In this document: piece after piece, positions 1 to 64,000 of the stretch
Position numbering within the stretch: the stretch's first letter is position 1
How the letters are laid out: each line of letters opens with the position of its first letter
Assembly (NCBI GenBank): GCA_030692565.1
Contig: JAUYAO010000058.1
Coordinates: forward strand, 496,001 to 560,000
From: Nitrospira sp.
Lineage (GTDB): Bacteria; Nitrospirota; Nitrospiria; Nitrospirales; Nitrospiraceae
Length of the DNA stretch: 64,000 nt
Direction of reading: 5' to 3'
Notes under the pieces: model-generated
What the model was told of the DNA's origin: nothing
Seen by the model: only the letters and a program-made list of their open reading frames with translations
Databases searched by the model: none
Position numbers and translations under genes: made by a program

Positions 1-242
1 GGCGCTTTTGTATCTGATATAGCCAGAGTGCCACAGGCTCCCCTCCTCTGACTGCGCTATTCATTTAGAAAACGCTGTTTCATCAGGCATATCTGCAGAA
101 AGTGAAAACACTAAGTATGGCACCAAGCTTGCCAATAGAAACAAATGAATGATCGCGTTATCGCTTTGACCGTTTGATGGCAGGTCCGATGCTTCGGTGA
201 GCATCAATATTCAATCACTTACATTACAGGAGGTTCTCTCAC

Positions 243-488
243 ATGGGTAGAATTTTAGCTAGCATGCTTGCGCTTACGATCACTGCCATGTTCTCAACCG
301 GGACCTACCTGCATGCGCAGGAAACAGCTCCAGTCGCGGCACCAGCCGCCACAGCTCCTGCAGCCCCAGCGATGAGTGCTCCGGCTGAGACTGAAAAGAA
401 AGTGGATGGAGAAAAGGAAAAGAAGGGTAAAAAGGGGAAGAAGGCCGGCAAGGGCAAGAAGAAGGGTAAGGAAAAGAAGAACGGCTAG
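243..488 (+). CDS. Small secreted Lys-rich protein, unknown function
   Basis: An 81-residue protein with a strong ribosome binding site (AGGAGG, nine bases before the ATG). Residues 1 to about 26 look like a signal peptide ending near LHA. An Ala/Pro-rich stretch follows, and the last 30 residues are almost only Lys, Gly and Glu. It is probably exported. The basic tail could bind an anionic surface polymer or nucleic acid, but that is inference. No family is recognised. It stands alone, with a long hairpin after it. Confidence 0.7.
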   Translation: MGRILASMLALTITAMFSTGTYLHAQETAPVAAPAATAPAAPAMSAPAETEKKVDGEKEKKGKKGKKAGKGKKKGKEKKNG

Positions 489-511
489 GTTTTCTCCTCC
501 CTTGTCTTCCA

Positions 512-554
512 GGCTGAGAAGGTCGCTCATGTTTGGTGAGGGACCTTCTCAGCC
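512..554 (+). terminator. Long intergenic hairpin, possible terminator
   Basis: A perfect 13-bp inverted repeat (512-524 with 542-554) encloses a 17-base loop that itself contains CTCA/TGAG. No T-run follows. It lies between the small secreted protein and the lipoprotein gene, so it may stop or attenuate transcription or protect an RNA 3' end. Confidence 0.45.
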
Positions 555-609
555 GAGGGAGCACGAAGTGTGCACGGTAGTCCCCCCGCTTAAACCATCA
601 AGGAGAATT

Positions 610-1233
610 ATGATGAACGTCACGATCAATCGGCTCGCGCCACTGATGCTTGGAGCGATTTTGCTCGCCGGCTGCGCCAAGCCACCCGCCGAGCAAATCG
701 ATGCAGCGGAAAAGGCCCTGAAGGAAGCGCAGATGAGCGGAGCGGCGACCTATACGGCGCAAGAATATGCCAAGCTCGAAGCGTCCTTGACCGCCATGAA
801 AAAAGAAGTAACGGATCAGGATGGAAAGTTTGCCCTCTTTCGTGACTACGGGAAAGCCGAGCAACTTGCGGCTTCTGCCAAGGTCGATGGTGAACGGGTG
901 AAGGCCGACGCAGTGAAAAAGAAGGAAGAGGCGAAGGCCGGCGCTCTTCAAGCGCAACAAGTCGCTCAGGAAGCGGTAAAGTCAGCCGTCGAGCTGGTGG
1001 CCGGCGCTCCGGTGGGCAAAGACCGTGCGGCACTTGAAGCCATCAAGAATGATGTGGAGGCCTTAAAGGCGTCGTTGAATCAGATCCAATTGGCGATCGA
1101 TAAAGAAGACTATCCGGCTGCCCAGACTCAAGCGAAGGCCATCCATGACAAGGGGCAAGCAGTCTCTGCGGAATTGCAGAATGCGTTGGCGAAAGTGGGG
1201 AAGGGAAAACCTTCTGCGCATAAGAAAAAGTAA
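610..1233 (+). CDS. Coiled-coil lipoprotein (DUF4398-like)
   Basis: A 207-residue protein. The start is the first of two adjacent ATG codons after AGGAGAATT; the frame is open further upstream but without a ribosome site. Residues 1-22 are a lipoprotein signal with lipobox LLAGC, so the mature protein is lipid-anchored. The remainder is Ala/Lys/Glu-rich helix in heptad-like repeats with a Lys-rich end. This resembles DUF4398-type envelope lipoproteins; the exact family is inferred. It lies 14 bp upstream of an L,D-transpeptidase gene, which suggests a shared cell-wall role. Confidence 0.75.
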   Translation: MMNVTINRLAPLMLGAILLAGCAKPPAEQIDAAEKALKEAQMSGAATYTAQEYAKLEASLTAMKKEVTDQDGKFALFRDYGKAEQLAASAKVDGERVKADAVKKKEEAKAGALQAQQVAQEAVKSAVELVAGAPVGKDRAALEAIKNDVEALKASLNQIQLAIDKEDYPAAQTQAKAIHDKGQAVSAELQNALAKVGKGKPSAHKKK

Positions 1234-1247
1234 GGTAGTATTGATTC

Positions 1248-2393
1248 ATGGCTGCTTCTTTAGTGAGAAATGGTCTGATCGCTCTCGCCCAGGGATTCTT
1301 CCTGGCGGGGGCGCTCTCTGCCTGTGCCCAAGCTATTCCGCCTGAACTGGTCAGTGCGATTGATCGGATCGATCAGCAATTGGTCGCGCTCAAAGCACCC
1401 GAAATCGCTCCTGAAGAATATGCCCGTTTCGTGCGGCAATGGGTGCCGCTCCGTGCCCGTGTACAGTCGGATGATGATCTGGTGCGATGGCCGTGGGAAA
1501 CCAATGATCTTGAAACGGAGCTTCGTCGGCTCCACGAAGAGGGCGGGAGTACCCTCGCGAAGTTGCATGGTGAACGACAGGCACAACAGCATCGTGCTCA
1601 ACAGAACGTGCTGCGTGTGGAAGAACGGTTGCGCGCGCTCTCCTCGCAAATTGATGCCATTGATGGCCGCATTGTCTTAGGAGGCAAGCCCGTCCAAACC
1701 GATTTATTGGTGAAGCAGGCCAGATCATTTTTGGATCAGCATGACTATCAGCGCTCAATTGAAGCTGCTGATTTGGCCGGCAAGGCCTTGCACGTGCAGT
1801 CCGCACTTCTTGCCCGCGAACTTGGGCGGTATGCGGATGAGCAGCACATCCGCAGGTGGCAGGCCATGGCGCAGCAGACGATCGAGTGGTCCCGCACTCA
1901 CCGATCAACGGCCATTGTCGTCAGCAAGGCAGAGAGAACCCTGACGCTCTATAAAAACGGGAGCAGGGTGCTATCATATCCTGTCCGTTTAGGGTTCAAT
2001 GGTATTCGTGAAAAACAATTCCAGGGTGACGGTGCGACTCCAGAGGGACGATATCGCATCATAGATAAGCGCGGAGCGGGCCGGACGCAGTTCTACCGGG
2101 CGCTGGTTTTAGATTACCCGAACCAGGATGATCGCCGTCGATTTGTGCAAGGCAAGAAGGTTGGTCGTATCCCTGCCTCGAAGCAGATCGGAGGCCAGAT
2201 CGAAATCCATGGCGTCGAAAATGAGTTGATGGCGCAAACGCTCGGTTGTGTCATGCTCGACAATGTCCAGATGAGCGCGCTGTTCGAGCGGGTGGAGCCC
2301 GGGAGCGTGGTCAGCATCGTCGGCGCCTTGACCGGGCGCAACGCGGTCGCGACGGCCTTGGCTCAGCTGGGAGAGCATGGAGAAGAAACCTGA
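1248..2393 (+). CDS. L,D-transpeptidase (YkuD) family protein with variant active-site motif
   Basis: A 381-residue envelope protein. Residues 1-27 form a signal sequence with a possible lipobox (LSAC). Residues about 30-215 are helical and coiled-coil-like. A YkuD catalytic domain follows from about 218 (VVSKAERTLTLYKNG) to the C-terminus. The catalytic Cys is about residue 334 in TLGCVML, with the upstream His in EIHGVENE. The usual motif is S/T-HGC-I/V-R, so the His before Gly-Cys and the Arg after it are replaced. Family members form 3-3 peptidoglycan cross-links or attach lipoproteins; which applies here cannot be read from sequence. It overlaps the next gene. Confidence 0.8.
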   Translation: MAASLVRNGLIALAQGFFLAGALSACAQAIPPELVSAIDRIDQQLVALKAPEIAPEEYARFVRQWVPLRARVQSDDDLVRWPWETNDLETELRRLHEEGGSTLAKLHGERQAQQHRAQQNVLRVEERLRALSSQIDAIDGRIVLGGKPVQTDLLVKQARSFLDQHDYQRSIEAADLAGKALHVQSALLARELGRYADEQHIRRWQAMAQQTIEWSRTHRSTAIVVSKAERTLTLYKNGSRVLSYPVRLGFNGIREKQFQGDGATPEGRYRIIDKRGAGRTQFYRALVLDYPNQDDRRRFVQGKKVGRIPASKQIGGQIEIHGVENELMAQTLGCVMLDNVQMSALFERVEPGSVVSIVGALTGRNAVATALAQLGEHGEET

Positions 2394-3042
2394 GACGACT
2401 TCCATGAAGCGAGTCATTCTCCTTATAGTTTCGGTCCTCTCCTTCGGCCTGCTCGTGGCCCTGATTCCGTACAGCAGCAGTCAGCTTCAGTCCTCCATTG
2501 CTTCGGCCCCTCAGCCTCTCGCTGTAGATCCAGTCGTGCTCCGAGGTTTGCAAAATCAATACAAGGGCCTCAAGAAACAGCTCGCGCAATTTTCGCCCCA
2601 CCAACATTACATTCTTGTGGACACCGCGCGAAATCACCTCTATGTCAAACGCAGCCAAGAGATCGTGCTGGATGCCATTGCCTCTACCGGCAGCGGAGTG
2701 GTGCTCGATAAGCCGGGCGAAAGCAATACCCAATGGGTCTTCGATACACCGCGTGGAGAATTTACGGTGCAGTCCAAATTGACGCATCCCGCCTGGGTGA
2801 AACCGGATTGGGCGTTCATTGAAGAAGGGCTCATGGTTCCCAAGAATCCCGCCGACCGAGTCGAACAAGGCGTGCTGGGCGACTATGCGCTCGGGTTTGG
2901 CAAAGGCTATTTTATTCATGGCACGCTCTATACTCGGTTGCTCGGCAAGAACGTCACCCATGGGTGTATTCGGCTCAATGACGATGACCTAAAAAGTGTC
3001 TATCAGCTCGCCCGAGTTGGGACACCGATCATGATATTTTAG
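2377..3042 (+). CDS. L,D-transpeptidase with canonical THGC active site
   Basis: A 221-residue protein with an N-terminal membrane segment or signal anchor (about residues 11-30). The YkuD domain spans about residues 68-221 and carries the canonical catalytic motif THGCIRL (Cys about 197) with the upstream His in YFIHGTLY. It is predicted to act on peptidoglycan tetrapeptides in the periplasm. The start at 2377 overlaps the upstream gene by 17 bp and has GGGAGAG close before it; ATG 2404 (MKRVILL) is an alternative that leaves a cleaner signal sequence. Translational coupling with the preceding homologue is likely. Confidence 0.85.
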   Translation: MEKKPETTSMKRVILLIVSVLSFGLLVALIPYSSSQLQSSIASAPQPLAVDPVVLRGLQNQYKGLKKQLAQFSPHQHYILVDTARNHLYVKRSQEIVLDAIASTGSGVVLDKPGESNTQWVFDTPRGEFTVQSKLTHPAWVKPDWAFIEEGLMVPKNPADRVEQGVLGDYALGFGKGYFIHGTLYTRLLGKNVTHGCIRLNDDDLKSVYQLARVGTPIMIF

Positions 3043-3060
3043 TTCACGCTCCTCGTGCAG

Positions 3061-3708
3061 ATGCTGTTCATGCCTTTATCCATCCTTCTTTCCGTGGTTC
3101 TTCTTTTCTCGGTTCCCGGTTGGGCTGCCGAAGGTGAGGCGTTTCCCGATCTGGACATGAACAATCCTGTGGCGCTACAGGAGGGCTCGCGGGTTCTCGA
3201 AGAAGAACTCAAGCTGGCCGCGCGGCCTCAAACCTATCTGCTCATGGATCTTGTGTCAGGGGTCATCCAAATCAAGGCTCGGGGCGTGGAGCTTCACCGG
3301 CTTCCCATTGCCGCATGGACGGCCACTGAGCTTCCACGATTGACGGGCATCTTTCGCTTGACGGCCCGTCCGCCGGTGGTTCGCCGCAAGATCGATCCGT
3401 CTGCAACGACCGAGCAGGAGCCGATTTCCTTGTCCGACATGCCGACCGAATACCGGCTGTCATTTGCCCCGGCGATGACGATCGACGTCGAGTCTGCCGG
3501 GGAGCAAGGGGCGTTAGGATGGATTCACGCGACAAGCCGGAAGGCCTGGAAACAGCTCGGTCTCTGGAAACAGCATCTTGGCGGAGTCCAGTCATCAAGT
3601 GCAGCCCCGCCGCTCAGTATCACCCTCTCCAGCGAGCAGGCCCGGTCCCTAGCCTGGTCCACCGTGGACGGGATGCCTGTGGTCATCCGTCGCCCCTCCG
3701 AGCCATAG
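3061..3708 (+). CDS. Exported YkuD-like protein lacking the catalytic motif
   Basis: About 215 residues with an N-terminal signal peptide ending near GWAAE. GTG 3055 and ATG 3070 are alternative starts; no start has a clear ribosome site. Residues about 58-95 (TYLLMDLVSGVIQIKARG) match the opening of the YkuD fold in the two preceding proteins (HYILVDTARNHLYVKR), but no HGC motif or catalytic Cys follows. It may be a non-catalytic paralogue, a regulator or a peptidoglycan-binding partner. It lies 18 bp after the canonical transpeptidase in an apparent three-gene operon. The homology is inferred from a short segment. Confidence 0.65.
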   Translation: MLFMPLSILLSVVLLFSVPGWAAEGEAFPDLDMNNPVALQEGSRVLEEELKLAARPQTYLLMDLVSGVIQIKARGVELHRLPIAAWTATELPRLTGIFRLTARPPVVRRKIDPSATTEQEPISLSDMPTEYRLSFAPAMTIDVESAGEQGALGWIHATSRKAWKQLGLWKQHLGGVQSSSAAPPLSITLSSEQARSLAWSTVDGMPVVIRRPSEP

Positions 3709-3813
3709 CAAGTCACCGCTGTCGGTCCGCATTGCGTTTTTCGGCCTGGATTTCTAAGATGCAGTAACGTGCTACTCATAAGCCTTCGGTGACTCAACCA
3801 AGGAGAGCCCCAC

Positions 3814-5517
3814 ATGGCCATTCCCTTCAGAGAGCATCTTGCCGAGACGTACGACGCATTGATCCGCGATGCGAGGGAATCGGTCGTTCGCAATCAAGTT
3901 GTGGAGAGACTGTGGTCCAAAGATCATCGGCTGTGGAAGCCTGATCCCGCTGAAATTGCCAATCGGCTGGGGTGGCTGACCTTGCCCGACGGCATGCGTG
4001 CGCACGTGCAAGCGTTGAAAACAGTAACTGTCACGGCGAGGAAAGAGAGCATCAGGGATATCGTCCTGCTCGGCATGGGCGGCAGCAGCCTCGGCCCCGA
4101 AGTCTTTCGTGCATCGTTCGGTTCAAAGAAGGGGGCCCCGCGCCTCTGGGTACTCGACTCGACCGTGCCGGGATGGGTTCGTCTGGTGACCAAGTCGATT
4201 CATCCTGCCCGCACGCTCTTTCTCGTGGCCAGCAAGTCGGGTGGGACAATCGAGGTCATGTCGCTCTTCGCCCACTTCTGGAAGCTTGTAGCTGGAGCGA
4301 AGGGCAATCGCGGAGGACAGCAGTTCATAGCTATCACCGATCCAGGCACTGGTCTCGAGACCATGGCGCGGGAACACGGCTTTCGGCAAATTTTCAGCAA
4401 TCCGTCTGATATCGGGGGACGCTATTCCGTCCTCTCGTTGTTTGGATTAGTCCCGGCGGCATTGATGGGCCTGGATATTTCTCGATTATTGGAGCGCGCT
4501 GGGAAGATGGCCGACCGCTGTCGCGAGAGTCGTGTGATAGAAGACAACCCGGGTGCCTACCTTGGATTGGCGATGGGGGCGCTCGCCAAAGCCGGGAGGG
4601 ACAAGGTGACCATTCTCGCGTCCTCCCCCATCGATACCTTTGGCTTGTGGGCCGAGCAATTAATAGCTGAAAGTACCGGCAAAGAAACCAAGGGGATTGT
4701 CCCGGTCGCGCAGGAGCCGGTGCTTGCACCGGGGATGTATGGATCCGATCGATTTTTCATTTATCTCAGGCTGAAGGGCGCAACAAACGAGGCCTTGGAT
4801 CGTCAGGTGGGGGCCCTCGCGCGCGCGGGCCATCCCGTTCTCACGTTTGCGCTTCGTGATCCGTATGATCTCGGTGCTGAATTTTTCCGTTGGGAATATG
4901 CGACCGCTGTTGCAGGCCATGTTCTCGGTATCCAGCCGTTCGATCAGCCGAATGTACAGGAGAGTAAAGACAATACCAGGCGAGTGCTCGATGGCTATCA
5001 GGCCACCGGCCGGCTGCCTGAAACTACGGTGAGTAGTCCGCGTGAAGCGGCTGCCGGGCTGGCTAGCCACCTCCCCGCCGGTTCCTATGTCGCCATCTTG
5101 GCGTATACGACGCCCTCAAAGCCTCTCGCAGCCGCGATCCGTCGTCTGAGGAAGGCCTTGGTGCAGCAGCATCATGTCACGACAACGTTCGGGTACGGCC
5201 CCCGCTACTTGCATTCGACCGGACAGTTGCACAAAGGCGGACCGGCGAGCGGCGTCTTTCTGGAGCTCGTCGATCGTATGACGCCGGATCTCCCGATTCC
5301 GGCGCAAACTTTTTCATTCGGCACTTTGGCAAAGGCCCAGGCGACCGGCGATCTCGAATCGTTGCAGGCTCACGGCCGTCCCGCAATTCGGGTCATGCTT
5401 GGGGCCAACCCGGTAGCCACAGTCAATGCCATAGTCAGCCGACTCTGCCCTGTTCCGCGACGGCCACGTCGGAAAGCCATCTCGGTGGAACGGCATGCGA
5501 GCCGTCGTCATCGGTAA
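3814..5517 (+). CDS. pgi: Glucose-6-phosphate isomerase
   Basis: A 567-residue cytoplasmic enzyme interconverting glucose 6-phosphate and fructose 6-phosphate. It has a good ribosome site (AAGGAG). SIS-domain signatures are visible: LLGMGGSSLGPEVF at about 85-98, SKSGGTIE at about 138 and the ESTGKETKG phosphosugar loop at about 287. It resembles the isomerase part of the transaldolase-isomerase fusions known in cyanobacteria and other bacteria, but no transaldolase domain is attached. It is the first gene of the pgi-pgl-glk-rpiA cluster and overlaps pgl by 23 bp. Confidence 0.9.
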   Translation: MAIPFREHLAETYDALIRDARESVVRNQVVERLWSKDHRLWKPDPAEIANRLGWLTLPDGMRAHVQALKTVTVTARKESIRDIVLLGMGGSSLGPEVFRASFGSKKGAPRLWVLDSTVPGWVRLVTKSIHPARTLFLVASKSGGTIEVMSLFAHFWKLVAGAKGNRGGQQFIAITDPGTGLETMAREHGFRQIFSNPSDIGGRYSVLSLFGLVPAALMGLDISRLLERAGKMADRCRESRVIEDNPGAYLGLAMGALAKAGRDKVTILASSPIDTFGLWAEQLIAESTGKETKGIVPVAQEPVLAPGMYGSDRFFIYLRLKGATNEALDRQVGALARAGHPVLTFALRDPYDLGAEFFRWEYATAVAGHVLGIQPFDQPNVQESKDNTRRVLDGYQATGRLPETTVSSPREAAAGLASHLPAGSYVAILAYTTPSKPLAAAIRRLRKALVQQHHVTTTFGYGPRYLHSTGQLHKGGPASGVFLELVDRMTPDLPIPAQTFSFGTLAKAQATGDLESLQAHGRPAIRVMLGANPVATVNAIVSRLCPVPRRPRRKAISVERHASRRHR

Positions 5518-6271
5518 CATGTCGTCTTCTCCCGATATTCTGGTGTGTCAGCCTGGCCAGGGTTGGCTAGACAAGGCGTGCGGCCTATTCCGAGACATCA
5601 CCGATCAGGCCGTTCAGTCACAGGGTTCTTGTGTCGTTGCTCTTTCCGGAGGATCGACTCCCCGAGCACTCTATGGAGCGCTGACGTCACCTGAATGGAA
5701 AACTCAATGTCAGTGGGATCGAATGATCTTTCTGTTCGGCGATGAGCGCGGCGTCCCACCCGATCACCCCGACAGCAACTATGGACTCGCCCTGGAGGCA
5801 TTGTTCCGCCCGTTGGGGATCGGATCGTCACAGGTCCATCGAATGAAAGGCGAATCCGCAGACCTCAGATTGGCCGCGGCGGATTATGAGCGGACGGTCA
5901 GGGCCCTCACGCATAGTCCCTCACCGGCGATACCCCGTTTGGACCTGGTTCTTCTCGGTTTGGGCGAGGATGGTCATACGGCATCGCTCTTTCCAGGGAC
6001 GCCCGCCTTGTCAGAGGCGAATCATCTGGTCACGGTCGGGCTATCGCCGAAAGGGATTCCTTCTCGTTTGACCCTGACCCTAGGTGTGATCAACCGGGCG
6101 ACTGTGGTACTGTTCCTCGTGACCGGCGCCGGGAAGGCGGAGACGGTTCGTGCGGTGCTCCAGTCGCAAACCCAGGCGGAGCGGGCACTGCCGGCGGCTC
6201 AGGTAAAGCCGGACAGCGGACGGCTTCTGTGGCTGCTCGATGAATCCGCGGCGGCCGCTCTCATGCGATAA
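5495..6271 (+). CDS. pgl: 6-phosphogluconolactonase
   Basis: A 258-residue enzyme hydrolysing 6-phosphogluconolactone in the oxidative pentose phosphate pathway. Family motifs are clear: VALSGGSTPRALY (about 48), FGDERGVPPDHPDSNYG (about 82) and LGLGEDGHTASLFPG (about 151). The chosen ATG lies inside the end of pgi and has GGTGGA before it; ATG 5519 is an alternative that would remove the overlap. Position between pgi and glk fits channelling of glucose 6-phosphate into the pathway. No glucose-6-phosphate dehydrogenase gene is in the window. Confidence 0.9.
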   Translation: MRAVVIGNMSSSPDILVCQPGQGWLDKACGLFRDITDQAVQSQGSCVVALSGGSTPRALYGALTSPEWKTQCQWDRMIFLFGDERGVPPDHPDSNYGLALEALFRPLGIGSSQVHRMKGESADLRLAAADYERTVRALTHSPSPAIPRLDLVLLGLGEDGHTASLFPGTPALSEANHLVTVGLSPKGIPSRLTLTLGVINRATVVLFLVTGAGKAETVRAVLQSQTQAERALPAAQVKPDSGRLLWLLDESAAAALMR

Positions 6272-6292
6272 GACAGACGAGAAGGACTGACG

Positions 6293-7366
6293 ATGATTCT
6301 GGCAGGCGATATCGGTGGAACCAAGACGAATCTAGCCCTCTATGATTGGCCCGCCGAGCGGGTGGAACCGGTGAGGCTCGAGACCTTTCATAGTGCCGAC
6401 TACAAATCACTCGAGGAGATTCTGGAAGAATTTCTCACACCGCCGAAGCCGCCGATGCTGTTGGACGATATCGAAGTCGCGGCGTCCAGTGAGGAAGAGA
6501 CGGAGGTGGAATCCCTTCCGGAAGAACCCATCAAGCTCACTGCGGCCTGCTTTGGGGTTGCCGGCCCGGTGATCGAAAATCACTCCCGGACGACCAACTT
6601 GCCGTGGGTGGTGGATGGGGCGGCGATAGCCAAACGATTCGATATTCCCCGCGTGCAACTGCTCAACGATCTTGAGGCGACCGCCTACGGGATCCTACTC
6701 TTACGGCCTGATGAACTGGAGGTGCTCAATCCCGGCAATCCTCCGAAAAAACGCCAGGCACTGGCGCTCATCGCGGCCGGGACCGGGCTCGGCGAGGCGA
6801 TTCTCTTCTGGGACGGCAAGTCCTATCGTCCGATGCCGTCGGAAGGCGGCCATGCCGACTTCGCTCCGAACAACGACTACGAGATCGAACTGCTGCGCTA
6901 CCTGCGCAGCCAATTCCTCCACGTCAGTTATGAGCGAATTCTTTCAGGCCCCGGGCTGAATGCGATCTACGAATATGTTCGTGACACGAAAAAGAATGAA
7001 CCGACGTGGCTTGCGGAAAAGATTAAAGCCGGTGATCCGGCTGCCGAAATTGCCGAGGCTGGCCTGAAGGGCCAGGCCGACATTGCCAAGCAGACGTTAG
7101 ATTTGTTTGCGTCTATCTACGGCGCGGAGGCTGGCAATCTGGCGCTCAAAGCGTTATCGCTCGACGGTGTGTATGTGGCCGGTGGGATGGCCCCGAAGCT
7201 GATCAAAAAGCTCCAGGATGGCACATTCATGAAAGCCTTTATCAACAAAGGCCGGTACAAGCGCTTGCTGAGCAACATGCCGGTAAGAGTTGTGATGAAC
7301 CAACAGACTGCCCTGCTTGGCGCCGCATCAGTCGCCGCCGCGCTATCTCAGGGGCCGACGCCATGA
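6293..7366 (+). CDS. glk: Glucokinase
   Basis: A 357-residue protein of the bacterial glucokinase family, phosphorylating glucose with ATP. Phosphate loop: ILAGDIGGTKTNLALYDW at the N-terminus. Substrate and nucleotide-site segments: CFGVAGPVIENHSRTTNLPW, AGTGLGEAI, and SEGGHADFAP. It is longer than the usual roughly 320 residues because of an acidic, Pro-rich insertion at about residues 46-80 before the second strand group. The ribosome site is GAAGGA. The stop overlaps the rpiA start by 4 bp (ATGA), indicating translational coupling. Confidence 0.9.
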   Translation: MILAGDIGGTKTNLALYDWPAERVEPVRLETFHSADYKSLEEILEEFLTPPKPPMLLDDIEVAASSEEETEVESLPEEPIKLTAACFGVAGPVIENHSRTTNLPWVVDGAAIAKRFDIPRVQLLNDLEATAYGILLLRPDELEVLNPGNPPKKRQALALIAAGTGLGEAILFWDGKSYRPMPSEGGHADFAPNNDYEIELLRYLRSQFLHVSYERILSGPGLNAIYEYVRDTKKNEPTWLAEKIKAGDPAAEIAEAGLKGQADIAKQTLDLFASIYGAEAGNLALKALSLDGVYVAGGMAPKLIKKLQDGTFMKAFINKGRYKRLLSNMPVRVVMNQQTALLGAASVAAALSQGPTP

Positions 7367-8064
7367 CGACACAACTCGATCTCGATAGACTGAAAAAAGC
7401 CGCCGCCTTGCAAGCGGTCGAGTTTGTTCAAGACGGGATGGTCGTGGGGCTCGGGACCGGCTCAACGGCTAAGCATATGGTTATCGCGCTTGGTGAAAGG
7501 GTTCGAGCTGGAATGAAGCTGCGCGGGGTTCCCACATCGCATGAAACCGCGGCGCTGGCCAAAGAGGCGGGCATCATCTTGATCGATACCGACAACCGTT
7601 GGGAGATCGATGTGGCGATCGATGGCGCCGATCAGGTTGATCCAGGTTTCAACCTGATCAAGGGCGGCGGTGGCGCGCTGTTAAAAGAAAAGATTGTGGC
7701 GGCTTCGGCCAAGCAGTTCATTGTGTTGGTGGATTACACGAAGCAAGTCCCCGTGTTGGGAGGATCATTCCCCCTCCCGATCGAAATCATTCCATTTGGT
7801 TGGGGGAGTACGGCACGTGAGATCGAGTCCCTGACCAAAAGTCGAGTGGTACTCAGGGAGAAAAACGGCGTTCCGTTCAGAACTGAAGCAGGGAACCTGA
7901 TTGTGGACGTGCATATTGCGCGGATTCATCATCCAAAGGACCTTGAAATCGCATTGAATCAGATCCCTGGCATTGTCGAAACCGGTCTGTTCATTGATCG
8001 AACCAGTATGTTGATCGTCGGGTCCCCTCACGGTGTTCAGATCCATCACGCACCCGGGAGATGA
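7363..8064 (+). CDS. rpiA: Ribose-5-phosphate isomerase A
   Basis: A 233-residue enzyme interconverting ribose 5-phosphate and ribulose 5-phosphate. Diagnostic motifs are GLGTGSTAKHM (about 28) and IDGADQVDPGFNLIKGGGGA (about 84), with the catalytic Lys in LLKEKIV. It completes the sugar-phosphate cluster pgi-pgl-glk-rpiA and overlaps glk by 4 bp. In an autotrophic nitrite oxidiser it also serves nucleotide synthesis. Confidence 0.92.
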   Translation: MTTQLDLDRLKKAAALQAVEFVQDGMVVGLGTGSTAKHMVIALGERVRAGMKLRGVPTSHETAALAKEAGIILIDTDNRWEIDVAIDGADQVDPGFNLIKGGGGALLKEKIVAASAKQFIVLVDYTKQVPVLGGSFPLPIEIIPFGWGSTAREIESLTKSRVVLREKNGVPFRTEAGNLIVDVHIARIHHPKDLEIALNQIPGIVETGLFIDRTSMLIVGSPHGVQIHHAPGR

Positions 8065-8210
8065 GTGAACCCGTCGGCAGACGTTATCTGCTTACGCGCC
8101 TGGCCGGAGAGGCCCGCGTCGTTTTGGCTCTTCCAGTCGCGTACACAGTTCTTCCAACACTTTTTCAGGCATATGCGGCAACCACGGCAGCACGACCGAA
8201 AGGCGAAGAT

Positions 8211-10805
8211 ATGACCACCGATGATACGCTCGGCAGTCTCGATCCCTATCGCTTACCCAGGCATGTGCTTCCGCATCACTACGAGCTACGGCTGGAGCCG
8301 GACCTCACCAGCGCGACATTCTCCGGTGTCGTGACCATTGCCCTGACCGTGACGCAATCAACCAGCATAGTCATCCTGAATGCCGTCGATCTGACCATTT
8401 CATCCGCGACGCTTACCGGAAAGGCGGGCGATCGACTTGACGCGATGATCGAGCTCGATCAGGCGATGCAGCGTTGTCGGCTGACGTTTCCCCGTCCTGT
8501 TTCCGTAGGCGACGCGCATCTGACACTGGTATTTCAAGGAACGTTGAACGACCACCTGCGCGGATTCTATCGCAGTACGTATAAAGATCAGTCCGGGACG
8601 CCCCACACTATGGCGGCCACGCAGTTTGAAGCGACCGATGCACGACGAGCCTTCCCCTGCTGGGATGAGCCTGACTTTAAAGCTGTGTTCGCCACAACTC
8701 TGTTCATCGATCCGAGTCTCACGGCGGTTTCGAACACCTCCGTCGCGTCCGACTCGGTTCAATCCGGCAAAAGAGTCATGCGGTTTGCCGACAGCATGAA
8801 GATGTCCACCTATCTTGTCGCCTTCATCGTCGGGCAACTCGAAGCGACCAAACCGGTGTTCGTCGGCAAGACGCCGCTTCGCCTTTGGACCGTTCCTGGG
8901 AAACAGCCCCTCACGCGGTTCGGTCATGAAATCGCTGCGGCTTCGCTGACGTTCTTTGAAGACTACTACGGGATCCCCTATCCGGGAGATAAGCTCGATC
9001 TTCTCGCCATTCCAGACTTCGCCTCCGGGGCGATGGAAAATCTCGGCGCCATTACATTTCGGGAAACCGCTTTACTTGTGGATGAGCGGTCCGGCACGCA
9101 TGCGGAGCGGGAGCGAGTGGCCGATGTCGTCGCCCATGAGAACGCCCATATGTGGTTCGGTGATCTCGTGACCATGTCCTGGTGGAACGGGCTCTGGCTG
9201 AACGAAGCCTTCGCCACGTTTATGGAAATGCTGGCGGTGGATGCCTGGAAGCCCGAGTGGAAACGCTGGGACGCGTTCGGTGTCTCGCGAGCCGCGGCCT
9301 TCTCCGTGGACGGCCTGCTGAGCACGCGTTCGATCGAGTATCCCGTTCGCGCTCCCAAAGATGCCGATGCGATGTTCGACGTGCTGACCTACGAAAAAGG
9401 CGCCTCCGTCCTTCGCATGCTTGAGCAGCATATCGGGCCGGCTGTCTTTCGCGAGGGCGTGCGTCAGTATCTCCGCGCCCATGCATACGGCAATGCCGAC
9501 ACCAATGATCTGTGGGTGGCGTTGGGACAGGCGGCGAAGCAGGCGGTTCCCGAACTCATGGACGGCTGGATTTTTCAGCCGGGCTATCCCCTCGTGACGG
9601 TACGCCAGCGGAGTGAGACGGAACTCATACTCTCTCAGCAGCGATTTACCTACCTCGCATCTCCGGAATCGACCGAACAGCGATGGCAGATTCCCGTGCC
9701 TCTCCGGATCACCTCCGGCGGCACCACCGAACATCGCCGGCTGCTCTTGACGGATCGCGAGATGCACGTGAGCCTTCCGAAAGGAGTCCAGCATCTGTTC
9801 GCGAACGAAGCAGGGCACGGATTCTATCGAGTGCGATACGAATCCCCATTGCTTCAGCGGATTCTGGAAGCCGGAGTCGATCGCCTCGCGCCGAGCGAGC
9901 GATTCAATCTGGCCAGCGATGTTTGGGCGACGACGGTCTCAGGGCTCACTCCATTGTCCGATTATTTGTACCTGACCAGCCGGTTCACAGGTGAGCGGGA
10001 TAAGAATGTGTGGGCCGTCATCCTCGACTCACTTTCATTCTTGAACCGCGTCATCGCGGCTGAAGATCGGCCAGTCCTGGAAGCCTTCGTTCGTGCGCGT
10101 CTTCTGCCTGCCGTGACAGAACTCACGTGGCAGCCGAAGCCTGGCGAGGACGAATTGGTCAAGCAGTTGCGAGGGGAGCTCATCGGCGCATTGGGAAAAC
10201 TCGGCAACGACCCGGCTACTCACGCGCAAGCAGCGGAACAGTACCGGCTGTACAGCACAGATCCTTCGCGAGTTGATCCGAATATCGTCCCTGCGCTCGT
10301 CTCCATCCTGGCCCACACCGGTGACGAGGTGCGCTACAACGAGTTTCTCGATCGCTCACGAAGTGCCACGACGCCGCAAGAGGAGCGGCGCTATCTCTTT
10401 GCGCTCGCGGCTTTTCAAGTCCCGGCGTTGCTTGCGCGTACCCTCGCCCGTACGATCAACGGTGAGATTCGGATTCAGGATGCGCCGTTTGTGGTTAGTG
10501 CTGTGTTGGGGAATGTGTACGGGCGTGAACAAGCCTGGGAATTTGTGAAAACAAACTGGGACCAGATGGACCGGCTCTTTCCGAAGCAAGGCCTCCGGCG
10601 TATGTGCGGCGGTGTTGTCGCATTGGCCACTCCTGAACTTGAACAGGACGTGCGCGAATTCTTTCATTCCCGCAAGATCGATCTGGGCGGAAAAACGCTG
10701 GAACAGTATTTAGAGCAGCTGCGGATCGCCGTGACCTTCCGCGAACGAGAATGCGACGAATTGCAGACCTATCTCCGATCACAACAACCCGGAGCGGATT
10801 CATGA
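8211..10805 (+). CDS. pepN: M1 family zinc aminopeptidase
   Basis: A metallo-aminopeptidase of about 864 residues cleaving N-terminal residues from peptides. The exopeptidase motif GAMENLGAITF and the zinc site HENAHMWFGDLVT with the downstream ligand Glu in LNEAFATF are intact. An ERAP1/PepN-like C-terminal domain fills the second half. The frame is open from ATG 8061, which overlaps the rpiA stop, but family similarity starts only after residue 55 of that longer form and GGGAG abuts that ATG, so ATG 8211 is preferred. If the longer start is used, its hydrophobic stretch could be a signal sequence. A decayed copy of its last 60 codons lies at 11218-11409. Confidence 0.88.
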   Translation: MTTDDTLGSLDPYRLPRHVLPHHYELRLEPDLTSATFSGVVTIALTVTQSTSIVILNAVDLTISSATLTGKAGDRLDAMIELDQAMQRCRLTFPRPVSVGDAHLTLVFQGTLNDHLRGFYRSTYKDQSGTPHTMAATQFEATDARRAFPCWDEPDFKAVFATTLFIDPSLTAVSNTSVASDSVQSGKRVMRFADSMKMSTYLVAFIVGQLEATKPVFVGKTPLRLWTVPGKQPLTRFGHEIAAASLTFFEDYYGIPYPGDKLDLLAIPDFASGAMENLGAITFRETALLVDERSGTHAERERVADVVAHENAHMWFGDLVTMSWWNGLWLNEAFATFMEMLAVDAWKPEWKRWDAFGVSRAAAFSVDGLLSTRSIEYPVRAPKDADAMFDVLTYEKGASVLRMLEQHIGPAVFREGVRQYLRAHAYGNADTNDLWVALGQAAKQAVPELMDGWIFQPGYPLVTVRQRSETELILSQQRFTYLASPESTEQRWQIPVPLRITSGGTTEHRRLLLTDREMHVSLPKGVQHLFANEAGHGFYRVRYESPLLQRILEAGVDRLAPSERFNLASDVWATTVSGLTPLSDYLYLTSRFTGERDKNVWAVILDSLSFLNRVIAAEDRPVLEAFVRARLLPAVTELTWQPKPGEDELVKQLRGELIGALGKLGNDPATHAQAAEQYRLYSTDPSRVDPNIVPALVSILAHTGDEVRYNEFLDRSRSATTPQEERRYLFALAAFQVPALLARTLARTINGEIRIQDAPFVVSAVLGNVYGREQAWEFVKTNWDQMDRLFPKQGLRRMCGGVVALATPELEQDVREFFHSRKIDLGGKTLEQYLEQLRIAVTFRERECDELQTYLRSQQPGADS

Positions 10806-11170
10806 TCAAGCACATCGCCTTCACGGTGTACCCTGTCACGGACATGCCTCGGGCCCGACGGTTTTATGAGGAGGTCCTCGGCCTTCGCCTGGCTCGCCGC
10901 GAGTCGCACGAGTTCGAATGGGTCGAATACGATCTTGATGGGGGGACGTTCGCTCTCACCAACTTGAAAGAAGGAGGAGCCCCCAGTGCCGATGCAGGCG
11001 GCAGCATCGCCTTCGAAGTGCAGAACGTCGATGACGTGATCGAACAGTTTCGAGCGAAGGGGGTGCGGGTGAAACTCGAACCACTCTCCACACCTGTTTG
11101 CCGCCTCGCCGTGATTCTGGACTCCGAGGGCAACGCCCTTACCCTGCATCAGGTGACGCAACCCTGGTAG
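10802..11170 (+). CDS. VOC (glyoxalase/bleomycin-resistance) family protein
   Basis: A 122-residue single-domain vicinal oxygen chelate protein. It opens with MIKHIAFTVYPVTDMPRARR and contains FYEEVLGL, both typical of the fold. The possible metal ligand His is in IKHIAF and an acidic ligand is in SIAFEVQNVDDV. The start codon overlaps the aminopeptidase stop (ATGA). The substrate cannot be inferred; members include glyoxalases, dioxygenases and antibiotic-binding proteins. It sits between pepN and a decayed pepN fragment. Confidence 0.85.
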   Translation: MIKHIAFTVYPVTDMPRARRFYEEVLGLRLARRESHEFEWVEYDLDGGTFALTNLKEGGAPSADAGGSIAFEVQNVDDVIEQFRAKGVRVKLEPLSTPVCRLAVILDSEGNALTLHQVTQPW

Positions 11171-11217
11171 GACTTACGGCAAATGTCCTTCTGGGTCTAC
11201 GAAGGTGCTACCGCGGG

Positions 11218-11409
11218 TTGCGTCGCAGGTGGAGCGGTATCGTCGCCCTCGCCACTGCTGATCTTGAACAGGATGTGCGGGAGTTCTTCCTCTCCCGCAA
11301 AATCGATCTCGGCGGAAAAACATTGGACCAATATCTGGAGCAGCTGCGGATCGCCGTGACCTTCCGCGAACGAGAGCGTCGGAGCTTGCGCGAATTGTTG
11401 CACTCCTGA
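11218..11409 (+). pseudogene. Decayed duplicate of the 3' end of the M1 aminopeptidase gene
   Basis: The translated segment GIVALATADLEQDVREFF to TFRERER reproduces the last part of the upstream aminopeptidase (GVVALATPELEQDVREFF to TFREREC), including the block SRKIDLGGKTL. DNA identity is high with scattered third-position changes, so the copy is old but was once under coding constraint. Everything before about 11218 is unrelated. It is read as the remnant of a tandem duplication, with the VOC gene now between the copies. Confidence 0.8.
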
Positions 11410-11554
11410 TGTCACGCCGTTGGCCGAGCCGGTTCTTTAGGTTTGCGGCATCGATGTGGTCACGCCTGGCACCTTGTACTTTTAGGGGGTAGCCGAAGGA
11501 GCGCACGCACGCGTACGATGGTGACCACTCGTCACGGGACAGAAGGGTGGTTCC

Positions 11555-12055
11555 ATGAGGCTGGTGGCGTGCCCGTTCTGCGGTACCACAAAAACTCGAC
11601 TCGCCGCCCGCCGGTCGTTCACGGACAGGCTCTTTGGTTATGTGACGATCTATCCGTTCCGCTGTCAGCTGTGTGCCCGGCGGTTTCGTTCTTTCCTCGG
11701 CCGAGTTGCCTCCAATCCCCGCCGCAACTTCGATCGAGTGGCGGTCGATTTTCCCGTGTGGCTGAAGCCTCTCCATGCATTACCGCATCAGCTGGGGGAG
11801 GAAGGAATTATCCAGGACTTGTCGATTCGCGGCTGCCGGATTCGCTGTGAGCGTCCGGTGGTTCCGGGGACACGGGTGGTGCTAGAATTTCAGCACTCCA
11901 GCGTGTCTTTCCCCATCACGGTGGAGGAGGCGATTGTCCGGTTTTCGTCCCAAGGAGAACTCGGCCTGCGATTTATCCAACTGCATCGGCAGGACCAACG
12001 TCGTATCCGCAGCATTCTGGATCTCTGGTTGCCGGAACCTGCCCTCCCCCGCTGA
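11555..12055 (+). CDS. Zinc-ribbon plus PilZ domain protein
   Basis: A 166-residue protein. Residues 1-50 carry two Cys pairs (CPFC, CQLC) that could form a zinc ribbon. Residues about 55-160 form a PilZ domain with the c-di-GMP signature: the RxxxR-type segment RRNFDR followed by DLSIRGCRI in place of D/NxSxxG. It is therefore predicted to sense cyclic di-GMP in the cytoplasm. The ribosome site is weak. The gene is monocistronic and faces the permease gene convergently. Its effector target is unknown. Confidence 0.8.
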   Translation: MRLVACPFCGTTKTRLAARRSFTDRLFGYVTIYPFRCQLCARRFRSFLGRVASNPRRNFDRVAVDFPVWLKPLHALPHQLGEEGIIQDLSIRGCRIRCERPVVPGTRVVLEFQHSSVSFPITVEEAIVRFSSQGELGLRFIQLHRQDQRRIRSILDLWLPEPALPR

Positions 12056-12088
12056 GAGATCAGCGTGCATCCTTAACACGTGCGCGAC

Positions 12089-14761
12089 TCACTCGTATCT
12101 GAGGACGGACAGCGGTCGTTGCCCCAGCAGGCGATAGGTGCTGAGGAACCCCACGAGAAGCGTAAGGGCCATTGTGAGCCCCAGCCCGATGAGCAACACG
12201 TGTGGATGCAGCGTCCAGCCGAGTTCGAAGACCCATCGAAGGAGCGCCCAGGACAAGGCGCTGGCTAATCCGACGCCGATCGCGCCGCCCACGATTCCCA
12301 GCACCAGATATTCCATAGCGAACGATCCGACGAGCAACCCCCGTGTGGCGCCCAAGGCTTTCAACACCGCCGATTCATAGAGGCGGCGATACCGGGTTGC
12401 CGCGAGGGCCGCTCCCATGACGAGCCCTCCGGTGAGTACGCAGAAGAACGCGACGGCTCGAATGGCCAGAGACAGGCGATCGAGGACCCGGGCGAAACTA
12501 TCGAGGACATCGCCGATATTGATCGCCGTCACGTTAGGAAATCCGGCGACGATTGCCTGTTGCAACGATACTTCGTCGGAAGGCGGCACCCGGACCGTCG
12601 CGACATAGGTGAGAGGCGCCCCATCCAGCGCGCCGGGCGACAGGACCATGTAGAAGTTGGTGGAGAAGTTGCCCCACTCTACTTTGCGAATGCTGCTAAC
12701 CTCTGCGACCAGTGATGTGCCCTGAATATCCAGCTCGACCGTCTGTCCGACATCCAGCCCTATGGCCTTTGCTGCTTCCTCCTCGACCGAGACCCGGGGT
12801 ATGGGAAAGGTCTGTCCAGGTGTCCACCACCGGCCTTTTACGATGACGTTGTCCTTCGGGAGCTGATCCAAGAAGGTCAGTACATATTCTCTGGTAAGGT
12901 ACCAGGTCTTCCGGCGCTGCTCCTTGTCGGCCGCTTGGACGGTCCGTTCCTCTTCCTCGGATACGGCTTCGGTCTTGATCGGTTGGCCGTTCACGGCCAC
13001 GAGCCGTGAGCGAACCAGGGGAGTCAGACTTGGTGGGTGGGGTCCTACCCGGTCACGGAGCAGACGGGAGATGCCGTCCACCTGGTCCGGTTGAATATCA
13101 ATGAAGAAAAACGTTGGGGCATCCGCTGGCCGGCTCTCGCCGATCTGTCGGAGCAAGGCTCGTTCAACCAGTGCGACGGTGACGATCACCATCACCCCAA
13201 TGCCGATGGCGATGGTCATGCTGACGGCCTGACTCCCCGGCCGAACAATGTTGCCGATCGCATGGCGAACGGCCAGACGCTTAGGACGGGCCACCACCGC
13301 CAGTGTCCTGATCACAAGCCAGGCGGCGCTTCCTAACAGTGCGAGTGCGAGCAAGAAGGCTGCCATGAAGAGCAGCCCAATTTTCCACGTTCCGGCTTGC
13401 CACATGGACAGCAGGGCGAGTCCTGCGGCGATCACCCCGGCGGTGAGCAGTTTCGTTCGATCAAGTCGCGCGATGTGTTGGCGCCATGTCCGATCGGTCG
13501 AGGTCGAGGATGGGTCCGCCGCAAGCGTGTCACGCCGCAACAGCGCGACCGGTTTGACGGCTCGAATGGCCAGCAACGGCCACAAAGTAAAGAGCAACGT
13601 GGTGAGCAGGCCGAGGGCCAGGCCTTTGCCCAGCGGGAGGAGTGAAGGCAGCGAGAGTCCCGATGTAAAACCGATTTGCCCCAGCATGTCTGAGGCGAAC
13701 CACGAAGACAGCATCCACGGTACGGCCTGTTCTAAACTGATCCCGAGCGCCAGCCCTGCGATGCTTCCGGTCAGTCCCAAGAGGAGGGCCTGGGTCGCAT
13801 AGGTTCGAATGATGGTCGGAGAATCGGCCCCGACGGTTTTCAGGATGGCGATGGTTGCCAGCTTTTCTCGAAGGAACGCGCGCACGGAGGTGGCGACGCC
13901 GATGCCGCCGACAAACAAGGCGGTCAGTCCGATGAGCCCGAGATACCGTGTCAATTGTTCCAGAAATTGTTTCAGTTGCGGTTGTGCATCCCGATACGTC
14001 GATACGCGTGCGGAATCCGCCGCCAAGCGGCTCCGCAATTCGTAGAGGAGCGGATCAATCTTAGTGGCGGCCGGGGTTTTTAACAGATAGCGTTCGCGTA
14101 CACGACTGCCGAGTTTCACCAGTTCCGTGGCGCGGAGTCCGCCCTGGGCAATCAACACGCGAGGGCCCAAGCTGAAGGCATTCGCCATGCGGTCCGGCTC
14201 GGTGCGCACGATCCCGGTTATACGGAAGGTGGCCTGGCCGAGGGTGAGTGATTGGCCCAGCGTCAATCCCATTCGAATGAGAAGCGACTCCTGAACAACG
14301 GCGCCCCAGCAAGGCTGTCCTGGGCAACCGGCTGATTGGAGTTGCAACAGTTCCCACAGCGGGCGATCCGGTTCCACACGAAGAGTCCCGTAAAATGGAT
14401 AGAGCGTGTCCACCGCCTTGAGTTCAATGATTTGTGACGATTGGCCCACGGATTGTGTGCCGGGAACGTGAGCGGCCATGCCGATCAACTCGCTCACGTG
14501 AGTCATCGCAATCTCTCGATCTGTCAGGGAAGTGAGAACTGTGAGGCCTGTTTGACTCATCTGTCGGGAGAGGCGAACTTCAAGGTCCCCGCCGAGTAAG
14601 CCGCGGGCTTCCTTTGTGACGGCCTGCTCAAGATGGGCGGAAAATAGTGAGACTCCCACAAGGGCGCCCACTCCCACCGCGATACTGGTGAGGAAATAAA
14701 AAAAATGCCGCCAGGCTGCGCGAGTTTCCCGCCACGCCAGTTTTAGGATGAAGGTGTTCAC
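12089..14761 (-). CDS. ABC transporter permease, YbbP/FtsX family
   Basis: An 890-residue inner-membrane protein with an N-terminal helix, a large periplasmic domain and two FtsX-type permease blocks near residues 265-410 and 770-890. This matches E. coli YbbP, which works with ATPase YbbA. The start overlaps the ATPase stop by 4 bp. The ATPase-permease operon is divergent from a tesA-like gene, the same arrangement as tesA/ybbA/ybbP in many proteobacteria. Such pairs are thought to move lipids or lipoproteins; the substrate is not established. Confidence 0.85.
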   Translation of the reverse strand: MNTFILKLAWRETRAAWRHFFYFLTSIAVGVGALVGVSLFSAHLEQAVTKEARGLLGGDLEVRLSRQMSQTGLTVLTSLTDREIAMTHVSELIGMAAHVPGTQSVGQSSQIIELKAVDTLYPFYGTLRVEPDRPLWELLQLQSAGCPGQPCWGAVVQESLLIRMGLTLGQSLTLGQATFRITGIVRTEPDRMANAFSLGPRVLIAQGGLRATELVKLGSRVRERYLLKTPAATKIDPLLYELRSRLAADSARVSTYRDAQPQLKQFLEQLTRYLGLIGLTALFVGGIGVATSVRAFLREKLATIAILKTVGADSPTIIRTYATQALLLGLTGSIAGLALGISLEQAVPWMLSSWFASDMLGQIGFTSGLSLPSLLPLGKGLALGLLTTLLFTLWPLLAIRAVKPVALLRRDTLAADPSSTSTDRTWRQHIARLDRTKLLTAGVIAAGLALLSMWQAGTWKIGLLFMAAFLLALALLGSAAWLVIRTLAVVARPKRLAVRHAIGNIVRPGSQAVSMTIAIGIGVMVIVTVALVERALLRQIGESRPADAPTFFFIDIQPDQVDGISRLLRDRVGPHPPSLTPLVRSRLVAVNGQPIKTEAVSEEEERTVQAADKEQRRKTWYLTREYVLTFLDQLPKDNVIVKGRWWTPGQTFPIPRVSVEEEAAKAIGLDVGQTVELDIQGTSLVAEVSSIRKVEWGNFSTNFYMVLSPGALDGAPLTYVATVRVPPSDEVSLQQAIVAGFPNVTAINIGDVLDSFARVLDRLSLAIRAVAFFCVLTGGLVMGAALAATRYRRLYESAVLKALGATRGLLVGSFAMEYLVLGIVGGAIGVGLASALSWALLRWVFELGWTLHPHVLLIGLGLTMALTLLVGFLSTYRLLGQRPLSVLRYE

Positions 14762-15441
14762 GGAATGGGAGCCGTCAGTTGGTCGGATTCGATGCGGCCA
14801 TCGCGCAACGCGACGATTCGTTGCATTCCACCGGCCAAGCCTTGGTCGTGCGTGACGAGGACCAGGGTGGTGCCATAATCTCGATGCATGGCCAGGAGGA
14901 GGTCGATCACCTGTACTCCTGTCGCGCTATCTAAATTGCCGGTCGGTTCATCGGCAAATAAGAATGGTGGGCGGCAGGCAAAGGCCCGGGCGACAGCGAC
15001 GCGCTGCTGTTCTCCGCCGGATAGTTGTACGGGATAATGATCGAGGCGGTCGGTCAGTCCCACGGAGGCCAATAATTCCGCCGCACGCGTATCGCCTCCC
15101 CGCTCGCCGCTCAGTTCGAGGGGAACGGTGACATTCTCCAGGGCCGTGAGTGTGGGGATGAGATGGAACGATTGGAAAATGTAGCCGATCTTCGCGCGTC
15201 TGAACCTGGCCAGGGCGCTTTCGGACATCGTCGTTAGCTCCGCCTCATCTACCATGATCGAGCCTGCGGTCGGACGATCAAGGCCGGCCATCAATCCGAG
15301 GAGCGTCGACTTCCCGCTTCCTGATGGTCCGACGATCGCGACCATTTGTTTGTCTGGAATCTCCAACGAGATATTGTCCAGTATGGGAACCGCTCGTCCT
15401 CCGGCTGCGAGGCTCATTGACAGTTGGGTGATGCGAATCAT
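14758..15441 (-). CDS. ABC transporter ATP-binding protein, YbbA/LolD family
   Basis: A 227-residue nucleotide-binding subunit. Walker A is GPSGSGKSTLLGLMAG, the signature is LSGGEQQRVAVARA, Walker B is PFLFADEPTGNLDS and the H-loop is LVTHD. The frame is open further upstream, but the chosen ATG (MIRITQLSM) is where family similarity begins and it leaves space for a divergent promoter region with the tesA-like gene. It powers the permease encoded immediately downstream. Confidence 0.9.
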   Translation of the reverse strand: MIRITQLSMSLAAGGRAVPILDNISLEIPDKQMVAIVGPSGSGKSTLLGLMAGLDRPTAGSIMVDEAELTTMSESALARFRRAKIGYIFQSFHLIPTLTALENVTVPLELSGERGGDTRAAELLASVGLTDRLDHYPVQLSGGEQQRVAVARAFACRPPFLFADEPTGNLDSATGVQVIDLLLAMHRDYGTTLVLVTHDQGLAGGMQRIVALRDGRIESDQLTAPIP

Positions 15442-15503
15442 GGATCGGCGATTTCCTTCCTCATCTCGGGGCTGACCGCAAGATGGTATTATACTGTACG
15501 CAT

Positions 15504-16205
15504 ATGGAACGTCGGTTGAAATTGCGAACACTTGGGGTAGGCGCGTGTGTTGGCTGGTTTCTTCTGACCGGATTGTTCGCCGTGCTCCCTCTCGCTCGGG
15601 CTGCGGGGCTGCCATCCGTCGATGATCGACCCAGGATCGTGGCGTTTGGGGACAGTCTGACCGCCGGACTCGGCGTTGCCGCGGATGAAACCTATCCGGC
15701 AGAGTTGCAACGGCGATTGGATGCGATCGGGCTGCGATATCGGGTCATCAACGCTGGTGTGAGCGGAGAGACGACTGCGGGTGGTCTGCGCCGTGTGCCA
15801 TGGATCTTGCGGGGCAAGCCGGAAATCGTGATTCTTGAATTAGGAGCCAATGACGGTCTGAGAGGACTGCGAGTGGAAGAGACGAAAGCCAATCTCGAGC
15901 ACATCATTCAGCAGCTGCAGCAATCCGGCACGCAAGTGATCCTGACCGGCATGAAACTTCCCCCCAATTACGGCAACGACTACCGTTCAGCATTCGAACG
16001 CCTGTATCCCGACCTGGCGACGCGCTATCGCCTGCCGCTCATCCCATTTTTTCTGGAAGGAGTGGCGGCCACCACTACGTTAAACCAGGCTGATGGCATT
16101 CACCCGACAGCCCGTGGCTATCGCGCGATTGTGGAAATGATGTTTGGGAGACTGTTGCCTATTCTGAAAGACAGGGGGAAGATGAAAAACGGGGCAAGCA
16201 AGTAA
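15504..16205 (+). CDS. tesA: GDSL-family arylesterase / thioesterase I
   Basis: A SGNH hydrolase of about 233 residues with a signal peptide (about 1-33, ending LARAAG), so periplasmic. Catalytic blocks are visible: Ser in AFGDSLTAGLG, oxyanion Gly in INAGVSGETT, Asn in ELGANDG, and Asp/His in ADGIHPTARGY. E. coli TesA has thioesterase, esterase and lysophospholipase activity. ATG 15483 is an alternative start. A TATACT sequence at about 15492 could be a -10 element, which would favour the inner start. Divergent from ybbA/ybbP-like genes. Confidence 0.85.
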   Translation: MERRLKLRTLGVGACVGWFLLTGLFAVLPLARAAGLPSVDDRPRIVAFGDSLTAGLGVAADETYPAELQRRLDAIGLRYRVINAGVSGETTAGGLRRVPWILRGKPEIVILELGANDGLRGLRVEETKANLEHIIQQLQQSGTQVILTGMKLPPNYGNDYRSAFERLYPDLATRYRLPLIPFFLEGVAATTTLNQADGIHPTARGYRAIVEMMFGRLLPILKDRGKMKNGASK

Positions 16206-16208
16206 ACC

Positions 16209-16238
16209 CCTGCCTCGCCGATTTCTCAGCCAGGCAGG
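16209..16238. terminator. Possible bidirectional terminator
   Basis: A 7-bp inverted repeat (CCTGCCT and AGGCAGG) with a 16-base loop lies between the convergent ends of tesA and the small membrane protein gene. No T-run is present, so the call rests on position and symmetry only. Confidence 0.35.
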
Positions 16239-16269
16239 AGTCTATTGTCAACCGGACACTAGGGAGAGA

Positions 16270-16461
16270 CTACGACTTCTTCAGGAATGTGTCGTACACA
16301 CCGTACGCCAGAATTCCCCCGATCATGACATAATACAAACCGGTAATGCCGCTGTAATCTGGGGGGCCGTCACCATGCGCCTCATTCGCCAGGACCTGCG
16401 GTGCGACTGTGAGTACGACCGCGAGAGCCACGCTTCCCGTTTCCAGTAATCTCTTCACCAT
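16270..16461 (-). CDS. Small membrane protein, unknown
   Basis: A 63-residue protein preceded by GGGAGGA at ideal spacing from the chosen ATG; the frame is open further upstream. Residues 1-25 form a signal peptide (cleavage near VLA-NE), then a short His/Asp-rich loop (EAHGDGPPDY), then one membrane helix (GLYYVMIGGILAYGVYDTF) and a basic end. No family is recognised. The design resembles small accessory subunits of membrane complexes, but no partner gene is adjacent. Confidence 0.65.
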   Translation of the reverse strand: MVKRLLETGSVALAVVLTVAPQVLANEAHGDGPPDYSGITGLYYVMIGGILAYGVYDTFLKKS

Positions 16462-16586
16462 GATCATTCCTCCCTCAAGGCTATATCGAAAATGAGGAAC
16501 GCAGTTTACAAAAAAGGTATGGAGCTGCGCAAGATCCTTGCGCATAAACTTACGAGGGGGATGATCGGCGGCTTGTGCGAGCGACG

Positions 16587-17507
16587 TTATCGCGGAGTCG
16601 ATTGTTTAGCGATGGAGTTGAGAGCTTCTGCAACCTGCTTGCAAGAGCCGGCCAAGCGATCGAGCTGGGTACCCTTACTGATAAAATCTTGTGCCATCGA
16701 CTTCAGCTGACCGTCATAGCGGCTGACTTCTCCTGAAAGTTCAGCGACTTTGCTCAAGACGACTTTGTAGGTTGCGATTTCCTGCTGGAGCGTTTGTGTG
16801 GTTGCCTGAGCCGCCTTCGCTTCCGCAGCGGAAGCCTGGAGTTGCTGACTTAATCGGGCCACATACGCCTCCCGATCCCGCATGTCCGATTCCAGCTTCA
16901 GCTGGACCTCTTCGCTATCCCGGCGGCGATCCTCCAGATTACGGATAGTCTGGATCCAGTTCGCAACTTCCCCAGGAGCGATCTGGGGAGGCAGAGGCAT
17001 CGATTGGACCTGTTCAATCGCCTTCATCGCAGGCTGCAGCCACTCTACAAACACCATGACTTCGCTGAGCTTGACGTCGGTTGATGAGCTTTGGCCCATT
17101 GTCGATGTTCCGTTTCCATTAATCGGAGGTTCAGATTGCGTGGCTGCCTTGACGTCTCTTGGAATGTCCTTGGTCTTTCGGGACTGTCGCGGCTGGGACC
17201 ACCGATGGTATTCGAGCAAGACAGCAATGCAGTGGCGGCAAATCGGTTCTTCGGGAAGGGTACAGGAACATTTTGAAATTAAGTGCCCGTCTTTCAACCG
17301 GATGGTTTGTTCATAAAGCCCTGAGTTACCGATGACCGCGGAAGAAATCTGCGCGTCGTCGGCTTCCACGATGCGAACCCGATTCTCGGACAAGTATTGA
17401 TGGCCGATCTGGAAGGCGGAAGTTTCGACCACTGCCTTGATCATCTGGGGGTCCAGAAGACCGAGTCGGTCGGCGCTGCAGGGAATTTTGTTTCGCATGG
17501 TGGCCAT
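16587..17507 (-). CDS. SWIM zinc-finger and coiled-coil protein
   Basis: A 306-residue protein. A SWIM zinc finger (CSC, then CRH, about residues 80-95) follows an N-terminal part of the usual SWIM context. A linker and a coiled coil (about 185-295) follow. SWIM domains bind DNA or proteins, often alongside helicases or nucleases. Here no helicase is adjacent. A role in nucleic-acid binding is inferred from the finger only. AGGATGAG precedes the start. Confidence 0.75.
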   Translation of the reverse strand: MATMRNKIPCSADRLGLLDPQMIKAVVETSAFQIGHQYLSENRVRIVEADDAQISSAVIGNSGLYEQTIRLKDGHLISKCSCTLPEEPICRHCIAVLLEYHRWSQPRQSRKTKDIPRDVKAATQSEPPINGNGTSTMGQSSSTDVKLSEVMVFVEWLQPAMKAIEQVQSMPLPPQIAPGEVANWIQTIRNLEDRRRDSEEVQLKLESDMRDREAYVARLSQQLQASAAEAKAAQATTQTLQQEIATYKVVLSKVAELSGEVSRYDGQLKSMAQDFISKGTQLDRLAGSCKQVAEALNSIAKQSTPR

Positions 17508-17612
17508 AGAGTCTCATCCTCGATGTGGAAGCAGTCTGCCTCTCTGGTTCGGCACTGTCAAGCCGTGCGCGGTTTTGCTCGCAGGCCGCGGGTTCTAGCC
17601 GGAATCCGGATG

Positions 17613-18617
17613 CTACCGGCAGCGCTGTGGCGGGCCCTGCTGGCTGATGGGGGTGAGCCATACAAAATCTGCGATGCCGTCGTGGACGAGATCCTGGATG
17701 TCCTCAATGCGTGTGTGATCGAAGGAGGCCATGTACACCGTTACTTGGGCGATCGGCCCGTCCATGCGACGTGCGACGCGTTTCGGGATGGGCAGATTAT
17801 ATTGAATGTGTCCGCCACCCGTATAACTGAGAATCACAGCGTGGTCCTGAGGCCTTTGGCGAGCGGTGAGAAGTGCCGCCGCCACCGTTTTGGCCATGCC
17901 TTCGTCGCGCACCATAGAAGCTTCGTACATTCTGACATAGTCCTCGTCGCTCCCCCCACCATGACAGCGTTTCAGCTGATCCAAAATCCTGAGGCGGTAG
18001 GCCTGGTCATCGACAATGTCCTCACGATCCATTCCCCATTCAACCCAGTCCTGTCCCTTTCGAGCTTCATCAAGGCCGATTTTCACGACCTGGCGGATTA
18101 GTGGCTTGGGAGGATTCATGGCCTGGAGCATGATCCGGTGCTCGCGGGAAAAGTTGACCAATGGCTCGTAGTTATCAAAGGCGCCGCCCCAGTTTTGCTT
18201 CCAGCGGCTTTGATCAAGAAATGCCTGCCGGTCCAGACCGGGTGTGGCGAGGTATTCATTCAGCGCAGGTTGCCCGTCCCATCCGAACATCTCCATCGTG
18301 AGCACCGGACGCCTGCCGTTCGACAGCAACGTTTGCAGGACGGTTAATGCGGCGTCAATATGGTGTCGGTTGTAGTGCTCTTCTCCGAGGTAGACGATGT
18401 CAGACCGCGTGAGCCTTATAAGGAATGTAGGGAGATCGATCGATTGCCCCGTTTTTACATCAATCACGCGACCTGCGTGCCAGGATGAGACGGGGGAATT
18501 TGCAGGAATCGTAGAGGTGCCGCCGGCACAGGCCGTGACAACAACGCAGCCGATGACCAGCAGCAAGAGAGGGAGGAGACGAGAGGTTGTAAGACGGCGG
18601 GCAACGAAAGGAGTCAT
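17613..18617 (-). CDS. ChaN-family heme-binding-type lipoprotein (DUF399)
   Basis: A protein of about 334 residues with lipobox VTAC, so membrane-anchored. The mature part has the ChaN signatures: IVYLGEEHYNRHHI, VLTMEMFGWDGQ, and ILSYTGGGHIQYN near the end. Campylobacter ChaN binds heme and is linked to iron uptake; the same role here is inference. AGGA lies seven bases before the ATG at 18617; ATG 18623 is an alternative just upstream. It is a single gene, divergent from the methyltransferase-like gene. Confidence 0.8.
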   Translation of the reverse strand: MTPFVARRLTTSRLLPLLLLVIGCVVVTACAGGTSTIPANSPVSSWHAGRVIDVKTGQSIDLPTFLIRLTRSDIVYLGEEHYNRHHIDAALTVLQTLLSNGRRPVLTMEMFGWDGQPALNEYLATPGLDRQAFLDQSRWKQNWGGAFDNYEPLVNFSREHRIMLQAMNPPKPLIRQVVKIGLDEARKGQDWVEWGMDREDIVDDQAYRLRILDQLKRCHGGGSDEDYVRMYEASMVRDEGMAKTVAAALLTARQRPQDHAVILSYTGGGHIQYNLPIPKRVARRMDGPIAQVTVYMASFDHTRIEDIQDLVHDGIADFVWLTPISQQGPPQRCR

Positions 18618-18749
18618 AGGCATTTCCTAACACAGCCAGTCTGTTGCGACAAGCCTGTTGTCTTGACGGGAGAAGAACCGGACTACTATCCTCCCTGTTC
18701 CAGAGTGAACGTGAGAGGTCTGTCATGCGATGCATCCACGGTCTTGAAT

Positions 18750-20069
18750 ATGTCTGAGAGCAACGTCATTGCAGAGTTTCGTCGAGCCGTGAATCGTGCT
18801 GTTTGTGATTCTGGGGAGAAGTGGGAGGCTTCCAGGCGTCTCCTGGAGCCTGCTGTATTTCCGTCGATTATTGGACAATTGGCGCAGCAGTCTCAGACGG
18901 CTTCAATGCCCCATCAGGTGAAAACCGCGCTGGCTCATGTGTTGGGACGAGGCCAGGCCCGCCGTGTTCAGGATCTTGATGGCGCAGCACTCAAGGGTCT
19001 AACCGGATACCCGCCGTCGAAAGCGTTCCGCTCACTGTGCCTCTATTTTGGTCTCGTTCAGGGCCGAGCTTCGAAATGGCCCACCGCAGATCTTCCCAGT
19101 GAGGAAGTGGCGCGCGCGCTTCAATCGATGACCAATCCGTTCGATCTCCTGCTCACGACGCCTGTCGCCACCGTGCTCGATCTGGGTGCCGGCGATCTTT
19201 CATTTGCGGGTGAGCTGGTCGATCACTACCTTCCTACGCTTCACACTCATCAACAGGAGCTGGTCCTGCATGCGGTGGATCGCCTGGATCCTCGCTCAAA
19301 ACTGGGCGGGCCACTGCATCCGGGACGAGACCGGATTGCCCAACTACAAGCGAGACCGGGCCTGACCTTTCGTTTTTACGGCAATCAGGACATGTTCGAT
19401 CTTCACAAATTGGATGAGGCCGGTCATTTGGCGCCACGGTATACCCTGGTCACCTGCTGGGCTCCCGCGACCCCGACGTTTGCCTATGAGCCGACGCGAC
19501 TCTCTGAGGCGGTCATCCAGGAAGATCTTCGGCGGAGCAAGGGTGCATTTCGGCATGTGCGCTATGAGGGCGAATCGGCCCTCGAAGTACAGCACGGGAA
19601 ACGAGCCCTAATCTTCCCTGCATGGAAATTTGACATTCGCGGGCCAGTGGCCCTTCTGAGCCTCTTGGCCCGCCGCGCACTAGTTGGGGTATTGGGTGCG
19701 GTGGACTCCCAGGTATTCTGGGAGATCCTGGCGCAATTACTCGAAGAGTCCCGCTACCGTCCCCAGAATCAGCCGTTTAGTCAGGAGAGCCTCCCCGTCG
19801 TATTTGGTGATATCTATCAACGTCTGATGCAACTGAAGTTGGGAGACACCGTCTCACTCGCCCAACTCGGCGTCCTGCGTTCCCGCCTTCCTGCGAGTGA
19901 GGTGACTCAGACTGTCCAGACTACGTGTGGATTTCGGGATGTGTGGATCCGGCGAGGAGCCGTGTTTCCTGGTGTCCCCGCCAGTAGTACCGCTCGTCAA
20001 TTCATGCATATGCGCGAAGAAAGTCCGCCCTGGTTTCTCACGCTCGTCCCAGACGATCTCCGGCCATAG
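18750..20069 (+). CDS. Unrecognised protein with a SAM-methyltransferase-like segment
   Basis: About 439 residues from ATG 18750; the frame is open from 18663. The middle contains VLDLGAGDLSFAGELVDHYL, which looks like motif I of a class I SAM-dependent methyltransferase. It is followed at fitting distance by an acidic strand (LHAVDRLDP) like motif II. The N-terminal 150 residues are helical and the C-terminal 150 residues match nothing I recognise. No membrane segment is seen. The substrate is unknown. The gene is apparently monocistronic. The enzymatic call is inferred from one motif. Confidence 0.55.
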   Translation: MSESNVIAEFRRAVNRAVCDSGEKWEASRRLLEPAVFPSIIGQLAQQSQTASMPHQVKTALAHVLGRGQARRVQDLDGAALKGLTGYPPSKAFRSLCLYFGLVQGRASKWPTADLPSEEVARALQSMTNPFDLLLTTPVATVLDLGAGDLSFAGELVDHYLPTLHTHQQELVLHAVDRLDPRSKLGGPLHPGRDRIAQLQARPGLTFRFYGNQDMFDLHKLDEAGHLAPRYTLVTCWAPATPTFAYEPTRLSEAVIQEDLRRSKGAFRHVRYEGESALEVQHGKRALIFPAWKFDIRGPVALLSLLARRALVGVLGAVDSQVFWEILAQLLEESRYRPQNQPFSQESLPVVFGDIYQRLMQLKLGDTVSLAQLGVLRSRLPASEVTQTVQTTCGFRDVWIRRGAVFPGVPASSTARQFMHMREESPPWFLTLVPDDLRP

Positions 20070-20122
20070 CCACTCTTCCGTGGGCGCTTGCTGCAGCCCT
20101 TCCGCAAGATACCGATGAAAAA

Positions 20123-20151
20123 TTGACCGCCTGTAGACCCTTTGTTAGACT
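20123..20151 (+). promoter_or_regulatory. Candidate sigma70-type promoter of the moxR operon
   Basis: TTGACC, a 17-bp spacer and TAGACT lie about 55 bp upstream of the moxR start codon, after the end of the preceding gene. Match to consensus is good at -35 and moderate at -10. Confidence 0.5.
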
Positions 20152-20204
20152 TTCGTCGTGTCTTGCCAGAACCTCCATCCCAATAGGAACGGCGATTCAA
20201 TCTC

Positions 20205-21146
20205 ATGAAATCTACACAACTCGTTTCCTCTATTCAGGAGAATATCGCGCGCGTGATTAAGGGCAAATCCAGAGTCATCGAGCTGACCGTCGTGGCGCTT
20301 CTGGCTCGTGGACACCTGTTGCTCGAAGATGTGCCAGGCGTCGGGAAAACGACATTGGCCCATAGTCTGGCTCGCTCGTTGGACTGTTCCTTCAAGCGCA
20401 TCCAATTTACCAGCGATCTGCTTCCGTCCGACATTGTGGGTGTCTCCATCTTCAATCGGCAAAAGCAGGGATTTGAATTTGTACCGGGACCGATCTTCGC
20501 GAATATCGTGCTGGCCGACGAGATCAATCGAACGACGCCCAAGACGCAAAGTAGTTTGTTGGAGGCCATGAGTGAAGCCCAGATCTCGGTCGACAACCAG
20601 ACCTGTCCCCTTCACCAACCATTCATGGTCATTGCCACCCAGAACCCCGCTGAGTATCACGGCACATTTCCCTTGCCGGAATCCCAGCTCGACCGCTTCT
20701 TAATGCGGGTGCAGATCGGCTATCCGTCCCCCGAGGAAGAGCGCAAGGTGCTTGAGCGGCCACAATCGCTTCACCCGGCCGAGGCGCTACAGCCAGTTGC
20801 CACGGGCCAGGATGTCCTCGCGCTACAACAACAGGTTGATGATGTACTGATGGAAGAGAGTCTCATGGACTATCTTCTGGCGATCGTGTTGGCGACTCGA
20901 CAGTCGGATTTGCTGTCGCTGGGAGTCAGCACGCGCGGAGCGTTGGCGCTCTGTCGGGCGGCCAAGGCGCTGGCCTTTGTGCGGGGCCGAGCCTATTGCC
21001 TGCCGGACGACATCAAAGAGCTGGCCCCTGCGGTGCTGTCTCATCGCATTATGGTGAGTCGCTCGCAGGGCCTGCGCCATCGCAGCTTTGAACAGTCGGA
21101 GCAGATTATTCAGGATCTGGTCGAGTCCGTCCCCGTTCCAGTCTAA
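20205..21146 (+). CDS. MoxR-type AAA+ ATPase
   Basis: A 313-residue ATPase with Walker A (LEDVPGVGKTTLAHSLA, about 38-54), Walker B (NIVLADEINRTTPKTQ, about 102) and sensor-region ATQNPAEYHGTFPLPESQLDRF. MoxR proteins act as chaperones that insert cofactors or assemble complexes. They occur with DUF58 and transglutaminase genes, as here. It is the first gene of a three-gene operon. Confidence 0.9.
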   Translation: MKSTQLVSSIQENIARVIKGKSRVIELTVVALLARGHLLLEDVPGVGKTTLAHSLARSLDCSFKRIQFTSDLLPSDIVGVSIFNRQKQGFEFVPGPIFANIVLADEINRTTPKTQSSLLEAMSEAQISVDNQTCPLHQPFMVIATQNPAEYHGTFPLPESQLDRFLMRVQIGYPSPEEERKVLERPQSLHPAEALQPVATGQDVLALQQQVDDVLMEESLMDYLLAIVLATRQSDLLSLGVSTRGALALCRAAKALAFVRGRAYCLPDDIKELAPAVLSHRIMVSRSQGLRHRSFEQSEQIIQDLVESVPVPV

Positions 21147-21185
21147 CGACGGTGTACATTCCCGCTTACCCGGAATACTGGCGAT

Positions 21186-22304
21186 ATGCTCTCCATCGTT
21201 CGTCGTCTCTTCAGGCATCTCATGCGGCGGCGTTCGACGCGAGTGACAACAGAGGGCACGCGGTTTCTCTTCTTCACCCTCGCGGTCGCGGTCGCCGCGA
21301 TTAACACCGGCAATAATCTCTTCTACCTGCTCCTCGCCATGATGCTGAGCATCATCCTGATGTCCGGCATCATGGCGGAGTCCTGTCTTCGTCGATTGGA
21401 ATTTCACCGGCACCTTCCCGAGCTTGTGTATGCCGGAGAACCGATGACGGCGACGGTGGTGGTGGCCAACCGTAAAACTCGTCTGCCGAGTTTTTCCCTG
21501 CATCTCTGGGATGTCACGGGTGAGCAAGAGATCGATCGCGGCCTCACCCTGTGGCAATTGATGCCCGGAGCCAGTCAGATTTTGTCCTACCCTCTGATTG
21601 CAACCAGGCGAGGGCGGTTACGCTTTGACGGAGTTCGTGTCGGGACGTCGTTTCCGTTCGGGCTCTTCCTCAAAAAGGCGTACTACCCGCTTGATGGATC
21701 GGTTGTGGTGGCCCCAGCCGTTCGTCCGGTCGAGAGTACATTCCTGCAGGAAATAGCGTTGTTTGGTCAGGATTTGAGCCTGCCGCGAAAAGGGCACGGA
21801 AGCGATCTCTATAATCTGCGCCAATATCATGCGGGTGATGATTCGCGCTCGATTCATTGGCTCTCCACGGCCCGTACCTCGAAACTCATGGTTCGAGAAA
21901 CGGAGGCAGAGGATCAGCGGCGTGTCACGCTCATGCTCTCTCTACTGGCTCCGCTCAGCCATGAACGCCTGTTTGAGGACGCCGTGTCGCTCACTGCGTC
22001 GATGGCGCAGGATTTCGGAGCCAGGGGCTATCAGGTCCGTCTGGTTGTCGGAGGGGTGTCATCTCCGTTCGGTCAAGGTGAAGCCCATCTTTTACGGCTC
22101 ATGGAATCATTGGCGCTTTGTGAACGATCGAGCCCTGATGGACGTGAGAGTCAGGCGTCCCCTGATAAGGGTGCGTATGATCCTGAAGGGGGAGCCACCA
22201 TTGTGCTTGTGCCGTGGGGAGAGGCCAGGAAAGTTTTCCACGGGGTGAGAGCCGATGGCATTGTGTCGGAGTCGGTGATCCAAGGTAGGCAGCATGCCGT
22301 TTAA
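21186..22304 (+). CDS. DUF58 domain protein (VWA-like)
   Basis: A 372-residue protein with two N-terminal membrane helices (about residues 20-65) and a cytoplasmic DUF58 core. The core has the family block YHAGDDSRSIHWLSTARTSKLMVRE at about 218-242, given here in part. DUF58 proteins accompany MoxR ATPases and are thought to dock them to a substrate. The gene follows moxR by 39 bp and overlaps the transglutaminase gene by 11 bp. Confidence 0.87.
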   Translation: MLSIVRRLFRHLMRRRSTRVTTEGTRFLFFTLAVAVAAINTGNNLFYLLLAMMLSIILMSGIMAESCLRRLEFHRHLPELVYAGEPMTATVVVANRKTRLPSFSLHLWDVTGEQEIDRGLTLWQLMPGASQILSYPLIATRRGRLRFDGVRVGTSFPFGLFLKKAYYPLDGSVVVAPAVRPVESTFLQEIALFGQDLSLPRKGHGSDLYNLRQYHAGDDSRSIHWLSTARTSKLMVRETEAEDQRRVTLMLSLLAPLSHERLFEDAVSLTASMAQDFGARGYQVRLVVGGVSSPFGQGEAHLLRLMESLALCERSSPDGRESQASPDKGAYDPEGGATIVLVPWGEARKVFHGVRADGIVSESVIQGRQHAV

Positions 22305-24486
22305 TCAGGCGTTGCGCTTGTCTTCCGTGTTGCTTGCCGCAGCCGCGTTTATCGGACTGGCGCTTGGGACGAATTTGCCCGAATGGTTGCTGCTCCTCAC
22401 CGGTGTGTCTCTGATCGTCACCCTCCTTCGCGCCCTTGATGTGGATCGCCTTCGCCACGTGCTTGCCCGAATACGACTGTCGACTACCGCGTGGAATGTT
22501 CTGACTGTGATGGCATTCGCCGGGTTTTGGGTGGATTTGGCATGGATTTCCGCCGACCTTCTTGCTGCCGGCGTGCACTTTCTCATGATTCTGATGGTCG
22601 TCAAGCTCTTCAACTTGGATCAGCGGCGAGACTACCTTCATCTCTATGCCATCAGTCTCATGGCGATTCTGGGGTCCGCCGCCTCGACGACAGACCTCTG
22701 GTACCTGCCGGTCTTTCTTGCGTACCTCCTGATGGGTGTCTGGACGCTGTTGCTCTACCAGCTCACTAAGGAAGCCGATCCGGGGCATAATATGCCGAGT
22801 CTGTCAGAGGGGGTGGCGATCACTCCCAGAGGACGGCAGCAGATCACCTCTGAGTTATTCTGGCTGGCAAACGGCCTCGCCGTCGGTGCTTTGTGTCTTA
22901 CTGTGCTGATCTTCTTTACGATTCCCCGTGTGAGTGCCGGGTTTGGTCAAAAAGGGTCTGGGGAAGGCCTCCGTACCTCGGGGTTCTCTGAAACCGTCGA
23001 CCTTGGCATGATCGGTCCCATTAAGCGGGATCCAGGAATTGTGATGCGGGTAGAGCTTCCGGACCGAACGGGGCTGCAGTCCGACCGCTTCTATTTGCGG
23101 GGGATGGCATATGACCGATACGATGGCAAGTCGTGGACCACTCGCCTGTCGCATCGCCGGGCGTTGGCTGAATCGCCGGCCGGAACATTTACGGTTCGGC
23201 ATGGCTCTTCGCGTTCGCCCCGTCCGCTCGGTCAGTTCATTCGCCAAACTATTCTGCTCGAAGCGCTCGATACGGCCGTGCTCTTTGCTGCCCCCTATCC
23301 TGAATCCGTCAGCGGACAATTTCTCGCGATACAGTCCGATCCGACCGGCGCCATCTATCTCCCGTTTCCGACCTCGTCGCGTATCGAGTATACCGTGCAT
23401 TCTCGGCCCGCAACGGTTGTGCCCGCCGATCTTCAATTTCAGCCCGCCCTGTACACGGAGGTGTTCTCGCAACATTTTTTACAACTTCCTGAATCGTCCG
23501 AACGTGTTGAGGCATTGGCTCGAGAGATCACGGGATCAAAAACCAGCGCGTATGAGAAGGCTCAGGCGATTGAGGCGTATCTCTCCAGAAATTATCGATA
23601 CAGCCTCGACATTTCTCCCGTTAAGCAAACGCGTCCGCTCGAAGAGTTTCTGTTTGAACGGAAAACCGGATACTGCGAACATTATGCGACGGCCATGGTC
23701 GTGCTGTTGCGTAACGTGGGAGTCCCTGCACGGCTGGTCACGGGATTTCTTGCGACTGAGTGGAACGAGTACGGCAACTACTATCTGGTACGGCAGCGGG
23801 ACGCCCATGCGTGGGTAGAGGTCCATCTACCCAATTCCGGCTGGGTCACAATGGATCCCACTCCGGCCGTCAGCGAGCCTGTCGGAGATTCACAGTGGTT
23901 TGCCGCGAGCCGGGTGATCGATACGCTCCGCCTGCGTTGGAACCGCTTCTTTGTGCAGTACAACGCGGCCGATCAGTTGGCTGTGGTGCGGGGTCTCAAG
24001 GAAGGGACGACAGTCGTCCGCGATCGAGCCTGGAGCTCGGTGTCTTCTTTTTTGGCGCCGGTCGGAGACCTTGCAGGGCAGCTTCTCAGTCGCGTCGCCG
24101 AAGGAAACGTGCGCCTCATGGTAGGATTTCTGAGTTTTGTCGTACTCGGGCTGGGGTTGGCGATATGGCTGGTGCAGCGAAAACCTTGGAGCCGGTGGAG
24201 GTCCTCCAATACGAGGCCTGGCCATCATGCCGTCATTTCGCAGATCTATCGTAATGTCCTGAAGCAGATTGCCCGCTACGGTATCGTAAAGGCGGAGCAT
24301 ACGACTCCAAGAGAATTCTCGCTAGTCGTTGGGAATCAATGGGCAGCCGCAGCTGAATCTGTGTCGATGATTACGGAGTTGTATTGCCGAGGTCGATTCG
24401 GGAAGGCGATTCTAACCCAGCAAGAAATCGATTTGGCCTATCACAGCTTGAGGCAGCTGGCGCTCCTCGACCCTCCATCAAAATAG
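22294..24486 (+). CDS. Transglutaminase-like membrane protein (TgpA/DUF3488 family)
   Basis: A 730-residue protein. The first 200 residues hold several membrane helices (DUF3488 region). A periplasmic transglutaminase core has the Cys-His-Asp triad in GYCEHYATAM (about 459), RDAHAWVEVH (about 503) and TMDPTP (about 519). A further helix follows at about 605-628 and a cytoplasmic C-terminal DUF4129-like tail. Pseudomonas TgpA is essential, though its substrate is undefined. It is the last gene of the moxR-DUF58-tgpA operon. Confidence 0.87.
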   Translation: MPFNQALRLSSVLLAAAAFIGLALGTNLPEWLLLLTGVSLIVTLLRALDVDRLRHVLARIRLSTTAWNVLTVMAFAGFWVDLAWISADLLAAGVHFLMILMVVKLFNLDQRRDYLHLYAISLMAILGSAASTTDLWYLPVFLAYLLMGVWTLLLYQLTKEADPGHNMPSLSEGVAITPRGRQQITSELFWLANGLAVGALCLTVLIFFTIPRVSAGFGQKGSGEGLRTSGFSETVDLGMIGPIKRDPGIVMRVELPDRTGLQSDRFYLRGMAYDRYDGKSWTTRLSHRRALAESPAGTFTVRHGSSRSPRPLGQFIRQTILLEALDTAVLFAAPYPESVSGQFLAIQSDPTGAIYLPFPTSSRIEYTVHSRPATVVPADLQFQPALYTEVFSQHFLQLPESSERVEALAREITGSKTSAYEKAQAIEAYLSRNYRYSLDISPVKQTRPLEEFLFERKTGYCEHYATAMVVLLRNVGVPARLVTGFLATEWNEYGNYYLVRQRDAHAWVEVHLPNSGWVTMDPTPAVSEPVGDSQWFAASRVIDTLRLRWNRFFVQYNAADQLAVVRGLKEGTTVVRDRAWSSVSSFLAPVGDLAGQLLSRVAEGNVRLMVGFLSFVVLGLGLAIWLVQRKPWSRWRSSNTRPGHHAVISQIYRNVLKQIARYGIVKAEHTTPREFSLVVGNQWAAAAESVSMITELYCRGRFGKAILTQQEIDLAYHSLRQLALLDPPSK

Positions 24487-24512
24487 TACTCTGATCCATC
24501 CTGCGCACGATT

Positions 24513-25472
24513 TCATGCACGGGTGACGGATGGCCAGAATGAATCCAGATCCACATTCCCCCCAGTCAGGATCACTCCAACGCGCCGGCCGACGAGTGCC
24601 GGTTCCCGCCGAAGCAGGGGAGCTAAAGCCACAGCGCTTGATGGCTCTATGGCTAGCTTGAGAGTTTCCTGTGAGAACCTCATTGCATCCAGAATCTCAT
24701 TTTCGGATACCAGAAACACATCCGTAAGATGTCGGTGCAAGATGGGGAGCGTTCGACTGCCAAGACTCGTCCGAAGACCGTCCGCTACCGTGCGGGGGGT
24801 GGTCATTGGCACAACCTCGTTTTGACGAAGCGATTCAATAGCATCTGCCGCTCCGAGCGGCTCGCAGGCATATAGCAACAAGCGTGGATTGAGATGGTGG
24901 GCCGCTATGCAAAGACCCGATAGGAGCCCTCCTCCTCCTACTGGTCCCAGCACGACATCCAGATCGCTGACCTGTTGAAGTAGCTCCAGCATGATGGTTC
25001 CTTGGCCTGCAATGACCTGAGGATCATTGAATGCATGGATTTGCCGGGCCTTCCGCTGGGAAAGCGTCTCATGAAGAATCTGCTCTGCGGCTGCACGATC
25101 TTCGACCACGATCACGTGAGCGCCATGCTGAGCGATGGCCTGCTGCTTTCTCGGTACATACGGTTTCGGGACAATCACGTATGCGGAAAGGTTAAGTAGC
25201 GAGGCTGCTAAAGCAAGGCCTTGTCCGTGATTTCCCGAGGAAATAGTAGCCACTGTCCGGTCAAGGCCCGTTGCTGCTATTTCCGACGTTGCGTAGTAGG
25301 CTCCGCGAAACTTGAAAGATCCTGTCCGTTGAGCCGTCTCGCATTTCAGAAAGACGGTAGCGGACGCCAAGGCATCAAGTTCTACATTTGTCTTGACTGG
25401 TGTGATGAGAGAAACGTTGTGGAGCGTTTCCCTTGCTCGCAGGATATCTTCGAAAGAGACCTCAACACCCAT
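24513..25472 (-). CDS. Threonine/serine ammonia-lyase (PLP-dependent)
   Basis: A 319-residue fold-type II PLP enzyme deaminating threonine to 2-oxobutanoate or serine to pyruvate. The PLP lysine lies in GSFKFRGAYYA, the phosphate and substrate loops are SSGNHGQGLALAA and GPVGGGGLLSGL, and the C-terminal Ser site is LTGGNVD. No regulatory ACT domain is present, so it resembles the short catabolic/biodegradative form. The open frame continues upstream into the tRNA-Gly fragment; the chosen ATG (MGVEVSFEDIL) is where similarity begins. It lies 78 bp downstream of the truncated tRNA and was probably adjacent to the intact tRNA before the island inserted. Confidence 0.88.
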   Translation of the reverse strand: MGVEVSFEDILRARETLHNVSLITPVKTNVELDALASATVFLKCETAQRTGSFKFRGAYYATSEIAATGLDRTVATISSGNHGQGLALAASLLNLSAYVIVPKPYVPRKQQAIAQHGAHVIVVEDRAAAEQILHETLSQRKARQIHAFNDPQVIAGQGTIMLELLQQVSDLDVVLGPVGGGGLLSGLCIAAHHLNPRLLLYACEPLGAADAIESLRQNEVVPMTTPRTVADGLRTSLGSRTLPILHRHLTDVFLVSENEILDAMRFSQETLKLAIEPSSAVALAPLLRREPALVGRRVGVILTGGNVDLDSFWPSVTRA

Positions 25473-25550
25473 AGGTCTTACCAGCAGAATGCGCACATGG
25501 GCGAAAGAGTCGAACTCAATAGGAAGGGTGGAAGAATTTCCAGAACTATA

Positions 25551-25598
25551 TGGAGCGGGAAAAGGGATTTGAACCCTCGACCCTCGCCTTGGCAAGGC
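25551..25598 (-). repeat. attL: 3' fragment of tRNA-Gly(GCC), left island boundary
   Basis: These 48 bases are identical to 52736-52783, the part of the intact tRNA-Gly from the anticodon stem to the encoded CCA end. The sequence diverges abruptly on both sides. The fragment has the same orientation as the intact gene and cannot form a tRNA because the 5' half is missing. It is read as the attachment-site copy left by tyrosine-recombinase integration. Confidence 0.93.
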
Positions 25599-25999
25599 AC
25601 CTTAAATGTAATATTTTCAATGACTTAATCGTTATCGTCCTTGCATCAACTCGTAGGTTTTTCCAGCACTTACGAAAGGGACCGTCTATATAGACAGTAG
25701 GGTTTTTACTACCACCTCCATTGCCCTCCATTCGTACCAAGCCAAGAGTGCCGTCATACATATTTCGAGCTCAAGAGAAAATTTCATCAGCCTTGGCCAC
25801 AAGACCACAGCCTTAGGCTCGCCTGTACCTCCAGGCCGCTGGATGGCTACCTGTGACGAATAGTATGCCGTTGGACTTCGCCCATAGGCAAGCGGCCCGC
25901 ATGCACTGATCTACCCATCCATACCTTGCGTGATTTCTCGCAGGGAAAGGGGTATTCTTCGGCGGCAAAAATAGAGAAGCTTTGGAGCGTACTAAGGAT
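25599..25999. other. Left-end non-coding stretch of the island
   Basis: About 400 bp between the tRNA fragment and hsdM. Only short frames are present, one of which reads through the tRNA fragment and is not credible. No repeat, RNA gene or clear promoter was identified. It is relatively AT-rich near 25600-25780. Confidence 0.5.
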
Positions 26000-28144
26000 A
26001 TGAGCAACGGGGATCTGAACTGGATAGCGAACTTCATTTGGGGGATCGCGGACGATATATTGCGTGACCTGTATGTGCGTGGCAAGTACAGGGACGTTAT
26101 CCTGCCGATGACGGTTCTTCGCCGTCTTGATGCCTTGCTTGAGCCTACGAAGCAAGCCGTGCTCGACATGAAAAAGTCGCTAGACAAAGCAAAGATTGTC
26201 CATCAAGACCAGGCGCTCAGGCAGGCAGCGGGCCAAGCTTTCTATAATACCTCGAAGTTCACACTTCGCGACCTCAAGGCGCGAGCGAGTCAGCAGCAGC
26301 TCAAGGCCGACTTCGAGGCCTACCTGGATGGCTTTTCGCCGAATGTCCTAGATATCCTAGAAAAGTTCGAGTTTCGTAATCAGATTCCGCGTCTCTCCAA
26401 AGCCGATGTACTCGGCACACTGATCAATAAATTCCTCTCACCGGACATCAATCTCAGTCCCAATGCCGTCAAGAACAACGATGGTTCAGTCAAGCATCCA
26501 GGCCTCGACAATCACGCGATGGGGACAATTTTCGAGGAGCTGGTCCGGCGCTTTAACGAAGAGAATAATGAAGAGGCTGGGGAACACTGGACACCGCGCG
26601 ACGCCGTGAAGCTCATGGCGAAGCTGATCTTCCTGCCGATCGCGAGCAAGATCGAATCGGGCACCTATCTGCTCTACGACGGCGCCTGCGGGACCGGTGG
26701 CATGTTGACGGTCGCGGAAGAGACGCTGCAACAACTGGCGACAGAGCACAAGAAGAAGGTTGCCACGCATCTCTACGGCCAGGAGATCAATGCCGAAACC
26801 TACGCCATCGCGAAGGCCGACCTATTGCTCAAGGGAGAAGGCGACGCGGCGGATAATATTGTCGGAGGGCCGGAGTTCTCTACGCTTTCCAATGATGCAT
26901 TTCTCTCGCGGGAATTCGATTTCATGCTCTCCAACCCGCCCTATGGAAAGAGCTGGAAGAGCGATCTCGAACGGTTGGGCGGAAAGGACGGGATTAAGGA
27001 CCCGCGCTTTGTCATTCAGCACGCGGGCGATGCTGAATATTCGCTCATTACCCGGTCGAGCGATGGCCAGATGTTGTTCCTGGCTAACATGCTCTCGAAG
27101 ATGAAGCGAAGGACCAAGCTTGGAAGCCGGATCGCCGAGGTGCATAACGGGTCGTCGCTGTTCACCGGCGACGCCGGCCAGGGCGAGAGCAACATTCGCC
27201 GCTGGATCATCGAGAACGATTGGCTCGAAGCTATCGTCGCCCTGCCGCTGAACATGTTCTACAACACCGGCATCGCGACCTATATCTGGGTTTTGACGAA
27301 TCGGAAGCCTGAACATCGCAAGGGCAAGATTCAGCTCATCGACGCGACGCAGTGGTATAAGCCGCTTCGTAAAAACCTCGGCAAAAAGAACTGCGAGTTG
27401 TCCGAGGAAGAGATCCAGCGGACCTGCCAAACCTTTCTAGATTTCAAGGAAACCGAGCAGTCGAAGATTTTCCCCAACGCGGCCTTCGGCTATTGGAAAG
27501 TGACGGTCGAACGGCCGCTGCGTCTCCGCGTCGAGCTGGATGCAAAGTCGCTCGCTGTGTTTCGAGCTGCCTGCGAGGAAGAGGAAGAAGCTCCTGTGGC
27601 GAACCTCGTGGAGCGTGTCGCCGCTTTGCTTGGCCCCGGCCCCCATCTGAATTTCAATGCCTTCATAGATGAGGTCGAGGCCGACGCGGACAAGCACAAC
27701 ATTAAGCTGACGGCGTCACGGAAGAAACTACTCAAGGACCGACTGGCGAAGCGAGATGAGAAAGCTGCCGAAGTTATCAGCAAGATCTATAAGGCAGGGA
27801 AGACAAAGCCCGATCCGCTGCGAGGACTGTTCGAGACAACGATCAAAGGCAAACCCTGTCTCGTGGAATACGAGCCTGATAGCGATCTTCGTGATACGGA
27901 GCAGATTCCGCTGCTGGAGGAGGGCGGCATCGAAACCTTTCTTCGCCGCGAAGTGCTTCCCCACGTGCCAGATGCCTGGTATGACGCGGAGAGCGTCAAG
28001 ACCGGTTACGAGATCAGCTTCACCCGCTATTTCTACAAACCGCAGGCGCTTCGTACGCTGGAGGAGATTCGCGCCGACATCTTGGCCCTGGAGAAGGAGA
28101 CCGAGGGGCTTCTGGGTGAAATCATTGGGGTAAAGGGCAAATGA
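26000..28144 (+). CDS. hsdM: Type I restriction-modification methyltransferase subunit
   Basis: About 714 residues, longer than the usual 500-550. N-terminal HsdM helical domain is followed by the N6-adenine methyltransferase core: motif I DGACGTGGML at about 227 and motif IV NPPYGKSW at about 311. The C-terminal extension is Glu/Lys-rich. With HsdS it methylates the target site, and with HsdR it restricts unmodified DNA. ATG 26000 follows AAGGAT; TTG 25982 would add six residues. The stop overlaps the next gene (ATGA), so the whole operon looks translationally coupled. Confidence 0.93.
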   Translation: MSNGDLNWIANFIWGIADDILRDLYVRGKYRDVILPMTVLRRLDALLEPTKQAVLDMKKSLDKAKIVHQDQALRQAAGQAFYNTSKFTLRDLKARASQQQLKADFEAYLDGFSPNVLDILEKFEFRNQIPRLSKADVLGTLINKFLSPDINLSPNAVKNNDGSVKHPGLDNHAMGTIFEELVRRFNEENNEEAGEHWTPRDAVKLMAKLIFLPIASKIESGTYLLYDGACGTGGMLTVAEETLQQLATEHKKKVATHLYGQEINAETYAIAKADLLLKGEGDAADNIVGGPEFSTLSNDAFLSREFDFMLSNPPYGKSWKSDLERLGGKDGIKDPRFVIQHAGDAEYSLITRSSDGQMLFLANMLSKMKRRTKLGSRIAEVHNGSSLFTGDAGQGESNIRRWIIENDWLEAIVALPLNMFYNTGIATYIWVLTNRKPEHRKGKIQLIDATQWYKPLRKNLGKKNCELSEEEIQRTCQTFLDFKETEQSKIFPNAAFGYWKVTVERPLRLRVELDAKSLAVFRAACEEEEEAPVANLVERVAALLGPGPHLNFNAFIDEVEADADKHNIKLTASRKKLLKDRLAKRDEKAAEVISKIYKAGKTKPDPLRGLFETTIKGKPCLVEYEPDSDLRDTEQIPLLEEGGIETFLRREVLPHVPDAWYDAESVKTGYEISFTRYFYKPQALRTLEEIRADILALEKETEGLLGEIIGVKGK

Positions 28145-28707
28145 CAGTGCACAAGCACAACGAGGGCTTGAAGATAGCGAGATTGCTAATGGTGTTGAGC
28201 AGCATTTCTCCGCTGTTCATTCTTTGGGCCATTCGCGGCAATAAGCTTATCTCTGACGCGTATCTCTTCGCTTTGTGCGCCTTCATGGTGGTTGTGCCTA
28301 ACGTGTTTCTGTGGTTGCGAATTGCAACCGCAAAACGATTAAAAGAACAACGGGAACTCGTCGTCGGTAAGGCTGAGGATCATCGAGATCACCTTCTTGT
28401 GTATCTATTTTCCATGTTGCTACCCTTTTATGCGGCTGAATTGGCAACGTGGCGGGACTTAGCGGCCTTGCTGGTTGCACTCGCATTTATCGTCTTTCTG
28501 TTCTGGCATCTTAATCTGCATTACATGAATGTGCTGTTCGCTGCCCTTGGGTACCGCGTCTTCACGATCTACCCACCCTCGGATGCGAATCCCTTGAGCG
28601 GAAAAATAAGCCAGGTGCTTATAACTCGTCGAGTAGGCTTATCGCCGGAGCAACACATCAATGCCTATCGCCTAAGTGACACGGTCTATTTCGAGGTAAA
28701 TGAATGA
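28141..28707 (+). CDS. Four-helix membrane protein, KwaA-like
   Basis: A 188-residue protein with four predicted membrane helices at about residues 13-31, 37-62, 84-102 and 106-130. A soluble tail of about 50 residues (VFTIYPPS to DTVYFEVNE) follows. Start overlaps the hsdM stop and the end overlaps the next gene, each by 4 bp. The combination of a four-helix protein of about 190 residues directly followed by a DUF4868-type protein is that of KwaA-KwaB of the Kiwa anti-phage system. The KwaA call rests on topology, size and partner rather than on sequence motifs. Being inside hsdMSR is unusual. Confidence 0.6.
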   Translation: MTVHKHNEGLKIARLLMVLSSISPLFILWAIRGNKLISDAYLFALCAFMVVVPNVFLWLRIATAKRLKEQRELVVGKAEDHRDHLLVYLFSMLLPFYAAELATWRDLAALLVALAFIVFLFWHLNLHYMNVLFAALGYRVFTIYPPSDANPLSGKISQVLITRRVGLSPEQHINAYRLSDTVYFEVNE

Positions 28708-29624
28708 GTCTGAGCTTCGACTTTCAGAATGTCGTTATCACCGAGTTCGGAATAGGACAGGATGATGGAGCCGGTCAGGCTTTTGCCTTTGTGTCCGTTG
28801 ACGGAAATGTGCAGGGTGCTCTTCGTGAAATGTCTCAATCGACTTGGACTGCGATGCAGAAACAGGCCACGTCACCTAGTAAATATGAGCCTTCTGAAAA
28901 GTATTCAAGTTCCGAGCATGTGTATTTGCCTCTGGCTGATCAGCTCGCAGCACGCATGCATGATCTGCATACGGCCAATAATCTACCCGTGGATGGTCAT
29001 GCGCTTGGGAACCCGTCCGAGGTATTTTGCTACTTTGCACGATTCACAGACGGGCAGCAGCGACGTCTCACTGCGCTGAGAAGGGCGACGCAATTTAAAG
29101 GCGTGCTTAAGAGTCGGCTGATCCATCTCGTAAGTGATGCGTTGAAACTCGTCGAGGACAAAGTCTTCAAGCTCGATGTCGATTTCGACTTGCTCATTGA
29201 TGCCCACAATCTTCACATCCTTCGACCAAGCGGCTTCGAGTTTGTAAGTGAGCTCCAACAAGCAGTTCTTGCGGCGGTGCCCACGAACATTGAGGCAATC
29301 AAACAAGATTTAAAGTTCGTAGACTTTGCTACCATCGCAGAATACGCTGGCCAGCATCCGCGTGCAGCACGTTACTTGGCCTCTATTCGCGCCCAAAAGG
29401 AAACGAAGCAACTCGATAAAGGTTTGCTAAAGAAGCACTGTAAGAGAATGGGGATCGAGGTCAAAGAGTCTAAGAGCAAGCTAGGGGTCGATGGTGATGA
29501 TGTCATGCGATTCCTTGAAGTCTTGGACCGCCGTCAATTTGAATTGGAGCTTGTGAAGGGCAAACCAGAACGATTTAAGGCCGGTAGTCGATCACGGCTG
29601 CGTAACAGTGGCGGAGAAGCTTAG
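28704..29624 (+). CDS. DUF4868/KwaB-like protein
   Basis: A 306-residue soluble protein. The middle contains a DUF4868-like block: RRATQFKGVL, then VFKLDVDFDLLID, then LHILRPSGFEFV, the pattern of beta strands around a buried Asp seen in KwaB proteins. The end is basic (FKAGSRSRLRN). KwaB binds DNA and works with membrane-bound KwaA to block phage replication. The start overlaps the membrane-protein stop, and the stop overlaps the hsdS GTG start by one base. Assignment is from motif recall and gene order; a profile search would settle it. Confidence 0.65.
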   Translation: MSLSFDFQNVVITEFGIGQDDGAGQAFAFVSVDGNVQGALREMSQSTWTAMQKQATSPSKYEPSEKYSSSEHVYLPLADQLAARMHDLHTANNLPVDGHALGNPSEVFCYFARFTDGQQRRLTALRRATQFKGVLKSRLIHLVSDALKLVEDKVFKLDVDFDLLIDAHNLHILRPSGFEFVSELQQAVLAAVPTNIEAIKQDLKFVDFATIAEYAGQHPRAARYLASIRAQKETKQLDKGLLKKHCKRMGIEVKESKSKLGVDGDDVMRFLEVLDRRQFELELVKGKPERFKAGSRSRLRNSGGEA

Positions 29625-31057
29625 TGATCGCCGACCTCAAGCCTTATCCAGCCTATAAGGACTCCGGAGTGCCGTGGCTGGGGAAGGTGCCGGAGCATTG
29701 GGAGGTACGGCGAATCAAGACGCTATTCCGTGAAAAGGATGAGCGTAGCGCCACCGGTAGCGGCGCTCTACTTTCGTTGACCAGAGCGAAGGGAATCATT
29801 CCGCAAGCGGAGGCCTCGAACCGAATTGCGAGTGCCGAGGATCTATCGAAGTACAAGGTTTGCCGACCCGGCGATCTGGTGATGAATCGCATGCAGGCGT
29901 GGTCTGGAATGTTCGCGCTCTCGACTTACACGGGAGTGATAAGCCCTGATTACAGCATCTTTGGTACGATCGACAAATCTGACGTGAAGTTCTTTGAGCA
30001 TCTCTTCAAGACCCCGGCTGTTGTGGATCAGTTCGCGCAGCGTTCGAAGGGCATCGGGAGTGGCTTTAACCGCCTGTACACACCAGACTTTGGGGCAGTG
30101 CCTGCAGTCGTCCCACCTCTTTCGGAACAAGTAGCCATCGTGGGCTTCCTCGAGCATGCCGAACGGCGTATCAAGCGCTTTATCCTTGCCAAGCAGAAAC
30201 TGATCAAGCTCCTGGAGGAGCAGAAGCAGGCCATTATCTACCGGGCTGTTACCCGCGGGATCGATCCGAATGTCCGTCTCAAGCCTTCCGGCGTCGAATG
30301 GCTAGGGGAGGTACCGGAGCATTGGGAGGTATGGCAGATTGGTCATTTCTCTCGCGTTGGCAACGGGTCCACACCGTCACGCGGTAATTCAGCCTACTGG
30401 AGTGGCGGTTACTATCCGTGGCTCAATAGCGCATACGCGAACCAAGAGAGTGTCACGCAGTCGGATCAATTTGTCACCGACACTGCCTTGCGGGAATGCC
30501 ATCTTCCCATTGTCCCGTCCGGAAGCGTGTTGGTGGCCATCACGGGACAGGGCAAGACTCGTGGGAAGGCGACGGTACTTCGTATTGAAGCTACCATCAA
30601 TCAGCATATGGCTTTCATTACGCCGAAGGCTAAGATTGCATCTGCTGAATATGTACGGCTGGCCTTGCATGGCTCCTATGCGCAGCTCCGTTCAATCAGC
30701 GACGACTCCGGGAGCACAAAGGGTGCAGTGACTTGTGCTGATCTCAAGCACTTCAGATTGATTCTGCCGCCGCCTCCTGAACAAAACGTGATATTGGCAG
30801 CGGTAGAGAATGAAACTTGTGCGTGTAGCGCAGCCATCAACCGTGCGCATCGGGAGATTGCCCTCCTCCGCGAATACCGCACCCGCCTGATCGCTGATGT
30901 GGTCAGTGGGAAACTCGATGTGCGAGAAGCGGCGGCCAAGCTGCCGGAAGCAACTGATGAGCCTGAACTGCTCGATGACGCGGAGGCTCTGGCCGAGGGC
31001 GACGAGGAAACGGGAGACGTTGATCTCGATGCGGTGACCGAGGAGGCCGAGGCGTGA
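29624..31057 (+). CDS. hsdS: Type I restriction-modification specificity subunit
   Basis: A 477-residue protein built as two half-repeats, each opening with nearly the same segment: SGVPWLGKVPEHWEV (about 15) and SGVEWLGEVPEHWEV (about 222). Each half holds one target recognition domain followed by a conserved helix (QKLIKLLEEQKQAI in the first). It therefore recognises a bipartite target. The last 40 residues form an acidic tail. Translation starts at GTG overlapping the previous stop. The DNA encoding the two half-repeats is also similar, so recombination between them could alter specificity. Confidence 0.93.
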   Translation: MIADLKPYPAYKDSGVPWLGKVPEHWEVRRIKTLFREKDERSATGSGALLSLTRAKGIIPQAEASNRIASAEDLSKYKVCRPGDLVMNRMQAWSGMFALSTYTGVISPDYSIFGTIDKSDVKFFEHLFKTPAVVDQFAQRSKGIGSGFNRLYTPDFGAVPAVVPPLSEQVAIVGFLEHAERRIKRFILAKQKLIKLLEEQKQAIIYRAVTRGIDPNVRLKPSGVEWLGEVPEHWEVWQIGHFSRVGNGSTPSRGNSAYWSGGYYPWLNSAYANQESVTQSDQFVTDTALRECHLPIVPSGSVLVAITGQGKTRGKATVLRIEATINQHMAFITPKAKIASAEYVRLALHGSYAQLRSISDDSGSTKGAVTCADLKHFRLILPPPPEQNVILAAVENETCACSAAINRAHREIALLREYRTRLIADVVSGKLDVREAAAKLPEATDEPELLDDAEALAEGDEETGDVDLDAVTEEAEA

Positions 31058-32550
31058 CAACGGATCGTTCCAATGACTACTTCGTCGGCTTAGTGCGAGA
31101 GCTGCGCACGCTGCCTCGTGAAACCGAGTGGGTTGAGTTCAAGGTCAACAATTCGAACCCCGTTGAGATCGGCGAATACATCTCTGCGCTGGCGAACTCG
31201 GCTGCGCTGCTCGATAAGCCTCGGGCCTACGTTTTATGGGGCATCGAGGATGGCACAAGGAGAGTTGTGGGCACTACCTTTGAGCCCGCGACAGTCAAGC
31301 AGGGTAACGAAGATCTGGAACATTGGCTTACGCGCCTGCTGCAACCGCAGATTCCCTTCCGCTTTCACACCTGTGAGATCGATGGCGCTCGTGTCGTACT
31401 CCTGGAGATCGACAGCGCGCTGCATCAGCCTGTTCGGTTCAGTGGCGAGGCGTATATCCGGGTCGGCTCGTACAAGAAGAAGCTCAAGGACCATCCCGAG
31501 AAGGAGCGCGTCCTTTGGCAGCGCTTCACCGTCACCGCCTTTGAGGACGGCATGGCCGCGCAGCGATTGACAGGCGAGAATGTCCTTCAACTGCTGGCGT
31601 TTCCGTCGTATTTCGACCTCCTGCAGGTTCCGCTTCCGTCTGATCAGGCGGGCATTCTTGCTGCACTAGCAGCCGATGGGCTTGTTCAGCGGGCTGAGGG
31701 TGGCTCGTGGAGCATTACAAATCTTGGAGCAGTCCTGTTCGCCAAGGATCTGTCAAAATTCGATGGCCTTCGACGGAAGGTTGTGCGCATCGTTCAGTAC
31801 GCCGGGAAGGGACGCATCCTCACAACGAAGGAGCGGTCGATTGTATCGGGCTATGCAGTGGGCTTTGAACTGCTTATTCAGAGTGTTATCGCGGTGCTTC
31901 CGACAAATGAGGTGATTGAGCAGGCGCTGCGCAAGACGGTACCAATGTTTCCGCCGCTTGTCGTGCGCGAAGTTGTCGCGAATGCCCTCATCCACCAAGA
32001 CTTCTCGATCACGGGCGCGGGGCCGATGATCGAGGTGTTCGACGACCGCATGGAGATCACGAACCCTGGTCGGCCGTTAGTTCCAACCGATCGCCTGCTC
32101 GATCAGCCGCCGCGTTCGCGGAATGAGAAACTTGCATCGCTCATGCGAAGGGTCGGTATCTGTGAAGAGCGTGGCAGTGGCATCGACAAAGTTGTGTTCC
32201 AGATCGAGCTATTCCAACTTCCTGCACCGTTGTTTGAGGTACCGGGCGAGTCTATGCGCGTTGTACTCTTCGGCCATCGCGTGTTGAAGGATATGGAGAA
32301 GGCGGATCGTGTGCGCGCGTGCTACCTCCACGCCTGCTTGCGGTATGTGACTCGTCAGCCCATGACCAACACCTCGCTCCGGGAGCGCTTTGGGATTGAC
32401 GAGAGGAACGCGGCACTGGCTTCCCGTCTACTCAACGAGGCCATTGAGGCCGGGGCGATTCTGGTACGGGATCCAGAGGCTGGAACGCGGAATCGAACCT
32501 ATCTGCCGTTCTGGGCGGCAGTCTCCACAGCTAAGGAAGAGATTGCTTGA
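31054..32550 (+). CDS. AlbA_2 (Schlafen-type) and HATPase domain protein
   Basis: A 498-residue protein. Residues about 15-140 form an AlbA_2 domain (ETEWVEFKVN, NSAALLDKPRAYVLWGIED, EAYIRVGSYKKKL). Residues about 290-360 carry an HATPase_c_4 type segment (REVVANALIHQDFS, EITNPGRPL). A winged-helix-like C-terminus follows. The family is annotated as ATP-binding transcriptional regulator or RecG-like, and members such as RloA travel with type I RM loci. GTG start overlaps hsdS by 4 bp. A role as regulator or extra defence effector is inference. Confidence 0.8.
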   Translation: MTTDRSNDYFVGLVRELRTLPRETEWVEFKVNNSNPVEIGEYISALANSAALLDKPRAYVLWGIEDGTRRVVGTTFEPATVKQGNEDLEHWLTRLLQPQIPFRFHTCEIDGARVVLLEIDSALHQPVRFSGEAYIRVGSYKKKLKDHPEKERVLWQRFTVTAFEDGMAAQRLTGENVLQLLAFPSYFDLLQVPLPSDQAGILAALAADGLVQRAEGGSWSITNLGAVLFAKDLSKFDGLRRKVVRIVQYAGKGRILTTKERSIVSGYAVGFELLIQSVIAVLPTNEVIEQALRKTVPMFPPLVVREVVANALIHQDFSITGAGPMIEVFDDRMEITNPGRPLVPTDRLLDQPPRSRNEKLASLMRRVGICEERGSGIDKVVFQIELFQLPAPLFEVPGESMRVVLFGHRVLKDMEKADRVRACYLHACLRYVTRQPMTNTSLRERFGIDERNAALASRLLNEAIEAGAILVRDPEAGTRNRTYLPFWAAVSTAKEEIA

Positions 32551-33073
32551 TGGCTTGCTTTCCGGTAGCTCTTTCGCAACAACATGTGCCTCGTAACACA
32601 TTGAAAGGGCATAGCTTAAAGCTTCTGGCATTGCTTGATGGTTGCTTGATTAGAATGGGGTCTAATAAGCGGAACTGAAGGGCTGCTCCTTTGAAAGCAA
32701 CAAGTCAGAGGGTCCTTGATACTTGATGGCTATTTCTAGAGGTTGCCTGTAAGCACCGAAATAGGTGAGATGACGTGCTGCAGGAACTAAGACTTTCGAA
32801 TAGCATCGTCCATCCTTAGTACGAGGCCTTATCCCGAATAGACCATGACAGCGGCATCCCATGATTAAGCAAAGAGAAGTTTAAGAACAATAGTCTATTG
32901 CAGGTGGATTGCCCAACGCTTTGACGGAACAGGCTGTATTCCTTTGCTAAATGTCGGCGAATGACGACGTTCTAGCAAAGGACTTAACAAAGGAGTACTG
33001 GTCTGATCCGTAGTCTCAGTAGGAAATGATTGCTCTATGATGGGAGAGTGTGAGGGGCGGGAGTGATACCAGG
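32551..33073. other. Gap inside the RM locus
   Basis: About 520 bp between the AlbA_2 gene and hsdR. No convincing gene or RNA was found. It contains ACTTAACAAAGGAGTACTG near 32980 and may hold a separate promoter for hsdR, but no well-spaced hexamer pair was identified. Confidence 0.45.
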
Positions 33074-36000
33074 ATGAAGACCGACACCAGCGAGAAGGGC
33101 CTGGAGAGTCTTATCTTCGCGGCGATGACTGGTGTCCCGATTGAGCCTTCTTTGAAAGACCCAGTCGTCGGTCACCCCAAAGCAGTCTATGGAGGTAGCG
33201 GCTGGATTGCTGGTTCCTCTGACGACTACGACCGCGAGTTCTGTGTCGATCTTCCCCAACTTCGAACCTTTCTGATCGAGACCCAGCCGAACATCGCCGA
33301 GGCGCTTGATCTCGACCATGACAGCCCGACTCGGCGGAAGTTTTTGGCCCGGCTGCAAGGCGAGATTTCCAGGCACGGCACGATCCAGGTCCTGCGTCAT
33401 GGTGTGAAGGACGGGCCGAACCATATCGACCTGTTCTTCGGCACCCCTTCAGAGGGGAATGAGAAGGCGCAGGTTCTCAATGCGGCGAACCGTTTTGTGG
33501 TGACGCGACAACTACGGTATAGCCGTGACGAAACCCAGCGGGCGCTGGACCTCGGTCTCTTTATCAACGGACTCCCCATCGCCACGTTCGAGCTAAAGAA
33601 TAGCCTGACGAAACAGACGGTCGAAGACGCCGTGGAGCAGTACAAGCGCGACCGCGATCCGCGCGAGAAGCTGTTCGAGTTCGGCCGTTGTGTGGCGCAT
33701 TTCGCCCTCGACGATCACGAAGTGCGGTTCTGTGCTCACCTGAAAGGAAAAGGCTCCTGGTTCCTGCCCTTCAATCAAGGCTGGAACGATGGGGCCGGGA
33801 ATCCCCCGAATCCGAACGGCATCAAGACCGATTATCTCTGGAAGCGAGTTCTGACCCGCAACGGCCTCACCGACATCCTGGAGAATTACGCTCAGGTGGT
33901 GGAGGAAAAGCACGAGAGGACTGGCAAGAAGAAGGCCGTGCAGATTTGGCCGCGCTATCATCAGCTTGATGTCGTCCGGAGGCTTCTCGCGGATGCAAGG
34001 CAGCATGGCGCGGGCCAACGGTATTTGATTCAGCACTCGGCCGGAAGCGGGAAGTCCAATTCCATTGCCTGGCTCGGCCATCAGCTGATCGGCTTGCGTA
34101 AGGACGACACCCTCGTGTTCGAGTCGATCATCGTGGTGACCGACCGCCGTATTCTCGATAAACAAATCCGTGACACCATCAAGCAGTTTGCCCAGGTGGG
34201 GGCGACCGTGGGGCATGCCGAGCATTCTGGAGACCTCCGCAAGTTCATTGCCGAGGGGAAGAAGATCATCATCTCCACGGTGCAGAAGTTCCCGTTCATC
34301 CTGGAGGAAATCGGCAGCGAGCAGCGCGGGAAGAAGTTTGCGATCATTATCGACGAAGCCCATTCAAGCCAGGGTGGCCGCACCTCGGCCGCGATTAGCA
34401 TGGCGCTGTCGACTGCCGGGGCCGAAGAGGACGACGAGACGACGGAGGACAAGATCAACCGAATCATGGAGGCTAAGAAGCTCCTGCCGAACGCGAGCTA
34501 CTTTGCCTTCACCGCGACGCCCAAAAACAAGACGCTGGAGATCTTCGGCGAGGCGCTGCCGCCGGATGCCGAGGGGAAGGTGCGGCACCGCCCGTTCCAC
34601 AGCTACACGATGAAGCAGGCGATCCAGGAAGGCTTTATCCTGGACGTGCTCAAGTACTACACGCCGGTCGAGAGCTACTACAAGCTCGTGAAAAAGGTCG
34701 AGGGCGATCCGGAGTTCGACACGAAGCGGGCCAAGAAGAAGCTGCGTCGCTACGTCGAGAGCCACGATCACGCCATCCGGCTGAAGGCCGAGATTATGGT
34801 GGACCATTTTCATGAGCAAGTGCTGGCACTGAATAAGATCGGGGGGCAGGCCAGGGCCATGGTGGTGACGACTGGCATCGATCGGGCCATCGAATACTTC
34901 CATGCTTTCCGAGACTATCTGGCCGAGCGCAAAAGTCCGCACCATCCTATTGTCGCCTTCTCAGGCGAACATGACTACGGCGGGATGAAGGTTACAGAAG
35001 CCTCGCTTAACGGCTTTCCCTCAAGCCAGATCGCGGACAAGATTCAAGAGGACCCGTACCGCTTCTTGATTTGTGCTGACAAGTTCCAGACCGGCTATGA
35101 CGAACCCCTGTTGCACACGATGTATGTGGATAAGGTCCTCTCCGGCATCAAGGCGGTACAGACCCTCTCACGCCTCAACCGTGCCCATCCGCAGAAGCAT
35201 GACGTGTTCGTGCTCGACTTCATGAACGACAGCGACACGATCAAAGAAGCGTTTGCCGACTACTACCGCACGACGATCCTTGCCGAAGAGACCGATCCCA
35301 ACAAGCTGCACGATCTGAAGGCCGTGCTCGATGGGTATCAAGTCTACGATTCAGGACAGATCGGCCAACTCGTCGCGCTTTACCTGGGCGGGGCAGATCG
35401 GGATAAGCTCGATCCGATCCTGGATGCCTGCGTCGCTGTCTACAAAGAGCAGCTCAACGAGAATGGGCAAGTAGATTTTAAGGGAAAGGCCAAGGCCTTC
35501 ACGCGCACCTATGGGTTTCTCGCTTCCATTCTGCCCTACACCAACGCCGGGTGGGAGAAATTGTCGATCTTCCTAAACTTCCTTGTGCCCAAATTGCCGG
35601 CTCCAAAGGAGGAAGATCTCTCGAAGGGGATTCTCGACGCGATTGATATGGACAGTTACCGCGTTGAGAAAAAAGCGGTGATGAAGATTCAGTTGCCGGA
35701 CGAGAATGCCGAGATCGAGCCGGTGCCGACGAGTGGAGGCGGTCATAAGTCTGAGCCTGAACTCGACCGGCTCTCCAATATCCTCAAAGCGTTTAACGAC
35801 CAATTTGGCAACATCCCGTGGACCGACGCAGATCGGGTGCACAAGCTGATTACCGAAGAAATCCCCGCCAAGGTTGCCGCCGACAGCGCTTATCAAAACG
35901 CTCGCCAGCATTCCGACAAACAAAACGCCCGGATCGAACATGACAAGGCGCTGGCGAGAGTCATGACCGCCGTGCTCAAAGATGACACGGAGCTCTTCAA

Positions 36001-36091
36001 GCAGTTCATGGACAACGAGTCGTTCAAGCGCTGGTTGACCGATACCGTTTTTCGGATCACGTATAACAATCCCCCCGGCCCTACACCCTGA
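33074..36091 (+). CDS. hsdR: Type I restriction endonuclease/translocase subunit
   Basis: About 1005 residues. N-terminal nuclease domain has the PD-ExK site with FELKNS (about 172) and preceding Asp in RALDLGLFINGLPI. The SF2 motor has Walker A HSAGSGKSN (about 320), DEAH box IIDEAHSS (about 425), FTATPKNK, and motif VI QTLSRLNRAHP. The C-terminal helical part binds HsdM. It translocates and cleaves DNA lacking the HsdM/HsdS methylation. ATG 33074 is preferred over GTG 33050. It is separated from the rest of the operon by about 520 bp. Confidence 0.93.
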   Translation: MKTDTSEKGLESLIFAAMTGVPIEPSLKDPVVGHPKAVYGGSGWIAGSSDDYDREFCVDLPQLRTFLIETQPNIAEALDLDHDSPTRRKFLARLQGEISRHGTIQVLRHGVKDGPNHIDLFFGTPSEGNEKAQVLNAANRFVVTRQLRYSRDETQRALDLGLFINGLPIATFELKNSLTKQTVEDAVEQYKRDRDPREKLFEFGRCVAHFALDDHEVRFCAHLKGKGSWFLPFNQGWNDGAGNPPNPNGIKTDYLWKRVLTRNGLTDILENYAQVVEEKHERTGKKKAVQIWPRYHQLDVVRRLLADARQHGAGQRYLIQHSAGSGKSNSIAWLGHQLIGLRKDDTLVFESIIVVTDRRILDKQIRDTIKQFAQVGATVGHAEHSGDLRKFIAEGKKIIISTVQKFPFILEEIGSEQRGKKFAIIIDEAHSSQGGRTSAAISMALSTAGAEEDDETTEDKINRIMEAKKLLPNASYFAFTATPKNKTLEIFGEALPPDAEGKVRHRPFHSYTMKQAIQEGFILDVLKYYTPVESYYKLVKKVEGDPEFDTKRAKKKLRRYVESHDHAIRLKAEIMVDHFHEQVLALNKIGGQARAMVVTTGIDRAIEYFHAFRDYLAERKSPHHPIVAFSGEHDYGGMKVTEASLNGFPSSQIADKIQEDPYRFLICADKFQTGYDEPLLHTMYVDKVLSGIKAVQTLSRLNRAHPQKHDVFVLDFMNDSDTIKEAFADYYRTTILAEETDPNKLHDLKAVLDGYQVYDSGQIGQLVALYLGGADRDKLDPILDACVAVYKEQLNENGQVDFKGKAKAFTRTYGFLASILPYTNAGWEKLSIFLNFLVPKLPAPKEEDLSKGILDAIDMDSYRVEKKAVMKIQLPDENAEIEPVPTSGGGHKSEPELDRLSNILKAFNDQFGNIPWTDADRVHKLITEEIPAKVAADSAYQNARQHSDKQNARIEHDKALARVMTAVLKDDTELFKQFMDNESFKRWLTDTVFRITYNNPPGPTP

Positions 36092-36120
36092 CGAGTATCT
36101 TTCTTTTTGGAGTGCCCATC

Positions 36121-36573
36121 ATGAGTGACCTTCCCTCATACATTAATGACCCAGATGCTATTGTCACTGCGTCGTTTGACGGTCGGGCTGAACTAGTTCG
36201 ACAATTGCTTTTAACAGGCATATCTCCAGACACCGCAGATGAGTATGGTAGTACCGGTCTTCATGAAGCAGCCAAGCAAGGAAACTCTCTCATTGCGCAA
36301 GTCTTTATCGAGGCGAAGGCCGATATTAATCGGAAAGACAAAGATGGAAATACTCCCCTGGATTTAGCACTCTACTATGACCATTCGCATGTAGTTGAAT
36401 TACTCACGCATATGGGAGCAAAGAAGACGGATGGAACCTCGCCGATACAAGTGCGGGAAGAGGAAATTTATAGAGGATTTGAGGCGAAGAATGCAGTTGA
36501 GCGGTTACTTTCTCTAGTGGAAGCGAATAAGAAGTCCGACCAGGATCATGGATCTACTGGGGCACAGAACTGA
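36121..36573 (+). CDS. Ankyrin-repeat protein
   Basis: A 150-residue protein with a ribosome site (GGAG, eight bases before ATG). It carries about three ankyrin repeats: DGRAELVRQLLLTGISPDTA, then GSTGLHEAAKQGNSL and DGNTPLDLALYYDHSHVVEL. A Glu/Lys-rich tail follows. Ankyrin repeats mediate protein binding. It lies 29 bp after hsdR on the same strand, so it could be an accessory or modulator of the RM complex, which is inference. Confidence 0.8.
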   Translation: MSDLPSYINDPDAIVTASFDGRAELVRQLLLTGISPDTADEYGSTGLHEAAKQGNSLIAQVFIEAKADINRKDKDGNTPLDLALYYDHSHVVELLTHMGAKKTDGTSPIQVREEEIYRGFEAKNAVERLLSLVEANKKSDQDHGSTGAQN

Positions 36574-36611
36574 ACTGACTTTTTATGTAGCCCTGCGTAC
36601 AGAGGCTGCCT

Positions 36612-37391
36612 ATGCAGAAGTCCGAAATTGAGGTTGGCAAAGACTACGCCCTTCGTGAGTCTCGCAAGGCCAATGCGCCTCTTCAGCGTGTGCGCATCCT
36701 CCAATTTGTACGAGGAAAGAAATGGAAGGCTGAGTGGATCGAGCCGAACCCAGGCCTCGTCGACTACGTCGAATCTCAGAACCTCATTGTCCGATGGAAA
36801 GATCATAAGGCGTTGCTGCGAGACGAAGAACGCGAACGCCAGCTTCAGGTGCATAACGAGCAGAATGGGTATCAAGCCTCATCGCCCTTGGACAATGTCC
36901 TGGGACAGATATGTGAGTCTATAGGAGAGCCGGGCGTTAGTGGCTATAGAGGAGTCCTTACCGGACCTCCCGATTCTATAGAACGACTCAAAGTTCGTGC
37001 CCGTGTCGATCAGAACAAAGCGCATCCCTATGCGTATGTTGATCGGCACGGAATAGTCCATATTCCGTTTGCCGAAGCTCTTGAAATTGCCAAGGCATTT
37101 TGCGCTGCCGAACCGAGTACCGTGCTCGTGCCTATTGAAGCGACCGAGCGCGAATGGACTCAGAAGGCATCCCAGCCCGGAGGTGAGTACATTGTCGGCT
37201 TACTGAACGAATATAGGGCATCTTGGGCTATCATTCGACAATGGGTGGGACTGGATGCGGCCATCGCGCAGCGCGAGGCGAAGATTCAGCAACTCGAACG
37301 CCTCGTGTGGGACGCCATCTATGCCCTGCAGAAAGCAAAGCTCGATGACGAAGCTCACCGACTGCGTCGAGCTATAGAGCGCACCGTGTAG
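36612..37391 (+). CDS. Hypothetical protein with C-terminal coiled coil
   Basis: A 259-residue protein with no family I recognise. The N-terminal 75 residues are rich in Lys/Arg and Trp and look like a small beta domain (YALRESRKANAPLQRVRILQ, KAEWIEPNPG). The last 60 residues form a helix or coiled coil (AIAQREAKIQQLERLVWDAI). It follows the ankyrin gene by 38 bp in the same orientation and is probably part of the RM-linked cargo. Function unknown. Confidence 0.65.
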   Translation: MQKSEIEVGKDYALRESRKANAPLQRVRILQFVRGKKWKAEWIEPNPGLVDYVESQNLIVRWKDHKALLRDEERERQLQVHNEQNGYQASSPLDNVLGQICESIGEPGVSGYRGVLTGPPDSIERLKVRARVDQNKAHPYAYVDRHGIVHIPFAEALEIAKAFCAAEPSTVLVPIEATEREWTQKASQPGGEYIVGLLNEYRASWAIIRQWVGLDAAIAQREAKIQQLERLVWDAIYALQKAKLDDEAHRLRRAIERTV

Positions 37392-37721
37392 GAATTTCCC
37401 CCTTGCCTCCCTGTTGTCTATTCGGCTCGGGCCATCATCATCCATGCTGTTTTCTGCTGATTGTCCCGCTCGCCCCATACATGCACTAGGCCGTCCCAGC
37501 CGGCGCAACTGCATCGTCCTACATTCCTCATCGTGAGTGCATCCCTCGACTGATCTCCGCCGAGTCACACGCTCCCGCCATGCCATTGCTGAAAGCTCCT
37601 TCGTGCCGGGACACCAGAAGACGGGCCACCCATTGGGGCGCGTGAAGCGGTCGGGCTGAACAACAATTGCCGCGTTATCTCCGACCGCCACGCGGCACTA
37701 CCCCACAGAAGGAGGTTCCCC
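37392..37721. other. Intergenic stretch, nothing identified
   Basis: About 330 bp without a supported gene. Frames on either strand have atypical composition and no ribosome site. AAGGAGG at its right end belongs to the next gene. Confidence 0.5.
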
Positions 37722-38150
37722 ATGGAATCCACGACCACATCGTTCACCTATTTGCGATCTAAGCTTTTGGAATGGCAGGCCAACGATCTGCTCATGCCAT
37801 CCGCGGTGAGCTGGGAGCGGTTTCAAGAAGTTGCGACAGCTCAAATTCTCCCAGTGCTTCATGAAGCCAAAGAAGCCTTAGAGGATGCAGGACTGGAGGT
37901 CACGATCACCGGTCCGGACGAGGAGACCCGCAGCCTCGGGTTCTACGTCAACGACGTTGGCTTGTTTTTTTCGCCTGCAGAAGATGGCATGACGGTCTGT
38001 TTCCTGGCTCGGCGTTTCACGGGAAAGGAACAAGGCTATGAAAGCCGCTTTCTCTATAAGCGGGCAAAGCCAGAGTCGCTCCGCCGGTTGATGGAGGAGG
38101 CGTTACTGCGTCTTCTCGGGCCACGCCGAGCCAACGCCGTGAATCAGTAA
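37722..38150 (+). CDS. Unknown 142-residue protein, paralogue A
   Basis: A strong ribosome site (AAGGAGG) precedes the ATG. The protein has a helical N-terminus (SWERFQEVATAQILPVLHEA), a central beta part with GLFFSPAEDGMTVCFLARR, and a C-terminal helix (RRLMEEALLRLLGP). The same order of elements, with matching RFQ, PVL, E and LLxP positions, occurs in the next protein, so the two appear to be diverged paralogues. No known family is recognised and no membrane segment is present. Confidence 0.65.
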   Translation: MESTTTSFTYLRSKLLEWQANDLLMPSAVSWERFQEVATAQILPVLHEAKEALEDAGLEVTITGPDEETRSLGFYVNDVGLFFSPAEDGMTVCFLARRFTGKEQGYESRFLYKRAKPESLRRLMEEALLRLLGPRRANAVNQ

Positions 38151-38249
38151 CGCCGAGGATGGTGACGCGAGTTTCACGGGAGAGTCGCGTCACCGTCTCC
38201 CATGCCGTTCGAGCCAACAAGAATAATGATCTGAGGAAGGAGGAGAAAC

Positions 38250-38675
38250 ATGAACGACTGCAGTGAGTTAATGGGTTTGAGAGCAGCGATCCGTGAGAGT
38301 CAGGATCGGGGGGTCTTACCGGACGACGCAGACGCAGGCCGGCGCTTTCAAGTCCTGGCGTCTGAGATCGCGGCGCCAGTTTTGAGAGAGCTGGTGAATA
38401 CACTCTGTCTTGAAGGCGTAACGGCGCATCTACTAATGGCCATGGACGAGGTCACCCCGTATATCGGACTCGAAGTGGATACGCCACACACCACACTCTG
38501 GATCTATCCATCCTTGACCGACCATGAGGTGCTGACCAGTATTCAAGGTGGCCGCTATCCTCTCTATTGTAGCGTTCGGCACCTGAGCTATCGTGAGTTA
38601 ACGCAGGCACATCTCGTGGCAGTTTTGGTTGAGCAATTACGTCTCGTGCTCTGTCCGGAACAACCCCTCTTGTGA
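38250..38675 (+). CDS. Unknown 141-residue protein, paralogue B
   Basis: AAGGAGGAGAAAC precedes the ATG. The layout parallels the preceding gene: RRFQVLASEIAAPVLRELVN, a central beta part ending in TTLWIYPSLTDHEVL, and a C-terminal helix LVEQLRLVLCPEQP. Pairwise similarity is weak but runs the whole length. Function unknown. Two such genes in tandem suggest a heteromeric or antagonistic pair, which is speculative. Confidence 0.65.
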   Translation: MNDCSELMGLRAAIRESQDRGVLPDDADAGRRFQVLASEIAAPVLRELVNTLCLEGVTAHLLMAMDEVTPYIGLEVDTPHTTLWIYPSLTDHEVLTSIQGGRYPLYCSVRHLSYRELTQAHLVAVLVEQLRLVLCPEQPLL

Positions 38676-38876
38676 GACGGGTGTTCCATGAGAATCAGTC
38701 GACCACGTATTGATGCGGAATGCATCACAGCGAAGAGTCTCATGCAGATGAGGGGGGCAGGATAATCGACCTATGGTTGCTGCCAGAGGCGTTGCCTTCG
38801 CGGATGAGCACTTTCGATTACCCTATCTAACTGACGTTGGAGAGAGGGACTGTAGTTATGGGCCAACCCTCGCCTC

Positions 38877-39533
38877 TTAGGGTGCCTGAATATTCTTTAT
38901 TGCTTTGTCGATGACGGACAGCTTATGGCGAATGTTCGCGACCTGCTTTGTAACGCCCTGGCAATTGATCTGGGTAGTCTTGCATTCGCAGACGGCTTCT
39001 TTGTAAAGCTCCGCTGACTGGAGAAAAGCTTCATATCGCTGGTCAATAGTCCACGTTACGGTTGCCTCCCGCGTTTTGGCTCGCTCTTCTTGACGTTCTT
39101 TAGTGAGCGTCGCCTCCTGCTGTTCCCGCGGTACATTCTTCTGTTTTCGGCACTCAACTAGTTCACGCTCCATTTTCGTGTTCATCGCCCGCAATTCCGC
39201 AATTTCCTTTCCTCGATCACTCAGTTGGTTGTCTCTGTTATTTAGGAGGAGCGCCAACTCCTCATTTGTTTGCCTCAAGGGCTCAAGAGCAACATCCTTT
39301 TCATCAAGTTGCCGTTGGAGATCCTTGATGGCGGGATCACGAGGAAGTCTGGTCGTCTCCCGGACCAGGTTCACGATGGCACGCTGTGTCTCTTCAGGTA
39401 AAAGGACGAAGGCGGCACCACGGTCGTTCAGTCGAGTCGAACTGATCTTGAGCCGAGCTTGTCGGTTGGCCTCCTTCGTCTCGACCACCTCCAACAGCGC
39501 CTGCAGCTCAGGGATCAGGTGGTGCTCGCTCAT
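38877..39533 (-). CDS. Coiled-coil protein, unknown
   Basis: A 218-residue protein on the minus strand, opposite to its neighbours. Residues about 70-170 are a long coiled coil (KDLQRQLDEKDVALEPLRQT, GKEIAELRAMNTKMERELVE). The C-terminal 50 residues contain three Cys in CECKTTQINC. No catalytic motif is seen. A frame ending at 39508 (LADRVERVLDWYGRNHGEQ) overlaps its start and might be a short upstream gene, but that is unsupported. Function unknown. Confidence 0.6.
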   Translation of the reverse strand: MSEHHLIPELQALLEVVETKEANRQARLKISSTRLNDRGAAFVLLPEETQRAIVNLVRETTRLPRDPAIKDLQRQLDEKDVALEPLRQTNEELALLLNNRDNQLSDRGKEIAELRAMNTKMERELVECRKQKNVPREQQEATLTKERQEERAKTREATVTWTIDQRYEAFLQSAELYKEAVCECKTTQINCQGVTKQVANIRHKLSVIDKAIKNIQAP

Positions 39534-39727
39534 CGGTCTGCTCTCCGTGGTTCCTGCCGTACCAATCCAAAACGCGTTCCACTCTATCGGCGAGTGTCCC
39601 CAGAAACATGAACTCCGGCAGCGCGTGGGGATGCCTGCCCCGGAACGTGGTTGACACCGTGTTTAGGGCTTTCCCTGCCCCTCCCCAGACCCCTCCGCCG
39701 TGCCCTGCAAGGCCAACGTTCTCCTGG

Positions 39728-39762
39728 TGAAAACACTGCCAACAGGTCCGCGATGTTGGCAG
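39728..39762. repeat. Inverted-repeat site A shared with 46142-46178
   Basis: TGAAAACACTGCCA begins the site, and CTGCCAACA (39736-39744) is matched perfectly by TGTTGGCAG (39754-39762) across a 9-bp spacer. The 14-base left part is identical at 46142, and the distance from CACTGCCA to the following TGGCAG is 23 bases in both. It lies about 155 bp upstream of the three-gene integrase operon. It may be a regulator binding site or a recombination site. Confidence 0.6.
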
Positions 39763-39883
39763 GACGAGCCATCCCACTTTTTGACCAGCGCGTCTCATAT
39801 TGAGAAGCAGTGTTGCACAGAAGGTTTTAAGACGAGCCACCCTCGTGAGCCCCACGTGGGTCGTCAACCAAGGAGAAGGGGTT

Positions 39884-40648
39884 ATGAAAGGACATATCGT
39901 GCTGCGGGTACTCAAGAACCGGATCGCCTATGAGGCCAATGTTCGGTACAAGGGGAAGACCATCTACATCGGGAGATTTTGTGAAGAACAGGACGCCAAG
40001 AAGGGCCAGCGTGAGGCCTACAAGCTTCTGAAGCAAGGCCAACGGCCGAGTCCCCCGCCGGTGCCGAGAATGCAGGTGGGGGATGAGGGGGTTACGTCGC
40101 GGTCCCTAATCGATGGCACGATCGTCTACGACATTAATGTCACGGTCAAACGCAAGAGGGACTCCGTGCAATCCTTTCTCACGAAAGTGGAAGCGATTGC
40201 GGCGCGGACAGCCTGGCTGGAGCACATCAATGCGGGCGATCTGACCTTCCGGCCGACCACCCAGCCGTTGCCTAAACACAAGCCGTTGGGGGCCGAGTTG
40301 AGGATGGATCCTTCCCCGCCAGCCGACATTCTGTTTGTGGACTACGCCTATCGTTGGTATCAGGCCCGGAAGGAGTTGTGGGCAGCCTGGACGCTCTATG
40401 AATATCGGTCTGCAGTCAGACGCTTCTTAAATCCGGTCTTAGAGACGGTACCTGTGATCGCTGTCAGCGAAGGCCATCTCAAGACACTGGACGCCATGCT
40501 GGCAAGCCACAAGGTCACCCAGAAACGTCGGACCAAGATTCGCCGGGCCCTTGCGAAAATTCTGCATTCGACGATCGTCGACGGGTTGCGGACGAGCCAT
40601 CCAGCCTCCTACGCCTGGTGTCGCACGGGACAGGTCACACAACCATGA
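39884..40648 (+). CDS. Integrase-like protein without catalytic domain (1)
   Basis: A 254-residue protein with ribosome site AGGAGAAGGGG. The N-terminal part (YEANVRYKGKTIYIGRF, then a second copy-like DGTIVYDINVTVKRKRDSVQ) resembles small arm-type DNA-binding domains of phage integrases. Residues about 145-230 (FVDYAYRWYQARKELWAAWT, YEYRSAVRRFL, KVTQKRRTKIRRALAKIL) resemble the helical core-binding domain. It then stops, with no Arg-His-Arg-Tyr catalytic part. Its stop overlaps the next start (ATGA). It could be a DNA-binding helper for the integrase two genes downstream. Confidence 0.6.
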   Translation: MKGHIVLRVLKNRIAYEANVRYKGKTIYIGRFCEEQDAKKGQREAYKLLKQGQRPSPPPVPRMQVGDEGVTSRSLIDGTIVYDINVTVKRKRDSVQSFLTKVEAIAARTAWLEHINAGDLTFRPTTQPLPKHKPLGAELRMDPSPPADILFVDYAYRWYQARKELWAAWTLYEYRSAVRRFLNPVLETVPVIAVSEGHLKTLDAMLASHKVTQKRRTKIRRALAKILHSTIVDGLRTSHPASYAWCRTGQVTQP

Positions 40649-41082
40649 TGACGGTATCGCTGACGCTCAACGAATTCGGTCGGAGATGGTTTCTCAGGCA
40701 TGCGGGTACATGGAGTCCATCCAGAGGTCGTCGCATCCGGCGGTGTAGCCTGAGTCAAATCATGCCCTCACTTGGCTCTCTATTGCTGTCACGGCTCGAT
40801 GTCGGAATGATTCAGAAGTGGCTCAACGATCTTGTGTTAAAGGAGTCAGCTGTGAGCGGTCATCTCGCCGCATATACGCTTCTGGAATTACTGGAAGCGG
40901 CCCACGCCCAGAGCCTGGTGTCGACGGATCAGATCGCCCAGTGTCGAGAGATGCTGTCCTACCCCGCAGTCACCGCGTTGTACAAACGAGACCGGCATAC
41001 CGACGATCTCTGTGACCCTCAACAGCAGGACAGCCTCATGGATGTAGGAGAAAGGGAACAAGACAATGAAACCGAAGACTAA
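40645..41082 (+). CDS. Integrase core-binding-like protein without catalytic domain (2)
   Basis: A 145-residue protein starting at tandem ATG codons that overlap the previous stop. The first half (LTLNEFGRRWFLRHAGTWSP, SLSQIMPSLGSLLLSRLDVG) looks like the SAM-like core-binding region of tyrosine recombinases. The rest is helical with an acidic end. No catalytic residues are present. It overlaps the full integrase downstream by 17 bp. Three overlapping cistrons imply stoichiometric co-expression. Family assignment is inferred. Confidence 0.55.
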   Translation: MMTVSLTLNEFGRRWFLRHAGTWSPSRGRRIRRCSLSQIMPSLGSLLLSRLDVGMIQKWLNDLVLKESAVSGHLAAYTLLELLEAAHAQSLVSTDQIAQCREMLSYPAVTALYKRDRHTDDLCDPQQQDSLMDVGEREQDNETED

Positions 41083-42271
41083 CCCCGTTTTCACTCCCGA
41101 GCACCAGGTCGTGGCGCCAGGTCGAGACGACATGCCCACGAACTCTGGTCAAGCGTCTCGTCACGAGGGGAGTGTACAGGCACAACCCGCACCCATCATC
41201 CCGCTTTTCCCGTCATCCGATGACCCCGATGAGTCAGCGGGGCGTCTCACGCCGCAGTCCACCGTGGCCGACTTAGGACTGTTTGTGAAACGTCGGTATT
41301 GGGGCGGGATGAAGCACAGTGCGATGGTCAACTACACCAATATTCTCAAGTACAACATCTTTCCAGCCCTGGGCCACCTGCCCCTTGAGGCCCTTGAGGA
41401 TTTGGAGCTGATTGAAGACCTCATTATCGAGTGGCGGGAGAGCGCACTGAAGCGCGGGACCATCAGTAGTCGCATTTCTGTCCTGGTCTGGCTCTACGAT
41501 GCGGCCATCGCTCGGGATCTGATCAAGAAGAACCCCCTTAAGCAGGCCAGAAAGTTGTTGAAACAGAAAAAGTGGAAGAAATTTCGTGCTACCCCCTTTA
41601 GCGCCGAAGATGAGTGCCAGCTGGTGGAAGCGTTTAAAACTCTGGCACCGCGCTACCATTGCCTGTTGTTACTCTTGCTCAGGACAGGCATGCGGATTGG
41701 CGAAGCGTTGGCCTTAAAACTCGAGGACATCGATTGGAAACTGAGAAAGATCCGGATCAAGGCCACCTGGACGTGTGGGATCGAGGACACGCCCAAATAC
41801 GAGTCGGACCGGGTCATTGCCATCACCGATGACCTCTTCCTCGTCTTGCAAGCCTATGTCAAATTTCTCAAGTATGAAGAACAAACCAGCTGGTTGGCGC
41901 CAACCGTCTTGCTGTTCCCGGGAAAAAACCGAGAGACCCCCCTCAGTCTCGCCGCGTTCCGACGGGACGTGTGGCAAGTCCTGCTGGCGGATCTCGGCAT
42001 CCGCTATCGCCGCATTCACGACTTGCGCCATACCTTTGCCACCTCCGTCCTACTAGCTGGAGCCCGCATTGAATTAGTGAGTAGTTGGCTCGGCCATACG
42101 GATGTGGGCTTCACGTACCGGACGTATTGCCACCTGTTAGACCAAGCACATGACGAGATCGTCAAATATATCGGAGTTGCGAGTGCACGGCCCCTTCCCC
42201 TCCAGACCTGTCCCGCGTGCCGGCGCCCGCTGGACACGGATCTCTCGCCTGCCCCCTGGGCGGTCCCCTGA
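41066..42271 (+). CDS. Tyrosine recombinase/integrase
   Basis: A 401-residue site-specific recombinase. Core-binding domain spans about residues 68-165. The catalytic domain has Arg in LRTGMRIGEAL (about 206), HxxR in IHDLRHTFATS (about 317), LGHTDVGFTYRTY (about 341) and the nucleophile Tyr just after. A short tail with CPACRRPLDTD could form half of a zinc site. About 65 Pro/Ser-rich residues precede the core domain. It is the third gene of an overlapping operon whose first two products look like integrase pieces. It could mobilise a nested element or the whole island. Confidence 0.88.
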   Translation: MKPKTNPVFTPEHQVVAPGRDDMPTNSGQASRHEGSVQAQPAPIIPLFPSSDDPDESAGRLTPQSTVADLGLFVKRRYWGGMKHSAMVNYTNILKYNIFPALGHLPLEALEDLELIEDLIIEWRESALKRGTISSRISVLVWLYDAAIARDLIKKNPLKQARKLLKQKKWKKFRATPFSAEDECQLVEAFKTLAPRYHCLLLLLLRTGMRIGEALALKLEDIDWKLRKIRIKATWTCGIEDTPKYESDRVIAITDDLFLVLQAYVKFLKYEEQTSWLAPTVLLFPGKNRETPLSLAAFRRDVWQVLLADLGIRYRRIHDLRHTFATSVLLAGARIELVSSWLGHTDVGFTYRTYCHLLDQAHDEIVKYIGVASARPLPLQTCPACRRPLDTDLSPAPWAVP

Positions 42272-42734
42272 GCTTGACGGAACTCCATTACTACTTTGAC
42301 CGTGGACGATCTGTCATTGGTGGGCAGTTCCCCACTCTGTGCCACAAGGCGGCTTGAGTTGGGGGTGCTGGGTTCTGCGGGTGATCCCATCATTTATAGG
42401 CTGCCTGCCCTTGTGGTGTGCGTCCGTCAGGCAGAGGCCATCCGCCGGCGAGGTGGAGAGCTGACACCAGGCAGACCGTGCGCCTGAGAGCCTCTCCGTT
42501 GAAACGGGCGCCCGTACGACGGCGGCGGGTAACAGGCATCCGATCATGACTCCGCAGGCCACTGGGCCTGAACGCTCACCGTGCCGGTGGGTCTGTGGAC
42601 AGATTGCTACCGCGGTACCTACGCAAGAAATAGCATAGCCTGATCGAAGATCTCATTAAACGGCGGGGACTACGCATCGGCCTTAGGCGAGATGGCCCGC
42701 TCAAACGAATCACAGAACGAAAGGAGAACAGACG
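42272..42734. other. Gap after the integrase operon
   Basis: About 460 bp with no supported complete gene. Near 42644-42737 a frame reads LIEDLIKRRGLRIGLRRDG and ends overlapping the next start, but a TAG lies just before it and no start codon is available. It may be a stop-interrupted remnant. Confidence 0.45.
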
Positions 42735-42914
42735 GTGATTACACAATTGATGGATGGTCGGTTTCGGGTGTCGGTCCGCTGCGCGGACAATAAGACTCGC
42801 TGGCGGATTTGCGCGTATGAGGGCGCTGCCCAATTCTACGAAGCGATCTTGCTGGCCGGATGGTACGACGACTTCACGGCTGTACCACGCCGGAAGCGCA
42901 CCAGACATGCGTGA
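42735..42914 (+). CDS. Small basic protein, unknown (59 residues)
   Basis: A short gene with GTG start and AAGGAG at good spacing. The product (VRCADNKTRWRICAYEGAA then FYEAILLAGWYDDF) is rich in aromatic and basic residues and ends with a basic tail (PRRKRTRH). No family is recognised. Its stop overlaps the following small frame by 8 bp. It is supported by the ribosome site and by plausible amino-acid composition only. Confidence 0.5.
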   Translation: MITQLMDGRFRVSVRCADNKTRWRICAYEGAAQFYEAILLAGWYDDFTAVPRRKRTRHA

Positions 42915-43041
42915 CGGGAGCATTTTTGTGACGGCCTTGCGTGGGTTCGTCCTGCGTGATCTGCCTCCCGCCGTTGCCAGTTATTTGGAGAATGGGCGCG
43001 ACCTTGTACCTAAGAAGGTTCGCGCCCAGCTCATGAAGTGA
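42907..43041 (+). CDS. Small protein, unknown (44 residues)
   Basis: Begins with ATG inside the end of the preceding small gene and reads MRDGSIFVTALRGFVLRDLP, ending in VRAQLMK. The overlap suggests coupled translation. No family is recognised. The frame is open further upstream, but that part has shadow-like composition. Confidence 0.4.
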   Translation: MRDGSIFVTALRGFVLRDLPPAVASYLENGRDLVPKKVRAQLMK

Positions 43042-43216
43042 GCGCCCCGACTCTCACAACACACCCATTCCTGTGTCTGAGGAACGGGCCATGACACGAG
43101 CGGATCGTTGACGGGCGTCGCTGCGCCCCTGTCTCGCTCCCTGTTCCATATACGTCCTACCCATGCCGGAGAGCAGTGGAGTGGTTTTCGCAGTCGTGGA
43201 GTTCCGTCCCTCGTTA

Positions 43217-43252
43217 ATATGGCTTTTAAGGCATATGCTCTCTATGCCATAT
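43217..43252. promoter_or_regulatory. Nested palindromes upstream of the HigBA-like locus
   Basis: ATATGGC (43217-43223) pairs with GCCATAT (43246-43252), and inside it GGCATA (43230-43235) pairs with TATGCC (43243-43248). Position just upstream of a toxin remnant and its XRE antitoxin suggests an autoregulatory operator. Confidence 0.5.
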
Positions 43253-43259
43253 TGTAGCC

Positions 43260-43405
43260 GTGAGTTGGATGGTTGAGTTGGCGACGAGCTTGAGCCGGAG
43301 TTCGACACGCTCCACGAAGACGTGCAAACGGAGCTTTTAGCGTTGACGCGTCTCCTTCAGCATTTCGGACCGCACGTGGGGCGGCGGAAGAAGGGAAGGG
43401 CATAA
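43260..43405 (+). pseudogene. Degraded HigB/Gp49-type toxin gene
   Basis: The frame beginning near 43260 reads SWMVEL, and a second frame after a shift near 43280 reads EPEFDTLHEDVQTELLALTR then LLQHFGPHVGR. Together these match the first half of Gp49/HigB RelE-like toxins. The second half is replaced by RKKGRA and a stop, so a frameshift and a deletion have removed the active C-terminus. It ends immediately before the antitoxin gene. Toxin activity is not expected. Confidence 0.65.
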
Positions 43406-43407
43406 CC

Positions 43408-43764
43408 ATGGCGACGAACGTCGATGAGAAAATCAAGCCGTTGAGCCCGATCCAACGCAAGAAGGTGGAGAGCCGTGCTGCCGAGTTGATGGCCGAGGAG
43501 ATGACCTTGCGTGAACTGCGGCACGCGCGCAAGCTCACGCAAGTTCGGATGGCCAAGAAGTTGGGGATCACGCAGGATAGCGTGTCGCGCCTCGAGCAAC
43601 GAAGCGATCTCTTACTGTCCACGCTCAGAAAGGCCATTGAGGCGATGGGCGGGAACCTGTCTCTGATCGCCCAATTTCCAGACCGTGAGCCGGTGGTGTT
43701 ATCCGGTATTGCCAAAGACGACCCGGAGTCGAAGCCCTCAGGCCGCAGACCCACGCTGGCCTAA
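43408..43764 (+). CDS. XRE-family antitoxin (HigA type)
   Basis: A 118-residue protein with a helix-turn-helix at about residues 38-85 (TLRELRHARKLTQVRMAKKL, GITQDSVSRLEQRSD). The arrangement downstream of a HigB-like remnant and the extended N-terminus match HigA2-type antitoxins. With the toxin dead, it would persist as a stand-alone regulator of its own promoter. The end is Pro/Arg-rich. Confidence 0.8.
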   Translation: MATNVDEKIKPLSPIQRKKVESRAAELMAEEMTLRELRHARKLTQVRMAKKLGITQDSVSRLEQRSDLLLSTLRKAIEAMGGNLSLIAQFPDREPVVLSGIAKDDPESKPSGRRPTLA

Positions 43765-43939
43765 TCATGGGGCGACTGAGGGCGAGCGTCACACGCGAGC
43801 AGGATGAAGCCGAACACCGTGCCACCCCGCGAAGCTATTCCCAATAGGATCCGCCACAATCTGAAACGGATTCTCTGGTTGGCGGGTGGGGAGAGGCCCG
43901 CCCTTCTCTTCGTAGGGTCATGTACACCGTGAGGGCACC

Positions 43940-44737
43940 ATGCGTGCGGTTTGGGTCACTGATATACATCTGGATTTCTTGAGTCACGCGGAGTGCGCGA
44001 GTTTCTTCGACTCTATCGTAGGGGACAGTCCGGATATCATCTTTGTGACCGGGGATATCTCTATTGCGCCCTCGCTGCTAAGTCATCTCGAGGCGATGAA
44101 CCAGGCTCTGAATAGACCCATCTATTTTGTTCTTGGGAACCACGACTTCTATCGTGGGTCGATCACAGAGGTGCGCATGGCTGTTCGAGCACGCCTGCAC
44201 GGACATCCGTTGCTGACCTATCTGCCGGAGGCCGGTATTGTTCCTCTGACTCCATCAACCGCGTTAGTGGGCCATGATGGCTGGGGTGATAGCCGGTACG
44301 GGAACTATGCGACATCCCCGGTGGAGCTGAACGACCATCGCTATATCAAGGAGCTGACGGGGCTGACATCGCCTCAACTTCAGGAACGACTAATGCGCCT
44401 AGGTGACGAAGCTGCCCTGTATCTTCGTCAGACCTTACCCCAGGCTTGTGAGCGTTATTCGCACGTGATTCTCCTCACCCATGTGCCTCCCTTTCGAGAA
44501 TCCTGCTGGTATCAGGGGCAGGTGAGCACTGACGAGTGGCTCCCGTTCTTTGCCTGCCAGGCGGTTGGGGATGTGTTGCTCGAGACCATGCGGGGGAGAC
44601 CGCATTGTCAGCTTACCGTGTATTGCGGGCACACGCACCATAGCGGTACCGCACAGGTGCTGCCAAATCTCACCGTCTTCACGGGTGCCGCAGAGTATGG
44701 GATGCCACAGGTGAATGCGGTGATCGAGGTTCAGTGA
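43940..44737 (+). CDS. Calcineurin-like metallophosphoesterase
   Basis: A 265-residue phosphoesterase with the full set of dimetal motifs: VTDIHLD at the N-terminus, FVTGDIS (about 37), VLGNHDFY (about 65), LLTHVPPF (about 178) and CGHTHHSG (about 233). The substrate cannot be inferred; members cleave cyclic nucleotides, nucleic acids or phosphoproteins. It sits alone in the island between antitoxin genes. ATG follows a GTGAGGGCACC stretch. Confidence 0.85.
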   Translation: MRAVWVTDIHLDFLSHAECASFFDSIVGDSPDIIFVTGDISIAPSLLSHLEAMNQALNRPIYFVLGNHDFYRGSITEVRMAVRARLHGHPLLTYLPEAGIVPLTPSTALVGHDGWGDSRYGNYATSPVELNDHRYIKELTGLTSPQLQERLMRLGDEAALYLRQTLPQACERYSHVILLTHVPPFRESCWYQGQVSTDEWLPFFACQAVGDVLLETMRGRPHCQLTVYCGHTHHSGTAQVLPNLTVFTGAAEYGMPQVNAVIEVQ

Positions 44738-44792
44738 ACGCCTCGCATTCACCCTTGTAGATACATGGCGATGGACTGCAGCCTAATTCCAG

Positions 44793-45036
44793 GTGCCATT
44801 GGAGATCATGAATCTGCCTTGCGACAACACCCTTTCTCCAGAGGAACGTGTCGAAGTATCCAGGCTCAGGCTGAAGACGTGTATGGGGAGCCGGGAAAAG
44901 CCGCTCAATGGCTCAATCGTTCCAATCGACTGCGTGAGAATCGGACCCCGTTGGAAGCCATTAAGACAGACCGTGGATTCCAGATGGTGCCCACGACTCT
45001 GGGGCGTATGGAGTACGTGCGTCTTCAGTTAAACTC
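44793..45036 (+). pseudogene. Frameshifted Xre/ParS/MbcA-type antitoxin
   Basis: The first frame reads NTLSPEERVEVSRL. After a shift near 44855-44866 the sequence continues in another frame as AQAEDVYGEPGKAAQWLNRS then TPLEAIKTDRGFQMVPTTLG. This joins into the MbcA/ParS/Xre toxin-binding domain (DUF2384). The usual RES-domain toxin is not found downstream. It is read as the relic of a RES-Xre type toxin-antitoxin locus. Confidence 0.65.
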
Positions 45037-45222
45037 TCGCGGGTATCGGCCTTGTGCCGATGGGCCATCCGTAATCGCTCTCTTCTCCTCAGTCGCTCCC
45101 GTTTCCTTGCCTCAGTCCCCTCGAACCTCATCCCAGAGCCAAAGACCTCAGGATCGACGGTCCCGCCCCTCTGACCGTCACAGCACCTTCACGAGCGATC
45201 GGGGCGAGCCTGCCTAATAGTC

Positions 45223-45741
45223 TTATTGTCCCTTCATTCCCAACATGGTGACCGCCTCGGTGACAGTAATCATGACGGTCAATGGATCGACTGGTGATGC
45301 CACAAACCCCCATTCCTCATAAAAGTGCTTCGCTGATTCCGAGAGGGCATGGACGAGAATAGCTCGGATACCGGCGATCTCCGAAGCTTGGACGGTCCGC
45401 AGAATCGCATCGCGCAGCAGGCCCGTTCCGATGCCGCGGCGTTGATGTTCCTTATCAACGGCCAGCCGGCCGAGCACCATGACCGGCAGAGGGTCCGGCA
45501 TGTTGCGCCGCACGCGCCCCGTCGCTTCCACCAACGCGACGGCGCCAACGGCGAGGGTGTAGTAGCCAACGACCTTTTTATCTGCACAGACCACATAGGT
45601 GCGCGAAGCCCCGCTGGCTTCATTCTTGAGCGCGCGGCGCCGCAGCCATTCATCCAGGACCGGCTCGCCGGACTCAAAGGCGGACACGTCATGCTTCGCA
45701 GACAGTTTTTCTGGCGGACGTATTTCAGCGGGGCGGCTCAT
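45223..45741 (-). CDS. tacT: GNAT toxin of TacT/AtaT type
   Basis: A 172-residue acetyltransferase with the TacT layout: FESGEPVLDEWLRRRA, ASRTYVVCADKKVVGYYTLA, acetyl-CoA loop EHQRRGIGTGLL, and the catalytic Tyr region HFYEEWGF. Such toxins acetylate aminoacyl-tRNA and stop translation. The start overlaps the antitoxin stop by 4 bp, the standard arrangement. All key residues are present, so the pair appears intact. Confidence 0.88.
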   Translation of the reverse strand: MSRPAEIRPPEKLSAKHDVSAFESGEPVLDEWLRRRALKNEASGASRTYVVCADKKVVGYYTLAVGAVALVEATGRVRRNMPDPLPVMVLGRLAVDKEHQRRGIGTGLLRDAILRTVQASEIAGIRAILVHALSESAKHFYEEWGFVASPVDPLTVMITVTEAVTMLGMKGQ

Positions 45742-46031
45742 CGCTCCCAGGGTGCACGTGTGTGAAGGAGGCGTCGCAGCTTCGGATTGCTCGCCGGAGG
45801 ATGGTCGAGCATCGCTGTAAATCGCTCGAATGCGTCCTTGGAGAGGGCAAAGTAGCGCCGGTCGAGCAGGACCGTTTCCGCTTCCCGGCAGACGGTTTCG
45901 AGCATGAAATCAGAGCGACTCTTTCCCAGCGCTTCCGCCGCCCGGTCGATCAGCCCTTTCTGTTTCTGACTGGCGCGCAGGTTGATCGTTTCACTTCGCC
46001 CTGTTGTCCCCGGTGCTCCCGTCTTAACCAT
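45738..46031 (-). CDS. tacA: DUF1778 (TacA-type) antitoxin
   Basis: A 97-residue protein with a ribbon-helix-helix N-terminal part (SETINLRASQKQKGLIDRAA, GKSRSDFMLE) and a C-terminal toxin-neutralising segment (LSKDAFERFTAMLDHPP). The start is preceded by GGAGG. The complex with the downstream GNAT toxin is expected to repress its own promoter through the palindrome at 46057-46074. Confidence 0.85.
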   Translation of the reverse strand: MVKTGAPGTTGRSETINLRASQKQKGLIDRAAEALGKSRSDFMLETVCREAETVLLDRRYFALSKDAFERFTAMLDHPPASNPKLRRLLHTRAPWER

Positions 46032-46055
46032 GGCCGCCTCCTTGTGTATACGACA

Positions 46056-46084
46056 AGTGTACATGACCGTACACACGTTGTAAA
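46056..46084 (-). promoter_or_regulatory. tacAT promoter with operator palindrome
   Basis: On the minus strand TTTACA and TACACT are separated by 17 bp. Within the spacer and overlapping the -10 lies a perfect palindrome, GTGTAC-N6-GTACAC (46057-46074). This is the expected layout for autorepression by the antitoxin-toxin complex. Confidence 0.6.
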
Positions 46085-46141
46085 TACATGACCGGATGGG
46101 AAGATACTCCCCCTGTTGAGCCCACGGCCCGAGCCACCCTC

Positions 46142-46178
46142 TGAAAACACTGCCAGCAATAGCCTCAAGGTGGCAGTG
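46142..46178. repeat. Inverted-repeat site B shared with 39728-39762
   Basis: TGAAAACACTGCCA is identical to site A. CACTGCCA (46148-46155) pairs perfectly with TGGCAGTG (46171-46178). It lies about 115 bp upstream of the excisionase-like gene. Sites A and B are in direct orientation, 6.4 kb apart. Confidence 0.6.
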
Positions 46179-46259
46179 TCTATGATCCCCACGACCCCTC
46201 AGTCCAACACATACTCGTTCCTAGAGGGAACATCTTCCCTACTGCGGAAGGAGCCTGTG

Positions 46260-46532
46260 ATGTCTGACCAGAGCAGCCCATTCATGACCCTCAAAGAGGC
46301 TGCGGCCTTTCTCCGCTACTCCCCTAGCACGCTCTATCAGCGTGCGGACATCCCACGAATAAAATTACCCGGATCAAAAGACTGGCGCTATGAGAAACAA
46401 GCGCTCCTCGCCTGGGCCGCATCTGCTGTGCCCCAACGTCTTGAGCCGCAGCATGAGCCACCCCAACTTGCCGCAGAGAATCCGCAGGCACCGCGCCCGG
46501 TGCTTCGTCGCCGCAGTTCACGCTATCGCTAA
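46260..46532 (+). CDS. Excisionase/helix-turn-helix DNA-binding protein
   Basis: A 90-residue protein with AAGGAG before the ATG. It carries a MerR-like HTH_17 domain (FMTLKEAAAFLRYSPSTLYQ, then KLPGSKDWRYEKQALLAWA), the form used by excisionases and recombination directionality factors. A Pro/Arg-rich tail follows. It lies 16 bp upstream of an integrase, so it probably controls excision or integrase expression. Confidence 0.8.
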   Translation: MSDQSSPFMTLKEAAAFLRYSPSTLYQRADIPRIKLPGSKDWRYEKQALLAWAASAVPQRLEPQHEPPQLAAENPQAPRPVLRRRSSRYR

Positions 46533-46548
46533 AAAAGGACTCCCTCCG

Positions 46549-47628
46549 ATGGTTATCCGGCACCGCACGACAAAGAAAGGGCTCGCCAGCGACCTTGACT
46601 TCTGGTGGAAGAAGGGACGCTACCGGCCCACCCTTGGTTATGACCTGGACCCTGCAGAAGAGATGATCGAAGCGGGGAAAATGATTGAGCGCATTAAAAC
46701 TGGCCAGCTCAATGGAGGGTGCACGCGTAGCGGTGGAACCACCATGGCCGACTTTCAGGCGAGCTATCTGTCGGAGCTCAAGGAACGGGGTGTGCTGGAT
46801 CTGAAGAGACCGGAGCGGGTGCTCGAGACCTATCTCGTTCCCGCCTTTCCCCAGCCCATGCGGGACATCTCGTACAGCGACGGACAGGCCTATATCGCGA
46901 AGCGTCGCAAGAAAGGCGCATCGGATGGCACCATTGCCCGCGAATGGACGATTCTTCTGAGTTTGATGAACTTTGCTGCGAAAGTTGGAGAAATCCCGGC
47001 CAATCCCCTGCAAGGGGTCTCGGCGCCAAAGAGTGGGGTGCGCGATCGCATGCCGACCGCCGAAGAAATCGCTCGTATCTTCGCCGTCGCGACGGATCGG
47101 CTTCAACGCGCTGCGATGGTGGCGATGAACTGTGGGTTGAGAGAAGAAAAAGTGTGGGCGATCCGGCCAAGTTGGATTGTGCAGAAAGCCGATGGGCCCT
47201 GGCTGCAGTTGCCGCCTGCAAGATCCAAAAAGAAAGGGAATCCCACGTTGCTCCCTTTGAACCGCTTCGCCTATGCGGCGCTCACTGCCGGCGAGCCGTC
47301 ACCAAACGATGACCGCGTGTTCTATGAGTGGTCGGACAAACATGCCCTGGGCAAGGCATGGTCACGAGCGACAGATGCGGCAGAGATTGAAGATCTACGA
47401 TTCCATGATTTGCGGCGATGGTTTGCATCGATTTTGGAAGACTTGGGTGACGGAGAGGAGGAAGAGGCGGTTCCAAGAGAGGTCGTGAAATACCTTCTCG
47501 GGCATCAACCTGCCGATACACTGGAACGGCACTATTTGGTTCGATCAAAAGGGTGGGCCAAGAAGCTGCGTCGGGCGGTGGAGCAGCTGGGCGATCGGTA
47601 TAAGCAGTTCGTCCTCGAAAGGGAATAA
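46549..47628 (+). CDS. Phage-type tyrosine integrase
   Basis: A 359-residue integrase; AAGGA precedes ATG 46549, whereas the longer open frame overlaps the excisionase gene. Catalytic residues: Arg in NCGLREEKVWAI (about 195), HxxR in FHDLRRWFAS (about 285), LGHQPADTLERHY (about 316) with Tyr nucleophile. It is the best candidate for the enzyme that inserted the island into tRNA-Gly, since it is the integrase nearer the intact tRNA and is paired with an excisionase. About 5 kb of defence genes now separate it from that end. Confidence 0.88.
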   Translation: MVIRHRTTKKGLASDLDFWWKKGRYRPTLGYDLDPAEEMIEAGKMIERIKTGQLNGGCTRSGGTTMADFQASYLSELKERGVLDLKRPERVLETYLVPAFPQPMRDISYSDGQAYIAKRRKKGASDGTIAREWTILLSLMNFAAKVGEIPANPLQGVSAPKSGVRDRMPTAEEIARIFAVATDRLQRAAMVAMNCGLREEKVWAIRPSWIVQKADGPWLQLPPARSKKKGNPTLLPLNRFAYAALTAGEPSPNDDRVFYEWSDKHALGKAWSRATDAAEIEDLRFHDLRRWFASILEDLGDGEEEEAVPREVVKYLLGHQPADTLERHYLVRSKGWAKKLRRAVEQLGDRYKQFVLERE

Positions 47629-47737
47629 TCTATAAATTCCTGTTAGTAATTCGCAGCGACCTTGTTGACACCATTGACAAGTAATTGGGCACAAGCAAGA
47701 ATCGCGAACTTGTGCGTGTCCGTTAGTCCCAACTTGG

Positions 47738-47757
47738 CTATTCGGTCTATCGAATAG
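47738..47757. promoter_or_regulatory. Palindrome upstream of the nuclease-helicase operon
   Basis: CTATTCG and CGAATAG form a perfect 7-bp inverted repeat with a 6-bp spacer. Two TTGACA sequences lie at 47665 and 47674, upstream. It could be an operator over a promoter for the following operon; spacing to a -10 is not convincing. Confidence 0.4.
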
Positions 47758-47815
47758 TTAGGCCGCCATGCGGCCGGAAGAGACACATGATTCGTCTGGG
47801 CATTTCCATCTTCCA

Positions 47816-48728
47816 ATGATTCGATTTAGGCGATTTACGGGCCAGCTTCTCGACGCTTGGTTAATTAATCAAGGCATTGTCAGTACGCATCCGCATTACC
47901 GACTGAGGGTTTGGCGCGAGAATCGTTCTGGTCTGGCTGCGATCCGAGCCGAGCTAATTGCCTACATAGAGGAAGCGCTCGATGACGCGCGTCGGCGGGT
48001 CCGGCGCGGGTTTGAAGACAACCTCTCGCCCTTTAACGACCCCATGACAGATCCAGCAGCGAATTATCCTGCGCTACTTCATCGCATCACGCTGCAAGGC
48101 TATTGGGGGGAAACTCTCGCGGTTCTCGCGGTCGAGCATTGGGGGGCTCACGGCCATACAGATTGGAGAGTTCCAGCGTTTCTCTTCCGTCTACACGATC
48201 AAGAATTTCAGCATCTCGAGTCGATCAATGAGCGCGTTCTTGCCGGGGAGACCTACGACCCTGATCGCATTGCTGAGCGACGCCCTGGCCGTACGGGCGA
48301 TGACGGCCTAGCGTTCCGCGTGAACGGTGAGAACACCGTCACCGATGTTCTGACCATTGAGGCCAAGTGTCTTGCTCGAAATAATAACGATAAGATCCGA
48401 GAAGCACACGAGAAGCTCGCAGCGGGCTCGATGAGACCCTCGGGTGTCCGGGAACTTATCAATCTCCTAGCTGAGTATGCCACGACCGATGCTCAGGCGT
48501 GGCACGAAGCGTTGCTCAAACTGTGGCGGGATGGTTATCGGGGTGCGAAGCGGTACGACGCTGTCGGATATACCTGTGGGAGTATTCCCGTTCGGAATGG
48601 CCGTGTGGCGTGGTTACCCGTAGACGCACCCCATCCAGCCTATACCAAGGCACGAAGACTTGAGGGCATGGAGTTTCCAGTTCGAAGACCTGACCACCAT
48701 CATCGACACGCTCTACCGAGGAGCTTGA
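47816..48728 (+). pseudogene. HamA/AbpA-like nuclease gene with a one-base frameshift
   Basis: Without correction the frame runs to 48796. The body (GYWGETLAVLAVEHWGA, then GDDGLAFRV and VLTIEAKCLARN) fits a DUF1837-type protein with a PD-ExK nuclease core: Asp in GDDG and Glu-x-Lys in IEAK. Past 48666 the frame becomes basic and unlike protein (RRPDHHHRHALPRS), while the neighbouring frame reads WSFQFEDLTTIIDTLYRGA and stops at 48728, just before the helicase start. Removing one G from GGG at 48664-48666 restores this end. Start could also be 47768. The nuclease role and Hachiman relation are inferred. Confidence 0.6.
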
Positions 48729-48729
48729 G

Positions 48730-51700
48730 ATGCCGAACGCAGCCACTATCGAGGTTGCGCGCGAGGTCCGTCACAGGCTCGCGGGTAGTGCCCTGACCGA
48801 AAGACAAGCCAAGCTCTACAGTCAGCGTTTGCGCCGAGACATGGGGCGTGAGGGCCTAGCAAGCTTTGCGCCTGCAGACGTAGATGCTTATCTCGACGAA
48901 GCAATACTGCTACTGCATTGTGGCCTACTTGAACGGCGTGCAGACCGGGCGAGCGGCTGGCGCGATTCCATAAAACGGGCGGCAGAGATCTTGGAGTGGT
49001 TATCTCAATCCAGTTTGAAGCCACCTGGGGCACCGCTGCATCTTCTTGCCGGGGCGGCCTATCAGCTCGCAGACTATCCAGCCATGGCACTTGGCCACCT
49101 CCGCTATGTGCCAAACGATGAGCCGATGTCCATCATATTGCGGGAATTTTTACGGGCAGATTTTCCGGCGACACTAGAAGCGACGCACGGCTTTTGGCTG
49201 AATCAACGAGCATTTGGAGGCACGAATCGGATCGACGCAGCAGATCTGACGGCCCACACTTTTCAGCACGTTCTCATGTGCATCGGAACAGTATGTAACT
49301 ATCTACGGATGGGTAGAGAAAGCATGACGGATCGAGCTCTTACAAAGCTCGAGAACCTTGCGTCGAGCTTTCTCCACAGCCATGATCCTTATTCGTATCT
49401 CCTTGCGGTACTCACAGCTGCAAGCTGCCGACAGTTTGTTGAGTCTAGCCTCTGGCCTCAGGTTGAGCGCCTCCGCGAAGTTTCCACAGTTGCAGCTAGC
49501 GCGGCATTAACCCAGTTTGCACGATCCGCCTTTGTCAACCGCCGCGCACTCATCTGGCCGGCGCAAGCTGCAGGCATCGAACGCTTGCGTGAGAACTCCT
49601 CGTTCGTTCTTTGCACACCGACCGGATCGGGTAAGACTACCGTTGCGACTCTAGCCTTGGTACAGGGCTTGTTTGCCGCGCCGCCCGAAGTTCCGCTTGG
49701 GCTTGCTCAGATTGGACTGGGAAACTTAGTCCTTTATCTTGTGCCGTCACGCGCACTTGCAGCTGAAGTCGAAGGTAGGCTTGCACAGGATCTAAAAGGT
49801 ATTGCTGCGGAACCAATTATGGTGACAGGCCTCTACGGCGGCGTCGACTGGGGTCCAACCGACGTCTGGCTGCAGACAGATCGGGCCACCATCGTCATCT
49901 GCACATTCGAGAAGGCTGACGCCCTGTTACGTTATCTCGGCATCCTCTTCCTTGGCCGAGTTCGCATGGTGGTTATTGATGAAGCACACATGGTCGAACA
50001 AGATCGGGCTCGTCTCACTGGACTTGAAGATGGCTCGTCACGCGCGTTCCGTCTTGAACATCTAGGATCCCGCTTGCTACGGGCCCGCAACGATTACGGC
50101 TTTAGGGTACTGGCCCTCTCGGCAGTCGCGGCTCGGGCAGCTCCAGCTTTGGCCCGATGGATCACTAGCTCGACGGATGCAATCCCGACCACATCGTCCT
50201 ATCGCAGCACTAGGCAGATGCTTGGACGACTTGAGGTAAGCGCTGCAGGCCAATACACCATCCGTTATGATTTGATGGATGGTCGATCCCTAAAGTTCGA
50301 CGACGAACGTCCGGGAGATACACCATATGTCCTCAGTCCGTTTCCTCAGCTGCCCGGCGGGATCGATGAGAATCAAGGGCCTGAGGTACAGATGCGGGCT
50401 CCAACCCTATGGGCTGCTCTGCAACTTGCTGCTGAGAGACCGGATGGATCGAAACCGTCTGTCTTGATCTCATTGACGCAGAACGTTGAAGCATTCTCTG
50501 CAACATGCGCAGACCTCATGGAGTATTGGTCGGAGAATACGCTTCCCAACTATCGAACCCTTGACGAGACCAATGAAGTATGGGTTCGGTGTCTTGCCTG
50601 CGCAGAGGATTACTTTACGGCGCAATCTGTGGAGTATCGACTGCTTCGTCGGGGGATAGCTGTCCATCATGGGAAGATGCCTGGCCTTCTCGCTAGACGG
50701 CTAAAGGCCGTTATTGATCGAGGCCTTGTACGCATCGTCATCGCAACCTCGACGCTTTCCGAAGGCGTAAATATTCCCGTGAACTTCCTGTTGATCCCCA
50801 GCGTCTATCGCGGGCCAACAGTAATGAGCCTGCAAGAATTTACAAATCTGATCGGTCGAGCTGGACGTCCTGGGGTTTCTGCCGAAGGTAGTGCGCTTGT
50901 CGTCCTGCCAGAGCGGACTGTGATTCGGGGTCGCCTTGGCCGCCCCAGGCTGGCTCCCAGCCGACAATGGGACGGTTATGAAGGATTGGTAGCCGGCATC
51001 GAGGAGACGACCATCGCATCCAGGGAAGGGACACCGGAGGATGAAGCATCAAGTCCCCTTGCCCACCTGCTTCGTGCCCTTGAAGCCGCATGGATACAAC
51101 TGACGGGCGGCGGCAACTCCGAGGACTTCACGACCTGGCTGGAACGCACGGCCGTTATCGGCATTGATGGAGAAGCTGGCTCGGCTTACAAATATCTAGA
51201 CACACTCGATTCCTTCCTGATCGCAGCGATTCAAGAGGTGGAGGACTTGCGGCTTGTGGAGTTGGCACCTGATCAACTTGAGGCGGAACTCGCCGCAATT
51301 TGGCGCCGAACATATGCATTCGCGTCAGCCCAAGAGGAGTCACGCCTGGCTGCGATATGGTTGGCACGTGGTCGTGTGATCAAAGCGCAGTACCCGGACA
51401 CAATCCAACGCCGCCGCATCTACAAGACAAGTTTGTCACCGCGTTCAGCGACGAGTCTTCTGGATCTTGTCGAAACCGTTCGCGTCGCGCTTCAGAGTGG
51501 CGCAGACTATGCTCGGTGGGCGCCCGAACGACGATTTAGTTTCATTCGTGACATTCTCGCTCTTCTCTCGCAGGTGCCCTCCTTCCGAATCTCAACTGCC
51601 TTAGGACGTAGACGGAACTTCGAAGATTGGCCAAAATTACTACGCTGGTGGTTGGCAAAGACTACCTTGTCGACTCAGCCGCAACCAAATGAGATTCCGG

Positions 51701-52314
51701 GCTGGTACGACTTCGTCGCGCAGAATTTCATTTACCGAGGGGCTTGGGGTTTAGGCAGTCTGATCGGTGTTTTACTAGACGAAGCTGAAGCGGAGCAGCC
51801 GATACACGCCCTTGAAATCGGCGATTGGCCACGAAGTGGCCTACCCTGGATCGCCTTCTGGATTAAGGAATTGATTACTTGGGGTACGCTCGATCCTGTC
51901 GCCGCATTCTTGCTTGCCCGGGGAGATGCCGTTGATCGCTCTCAAGCTGAGGAGGTAGCTCGTGGCTACTATGACCGTTTCCCAGAGGACACTGATGCCA
52001 ACGATGTCTTGGATCCGCGTACAGTGCGTGACTGGTTTGACGTTCGACGCCTGGCTTTAGAAGGAACTCAGACAGTCCGAGAATTTGTCATCGCTGTTGA
52101 TCTTGTGCGCCCGGTGACCGAATATCGACTCCCTCGTCTTCTAGTATCGCCGCTTGAGGATGAAGGCCAGCTGATTTGGGTCAATTCCGCCGGCTACATG
52201 GTTGCGCGAAGCGAGAAACCTCATGATTGGCCAGACAATATTTCGACTTTCGAGTTTGAGCTCGATGCCCTAGATACCAGAATTGTGGGCCATCCTTATC
52301 TCCGACACACGTAG
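48730..52314 (+). CDS. Large SF2 helicase, HamB/AbpB-like
   Basis: A 1194-residue protein. An N-terminal domain of about 270 helical residues is unrecognised. The helicase core has Walker A TPTGSGKTTVA (about 298), DEAH box VIDEAHMVEQ (about 416), ALSAVAARA as motif III, HHGKMPG (about 645), ATSTLSEGVN and motif VI NLIGRAGRPG (about 706), the Ski2-like pattern. About 450 C-terminal residues are unassigned. It follows the nuclease-like gene by one base after frameshift correction. This nuclease-helicase order matches Hachiman and AbpAB anti-phage systems; the helicase is larger than usual. Confidence 0.8.
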   Translation: MPNAATIEVAREVRHRLAGSALTERQAKLYSQRLRRDMGREGLASFAPADVDAYLDEAILLLHCGLLERRADRASGWRDSIKRAAEILEWLSQSSLKPPGAPLHLLAGAAYQLADYPAMALGHLRYVPNDEPMSIILREFLRADFPATLEATHGFWLNQRAFGGTNRIDAADLTAHTFQHVLMCIGTVCNYLRMGRESMTDRALTKLENLASSFLHSHDPYSYLLAVLTAASCRQFVESSLWPQVERLREVSTVAASAALTQFARSAFVNRRALIWPAQAAGIERLRENSSFVLCTPTGSGKTTVATLALVQGLFAAPPEVPLGLAQIGLGNLVLYLVPSRALAAEVEGRLAQDLKGIAAEPIMVTGLYGGVDWGPTDVWLQTDRATIVICTFEKADALLRYLGILFLGRVRMVVIDEAHMVEQDRARLTGLEDGSSRAFRLEHLGSRLLRARNDYGFRVLALSAVAARAAPALARWITSSTDAIPTTSSYRSTRQMLGRLEVSAAGQYTIRYDLMDGRSLKFDDERPGDTPYVLSPFPQLPGGIDENQGPEVQMRAPTLWAALQLAAERPDGSKPSVLISLTQNVEAFSATCADLMEYWSENTLPNYRTLDETNEVWVRCLACAEDYFTAQSVEYRLLRRGIAVHHGKMPGLLARRLKAVIDRGLVRIVIATSTLSEGVNIPVNFLLIPSVYRGPTVMSLQEFTNLIGRAGRPGVSAEGSALVVLPERTVIRGRLGRPRLAPSRQWDGYEGLVAGIEETTIASREGTPEDEASSPLAHLLRALEAAWIQLTGGGNSEDFTTWLERTAVIGIDGEAGSAYKYLDTLDSFLIAAIQEVEDLRLVELAPDQLEAELAAIWRRTYAFASAQEESRLAAIWLARGRVIKAQYPDTIQRRRIYKTSLSPRSATSLLDLVETVRVALQSGADYARWAPERRFSFIRDILALLSQVPSFRISTALGRRRNFEDWPKLLRWWLAKTTLSTQPQPNEIPGWYDFVAQNFIYRGAWGLGSLIGVLLDEAEAEQPIHALEIGDWPRSGLPWIAFWIKELITWGTLDPVAAFLLARGDAVDRSQAEEVARGYYDRFPEDTDANDVLDPRTVRDWFDVRRLALEGTQTVREFVIAVDLVRPVTEYRLPRLLVSPLEDEGQLIWVNSAGYMVARSEKPHDWPDNISTFEFELDALDTRIVGHPYLRHT

Positions 52315-52735
52315 CTGTGAGAGTCCACCGAATAGTCCTGTGCACAACATAATCGCCTAGCCCAACGCTGTCCCGGTCAAGTGTAGAGTCTCATAAGAGC
52401 ATGCAGTTGAAGGTGCACCCCCCCCTCCGGAGATGATGAATTGCTAGTTTGTCTAGCGCGACCGTTGAGTTTAATTTTTTGATCGCTTTGCGCCTCTCTT
52501 GATACCGGCTCCGTTCCAGAGCGTATGAGACCCTCTTCCTCTCTTTGCGCCACATCCTAGCTAATATTATTGTTCTTCATGATGATGAAGAAACCCGTTG
52601 GATGAGGCTAGGCTGCGATCAGGTTTCAACGCGGATAGAGCCGAGAAGACCAGCCTTTTGAGGCAAGAGACTGTCTATAACACTGTCTATAAACGTTCAG
52701 GAGGAAATGTGATGAAGTGTAAGTGTAGGAAAAAT
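52315..52735. other. Right-end non-coding stretch of the island
   Basis: About 420 bp between the helicase gene and the tRNA. No gene is supported. A T-rich segment (52460-52500) and a run of C (52420) occur. AGGAGG at 52699 precedes only a very short frame. Confidence 0.5.
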
Positions 52736-52810
52736 TGGAGCGGGAAAAGGGATTTGAACCCTCGACCCTCGCCTTGGCAAGGCGATGCTCTACCACTGAG
52801 CTATTCCCGC
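52736..52810 (-). tRNA. tRNA-Gly (anticodon GCC)
   Basis: A 75-base gene that folds into a full cloverleaf: acceptor GCGGGAA/TTCCCGC, D arm GCTC/GAGC, anticodon stem TCGCC/GGCGA around loop TTGCCAA, and T arm GAGGG/CCCTT with TTCAAAT. The CCA end is encoded. Bases 52736-52783 form the right-hand attachment site, and the identical 48 bases occur at 25551. Integration restored the gene. Confidence 0.96.
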
Positions 52811-52837
52811 TCTCAAGAGGACTCAAGAAGAGGGGGG

Positions 52838-52866
52838 ATTCTACTGAGACGGGCATGTACTGTCAA
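52838..52866 (-). promoter_or_regulatory. tRNA-Gly promoter
   Basis: On the minus strand TTGACA, a 17-bp spacer and TAGAAT end 27 bases before the tRNA 5' end. This is a near-consensus sigma70 promoter. Before insertion of the island it may also have transcribed the dehydratase gene that lay behind the tRNA. Confidence 0.8.
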
Positions 52867-53365
52867 GCAGCTCATTCCAAGAAATTGGTTGAATCAAGCA
52901 GCTTATGAATTGGGCCACAAAGGGCTAAGTCGTTACCAAATGGTAGCGCGCTATATTTGCAGTCTGAATAATATACAACACATTGTTTTTATGGAGTGTG
53001 TTGCGAGTATGCCTTACCCATACTAAGGCCATTGGTACATGAACTACTCATTGATGGCGTTACATTGAATTCTGATCTTACTGCGACGGTTGATCATATT
53101 CATTTTATATAACAGTAGTTTGAAGATTTGATTGCATTGCGGTTTTTGGAAAATGCGATGGTTTGGATATTGCGATACTGAAGTCCTGCTATGTCCAAGA
53201 ACATTCACCAGATGTCTAACGGGATCAAGAATCACGAGCTTGATTTAGCTAAGCACGAGAGTGGGTTCTTGGGCAGATCCATCAGGAAGGGGGGTGGTGG
53301 GGTTCAGTTGTGCGGAAGTAAGGGTACGCGGGCTCTTTGAGCCCTCAACTTAGGAGGTGTTCACA
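52867..53365. other. Upstream region of nxrA
   Basis: About 500 bp, AT-rich between 52870 and 53240, with no supported gene. It should hold the nxrAB promoter, but no convincing hexamer pair was found. A perfect GGGCTC-TTT-GAGCCC hairpin (53330-53344) sits just before the nxrA ribosome site and probably lies in the mRNA leader. Confidence 0.5.
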
Positions 53366-56300
53366 ATGTTTTTGTCACGCAGACAGTTTTTGAAAGTCTC
53401 TGCGGGAACGGTCGCCGCGGTGGCGGTGGCAGACAAGGTCCTGGCGTTGACCGCGCTCCAGCCGGTCATCGAAGTCGGGAACCCGCTGGGTGACTACCCG
53501 GATCGTTCGTGGGAGCGTGTCTATCACGACCAATATCGGTACGATTCATCCTTTACGTGGTGTTGTTCGCCGAACGATACGCACGCCTGCCGCATCCGGG
53601 CCTTCGTCCGGAACGGTGTGGTGATGCGCGTCGAGCAGAACTACGACCACCAAACCTACGAAGACCTCTACGGCAACCGCGGCACGTTCGCACATAATCC
53701 GCGCATGTGCTTGAAGGGGTTCACCTTCCATCGCCGCGTGTACGGTCCCTATCGCTTGAAGGGTCCGTTGATGCGGAAAGGTTGGAAGGCGTGGATGGAC
53801 GACGGCTCCCCCGAGCTGACGCCAGACACCAAGCGGAAATACAAGTTTGACAGCCGCTTCCTGGACGACATGCTTCGCGTGTCCTGGGATACGGCCTTTA
53901 CCTATGCGGCCAAGGCGATGGTGATCATTGCCACGCGGTATAGCGGTGAGGCCGGTGCGCGTCGTCTCCGCGAGCAGGGCTATGCTCCGGAAATGATCGA
54001 AATGATGAAGGGCGCAGGTACCCGGTGCTTCAAGCATCGCGCTGGTATGCCGGTGCTCGGTATTCTCGGTAAGATGGGCAACACCCGTATGAACGGTGGT
54101 ATCAACGCGTTGTTGGACACCTGGATTCGGAAGGTCAGCCCGGAACAGGCGCAGGGCGGCCGTTATTGGTCGAACTACACCTGGCACGGCGACCAGAACC
54201 CAGCCCACCCCTGGTGGTCCGGGGCGCAGGGTTCCGACATCGACCTGTCCGACATGCGCTTCTCCAAGCTGAACACCAGCTGGGGGAAGAACTTCGTTGA
54301 AAACAAGATGCCGGAAGCGCACTGGAAGTTGGAATGTATCGAGCGCGGCGCCCGCGTGGTCGTCATCACGCCCGAATACAATCCGACCGCCTATCGTGCC
54401 GACTACTGGATGCCGTTGCGTCCGGAGTCAGACGGCGCCCTCTTCCTGGGCGCCATGAAGATCATTGTCGATGAAAACATGCACGACATTGACTTCTTGA
54501 AGTCATTCACCGACGCGCCCATCCTGGTGCGTACCGACACCCTCCAGTATCTGGATCCGCGGGATGTGGTGAAGGACTATGCCTTCCCCGACTTCTCGAA
54601 GAGCTACTCGGGCCGCATGCAATCGTTGAAGCCGGAGCAGATCGAACGGCTCGGCGGCATGATGGTTTGGGATCTCAACAAGAAGCAGGCGGTGCCCCTC
54701 CATCGTGAACAGGTGGGATGGCATTATACGAACAGCGGTATCGACGCAGCCCTCAACGGCACCTTCCGCGTGAAGCTGCTCAACGGTCGTGAGATCGATG
54801 CGATGCCGGTGTGGCAGATGTACCTGGTGCACTTCCAGGACTACGACCTGGATACCACGCATCAGATTTGCCGTACTCCGAAGGACCTCATCGTCCGGTG
54901 GGCCCGCGACTCAGGCACGATCAAGCCTGCCGCGATCCACAACGGTGAAGGCACCTGTCACTATTTCCATCAGACCATTAACGCCCGCGGCGCCGCGATG
55001 GTGCTCATCATCACCGGGAACGTCGGGAAGTTCGGAACGGGACAGCATACCTGGGCCGGGAACTACAAAGCCGGAACATGGACCGCCACCCCCTGGTCCG
55101 GCGCTGGTCTGGCTGTGCACACCGGTGAAGATCCGTTCAACATCACGACGGATCCGAACGCGCACGGTAAGGAAATTAAGACCAAGTCGTACTACTACGG
55201 CGAAGAGGTCGGGTATTGGAACCACGGTGATACCGCCTTGATCGTCAATACTCCCAAGTATGGACGAAAGGTCTTCACAGGGAAAACCCATATGCCAACC
55301 CCGAGCAAGTTCCGTTGGGTGACCAACGTCAACGTGCTCAACAACGCCAAGCACCATTACGACATGGTGCGCAACGTGGATCCGAACATCGAGACCCTGA
55401 TCACTCAGGACATCGAGATGACCTCGGACGTCAACCACAACGATATCGCCTTTGCCTGTAACTCATGGATGGAGTTCACCTATCCGGAAATGACCGTGAC
55501 GGTGTCCAATCCGTGGGTGCAGATTTGGAAGGGTGGTATTCGCCCCTTGTACGACACCCGCAACGACCTCGATACCTTCGCAGGCGTGGCGGCGAAATTG
55601 TCGGACATGACCGGCGACAAGCGCATGAAAGACTACTTCGCGATGGTCTATACCAACCGCGTTGACGTCTATGCGCAGCGGATGCTCGATGCCTCCTCGA
55701 CCTTCTATGGCTACTCAGCAGACGTCATGCTGAAGTCGGAAAAGGGCTGGATGGTCATGGTCCGTACCTATCCGCGGCACCCCTTCTGGGAAGAGACCAA
55801 CGAGTCGAAGCCCATGTGGACCCGCAGCGGCCGGTACGAGAACTATCGTATCGAGCCGGAAGCCATCGAGTACGGCGAAAACTTCATCTCTCACCGTGAG
55901 GGACCGGAAGCGACACCGTACCTGCCGAACGCCATCTTTACGACGAACCCCTATGTTCGTCCGGATGACTACGGTATTCCGATCACGGCGCAACATCACG
56001 ATGACAAGACCGTCCGGAACATCAAGCTGTCCTGGCACGAGATCAAGCGTCACAGCAACCCGTTGTGGGAAAAAGGGTACCAGTTCTACTGCGTCACCCC
56101 GAAGACCCGTCACCGGGTGCACAGCCAATGGTCGGTGAACGACTGGGTACAGATCTATGAGTCGAACTTCGGCGATCCGTACCGCATGGACAAGCGGACG
56201 CCTGGTGTCGGCGAACACCAGTTGCACATCAACCCGCAGGCCGCGAAAGACCGCGGCATCAACGACGGCGACTACGTCTATGTGGACGGCAACCCGGTGG

Positions 56301-56803
56301 ACCGGCCGTACCGCGGCTGGAAGCCGAGCGATCCCTATTACAAGGTGGCGCGGTTGATGATCCGGGCGAAGTACAACCCCTCCTATCCGTACCACGTGAC
56401 GATGGCGAAGCACGCCCCGTACGTGGCGACGCCGAAGTCGGTGAAAGGCCACGAGACACGTCCGGACGGACGCGCCATCGCGGTGGACACCGGTTATCAG
56501 TCCAACTTCCGGTATGGGGCCCAACAGTCCTTTACCCGGAACTGGTTGATGCCGATGCACCAAACCGACTCACTCCCGGGTAAGCACGCGATTGCCTGGA
56601 AGTTTAAGTGGGGCTATCAGGTCGACCACCACGCGATCAACACGGTACCGAAGGAATGTCTCATCCGCATCACCAAGGCGGAAGACGGCGGTATCGGTGC
56701 ACGTGGTCCGTGGGAACCGGTCCGGACAGGCTTCACGCCGGGTCAGGAAAACGAGTTCATGATCAAGTGGCTCAAGGGCGAACACATCAAGATCAAGGTG
56801 TAA
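53366..56803 (+). CDS. nxrA: Nitrite oxidoreductase alpha subunit
   Basis: A 1145-residue type II DMSO-reductase-family protein that oxidises nitrite to nitrate at a molybdopterin cofactor. The start follows AGGAGG. A Tat signal (SRRQFLK) begins the protein, supporting a periplasmic location. The N-terminal cluster site reads C-x3-D-x3-C (CSPNDTHAC, about residue 69) with a fourth Cys in RMCLKG. The Mo-ligand region is YTWHGDQNPAHPWWSG, whose Asp aligns with the NarG Mo ligand. Length and motifs match Nitrospira NxrA. It is followed by nxrB after 85 bp without a terminator. Confidence 0.96.
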   Translation: MFLSRRQFLKVSAGTVAAVAVADKVLALTALQPVIEVGNPLGDYPDRSWERVYHDQYRYDSSFTWCCSPNDTHACRIRAFVRNGVVMRVEQNYDHQTYEDLYGNRGTFAHNPRMCLKGFTFHRRVYGPYRLKGPLMRKGWKAWMDDGSPELTPDTKRKYKFDSRFLDDMLRVSWDTAFTYAAKAMVIIATRYSGEAGARRLREQGYAPEMIEMMKGAGTRCFKHRAGMPVLGILGKMGNTRMNGGINALLDTWIRKVSPEQAQGGRYWSNYTWHGDQNPAHPWWSGAQGSDIDLSDMRFSKLNTSWGKNFVENKMPEAHWKLECIERGARVVVITPEYNPTAYRADYWMPLRPESDGALFLGAMKIIVDENMHDIDFLKSFTDAPILVRTDTLQYLDPRDVVKDYAFPDFSKSYSGRMQSLKPEQIERLGGMMVWDLNKKQAVPLHREQVGWHYTNSGIDAALNGTFRVKLLNGREIDAMPVWQMYLVHFQDYDLDTTHQICRTPKDLIVRWARDSGTIKPAAIHNGEGTCHYFHQTINARGAAMVLIITGNVGKFGTGQHTWAGNYKAGTWTATPWSGAGLAVHTGEDPFNITTDPNAHGKEIKTKSYYYGEEVGYWNHGDTALIVNTPKYGRKVFTGKTHMPTPSKFRWVTNVNVLNNAKHHYDMVRNVDPNIETLITQDIEMTSDVNHNDIAFACNSWMEFTYPEMTVTVSNPWVQIWKGGIRPLYDTRNDLDTFAGVAAKLSDMTGDKRMKDYFAMVYTNRVDVYAQRMLDASSTFYGYSADVMLKSEKGWMVMVRTYPRHPFWEETNESKPMWTRSGRYENYRIEPEAIEYGENFISHREGPEATPYLPNAIFTTNPYVRPDDYGIPITAQHHDDKTVRNIKLSWHEIKRHSNPLWEKGYQFYCVTPKTRHRVHSQWSVNDWVQIYESNFGDPYRMDKRTPGVGEHQLHINPQAAKDRGINDGDYVYVDGNPVDRPYRGWKPSDPYYKVARLMIRAKYNPSYPYHVTMAKHAPYVATPKSVKGHETRPDGRAIAVDTGYQSNFRYGAQQSFTRNWLMPMHQTDSLPGKHAIAWKFKWGYQVDHHAINTVPKECLIRITKAEDGGIGARGPWEPVRTGFTPGQENEFMIKWLKGEHIKIKV

Positions 56804-56888
56804 GGCCGCGAGTCGGACAACTTGAATGGAAATGTGTCAGTAACAATGAGTCACTACATTCGGATCATGACTACAAGGAGGATTCACA

Positions 56889-58178
56889 ATGCCAGAAGTT
56901 TATAACTGGCAACTGGGACGGAAGATGCTGTATCCCTACGAGGAACGGCATCCGAAGTGGCAGTTTGCCTTTGTGTTCAACATCAATCGGTGCTTGGCTT
57001 GTCAGACCTGTTCGATGGCCGACAAGTCGACCTGGCTCTTCTCGAAGGGTCAGGAATACATGTGGTGGAACAACGTGGAAACGAAGCCCTACGGCGGATA
57101 TCCACAGTTCTACGACGTGAAGATCACCCAGCTCATCGAGCAGGTGAACCCGGGTGGCCAGGTGTGGAACGTCCGCGTGGGACGGAAGCACCATGCGCCC
57201 TACGGCGTGTTCGAAGGTATGACCATTTTCGACGCCGGCGCCAAAGTGGGCCAGGCGGCGATCGGGTACATTCCGACGGACCAAGAGTGGCGGTTCGTGA
57301 ACATCTATGAAGATACGGCGACCTCGATGCGCGCCCTCGTGGAAGGCATCGACAAGACCGGATTTTCACGGGACGAACCGTGGAAGATGACGGGCAGCAG
57401 TCTGCCGGAGCATGAGACGTTCTTCTTCTATCTCCAGCGGATTTGCAACCACTGCACTTACCCGGGCTGCTTGGCAGCCTGCCCGCGCAAGGCGATCTAC
57501 AAGCGGCCGGAAGACGGCATTGTGTTGATCGACCAGAATCGTTGCCGCGGGTACAAGAAGTGCGTGGAGCAGTGCCCGTTCAAGAAGCCGATGTATCGTG
57601 GCACGACACGCGTGTCTGAAAAGTGCATCGCGTGCTATCCGCGCATCGAAGGGAAGGACCCGTTGACCGGTGGCGAGCCGATGGAAACGCGCTGTATGGC
57701 GGCCTGCGTCGGAAAGATCCGTATGCAGAGCCTGGTGCGCATCGGTGAGGACGGTCTCTGGGCGGAAGATCGGTGGCATCCCCTGTACTACACGATTCGT
57801 GTGGAGCAGGTGGCGCTCCCGCTGTACCCACAGTGGGGCACTGAGCCCAACGGCTTCTACATCCCACCGCGGCACAGCCCCCGTGGCTATGCGCGGCAGA
57901 TGTTTGGCCCGGGCGTGGACAACGCCATCGAGAAGTATCTCGTGCCCAGCCGCGAACTGTTGGCGGTGCTCCAGCTCTGGAGAGCCAGTCAGCAGATCGT
58001 CTTCCGGTACGACGTCATCCCTGGTCCGAAGGTGTTCGAGACCCAGATCCACGGTAAGCGTTTCGAGATGTATAACGATACCGTGCTGGGCTTCAACAAG
58101 TCGGGCAAGGAAGTGGCGCGTATTCAGGTCGAAGAGCCGATCTACATTCGGCCGGCCGAGCGCGTAACCTGGCTGTAA
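56889..58178 (+). CDS. nxrB: Nitrite oxidoreductase beta subunit
   Basis: A 429-residue iron-sulfur protein passing electrons from NxrA. Four cluster motifs are visible: CLACQTC near residue 33, CNHCTYPGCLAACP (about 182), CRGYKKCVEQCP (about 218) and CIACYPRIEG with CMAACVG (about 243-275). In the first motif the position of the fourth Cys of NarH is Asp (CSMAD instead of CSVTC). No signal peptide is present, so export would be by hitch-hiking with Tat-targeted NxrA. AAGGAGG precedes the ATG. A strong hairpin follows. No gamma subunit or TorD-type chaperone is adjacent. Confidence 0.96.
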   Translation: MPEVYNWQLGRKMLYPYEERHPKWQFAFVFNINRCLACQTCSMADKSTWLFSKGQEYMWWNNVETKPYGGYPQFYDVKITQLIEQVNPGGQVWNVRVGRKHHAPYGVFEGMTIFDAGAKVGQAAIGYIPTDQEWRFVNIYEDTATSMRALVEGIDKTGFSRDEPWKMTGSSLPEHETFFFYLQRICNHCTYPGCLAACPRKAIYKRPEDGIVLIDQNRCRGYKKCVEQCPFKKPMYRGTTRVSEKCIACYPRIEGKDPLTGGEPMETRCMAACVGKIRMQSLVRIGEDGLWAEDRWHPLYYTIRVEQVALPLYPQWGTEPNGFYIPPRHSPRGYARQMFGPGVDNAIEKYLVPSRELLAVLQLWRASQQIVFRYDVIPGPKVFETQIHGKRFEMYNDTVLGFNKSGKEVARIQVEEPIYIRPAERVTWL

Positions 58179-58200
58179 TTTAAGTCAGGATCGCTTCAGT

Positions 58201-58234
58201 GAGGGGCGGGGTTCCTTCGGGAACTCCGCCCCTC
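58201..58234 (+). terminator. nxrAB terminator hairpin
   Basis: A 15-bp stem (58201-58215 with 58220-58234, one G-T wobble) is closed by the stable tetraloop TTCG, 22 bases after the nxrB stop. The tail CACCTATTTT is only weakly T-rich. It should terminate transcription or stabilise the abundant nxr mRNA. Confidence 0.75.
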
Positions 58235-58462
58235 ACCTATTTTGAGAGAAGTCTGTGGTCGGACTTTCCTGCTCATTCATCCTCATATTTTTGAGGAGTC
58301 ACTCAATGGACTGTCGAAGTAGTTCTCTTTGACCCCGCTGTCCATGCCATATCAGCCTTTTGGTCCAGATAACTGGCCCATCTGTACACTTGACGGGTTA
58401 CCAGGCCTCACGTACAGTCATAAAATGCTTCCTATTCTCGCGATGATCGTGGAGGAACTTGG

Positions 58463-58792
58463 GTGACTGGTCAGCCAAAACCATCTGTTCCATTCGCTGC
58501 ACAAGCGGTCCCCTTTGATGAGCTTTTGGCGTCAGGGAAAATTCCGCAAGAATACGTAGCCACTGAGTATTTAGGGCAACAGTTCGTGGAGCGGCTGGTT
58601 CACTATATTCTCAGCGTTCCGGCAGGTAGTTACACGATGGCGCAATTGAGCCATTTGCTTGAACAGCTTGACCCGCGTGCCCAGGTGTTTTTCTTCAAGC
58701 GCCTGAAAGAAACCAGCCCCGACAGCCTGAAAGATTTTGCGCCGCTCTACTATGGCTTTATGAACGAATTCCATTCCCTTCTCTTTACCTAG
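58463..58792 (+). CDS. Unknown 109-residue protein downstream of nxrAB
   Basis: GTG start with GGAGG at good spacing. The soluble, helical product contains YLGQQFVERLVHYILSVPAG, then a segment LSHLLEQLDPRAQVFFFKRL. The second half has the feel of a small helix-turn-helix or adaptor domain. No family is recognised. It is separated from nxrB by a terminator, so it is probably transcribed alone. Confidence 0.65.
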   Translation: MTGQPKPSVPFAAQAVPFDELLASGKIPQEYVATEYLGQQFVERLVHYILSVPAGSYTMAQLSHLLEQLDPRAQVFFFKRLKETSPDSLKDFAPLYYGFMNEFHSLLFT

Positions 58793-58810
58793 CCGTCGAG
58801 AAAATTTTCC

Positions 58811-58838
58811 TTGTTGCTAGCAGGTTCTCATGTATAAT
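58811..58838 (+). promoter_or_regulatory. Candidate promoter of the 58873 gene
   Basis: TTGTTG, a 16-bp spacer and a perfect TATAAT lie about 35 bp upstream of the start codon. The -10 is consensus and the -35 is weak. Confidence 0.45.
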
Positions 58839-58872
58839 TGAGAGGTTAAACTTTTTCAGATGAAGGAGCATC

Positions 58873-59241
58873 ATGAACTCAAGCCTGCAGCGAGCCGTCA
58901 CTAGCTTCTACAACCTCATTTATGAGGCCCAAACCTTTGCGACGGCGATGGCCCGTATCGATACAGCGGAGCAAGAGCACTATGCCGGGCGTATCGAAGG
59001 TCTCAACTGGGTGCTCGATCGGTGCCAGGAACTCGAAGATATGGACACCAATCTGACGCCGTCGTCGCTTCAGCGTGTGCTGGGTGAAGTGAAGTCCGAT
59101 CTCGATCATGAATTGTCGGTGCAGAGACGTGAAAAAGGGCGCCGAGCGGATGGCAGGGAAGAAGCCCTGAATTTTGTATCGGATTACCTGTCCAGTCTCA
59201 TCACTGCGACCGAGATCGAGTCAGCTAAGACATCCGTCTAG
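58873..59241 (+). CDS. Unknown helical 122-residue protein
   Basis: AAGGAGCATC precedes the ATG. The product is helical throughout (SFYNLIYEAQTFATAMARID, GRIEGLNWVLDRCQELEDMD) with a charged middle (RREKGRRADGREE). There is no signal or membrane segment. No family is recognised. It is probably a soluble dimeric or adaptor protein. Confidence 0.65.
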   Translation: MNSSLQRAVTSFYNLIYEAQTFATAMARIDTAEQEHYAGRIEGLNWVLDRCQELEDMDTNLTPSSLQRVLGEVKSDLDHELSVQRREKGRRADGREEALNFVSDYLSSLITATEIESAKTSV

Positions 59242-59305
59242 ATTACTGTGCGGGGCGTGTGCTTCCCGGTTCACGTCCTCTTCCCCCCTTCTACAGGCGC
59301 GTCGT

Positions 59306-59533
59306 ATGGCCTTGGCTCGAGAGTGGATTATCTTCGCCCTCTGCCTTGGGGCAGGGGGGCATCTCGCGCTAGGCTTTGTCCTGCACGCTCCAGACATATG
59401 GCCTTGGAGCCGAGCTGGCCTGTATGGTCTCCTCAGCGGGTTGTTCATCTACGTTCTCGTGCAAGCGGTGCGCTTCCTCTGGTCACGGGTCCATACCAAA
59501 CGATCTGAGCTAGAACAGGATGCCGGTGACTAG
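59306..59533 (+). CDS. Small two-helix membrane protein
   Basis: A 75-residue product from ATG 59306 with two membrane helices (about 8-26 and 37-55) and a charged C-terminus (HTKRSELEQDAGD). The open frame extends upstream into the previous gene without a ribosome site. No family is recognised. Confidence 0.5.
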   Translation: MALAREWIIFALCLGAGGHLALGFVLHAPDIWPWSRAGLYGLLSGLFIYVLVQAVRFLWSRVHTKRSELEQDAGD

Positions 59534-59627
59534 TCGGCCATTCCCTTCTATCTATTTATCCCAAACATCAATCAAGAGTCTGCCTGACTCCGTTGACCCT
59601 CGGTTTCTCCTTGCATAGAATCATCCT

Positions 59628-59909
59628 ATGTCTGTTCCGCCCAAATGGCTTCCAAGAAAATCCGGGCCGATCGGCACGCCGATGAGGAACTCACCCGCCA
59701 AAGCGTCGCAACCGGCTGATCAATTCGGCGCACTCCAGGCGTCGCTCTTGTATTGCCCCCGTTGTCGCGTTGCCACACCCACGAGAGAGCGGCTTCTGCT
59801 CGTCTTGCCATCGGGCAATCTCTATGAATACCTCTGTCAGCACTGCGGGACTTCCACCGGCTCCAAGACCGATACCCACAGTGTAGATCTCGGAATTTCA
59901 AGAGGCTAA
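59628..59909 (+). CDS. Zinc-ribbon-like small protein
   Basis: A 93-residue protein with CPRC (about 43) and CQHC (about 69) spaced as in a zinc ribbon, enclosing a beta-rich segment (ERLLLVLPSGNLYEYL). Such ribbons bind nucleic acid or protein. No ribosome site is obvious. Function unknown. Confidence 0.6.
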   Translation: MSVPPKWLPRKSGPIGTPMRNSPAKASQPADQFGALQASLLYCPRCRVATPTRERLLLVLPSGNLYEYLCQHCGTSTGSKTDTHSVDLGISRG

Positions 59910-60028
59910 AGCTGTCTCAGTTTGGACGGCTCCGAAGGAAAAGGCGCACCTTCCCTTGGGAGAGAATTCGGCAAGTTGCTTCGCCTGCAGTTAGACGGGG
60001 TTGGATTAACTCCGGCAAGAAACCCGCT

Positions 60029-60292
60029 TCATCCCACTTGTTCGAGGGTAATTCCTTCCTCGATCAGCATCACTGGAATGTTCTCACGAATGGGGTAGAA
60101 GATCTTCGCATCGGCGCGTACGAGACCGCCGTCGACTCGTTGCGTGACGCCTTGTTTGCCCCTATTCTGTAGCCCTCCCCGACCAATCGCCTCGTTGATT
60201 CGTCGAACGAGAACCTCATCTGCCAGCGAAACAGGCTGTTTCGTTTCAGGACAGCAAAGAATTGCTAACAGATCTTTGTCTATGGCCATCAC
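60029..60292 (-). CDS. Trm112/UPF0434-like small protein
   Basis: An 87-residue protein opening with MAIDKDLLAILCCPETKQPV, the beginning typical of the Trm112 family, and ending with FYPIRENIPVMLIEEG, also typical. Trm112 activates several methyltransferases; bacterial members are small cytoplasmic proteins of unclear role. The usual second Cys of the N-terminal pair is absent after CCP. ATG 60289 is an equally good start. Confidence 0.8.
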   Translation of the reverse strand: MMAIDKDLLAILCCPETKQPVSLADEVLVRRINEAIGRGGLQNRGKQGVTQRVDGGLVRADAKIFYPIRENIPVMLIEEGITLEQVG

Positions 60293-60459
60293 GGTTCCCC
60301 TTCATCAAGCGCAGACAATGGCGTTGAGAATTCCAGCGATCACTAAGAATAGTGCACCGCGTACAGTGAGTTCAAGAGCACACGGAGTTCTTCTGTAGGG
60401 TTGTCGTTTCTGTTACACTTGAGCGCAACTGTCAGCCAACTTCATCCCAGTGGAATGCC

Positions 60460-61083
60460 ATGCTGCGCGATATCTGGCGAGTCTTTGCGACCGGTCTCTT
60501 CTTGCTCCTGCCAGCGTGGGCGACCTATATGATTCTTGCTGCCCTTTTTCAGACACTCGACGAAGTACTGAATAACGTGGTGGGGGATCATGTGTCTCGC
60601 CACGTCCCTGGTCTTGGGCTTATCATACTTGTTTCGTTAGTGTTGATAGTAGGTGCGCTCACGACGCATGTCATTGGCCAACGACTGGTCTCTTATGTGG
60701 AGCAGAAGTTGGAACAAATCCCTCTCGTGCGCAGCATCTATCTGACGATGAAGGGCATGACCGATATCCTGAACTTTCGGTCGAGATTCGGTCAAAGCAC
60801 AGTGGTGGCCTTCCCGTTCCCTCGTGACGGACTCTGGGCGTTGGGATTTGTTATGGGAACCGCTCCCTCCGTCCTTCAAGTCGCACGGATCGATCGATTA
60901 TTGATGGTTTTTGTTCCGACAGCAATCCATCCGTTTACCGGTTACCTTGCCTTTGTCCCGGAAAAGGAATTGCGTGCCCTCAATCTGCCAGCAGAGGATG
61001 CGATGAAGATGGAATTCTCTGCAGGATTGTTCAAGCCAGCGGCCGGCTGGTTACAACCTCCTCACCCACCCCGATCAGTATGA
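60460..61083 (+). CDS. DUF502 membrane protein
   Basis: A 207-residue inner-membrane protein with two N-terminal helices (about 8-30 and 50-72). The DUF502 signature IPLVRSIYLTMKGMTDIL precedes a soluble C-terminal domain containing VFVPTAIHPFTGYLAFVP. The function of the family is unknown. The stop overlaps the next start (ATGA). Confidence 0.85.
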   Translation: MLRDIWRVFATGLFLLLPAWATYMILAALFQTLDEVLNNVVGDHVSRHVPGLGLIILVSLVLIVGALTTHVIGQRLVSYVEQKLEQIPLVRSIYLTMKGMTDILNFRSRFGQSTVVAFPFPRDGLWALGFVMGTAPSVLQVARIDRLLMVFVPTAIHPFTGYLAFVPEKELRALNLPAEDAMKMEFSAGLFKPAAGWLQPPHPPRSV

Positions 61084-61595
61084 CAATTCATCAAGAATGG
61101 ACTATCAGGCAGGGGCGTCTCGAGGATCTCGAACGACTCGTCGCATTTAGTCAAGCGATGGCCTTAGAAACTGAGGGGAGGCAACTGGATGCCGATCGCC
61201 TTCAACGGGGAACGCGGGCGTTGCTGAACTCGACCGTTCACGGATTTTTCATGGTGGCAGAGCAGCCACAGACCAGGCGGGTAGTCGGTCAGCTGATGAT
61301 CACCTATGAATGGAGCGATTGGCGCAATGCCACATTTTGGTGGATCCAAAGCGTGTATGTCGATCCGTCCTGGCGGCGACAGAGAGTTTTTCGGACCATG
61401 CACGCGAAGGTGATTGAACGAGCGAGGGCCGATCCTGGTGTCTGCGGCGTACGCCTCTATGTGGAGTCAGAAAACAGCGTCGCCCAAGACGTCTATCGAC
61501 GGGTTGGTCTCAAGCCGTCATCCTATTCCGTCTTTGAAACCGATTTTGTACTGGGGCATGTCCACAGCCTAAAAGATCGTCCGGACGAAGCGTAG
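61080..61595 (+). CDS. GNAT N-acetyltransferase
   Basis: A 171-residue acetyltransferase. The acetyl-CoA loop region is VYVDPSWRRQRVFRTMHAKV and the C-terminal strand-helix GVRLYVESENSVAQDVYRRV is typical of GNATs. The loop reads RRQRVF rather than the usual R/Q-x-x-G-x-G/A, as seen in some members. The substrate is unknown. Overlaps the DUF502 gene by 4 bp. Confidence 0.82.
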   Translation: MTIHQEWTIRQGRLEDLERLVAFSQAMALETEGRQLDADRLQRGTRALLNSTVHGFFMVAEQPQTRRVVGQLMITYEWSDWRNATFWWIQSVYVDPSWRRQRVFRTMHAKVIERARADPGVCGVRLYVESENSVAQDVYRRVGLKPSSYSVFETDFVLGHVHSLKDRPDEA

Positions 61596-61610
61596 GGAGG
61601 AAGGTGCTAT

Positions 61611-61997
61611 ATGTCAGTAAGACGTGTTCTTGGAATGGCACTCATAGGCCTCATGTGCACGCAAGGATGTGCTTTCAGCCGAGGCACCCTCGGCGATGAA
61701 ATCAGGGCCGATGCCGTCGCCTCCATCAAGAAGGGCACATCGTCAAAAGCCGAGGTGCTCGCAGCACTTGGTGCGCCTGATCGATTGCTGCAAGTCAACG
61801 GACGAGATGTCTATCAGTATTATCGGTACGATGCCAAAGCAGGAAGCCTCCTGTTGATTCTTGTCAACTTTTCACGACTCTCTATTAAAAGCGACGATTT
61901 GTTTGTGATTCTGAATCGAGAAGGAACCGTCGAGGACGTCATTGTCTCCAAGCGTACAGATGGGATGGAGTTTCGGTTCTGGCCGTTCGGAGATTGA
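61611..61997 (+). CDS. Small lipoprotein, SmpA/OmlA-like fold
   Basis: A 128-residue protein with GGAGG upstream and lipobox TQGC (about 17-20). The mature part has the BamE/SmpA-like pattern: SIKKGTSSKAEVLAALGAPD then a beta part ending VEDVIVSKR. It is probably an envelope lipoprotein. It pairs with the next gene, which has the same organisation. Confidence 0.75.
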   Translation: MSVRRVLGMALIGLMCTQGCAFSRGTLGDEIRADAVASIKKGTSSKAEVLAALGAPDRLLQVNGRDVYQYYRYDAKAGSLLLILVNFSRLSIKSDDLFVILNREGTVEDVIVSKRTDGMEFRFWPFGD

Positions 61998-61998
61998 T

Positions 61999-62424
61999 AT
62001 GGCCACTCGTCGATGGTGGGCTTGCCATAGCCTCTTGATCGTGCTCTTGTGCCTCGCCGCAGCCGGCTGTAACGTCATCCGGGTTAAGTTAAATACGCCA
62101 ATCACTCCAGATGATGTGGCGTTCATCGAACCAGGGAAAACCACTCTCAGCGATGTCATCGGAAAGCTCGGCGCGCCGGATTCGCTTACCGACTCCTACC
62201 TTGGAGTCGTGGCCACCTATCGTTTCCTCGACATGAAGTATTCACGGGTAAACTTTGGGTGGTTGGTAAAGCCCTGGTCTCCAGTCGACCCTGACTTGAT
62301 CATCTCTCGCAGCGGTTTCGGGGTTGATGCGTTCGAGCTTCTTTGTGACCAGAATTGGGTTGTGACACATCAAAGTTTTCTCCGCCAGCTTTCCGGCCCA
62401 CGATTCAATCCGTATCCCTTTTGA
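61999..62424 (+). CDS. Small lipoprotein, SmpA/OmlA-like fold (second)
   Basis: A 141-residue protein starting two bases after the previous stop. It has lipobox AAGC (about 23) and the same core (FIEPGKTTLSDVIGKLGAPD). The remainder is beta-rich with a Phe/Pro end. The two neighbouring genes look like diverged paralogues. Confidence 0.75.
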   Translation: MATRRWWACHSLLIVLLCLAAAGCNVIRVKLNTPITPDDVAFIEPGKTTLSDVIGKLGAPDSLTDSYLGVVATYRFLDMKYSRVNFGWLVKPWSPVDPDLIISRSGFGVDAFELLCDQNWVVTHQSFLRQLSGPRFNPYPF

Positions 62425-62482
62425 ACCCTTGCCCGAGCACGACCGTTTCTCCATTTGCTGCCCCCCTACTCCTCCGTTTATA

Positions 62483-63343
62483 ATGCCGGTCATGGATTCT
62501 CCTGAAGATCATTCCCTCTCCGACGACATTCTCGCTTCTTCGTCTTATATCCCTGCCGATCGTGATACCGAATTCATGCAGAGGGAAGAGCTGCGCCCTC
62601 TGAGGCTCGGACTTGAATTGCTCAAGCCCGAACTCATTCAGAAGGAGCAGGGGATTCAATCCACAATCGTGGTATTCGGCAGCGCACGATTGCAGGAGCC
62701 CGTCGCCGCAGCGGTGGCCTTGCGTACTGCCGAACGAGAATTGGCTGAACATCCGGAGGATCCGTCACGCCATCGACAAGTTGCCGTCGCCAAGCGCCAA
62801 CGAGAGCTCTCCAAGTATTACGATGTCGCCCGAGAATTTGCCCGGCTAGTATCCAGTTCCTGCCAGATCGACGGGCGATGTGATTATGCCATCGTGACCG
62901 GCGGGGGGCCGGGCATTATGGAAGCGGCTAACCGTGGAGCGGCAGACGTGCAGGCCAAGTCCATCGGGTTGAACATTACCCTGCCGCACGAGCAGCGACC
63001 GAATCCCTACATCACACCAGAGTTGTGTTTTCAGTTTCGTTATTTCGCCCTTCGTAAGATGCACTTTCTCATTCGTGCGAAAGCCCTGGTTGCATTTCCC
63101 GGGGGGTTCGGCACGCTCGATGAATTGTTTGAAACATTGACTCTCATCCAAACCGGCAAAGTGACCGGGGTCAGCGTTGTGCTGGTTGGTCGGGCATTCT
63201 GGGAGCGGTTGATCAGTTGGGAATTCCTTGTGGATGAAGGACTGATTGGGCCTCAAGACCTGAGGCTCTTCCACTATGCGGAAACTGCGCAGGAAGCATG
63301 GGATTTAATTGCCCGTAATCATGATGTGAGGCCGAAGGAATGA
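62483..63343 (+). CDS. LOG family protein
   Basis: About 286 residues from ATG 62483 (62492 also possible). The lysine-decarboxylase-like/LOG signatures are TGGGPGIMEAANRGA and FPGGFGTLDELFETL, the PGGxGTxxE nucleotide site. LOG enzymes release cytokinin-type or other nucleotide bases from monophosphates. It is longer than the usual 190 residues because of an N-terminal extension. The stop overlaps the next start. Confidence 0.87.
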   Translation: MPVMDSPEDHSLSDDILASSSYIPADRDTEFMQREELRPLRLGLELLKPELIQKEQGIQSTIVVFGSARLQEPVAAAVALRTAERELAEHPEDPSRHRQVAVAKRQRELSKYYDVAREFARLVSSSCQIDGRCDYAIVTGGGPGIMEAANRGAADVQAKSIGLNITLPHEQRPNPYITPELCFQFRYFALRKMHFLIRAKALVAFPGGFGTLDELFETLTLIQTGKVTGVSVVLVGRAFWERLISWEFLVDEGLIGPQDLRLFHYAETAQEAWDLIARNHDVRPKE

Positions 63344-64000
63344 AACTCTCCTTTCATGGCGCGGCGCGTTCGGTGACTGGGAGCCGACACCTGATCGAGA
63401 CGTCCATCTGCCGGCTTCTGTTGGATTGCGGCATGTTTCAAGGCAGGCGGGAAGAAGCGGCAATCCAGAATCGTGAACTCGGCTTTGACCCCAAGGGATT
63501 GTCCGCCGTCCTCCTCTCGCACGCTCACATTGATCATTCCGGTGCCCTGCCGATGTTGATGCAACAGCGCTTTTCCGGCAAAGTCCACCTCACGCGCGCG
63601 ACCGCGGATCTCACCGCGATCATGTTGCAGGATGCGGCCAGGATTCAGGAAAGCGACTGCCGCTATGTGAATAAAAAAGAGCGGCGGAGGGGCAAGAAGT
63701 GCGTGCAGCCCCTATTCGATAGCGATGACGTCGAGGACATCACCAGGCGTTTTGTCGGCGAGCGTTATCATGATGCGGTCAAGATTGCCCCCCGAGTCAC
63801 GGCGACGTTTCACGATGCCGGGCATATCCTCGGATCGGCCGCGGTCCGTGTGAAGTATACGGTTCGAGGAAATACGGCCACCGTCCTCTTTAGCGGCGAT
63901 CTGGGCCGATCGCATATGCCGATTCTGCGCGATCCCGAACCGCCACCTTCCTGTGACGTGCTCATTCTAGAATCGACCTACGGCGACCGTCTGCACGACC
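63340..64000 (+). CDS. Metallo-beta-lactamase/beta-CASP RNase-like protein (partial)
   Basis: Only the first 220 residues are in the window. It opens MKLSFHGAARSVTGSRHLIE and has the metal site SHAHIDHSG (about 58), FHDAGHILGSA (about 155), SGDLGR and LESTYGDR, all typical of the KH-less beta-CASP nuclease family related to CPSF73. It is predicted to cleave RNA. The frame remains open at the window end. Start overlaps the LOG gene stop (ATGA). Confidence 0.9.
   Translation, partial: MKLSFHGAARSVTGSRHLIETSICRLLLDCGMFQGRREEAAIQNRELGFDPKGLSAVLLSHAHIDHSGALPMLMQQRFSGKVHLTRATADLTAIMLQDAARIQESDCRYVNKKERRRGKKCVQPLFDSDDVEDITRRFVGERYHDAVKIAPRVTATFHDAGHILGSAAVRVKYTVRGNTATVLFSGDLGRSHMPILRDPEPPPSCDVLILESTYGDRLHD

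Follow-up and report, generated by a model that had tools for sequence, protein, structure and literature searches.

Overlapping genes for two putative recombinase-derived DNA-binding proteins and one complete tyrosine recombinase in a Nitrospira genome

A tyrosine recombinase normally combines arm-binding, core-binding (CB) and catalytic domains in a single chain, four copies of which work together. Tn1549 integrase follows this single-protein plan and includes an arm domain. In GInt elements (ginABCD), as presented in the sections of Bardaji 2017 (PMC5385486) on which we draw, GinA and GinB are complete, whereas in GinC the catalytic motif is incomplete and the catalytic-domain fold is kept. 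According to the same sections, recombination required all four genes, the small GinD included, and the operon lies at the 5' end, with imperfect flanking direct repeats of 10-11 nt and cargo. The strand-biased circularizing integrative elements (SE) have the gene order intA-tfp-intB-srap; the portions of their description used here (PMC10214605) present Tfp as a non-catalytic partner with the recombinase fold, take gene overlaps to suggest translational coupling, and record 6-bp spacers that differ between the ends. In those portions, Tfp is large, shorter sequences (less than 550 aa) having been excluded as putatively truncated, and comes mainly from Gammaproteobacteria. RIT elements (ritABC) have three overlapping recombinase genes, all with the catalytic tyrosine in the archetype as given in the excerpts of PMC3414803 and PMC10214605 considered here.

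We analyzed a 64,000-nt stretch (the window) of a Nitrospira sp. genome of 4.17 Mb in 60 contigs, estimated to be 100% complete. A large ORF in the window (53357-56803) presumably encodes the alpha subunit of nitrite oxidoreductase. Three genes on the forward strand encode helper 1 (39884-40648; P0001, 254 aa), helper 2 (40645-41082; P0002, 145 aa) and the catalytic recombinase (41066-42271; P0003, 401 aa). The first two genes overlap by 4 bp (ATGA) and the second and third by 17 bp; the coordinates, frames and overlaps given in a first-pass annotation of this DNA were all exact. The codon-position G+C of the three ORFs (e.g. 0.58/0.44/0.71) is similar to that of neighboring genes, and their codon-position composition is coding-like. 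In simple motif scans, the H-x-x-R and LGH...Y motifs were present in P0003 alone and absent from P0001 and P0002. A six-frame scan of 39300-43400 revealed no catalytic-domain remnant outside P0003 with an E value better than 8.6. Because genes 1 and 2 contain no such remnant, the possibility that the helpers are simply frameshifted integrases was ruled out.

P0003 has a CB domain and a catalytic domain, and it ends in a C-terminal CPAC motif; no arm domain was seen in its first 60 residues. It matches Pfam Phage_integrase (E 2.6e-22, over the cut-off), and the catalytic residues of a tyrosine recombinase, R-K-H-R-H-Y, were all located in its catalytic domain by motif position (R210, K244, H318, R321, H344, Y354), which bears out the earlier call of a complete tyrosine recombinase for the third gene. 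The closest solved structures are the "Int protein" chains 6en0, 6emy and 6emz (E 9e-13 to about 1e-12), which we take to be Tn1549 integrase.

Profile matches support the interpretation that P0001 and P0002 derive from recombinases, bind DNA and lack a catalytic domain. Residues 151-242 of P0001 and 11-101 of P0002 match the core-binding family Phage_int_M in Pfam (E 8e-4 and 6e-4, respectively, both under the gathering score). A custom core-binding HMM, built from 16 recombinases with P0003 among them, matched P0001, P0002 and P0003 with E values of 1.4e-6, 2.1e-4 and 4.8e-33, respectively. A profile made from P0001 and P0005 (a protein of the second operon described below) matches 2khq, a solved integrase CB domain (E 4.5e-4); P0002 had no match among solved structures. 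In PHROG, P0001 has weak matches to phrog_1 integrase (E 5e-6, aa 77-241) and, in its arm-like parts, to HNH endonuclease families (E 5e-4 to 0.6); both kinds of match fit AP2-like folds. The single-sequence AlphaFold2 model of P0001 is of low confidence (mean pLDDT 44.5) and has strand-strand-strand-helix (2-49) and strand-strand-helix (70-116) units followed by four to five helices over the core-binding part. Going by their appearance, this low-confidence model and the weak PHROG matches, the first 120 residues are likely to form two AP2-like arm units. A Foldseek search with the P0001 model returned nothing useful. With the P0002 model (mean pLDDT 51.6), the top match was lambda integrase (1z1g_B, E 0.92), and 5j0n_G and 3lys were among the first eight matches, none of them significant. 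The first-pass annotation had assigned arm-type and core-binding regions without R-H-R-Y residues to both proteins. Similarity to integrase domains, through Phage_int_M and the custom HMM, was found in both, as was the lack of a catalytic domain; the arm part applies to P0001 only, by appearance, and P0002 has a CB domain only.

The family contains one divergent operon of this kind. In genome G075 (contig C30, locus L032), four genes encode, in order, P0004 (111 aa, AP2-like only), P0005 (250 aa, AP2-like plus CB; Phage_int_M E 5e-14, over the cut-off), P0006 (426 aa, a complete recombinase with an arm-like region of its own) and P0007 (341 aa, AP2-like plus a degenerate catalytic domain). The catalytic domain of P0007 has Q for the H of HxxR and LGV for LGH, and the usual tyrosine motif is absent. 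An Xis-like gene and a second recombinase follow the operon. P0006 is 32-33% identical to P0003, and both have a C-terminal CxxC motif. Among the 17 recombinase proteins compared, P0001 scored best against P0005 (31.6 bits), and so did P0002 (23.4 bits; next 15.5). The margin of P0001 for the G075 helper over the next match, an ordinary integrase (30.3 bits), is small. Both P0001 and P0005 stop just past the CB domain. Since the best match of both window helpers is the G075 helper, the arrangement recurs. The two operons are the only instances; they are about 30% identical and differ in domain layout.

The first-pass annotation had looked to the same trio in other genomes. That exact trio occurs in one of 175 family genomes, the source itself, and what was found in its place is the divergent G075 operon with its other domain layout. 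A search with P0001 gave matches in 12 of the 175 genomes: its own, ten others where the matching region is the CB part of frames of 427-459 aa, and G075:C30, where the frame has 317 aa. The P0001/P0005 profile matched 49 of the 175, the best match outside the two operons being to a 451-aa frame (53.5 bits), and it found no third helper among them. Short-frame CB or catalytic matches from the profile and P0007 searches (16 regions followed) were rejected as helper operons; they were integrases, either broken or ordinary, or incomplete genes at the ends of contigs. No homologues of P0001 were found in the genome contig collection, in plasmids or in phages, and P0005 and P0006 had no match in viral contigs. 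P0005 matched four plasmid records with 36-40% cover. P0003 matched four loci in the genome contig collection, L028 and L029 with RIT-like trios among them.

The operon could be what remains of one or two integrases whose catalytic domains were lost, next to one intact recombinase. The presence of the exact trio in a single genome would suit such decay, and the family does have broken integrases, with CB and catalytic parts on separate neighboring ORFs (L091, L092, L094, L095, L097 and L101); RIT genes, too, are missing or truncated in some plasmids, going by the excerpts of PMC3414803 considered here. However, the trio has no catalytic remnant of the kind that marks the L091-type loci, its overlaps are tight, and its codon-position composition is coding-like; moreover, P0001 and P0005 share the domain boundary at which they end, and helper-to-helper comparison gives the best match. 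A different ORF from the helpers also argues against decay. This 59-aa stand-alone ORF (42735-42914, forward strand, GTG start), which appears AP2-like by eye and has no family match, lies within a 251-bp region shared with genome G120 at 77% identity, with a dN of 0.20 and a dS of 0.63 between the two ORFs. We consider decay quite unlikely.

A 27-bp palindrome, CTGCCA-N15-TGGCAG, at 39736-39762 ends 121 bp before the first ATG of the trio; a second one at 46150-46176, 6.4 kb downstream of the first, precedes an Xis-recombinase pair. The first has 10-bp arms around a 7-bp center, a usual layout for a tyrosine-recombinase core site, and is a candidate core site or operator. The 7-bp centers of the two palindromes differ. 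A 17-bp repeat, TGAAAACACTGCCAACA, at 39728-39744 (forward strand) is identical in 16 of 17 positions to 46142-46158. The pattern CTGCCARC-N13-TGGCAG occurs at exactly two places in the whole source genome, 39736 and 46150, and at 12 distinct places in 172 genomes. Both operon genomes (G000 and G075) have exactly two such places each, all four before recombinase modules; the roughly 3-kb loci around the other eight contain no recombinase ORF. The pattern is not enriched genome-wide, because the reversed control gave 20 rows against 14 in the 172 genomes. A looser palindrome search (gap 6-32) of 13 loci totaling 245.5 kb returned four occurrences, all with gap 15, which precede the trio (39736), the Xis-recombinase of the window (46150), and the Xis-recombinases in G075:C30 (L032, 3740) and G075:C8 (L133, 9834). 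Palindromes with one mismatch precede Xis in L132, L134 and L135 and a half-catalytic ORF in L135. As the palindrome is present before the G075:C8 pair, with no such trio nearby, it may belong to the Xis-recombinase pair. No palindrome within two mismatches was found upstream of the first gene of the G075:C30 operon; a transposase ORF begins about 250 bp ahead of that gene.

Closer to the operon, the 19-bp sequence TTAAGACGAGCCACCCTCG (39827-39845, forward strand) lies 38 bp before the first ATG. The 19-bp site is shared by both operons (TTAAGACGAGCCAYCCTCG); in G075 its distance from the first ATG is 39 bp. The two copies are identical in 18 of 19 positions, whereas 60 shuffles gave at most 14. 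Allowing one mismatch, the site occurs in two of the 175 family genomes, once each, both times ahead of this kind of operon; the pattern was derived from those two genomes, and its weight therefore lies in its absence elsewhere and its spacing. It had no match in viral contigs. A direct repeat, CGAGCCAYCC, is a candidate arm-type site and occurs five times in the window against 0.55 expected. Four copies are in one orientation (forward strand): 39765-39774, 39833-39842 (within the 19-bp sequence), 40593-40602 (inside the 3' end of helper 1) and 46130-46139 (10 bp left of the second palindrome). Occurrences in or near the 3' end of the Xis-type genes of L032, L036, L133 and L135 were not counted, because Glu-Pro-Pro codons of homologous proteins could account for them. 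Integrase attachment regions have core and arm sites, which the core-like palindromes and the direct repeats together resemble. The pairing of two putative arm domains in P0001 with two direct repeats is no more than suggestive. The left flank (38700-39727), used to look for an empty site, matched only the source genome among 172 and revealed none.

The same motifs could instead be operators, with the helpers acting as regulators outside the intasome that repress their own operon through the upstream repeats or compete with P0003 for direction in an Xis-like or dominant-negative manner. The palindrome recurs in the promoter regions of the Xis-recombinase pairs and the trio, the 19-bp site is at nearly the same distance from the first ATG in both operons, and the G075 leader folds so that its ribosome-binding site is paired (z -2.98), all of which would suit regulation; the window leader folds no better than shuffles (z -0.37). 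However, two different CB proteins, together with stand-alone arm and half-catalytic proteins, exceed the needs of a simple repressor, and the homology between the window and G075:C8 ends beside the palindrome, which better fits a recombination point. We regard a purely regulatory role as unlikely.

Between the palindromes at 39736 and 46150 lie the trio, the 59-aa ORF, a regulator, a phosphoesterase and a GNAT-DUF1778-like pair. The Xis-recombinase pair that follows comprises an Xis-like helix-turn-helix ORF (HTH_17; 46116-46532), whose conserved start probably lies at an ATG within the ORF, right of the palindrome, and a second tyrosine recombinase (46390-47628), whose real start is probably 46531 (365 aa); both are on the forward strand. 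Relatives of this second recombinase are common (52 of 175 genomes at E 1e-25). Its end has no repeat longer than 14 bp elsewhere in the window, and the only tRNA gene of the window (Gly, 52736-52810) is 5 kb away. The homology to G075:C8 begins at 46131, beside the second palindrome. Three units (the window, G120:C18 and G075:C8) have recombinase-fragment ORFs, with cargo or alone, flanked by a palindrome-like site on one side and the site ahead of an Xis-recombinase on the other. The G075:C8 unit contains a 96-aa half-catalytic ORF, and its left palindrome-like site has one mismatch. In G120, a 1-kb unit between two 37-bp repeats of this kind (89%) comprises the homologue of the 59-aa ORF, which precedes the Xis-recombinase, and a 97-aa ORF that encodes half of a catalytic domain, from its N-terminal side. 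In addition, G124:C76 has a 282-aa ORF with a weak match to a degenerate catalytic domain (E 0.0075) directly before a complete 406-aa recombinase. Given these ORFs in the window, G120, G075:C8 and G124:C76, stand-alone recombinase fragments beside active recombinases recur in the group, either as parts or as relics.

We favor the interpretation that the trio is a recombination module of a mobile element or genomic island, with a single catalytic subunit helped by non-catalytic ones derived from recombinases, and assign it a probability of roughly one half. P0003 would be the sole catalytic subunit, and P0001 and P0002 would be DNA-binding subunits made together with it through translational coupling. 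Because P0003 lacks an arm domain, P0001 is proposed to supply arm-type DNA binding in trans, reading the CGAGCCAYCC repeats. The CB domains of P0001 and P0002 would occupy or bridge core half-sites, and P0003 would cut and rejoin, with the 27-bp palindrome as the probable site. The DNA between the two palindromes may be the moved unit, just upstream of the resident Xis-recombinase pair, laid out in GInt fashion with the operon at one end, the cargo behind it and a site at the other end. The formation of a complex, the need for the helpers, the role of the motifs as attachment sites and the mobility of the segment are what we infer, so that the split system suggested in the first-pass annotation is partly supported. 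The Tn916/Tn1549 group tolerates differing crossover sequences, which a XerCD-like recombinase would not. The differing 7-bp centers would be tolerable to a Tn916-like or SE-like recombinase (for SE, as in the portions of PMC10214605 used here) and not to a XerCD-like one.

Several observations weigh against the module: two operons only, different layouts, no palindrome at the G075 operon, an arm-like region in P0006 itself, the small P0001 margin, the differing palindrome centers, a palindrome count not above that of the reversed control, no empty site, and structure models of poor quality. A more specific version of the module, a domain-split tyrosine recombinase, is possible but doubtful. 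Here, CB-only and arm-plus-CB proteins would serve a single catalytic subunit in trans, and the non-cutting subunits would hold some of the half-sites and limit the strand exchanged. If this were true, the AP2 and half-catalytic ORFs by the Xis-recombinase pairs of G120 and G075:C8 would be further parts of a modular kit. Helpers cut down to DNA-binding domains would make the need of GInt and SE for a non-catalytic partner with the recombinase fold directly testable, as the proteins are small and can be mixed and matched, and short candidate DNA sites are already named.

It appears highly improbable that divergence conceals an ordinary member of the known multi-recombinase elements (RIT, GInt, SE or Tn554). 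Like RIT, the trio has three adjacent overlapping genes whose products all appear recombinase-derived; however, only P0003 is complete with a catalytic tyrosine, in contrast to the archetype as given in the RIT excerpts considered here. P0003 scored 2-34 bits against the nine proteins of three trios in L028 and L029, which are called RIT-like by layout only, compared to 141 bits against P0006 and 92-109 bits against phage-type integrases of the same family. P0001 and P0002 had no significant match to these nine proteins. The first-pass statement that the set differs from RIT is supported, with two products lacking a catalytic domain and P0003 far from the RIT-like proteins. The closest match of P0003 among solved structures is an integrase of the Tn916/Tn1549 type. 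Tn554 (TnpA, TnpB and TnpC) is set apart by gene content, as the operon has one complete recombinase.

The trio resembles GInt, again as described in the sections of PMC5385486 used here: it is an operon of overlapping recombinase genes that would stand at the end of an island, with cargo behind it, and it includes non-catalytic partners. The 17-bp repeat (39728 and 46142) may correspond to the 10-11 nt flanking repeats; no empty site was found among 172 genomes. Unlike GInt, with GinA and GinB complete and GinC keeping the catalytic fold, the trio has a single complete recombinase, accompanied by two CB proteins in which the catalytic domain is missing. No small gene resembling GinD, Srap or TnpC was found adjoining on the same strand; the next ORF on that strand taken as a gene is the 59-aa AP2-like one, without a family match above the cut-off. 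As in SE, as far as the portions of PMC10214605 used here describe them, there are non-catalytic partners with a putative recombinase fold, overlapping genes and differing centers at the two sites, but gene number, sizes and order differ from the two complete recombinases, large Tfp and Srap of SE. Helpers reduced to CB alone or to arm plus CB were not found in the open-licence literature searched, and none of the open-licence papers found for Nitrospira and tyrosine recombinases is, by its title, on such a system. Non-catalytic partners with the recombinase fold are already known (GinC and Tfp, as presented in the parts of the GInt and SE papers drawn on here); what is new in this operon is the finer split, into a CB-only and an arm-plus-CB helper.

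A gene for the R subunit of a Type I restriction enzyme (window 33050-36091; REase_I, E 2e-44) lies upstream of the trio. The segment therefore has the look of an island rich in defence genes, close to the large ORF (53357-56803) that we read as the nitrite oxidoreductase gene. The candidate moved segment between the two palindromes contains, on the minus strand, a GNAT-type acetyltransferase ORF and an adjoining 112-aa ORF (window 45223-46076). The latter resembles a DUF1778/TacA-type antitoxin; the two ORFs are possibly an acetyltransferase toxin-antitoxin pair.

Small proteins of about 140 aa, belonging to one unnamed family, sit ahead of recombinase clusters at three places: in the window (37722-38675), in contig C76 of genome G124 (locus L132, 645-1606), where the copies were matched by DNA, and in contig C57 of the window's own genome (locus L036, 3040-3480). 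The window and C57 proteins are 27-31% identical. The C57 cluster (L036, 3958-8818) is another with more than one recombinase: it comprises a recombinase, a 182-aa ORF with only the catalytic domain, an Xis-like ORF, and one more recombinase.

Two other genomes each contain a stand-alone ORF encoding only the N-terminal half of the recombinase catalytic domain, one of 97 aa (L135 in G120, 1958-2251, minus strand) and one of 96 aa (L133 in G075, 252-542, plus strand); both stop at about the same point. Elsewhere in G075, a 1084-aa ORF (L032, 7493-10747) starts about 250 bp before the second, divergent helper operon, and we read it as an ISL3-type transposase fused to a RecB-like nuclease part.

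The second recombinase is followed immediately by a pair of ORFs (window 47768-52314). The 1194-aa helicase ORF (48730-52314) matches models of HamB from the Hachiman defence system (E 1e-56), and the 342-aa ORF ahead of it, itself without a family hit, takes the position that HamA would occupy.

Follow-up and report, generated by a model that had tools for sequence, protein, structure and literature searches.

The analysed window is a 64,000-nucleotide stretch of a Nitrospira sp. contig (JAUYAO010000058.1, positions 496,001 to 560,000), and all positions given here are counted from its first base. On its forward strand, a small nuclease-like ORF, here referred to as hamA, starts with an ATG at 47816 and runs, as sequenced, to a stop ending at 48796 (47816..48796), with an alternative upstream ATG at 47768. 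It encodes GDDG and IEAK motifs and is followed on the same strand by an intact Ski2-like helicase ORF of 1194 aa (48730..52314), referred to as hamB. Both ORFs had been described in the original prediction and were confirmed by their coordinates. The spacing of one base that it gave between the two genes is correct for the reading frame of the family, in which the hamA stop (TGA, 48726-48728) lies one base ahead of the helicase ATG at 48730, and incorrect for the ORF as sequenced, which overlaps the helicase ORF by 67 bases. Directly upstream of the pair, a tyrosine integrase is encoded on the forward strand (46390..47628, PF00589).

The pair lies at the right end of the cargo of an integrated defence island, since the region is flanked by tRNA-Gly repeats and the tRNA-Gly site is intact in other Nitrospira. 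The two 48-bp repeats are identical, stand 27,185 bp apart and belong to the tRNA-Gly(GCC) gene in front of nxrA; the left copy (25551..25598) marks the island boundary, while the right copy (52736..52783) lies inside the intact tRNA-Gly(GCC) on the reverse strand (52736..52810), which served as the integration site. The island thus delimited measures 27.2 kb (25551-52783) and lies beside nxrAB-like genes, recognised from sequence, with an nxrA-like ORF at 53357 and an nxrB-like ORF at 56889. In another four Nitrospira genomes, the same left flank is followed immediately by an intact tRNA-Gly. At two of these empty sites the start of nxrA follows over the full tested length; of the remaining two, one aligns over the first 70 bases only and the other is on a contig that ends before nxrA. 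G088 and G257 keep just the 48-bp part at this left flank, which suggests other insertions at the same site.

Elsewhere in the island, a complete Kiwa system (KwaA, 1e-94; KwaB, 3e-135) was found at 28141-29624, inside a type I restriction-modification operon and between its hsdM (25982-28144) and hsdS (29624-31057) genes. At 45223-46076, a TacA1-type antitoxin precedes a GNAT acetyltransferase, and the two are likely a toxin-antitoxin pair. Three successive short ORFs with end-to-end overlaps occupy 39800-42271, with weak Phage_int_M matches in the first two and the catalytic domain in the third; they represent either several recombinases or one integrase that is broken.

The helicase is a normal-sized HamB. 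HamB1 models ranked first in PADLOC (1e-56), and the best match in the PDB was the HamB of the E. coli Hachiman system (8vx9_B, 1174 aa). A profile of ten helicase relatives matched 8vx9_B at 3e-59 over positions 60-1026, well past the helicase core, and reached HamB residue 991 of 1174, while hhalign of the helicase family against six database-annotated Hachiman HamBs gave 2e-72. Over the aligned parts, the window HamB shares about 23-28% identity with canonical HamBs, and it has a DEAH motif whereas E. coli HamB is reported with DEGH. The helicase had been described as oversized; since the six annotated HamBs measure 1111-1199 aa, this description was rejected, and the extra N- and C-terminal regions that had been left unassigned are most probably standard HamB domains.

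In the solved structure, HamB is composed of a HamA-binding N-terminal helical bundle (NAH), a core at residues 286-731, and, further along, WH*, CAH and a terminal OB-like part (PMC12278908). The window helicase follows this layout. Approximately residues 1-270 (48730..49539, forward strand) correspond to the NAH bundle by profile, model and fold alignment, the profile match to HamB beginning at position 60 and the region being all-helical in the low-confidence predicted model (pLDDT 50). The core covers approximately residues 271-731 (49540..50922), with TPTGSGKT at 296, DEAH at 417 and GRAGRPG at 709. The C-terminal region (50923..52311, with an approximate boundary) probably corresponds to the WH*, CAH and OB-like parts; it shows helices and then strands at the end in the same model, and its OB-like part is putative. 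In the fold comparison with this model HamB came first, with 616 residues aligned starting from residue 20, whereas for most other structures mainly the core was aligned, beginning at about residue 238.

The original prediction was right to call the protein Ski2-like, as seen from both profile and PDB matches. Hel308, Slh1 and Brr2 also match the core. The gene could then be a Ski2/Hel308-like housekeeping repair helicase lying next to an unrelated nuclease, with no role in defence. We consider this highly unlikely. With the profile of relatives, HamB (204 bits) outscored Slh1 (157 bits) and Hel308 (111 bits); the NAH bundle is common to the window helicase and HamB and is lacking in other Ski2 helicases; the partner is HamA-like; and matches were found in only 4 of the 296 genomes of the phylum, in addition to mobile elements.

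The small protein is a HamA that is barely detectable by sequence. The window protein (P0001) matched neither Pfam HamA (PF08878), nor NCBIfam, nor any PADLOC HamA model, and PF08878 also missed all ten relatives tested, although a single-sequence match to it reflects a detection threshold and does not define Hachiman. As the small protein alone showed no HamA match, its homology was tested through its relatives. Five of the ten relatives tested reached PADLOC HamA1, and a relative from a third Nitrospira (33% identity) matched it at 6e-5. The family profile found HamA (8vx9_A) as its first match in the PDB (E 4.5e-4), with the family EAK motif aligned onto HamA E138-A-K140. By hhalign against ten canonical HamAs, the family profile gave a probability of 98% and an E-value of 1.5e-13 over 253 columns, while all controls (one reversed and 20 column-shuffled) had E-values of at least 0.086.

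The fold agrees with this assignment. The predicted model of an intact Syntrophaceae relative had HamA as its top Foldseek match, and it aligned structurally with 8vx9_A at Z 13.1 over 220 residues (model pLDDT 49), which supports, with a low-confidence model, the PD-ExK fold proposed earlier. Seven residues are invariant across 19 sequences, six canonical HamAs included: P85, G95, E99, G161, D163, E182 and K184, as counted from the ATG at 47816. On the forward strand of the window, the codon of E99 in the G-x-x-G-E motif (48110..48112) is equivalent to HamA E85, that of D163, the catalytic Asp of the GDD motif (48302..48304), to HamA D119, and the catalytic E-x-K, E182-A-K184 (48359..48367), to HamA E138/K140 by profile alignment. 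In the E. coli Hachiman system, the E138A,K140A substitutions in HamA abolish defence (PMC12278908). By fold alignment the family shares approximately 14% identity with E. coli HamA, below detection by Pfam and NCBIfam, and the segment separating G-x-x-G-E from GDD is longer.

The other system named in the original prediction, AbpAB (E. coli K-12 yfjL-yfjK; PDB 8zue), also consists of a nuclease and a Ski2-like helicase, has a HamA-like domain and is considered a variant of Hachiman (PMC12278908). If the window pair were of this type, we would expect a nuclease with a Cap4-like domain and an inactive HamA domain, as in AbpA (PMC12278908), together with a short Ski2 helicase. The HamA-like domain of AbpA was indeed the next-best fold match of the Syntrophaceae-relative model (8zue_A, Z 7.8; next chain, Z 5.7), although hhalign with the single AbpA sequence was uninformative against each of the two HamA profiles. 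However, the nuclease of the relatives is a single protein of approximately 303 aa with no added domain, Cap4-like or other, its HamA-type catalytic residues including E-x-K are intact, and the gene upstream of the window pair is an integrase. Moreover, AbpB has 729 aa versus 1194 aa for the window helicase, with just 94 residues alignable by BLAST. An AbpAB-type system is therefore very improbable here. The nuclease-protease Hachiman, HamMAB, has in common with the window pair the logic of an effector controlled by HamB, but differs in that its HamA is joined to a trypsin-like protease and has lost the D-GEXK motif, and in that a separate MBL-fold nuclease, HamM, is encoded upstream (PMC12799240), whereas the window pair has no protease fusion, keeps E-x-K and has an integrase upstream.

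The closest known system is E. coli HamAB (PDB 8vx9, 8vxa, 8vxc and 8vxy; PMC12278908), with the same gene order, a PD-(D/E)xK HamA bearing D and E-x-K, and a Ski2-like HamB of similar size with the same N-terminal bundle, core and C-terminal helical part. We thus interpret the window pair as a divergent Hachiman system (HamA-HamB), with a probability of roughly 90%; it is divergent yet ordinary Hachiman, with its HamA side under-annotated.

The window copy of hamA carries one extra base. DNA alignment placed a one-base insertion within 48674..48678 (forward strand) that none of the five compared relatives has. At this site the window gene leaves the family frame and its last 17 or so residues become an off-frame tail, which replaces the conserved end of the five relatives (from MEFQ through LYRGA and the stop). 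Judging by the predicted structure of an intact relative, the segment that is lost contains the C-terminal core helix. We take the TTT-C at this site to resemble a known kind of slip sequence; a conserved programmed frameshift with a +1 ribosomal slip is nevertheless unlikely, because the insertion is missing from each of the five relatives.

It may be that the window hamA is damaged, or the extra base may be an assembly error. In the first case the pair would be Hachiman by descent and its window copy a recent pseudogene, broken and possibly inactive owing to the C-terminal frameshift, which would leave HamB without an active effector. Both the insertion unseen in relatives and the exchange of the conserved HamA end for an off-frame tail point in this direction. 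On the other hand, no other lesion was found in the window hamA or hamB, hamB is intact across its 1194 codons, hamA is, frameshift aside, 80% identical to an intact relative in another Nitrospira genome, and a single assembly error would look identical. Overall, we place a recent pseudogene slightly below even odds.

Intact HamA-like relatives of 303-305 aa were identified in that other Nitrospira, in a Syntrophaceae MAG, in a Bryobacterales MAG and in the third Nitrospira mentioned above, and the gene is also present on plasmids of Nitrobacter, Rhizobium, Calothrix, Mesorhizobium and others. In the window and in the relatives examined, which belong to several phyla, the hamA-like and hamB-like genes are adjacent and in the order hamA-hamB, and in these relatives their ends overlap or nearly touch. 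Among 23 plasmid records bearing the HamA-like gene, 22 also have a HamB-like gene. The only fusion found among plasmid records is on a plasmid of Calothrix sp. PCC 6303 (L021, 7989-12692), where HamA and HamB are joined in the same order in one ORF of 1567 aa. Defence genes neighbouring the relatives include type I restriction-modification (G277), HmaB/DUF499-type (G289) and LmuB-type (Nitrobacter) genes. The HamA-like gene is labelled 'aminotransferase' on several alphaproteobacterial plasmids (records H6, H7, H9-H11, H13, H15, H20 and H22), apparently a misannotation spreading across records.

Scans of viral contigs with A1 and with L025 as queries added no new relatives, and a search of phage records found none, while scans with A2 and A3 together yielded two prophage-like pairs, L025 and L034. 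In the latter, a prophage-like contig (IMGVR_UViG_2856009825_000003), the HamAB pair belongs to the second subclade and has an integrase-like ORF and a candidate defence protein (PDC-S06) as neighbours.

In the HamB tree, which is unrooted and contains long branches, that of AbpB being the longest, 13 members formed one group with a support of 100/100, a stem of 2.25 changes per site and two subclades. Independent lines of evidence from sequence, structure, synteny and tree support the divergent Hachiman subtype that the original prediction had offered as one option. Perhaps this clade of 13 is also functionally distinct, with another DNA trigger or another step in HamA activation, and has been largely missed by annotation because its HamA falls under profile thresholds; we consider such a functionally separate subtype rather unlikely. 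If it were true, HamA could not be activated by complete release, given the single-polypeptide sensor and effector of Calothrix.

Family membership, domain layout, catalytic residues and gene linkage of this clade are those of Hachiman. In the characterised system, HamB keeps HamA restrained while surveying DNA, and aberrant DNA leads to HamA activation and to the destruction of cellular and phage DNA (PMC12278908). By homology, sensing, activation, DNA destruction and defence would operate similarly in this clade. HamA would act as a PD-(D/E)xK DNase effector and HamB as a Ski2-like helicase that serves as the sensor and keeps HamA inhibited through its N-terminal helical bundle. HamB would patrol DNA and engage damaged or processed DNA arising during phage replication, upon which ATP hydrolysis and a domain shift would activate HamA. 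The active nuclease would then degrade both phage and host DNA, and the infection would be aborted.

These results extend Hachiman to a deep clade of divergent members. Since the HamA-like gene is called 'hypothetical protein' or 'aminotransferase' in most of the annotated records seen, Hachiman counts are underestimated in genomes carrying this clade. The natural fusion in Calothrix provides a simple construct to ask whether HamA must leave HamB in order to cut DNA.
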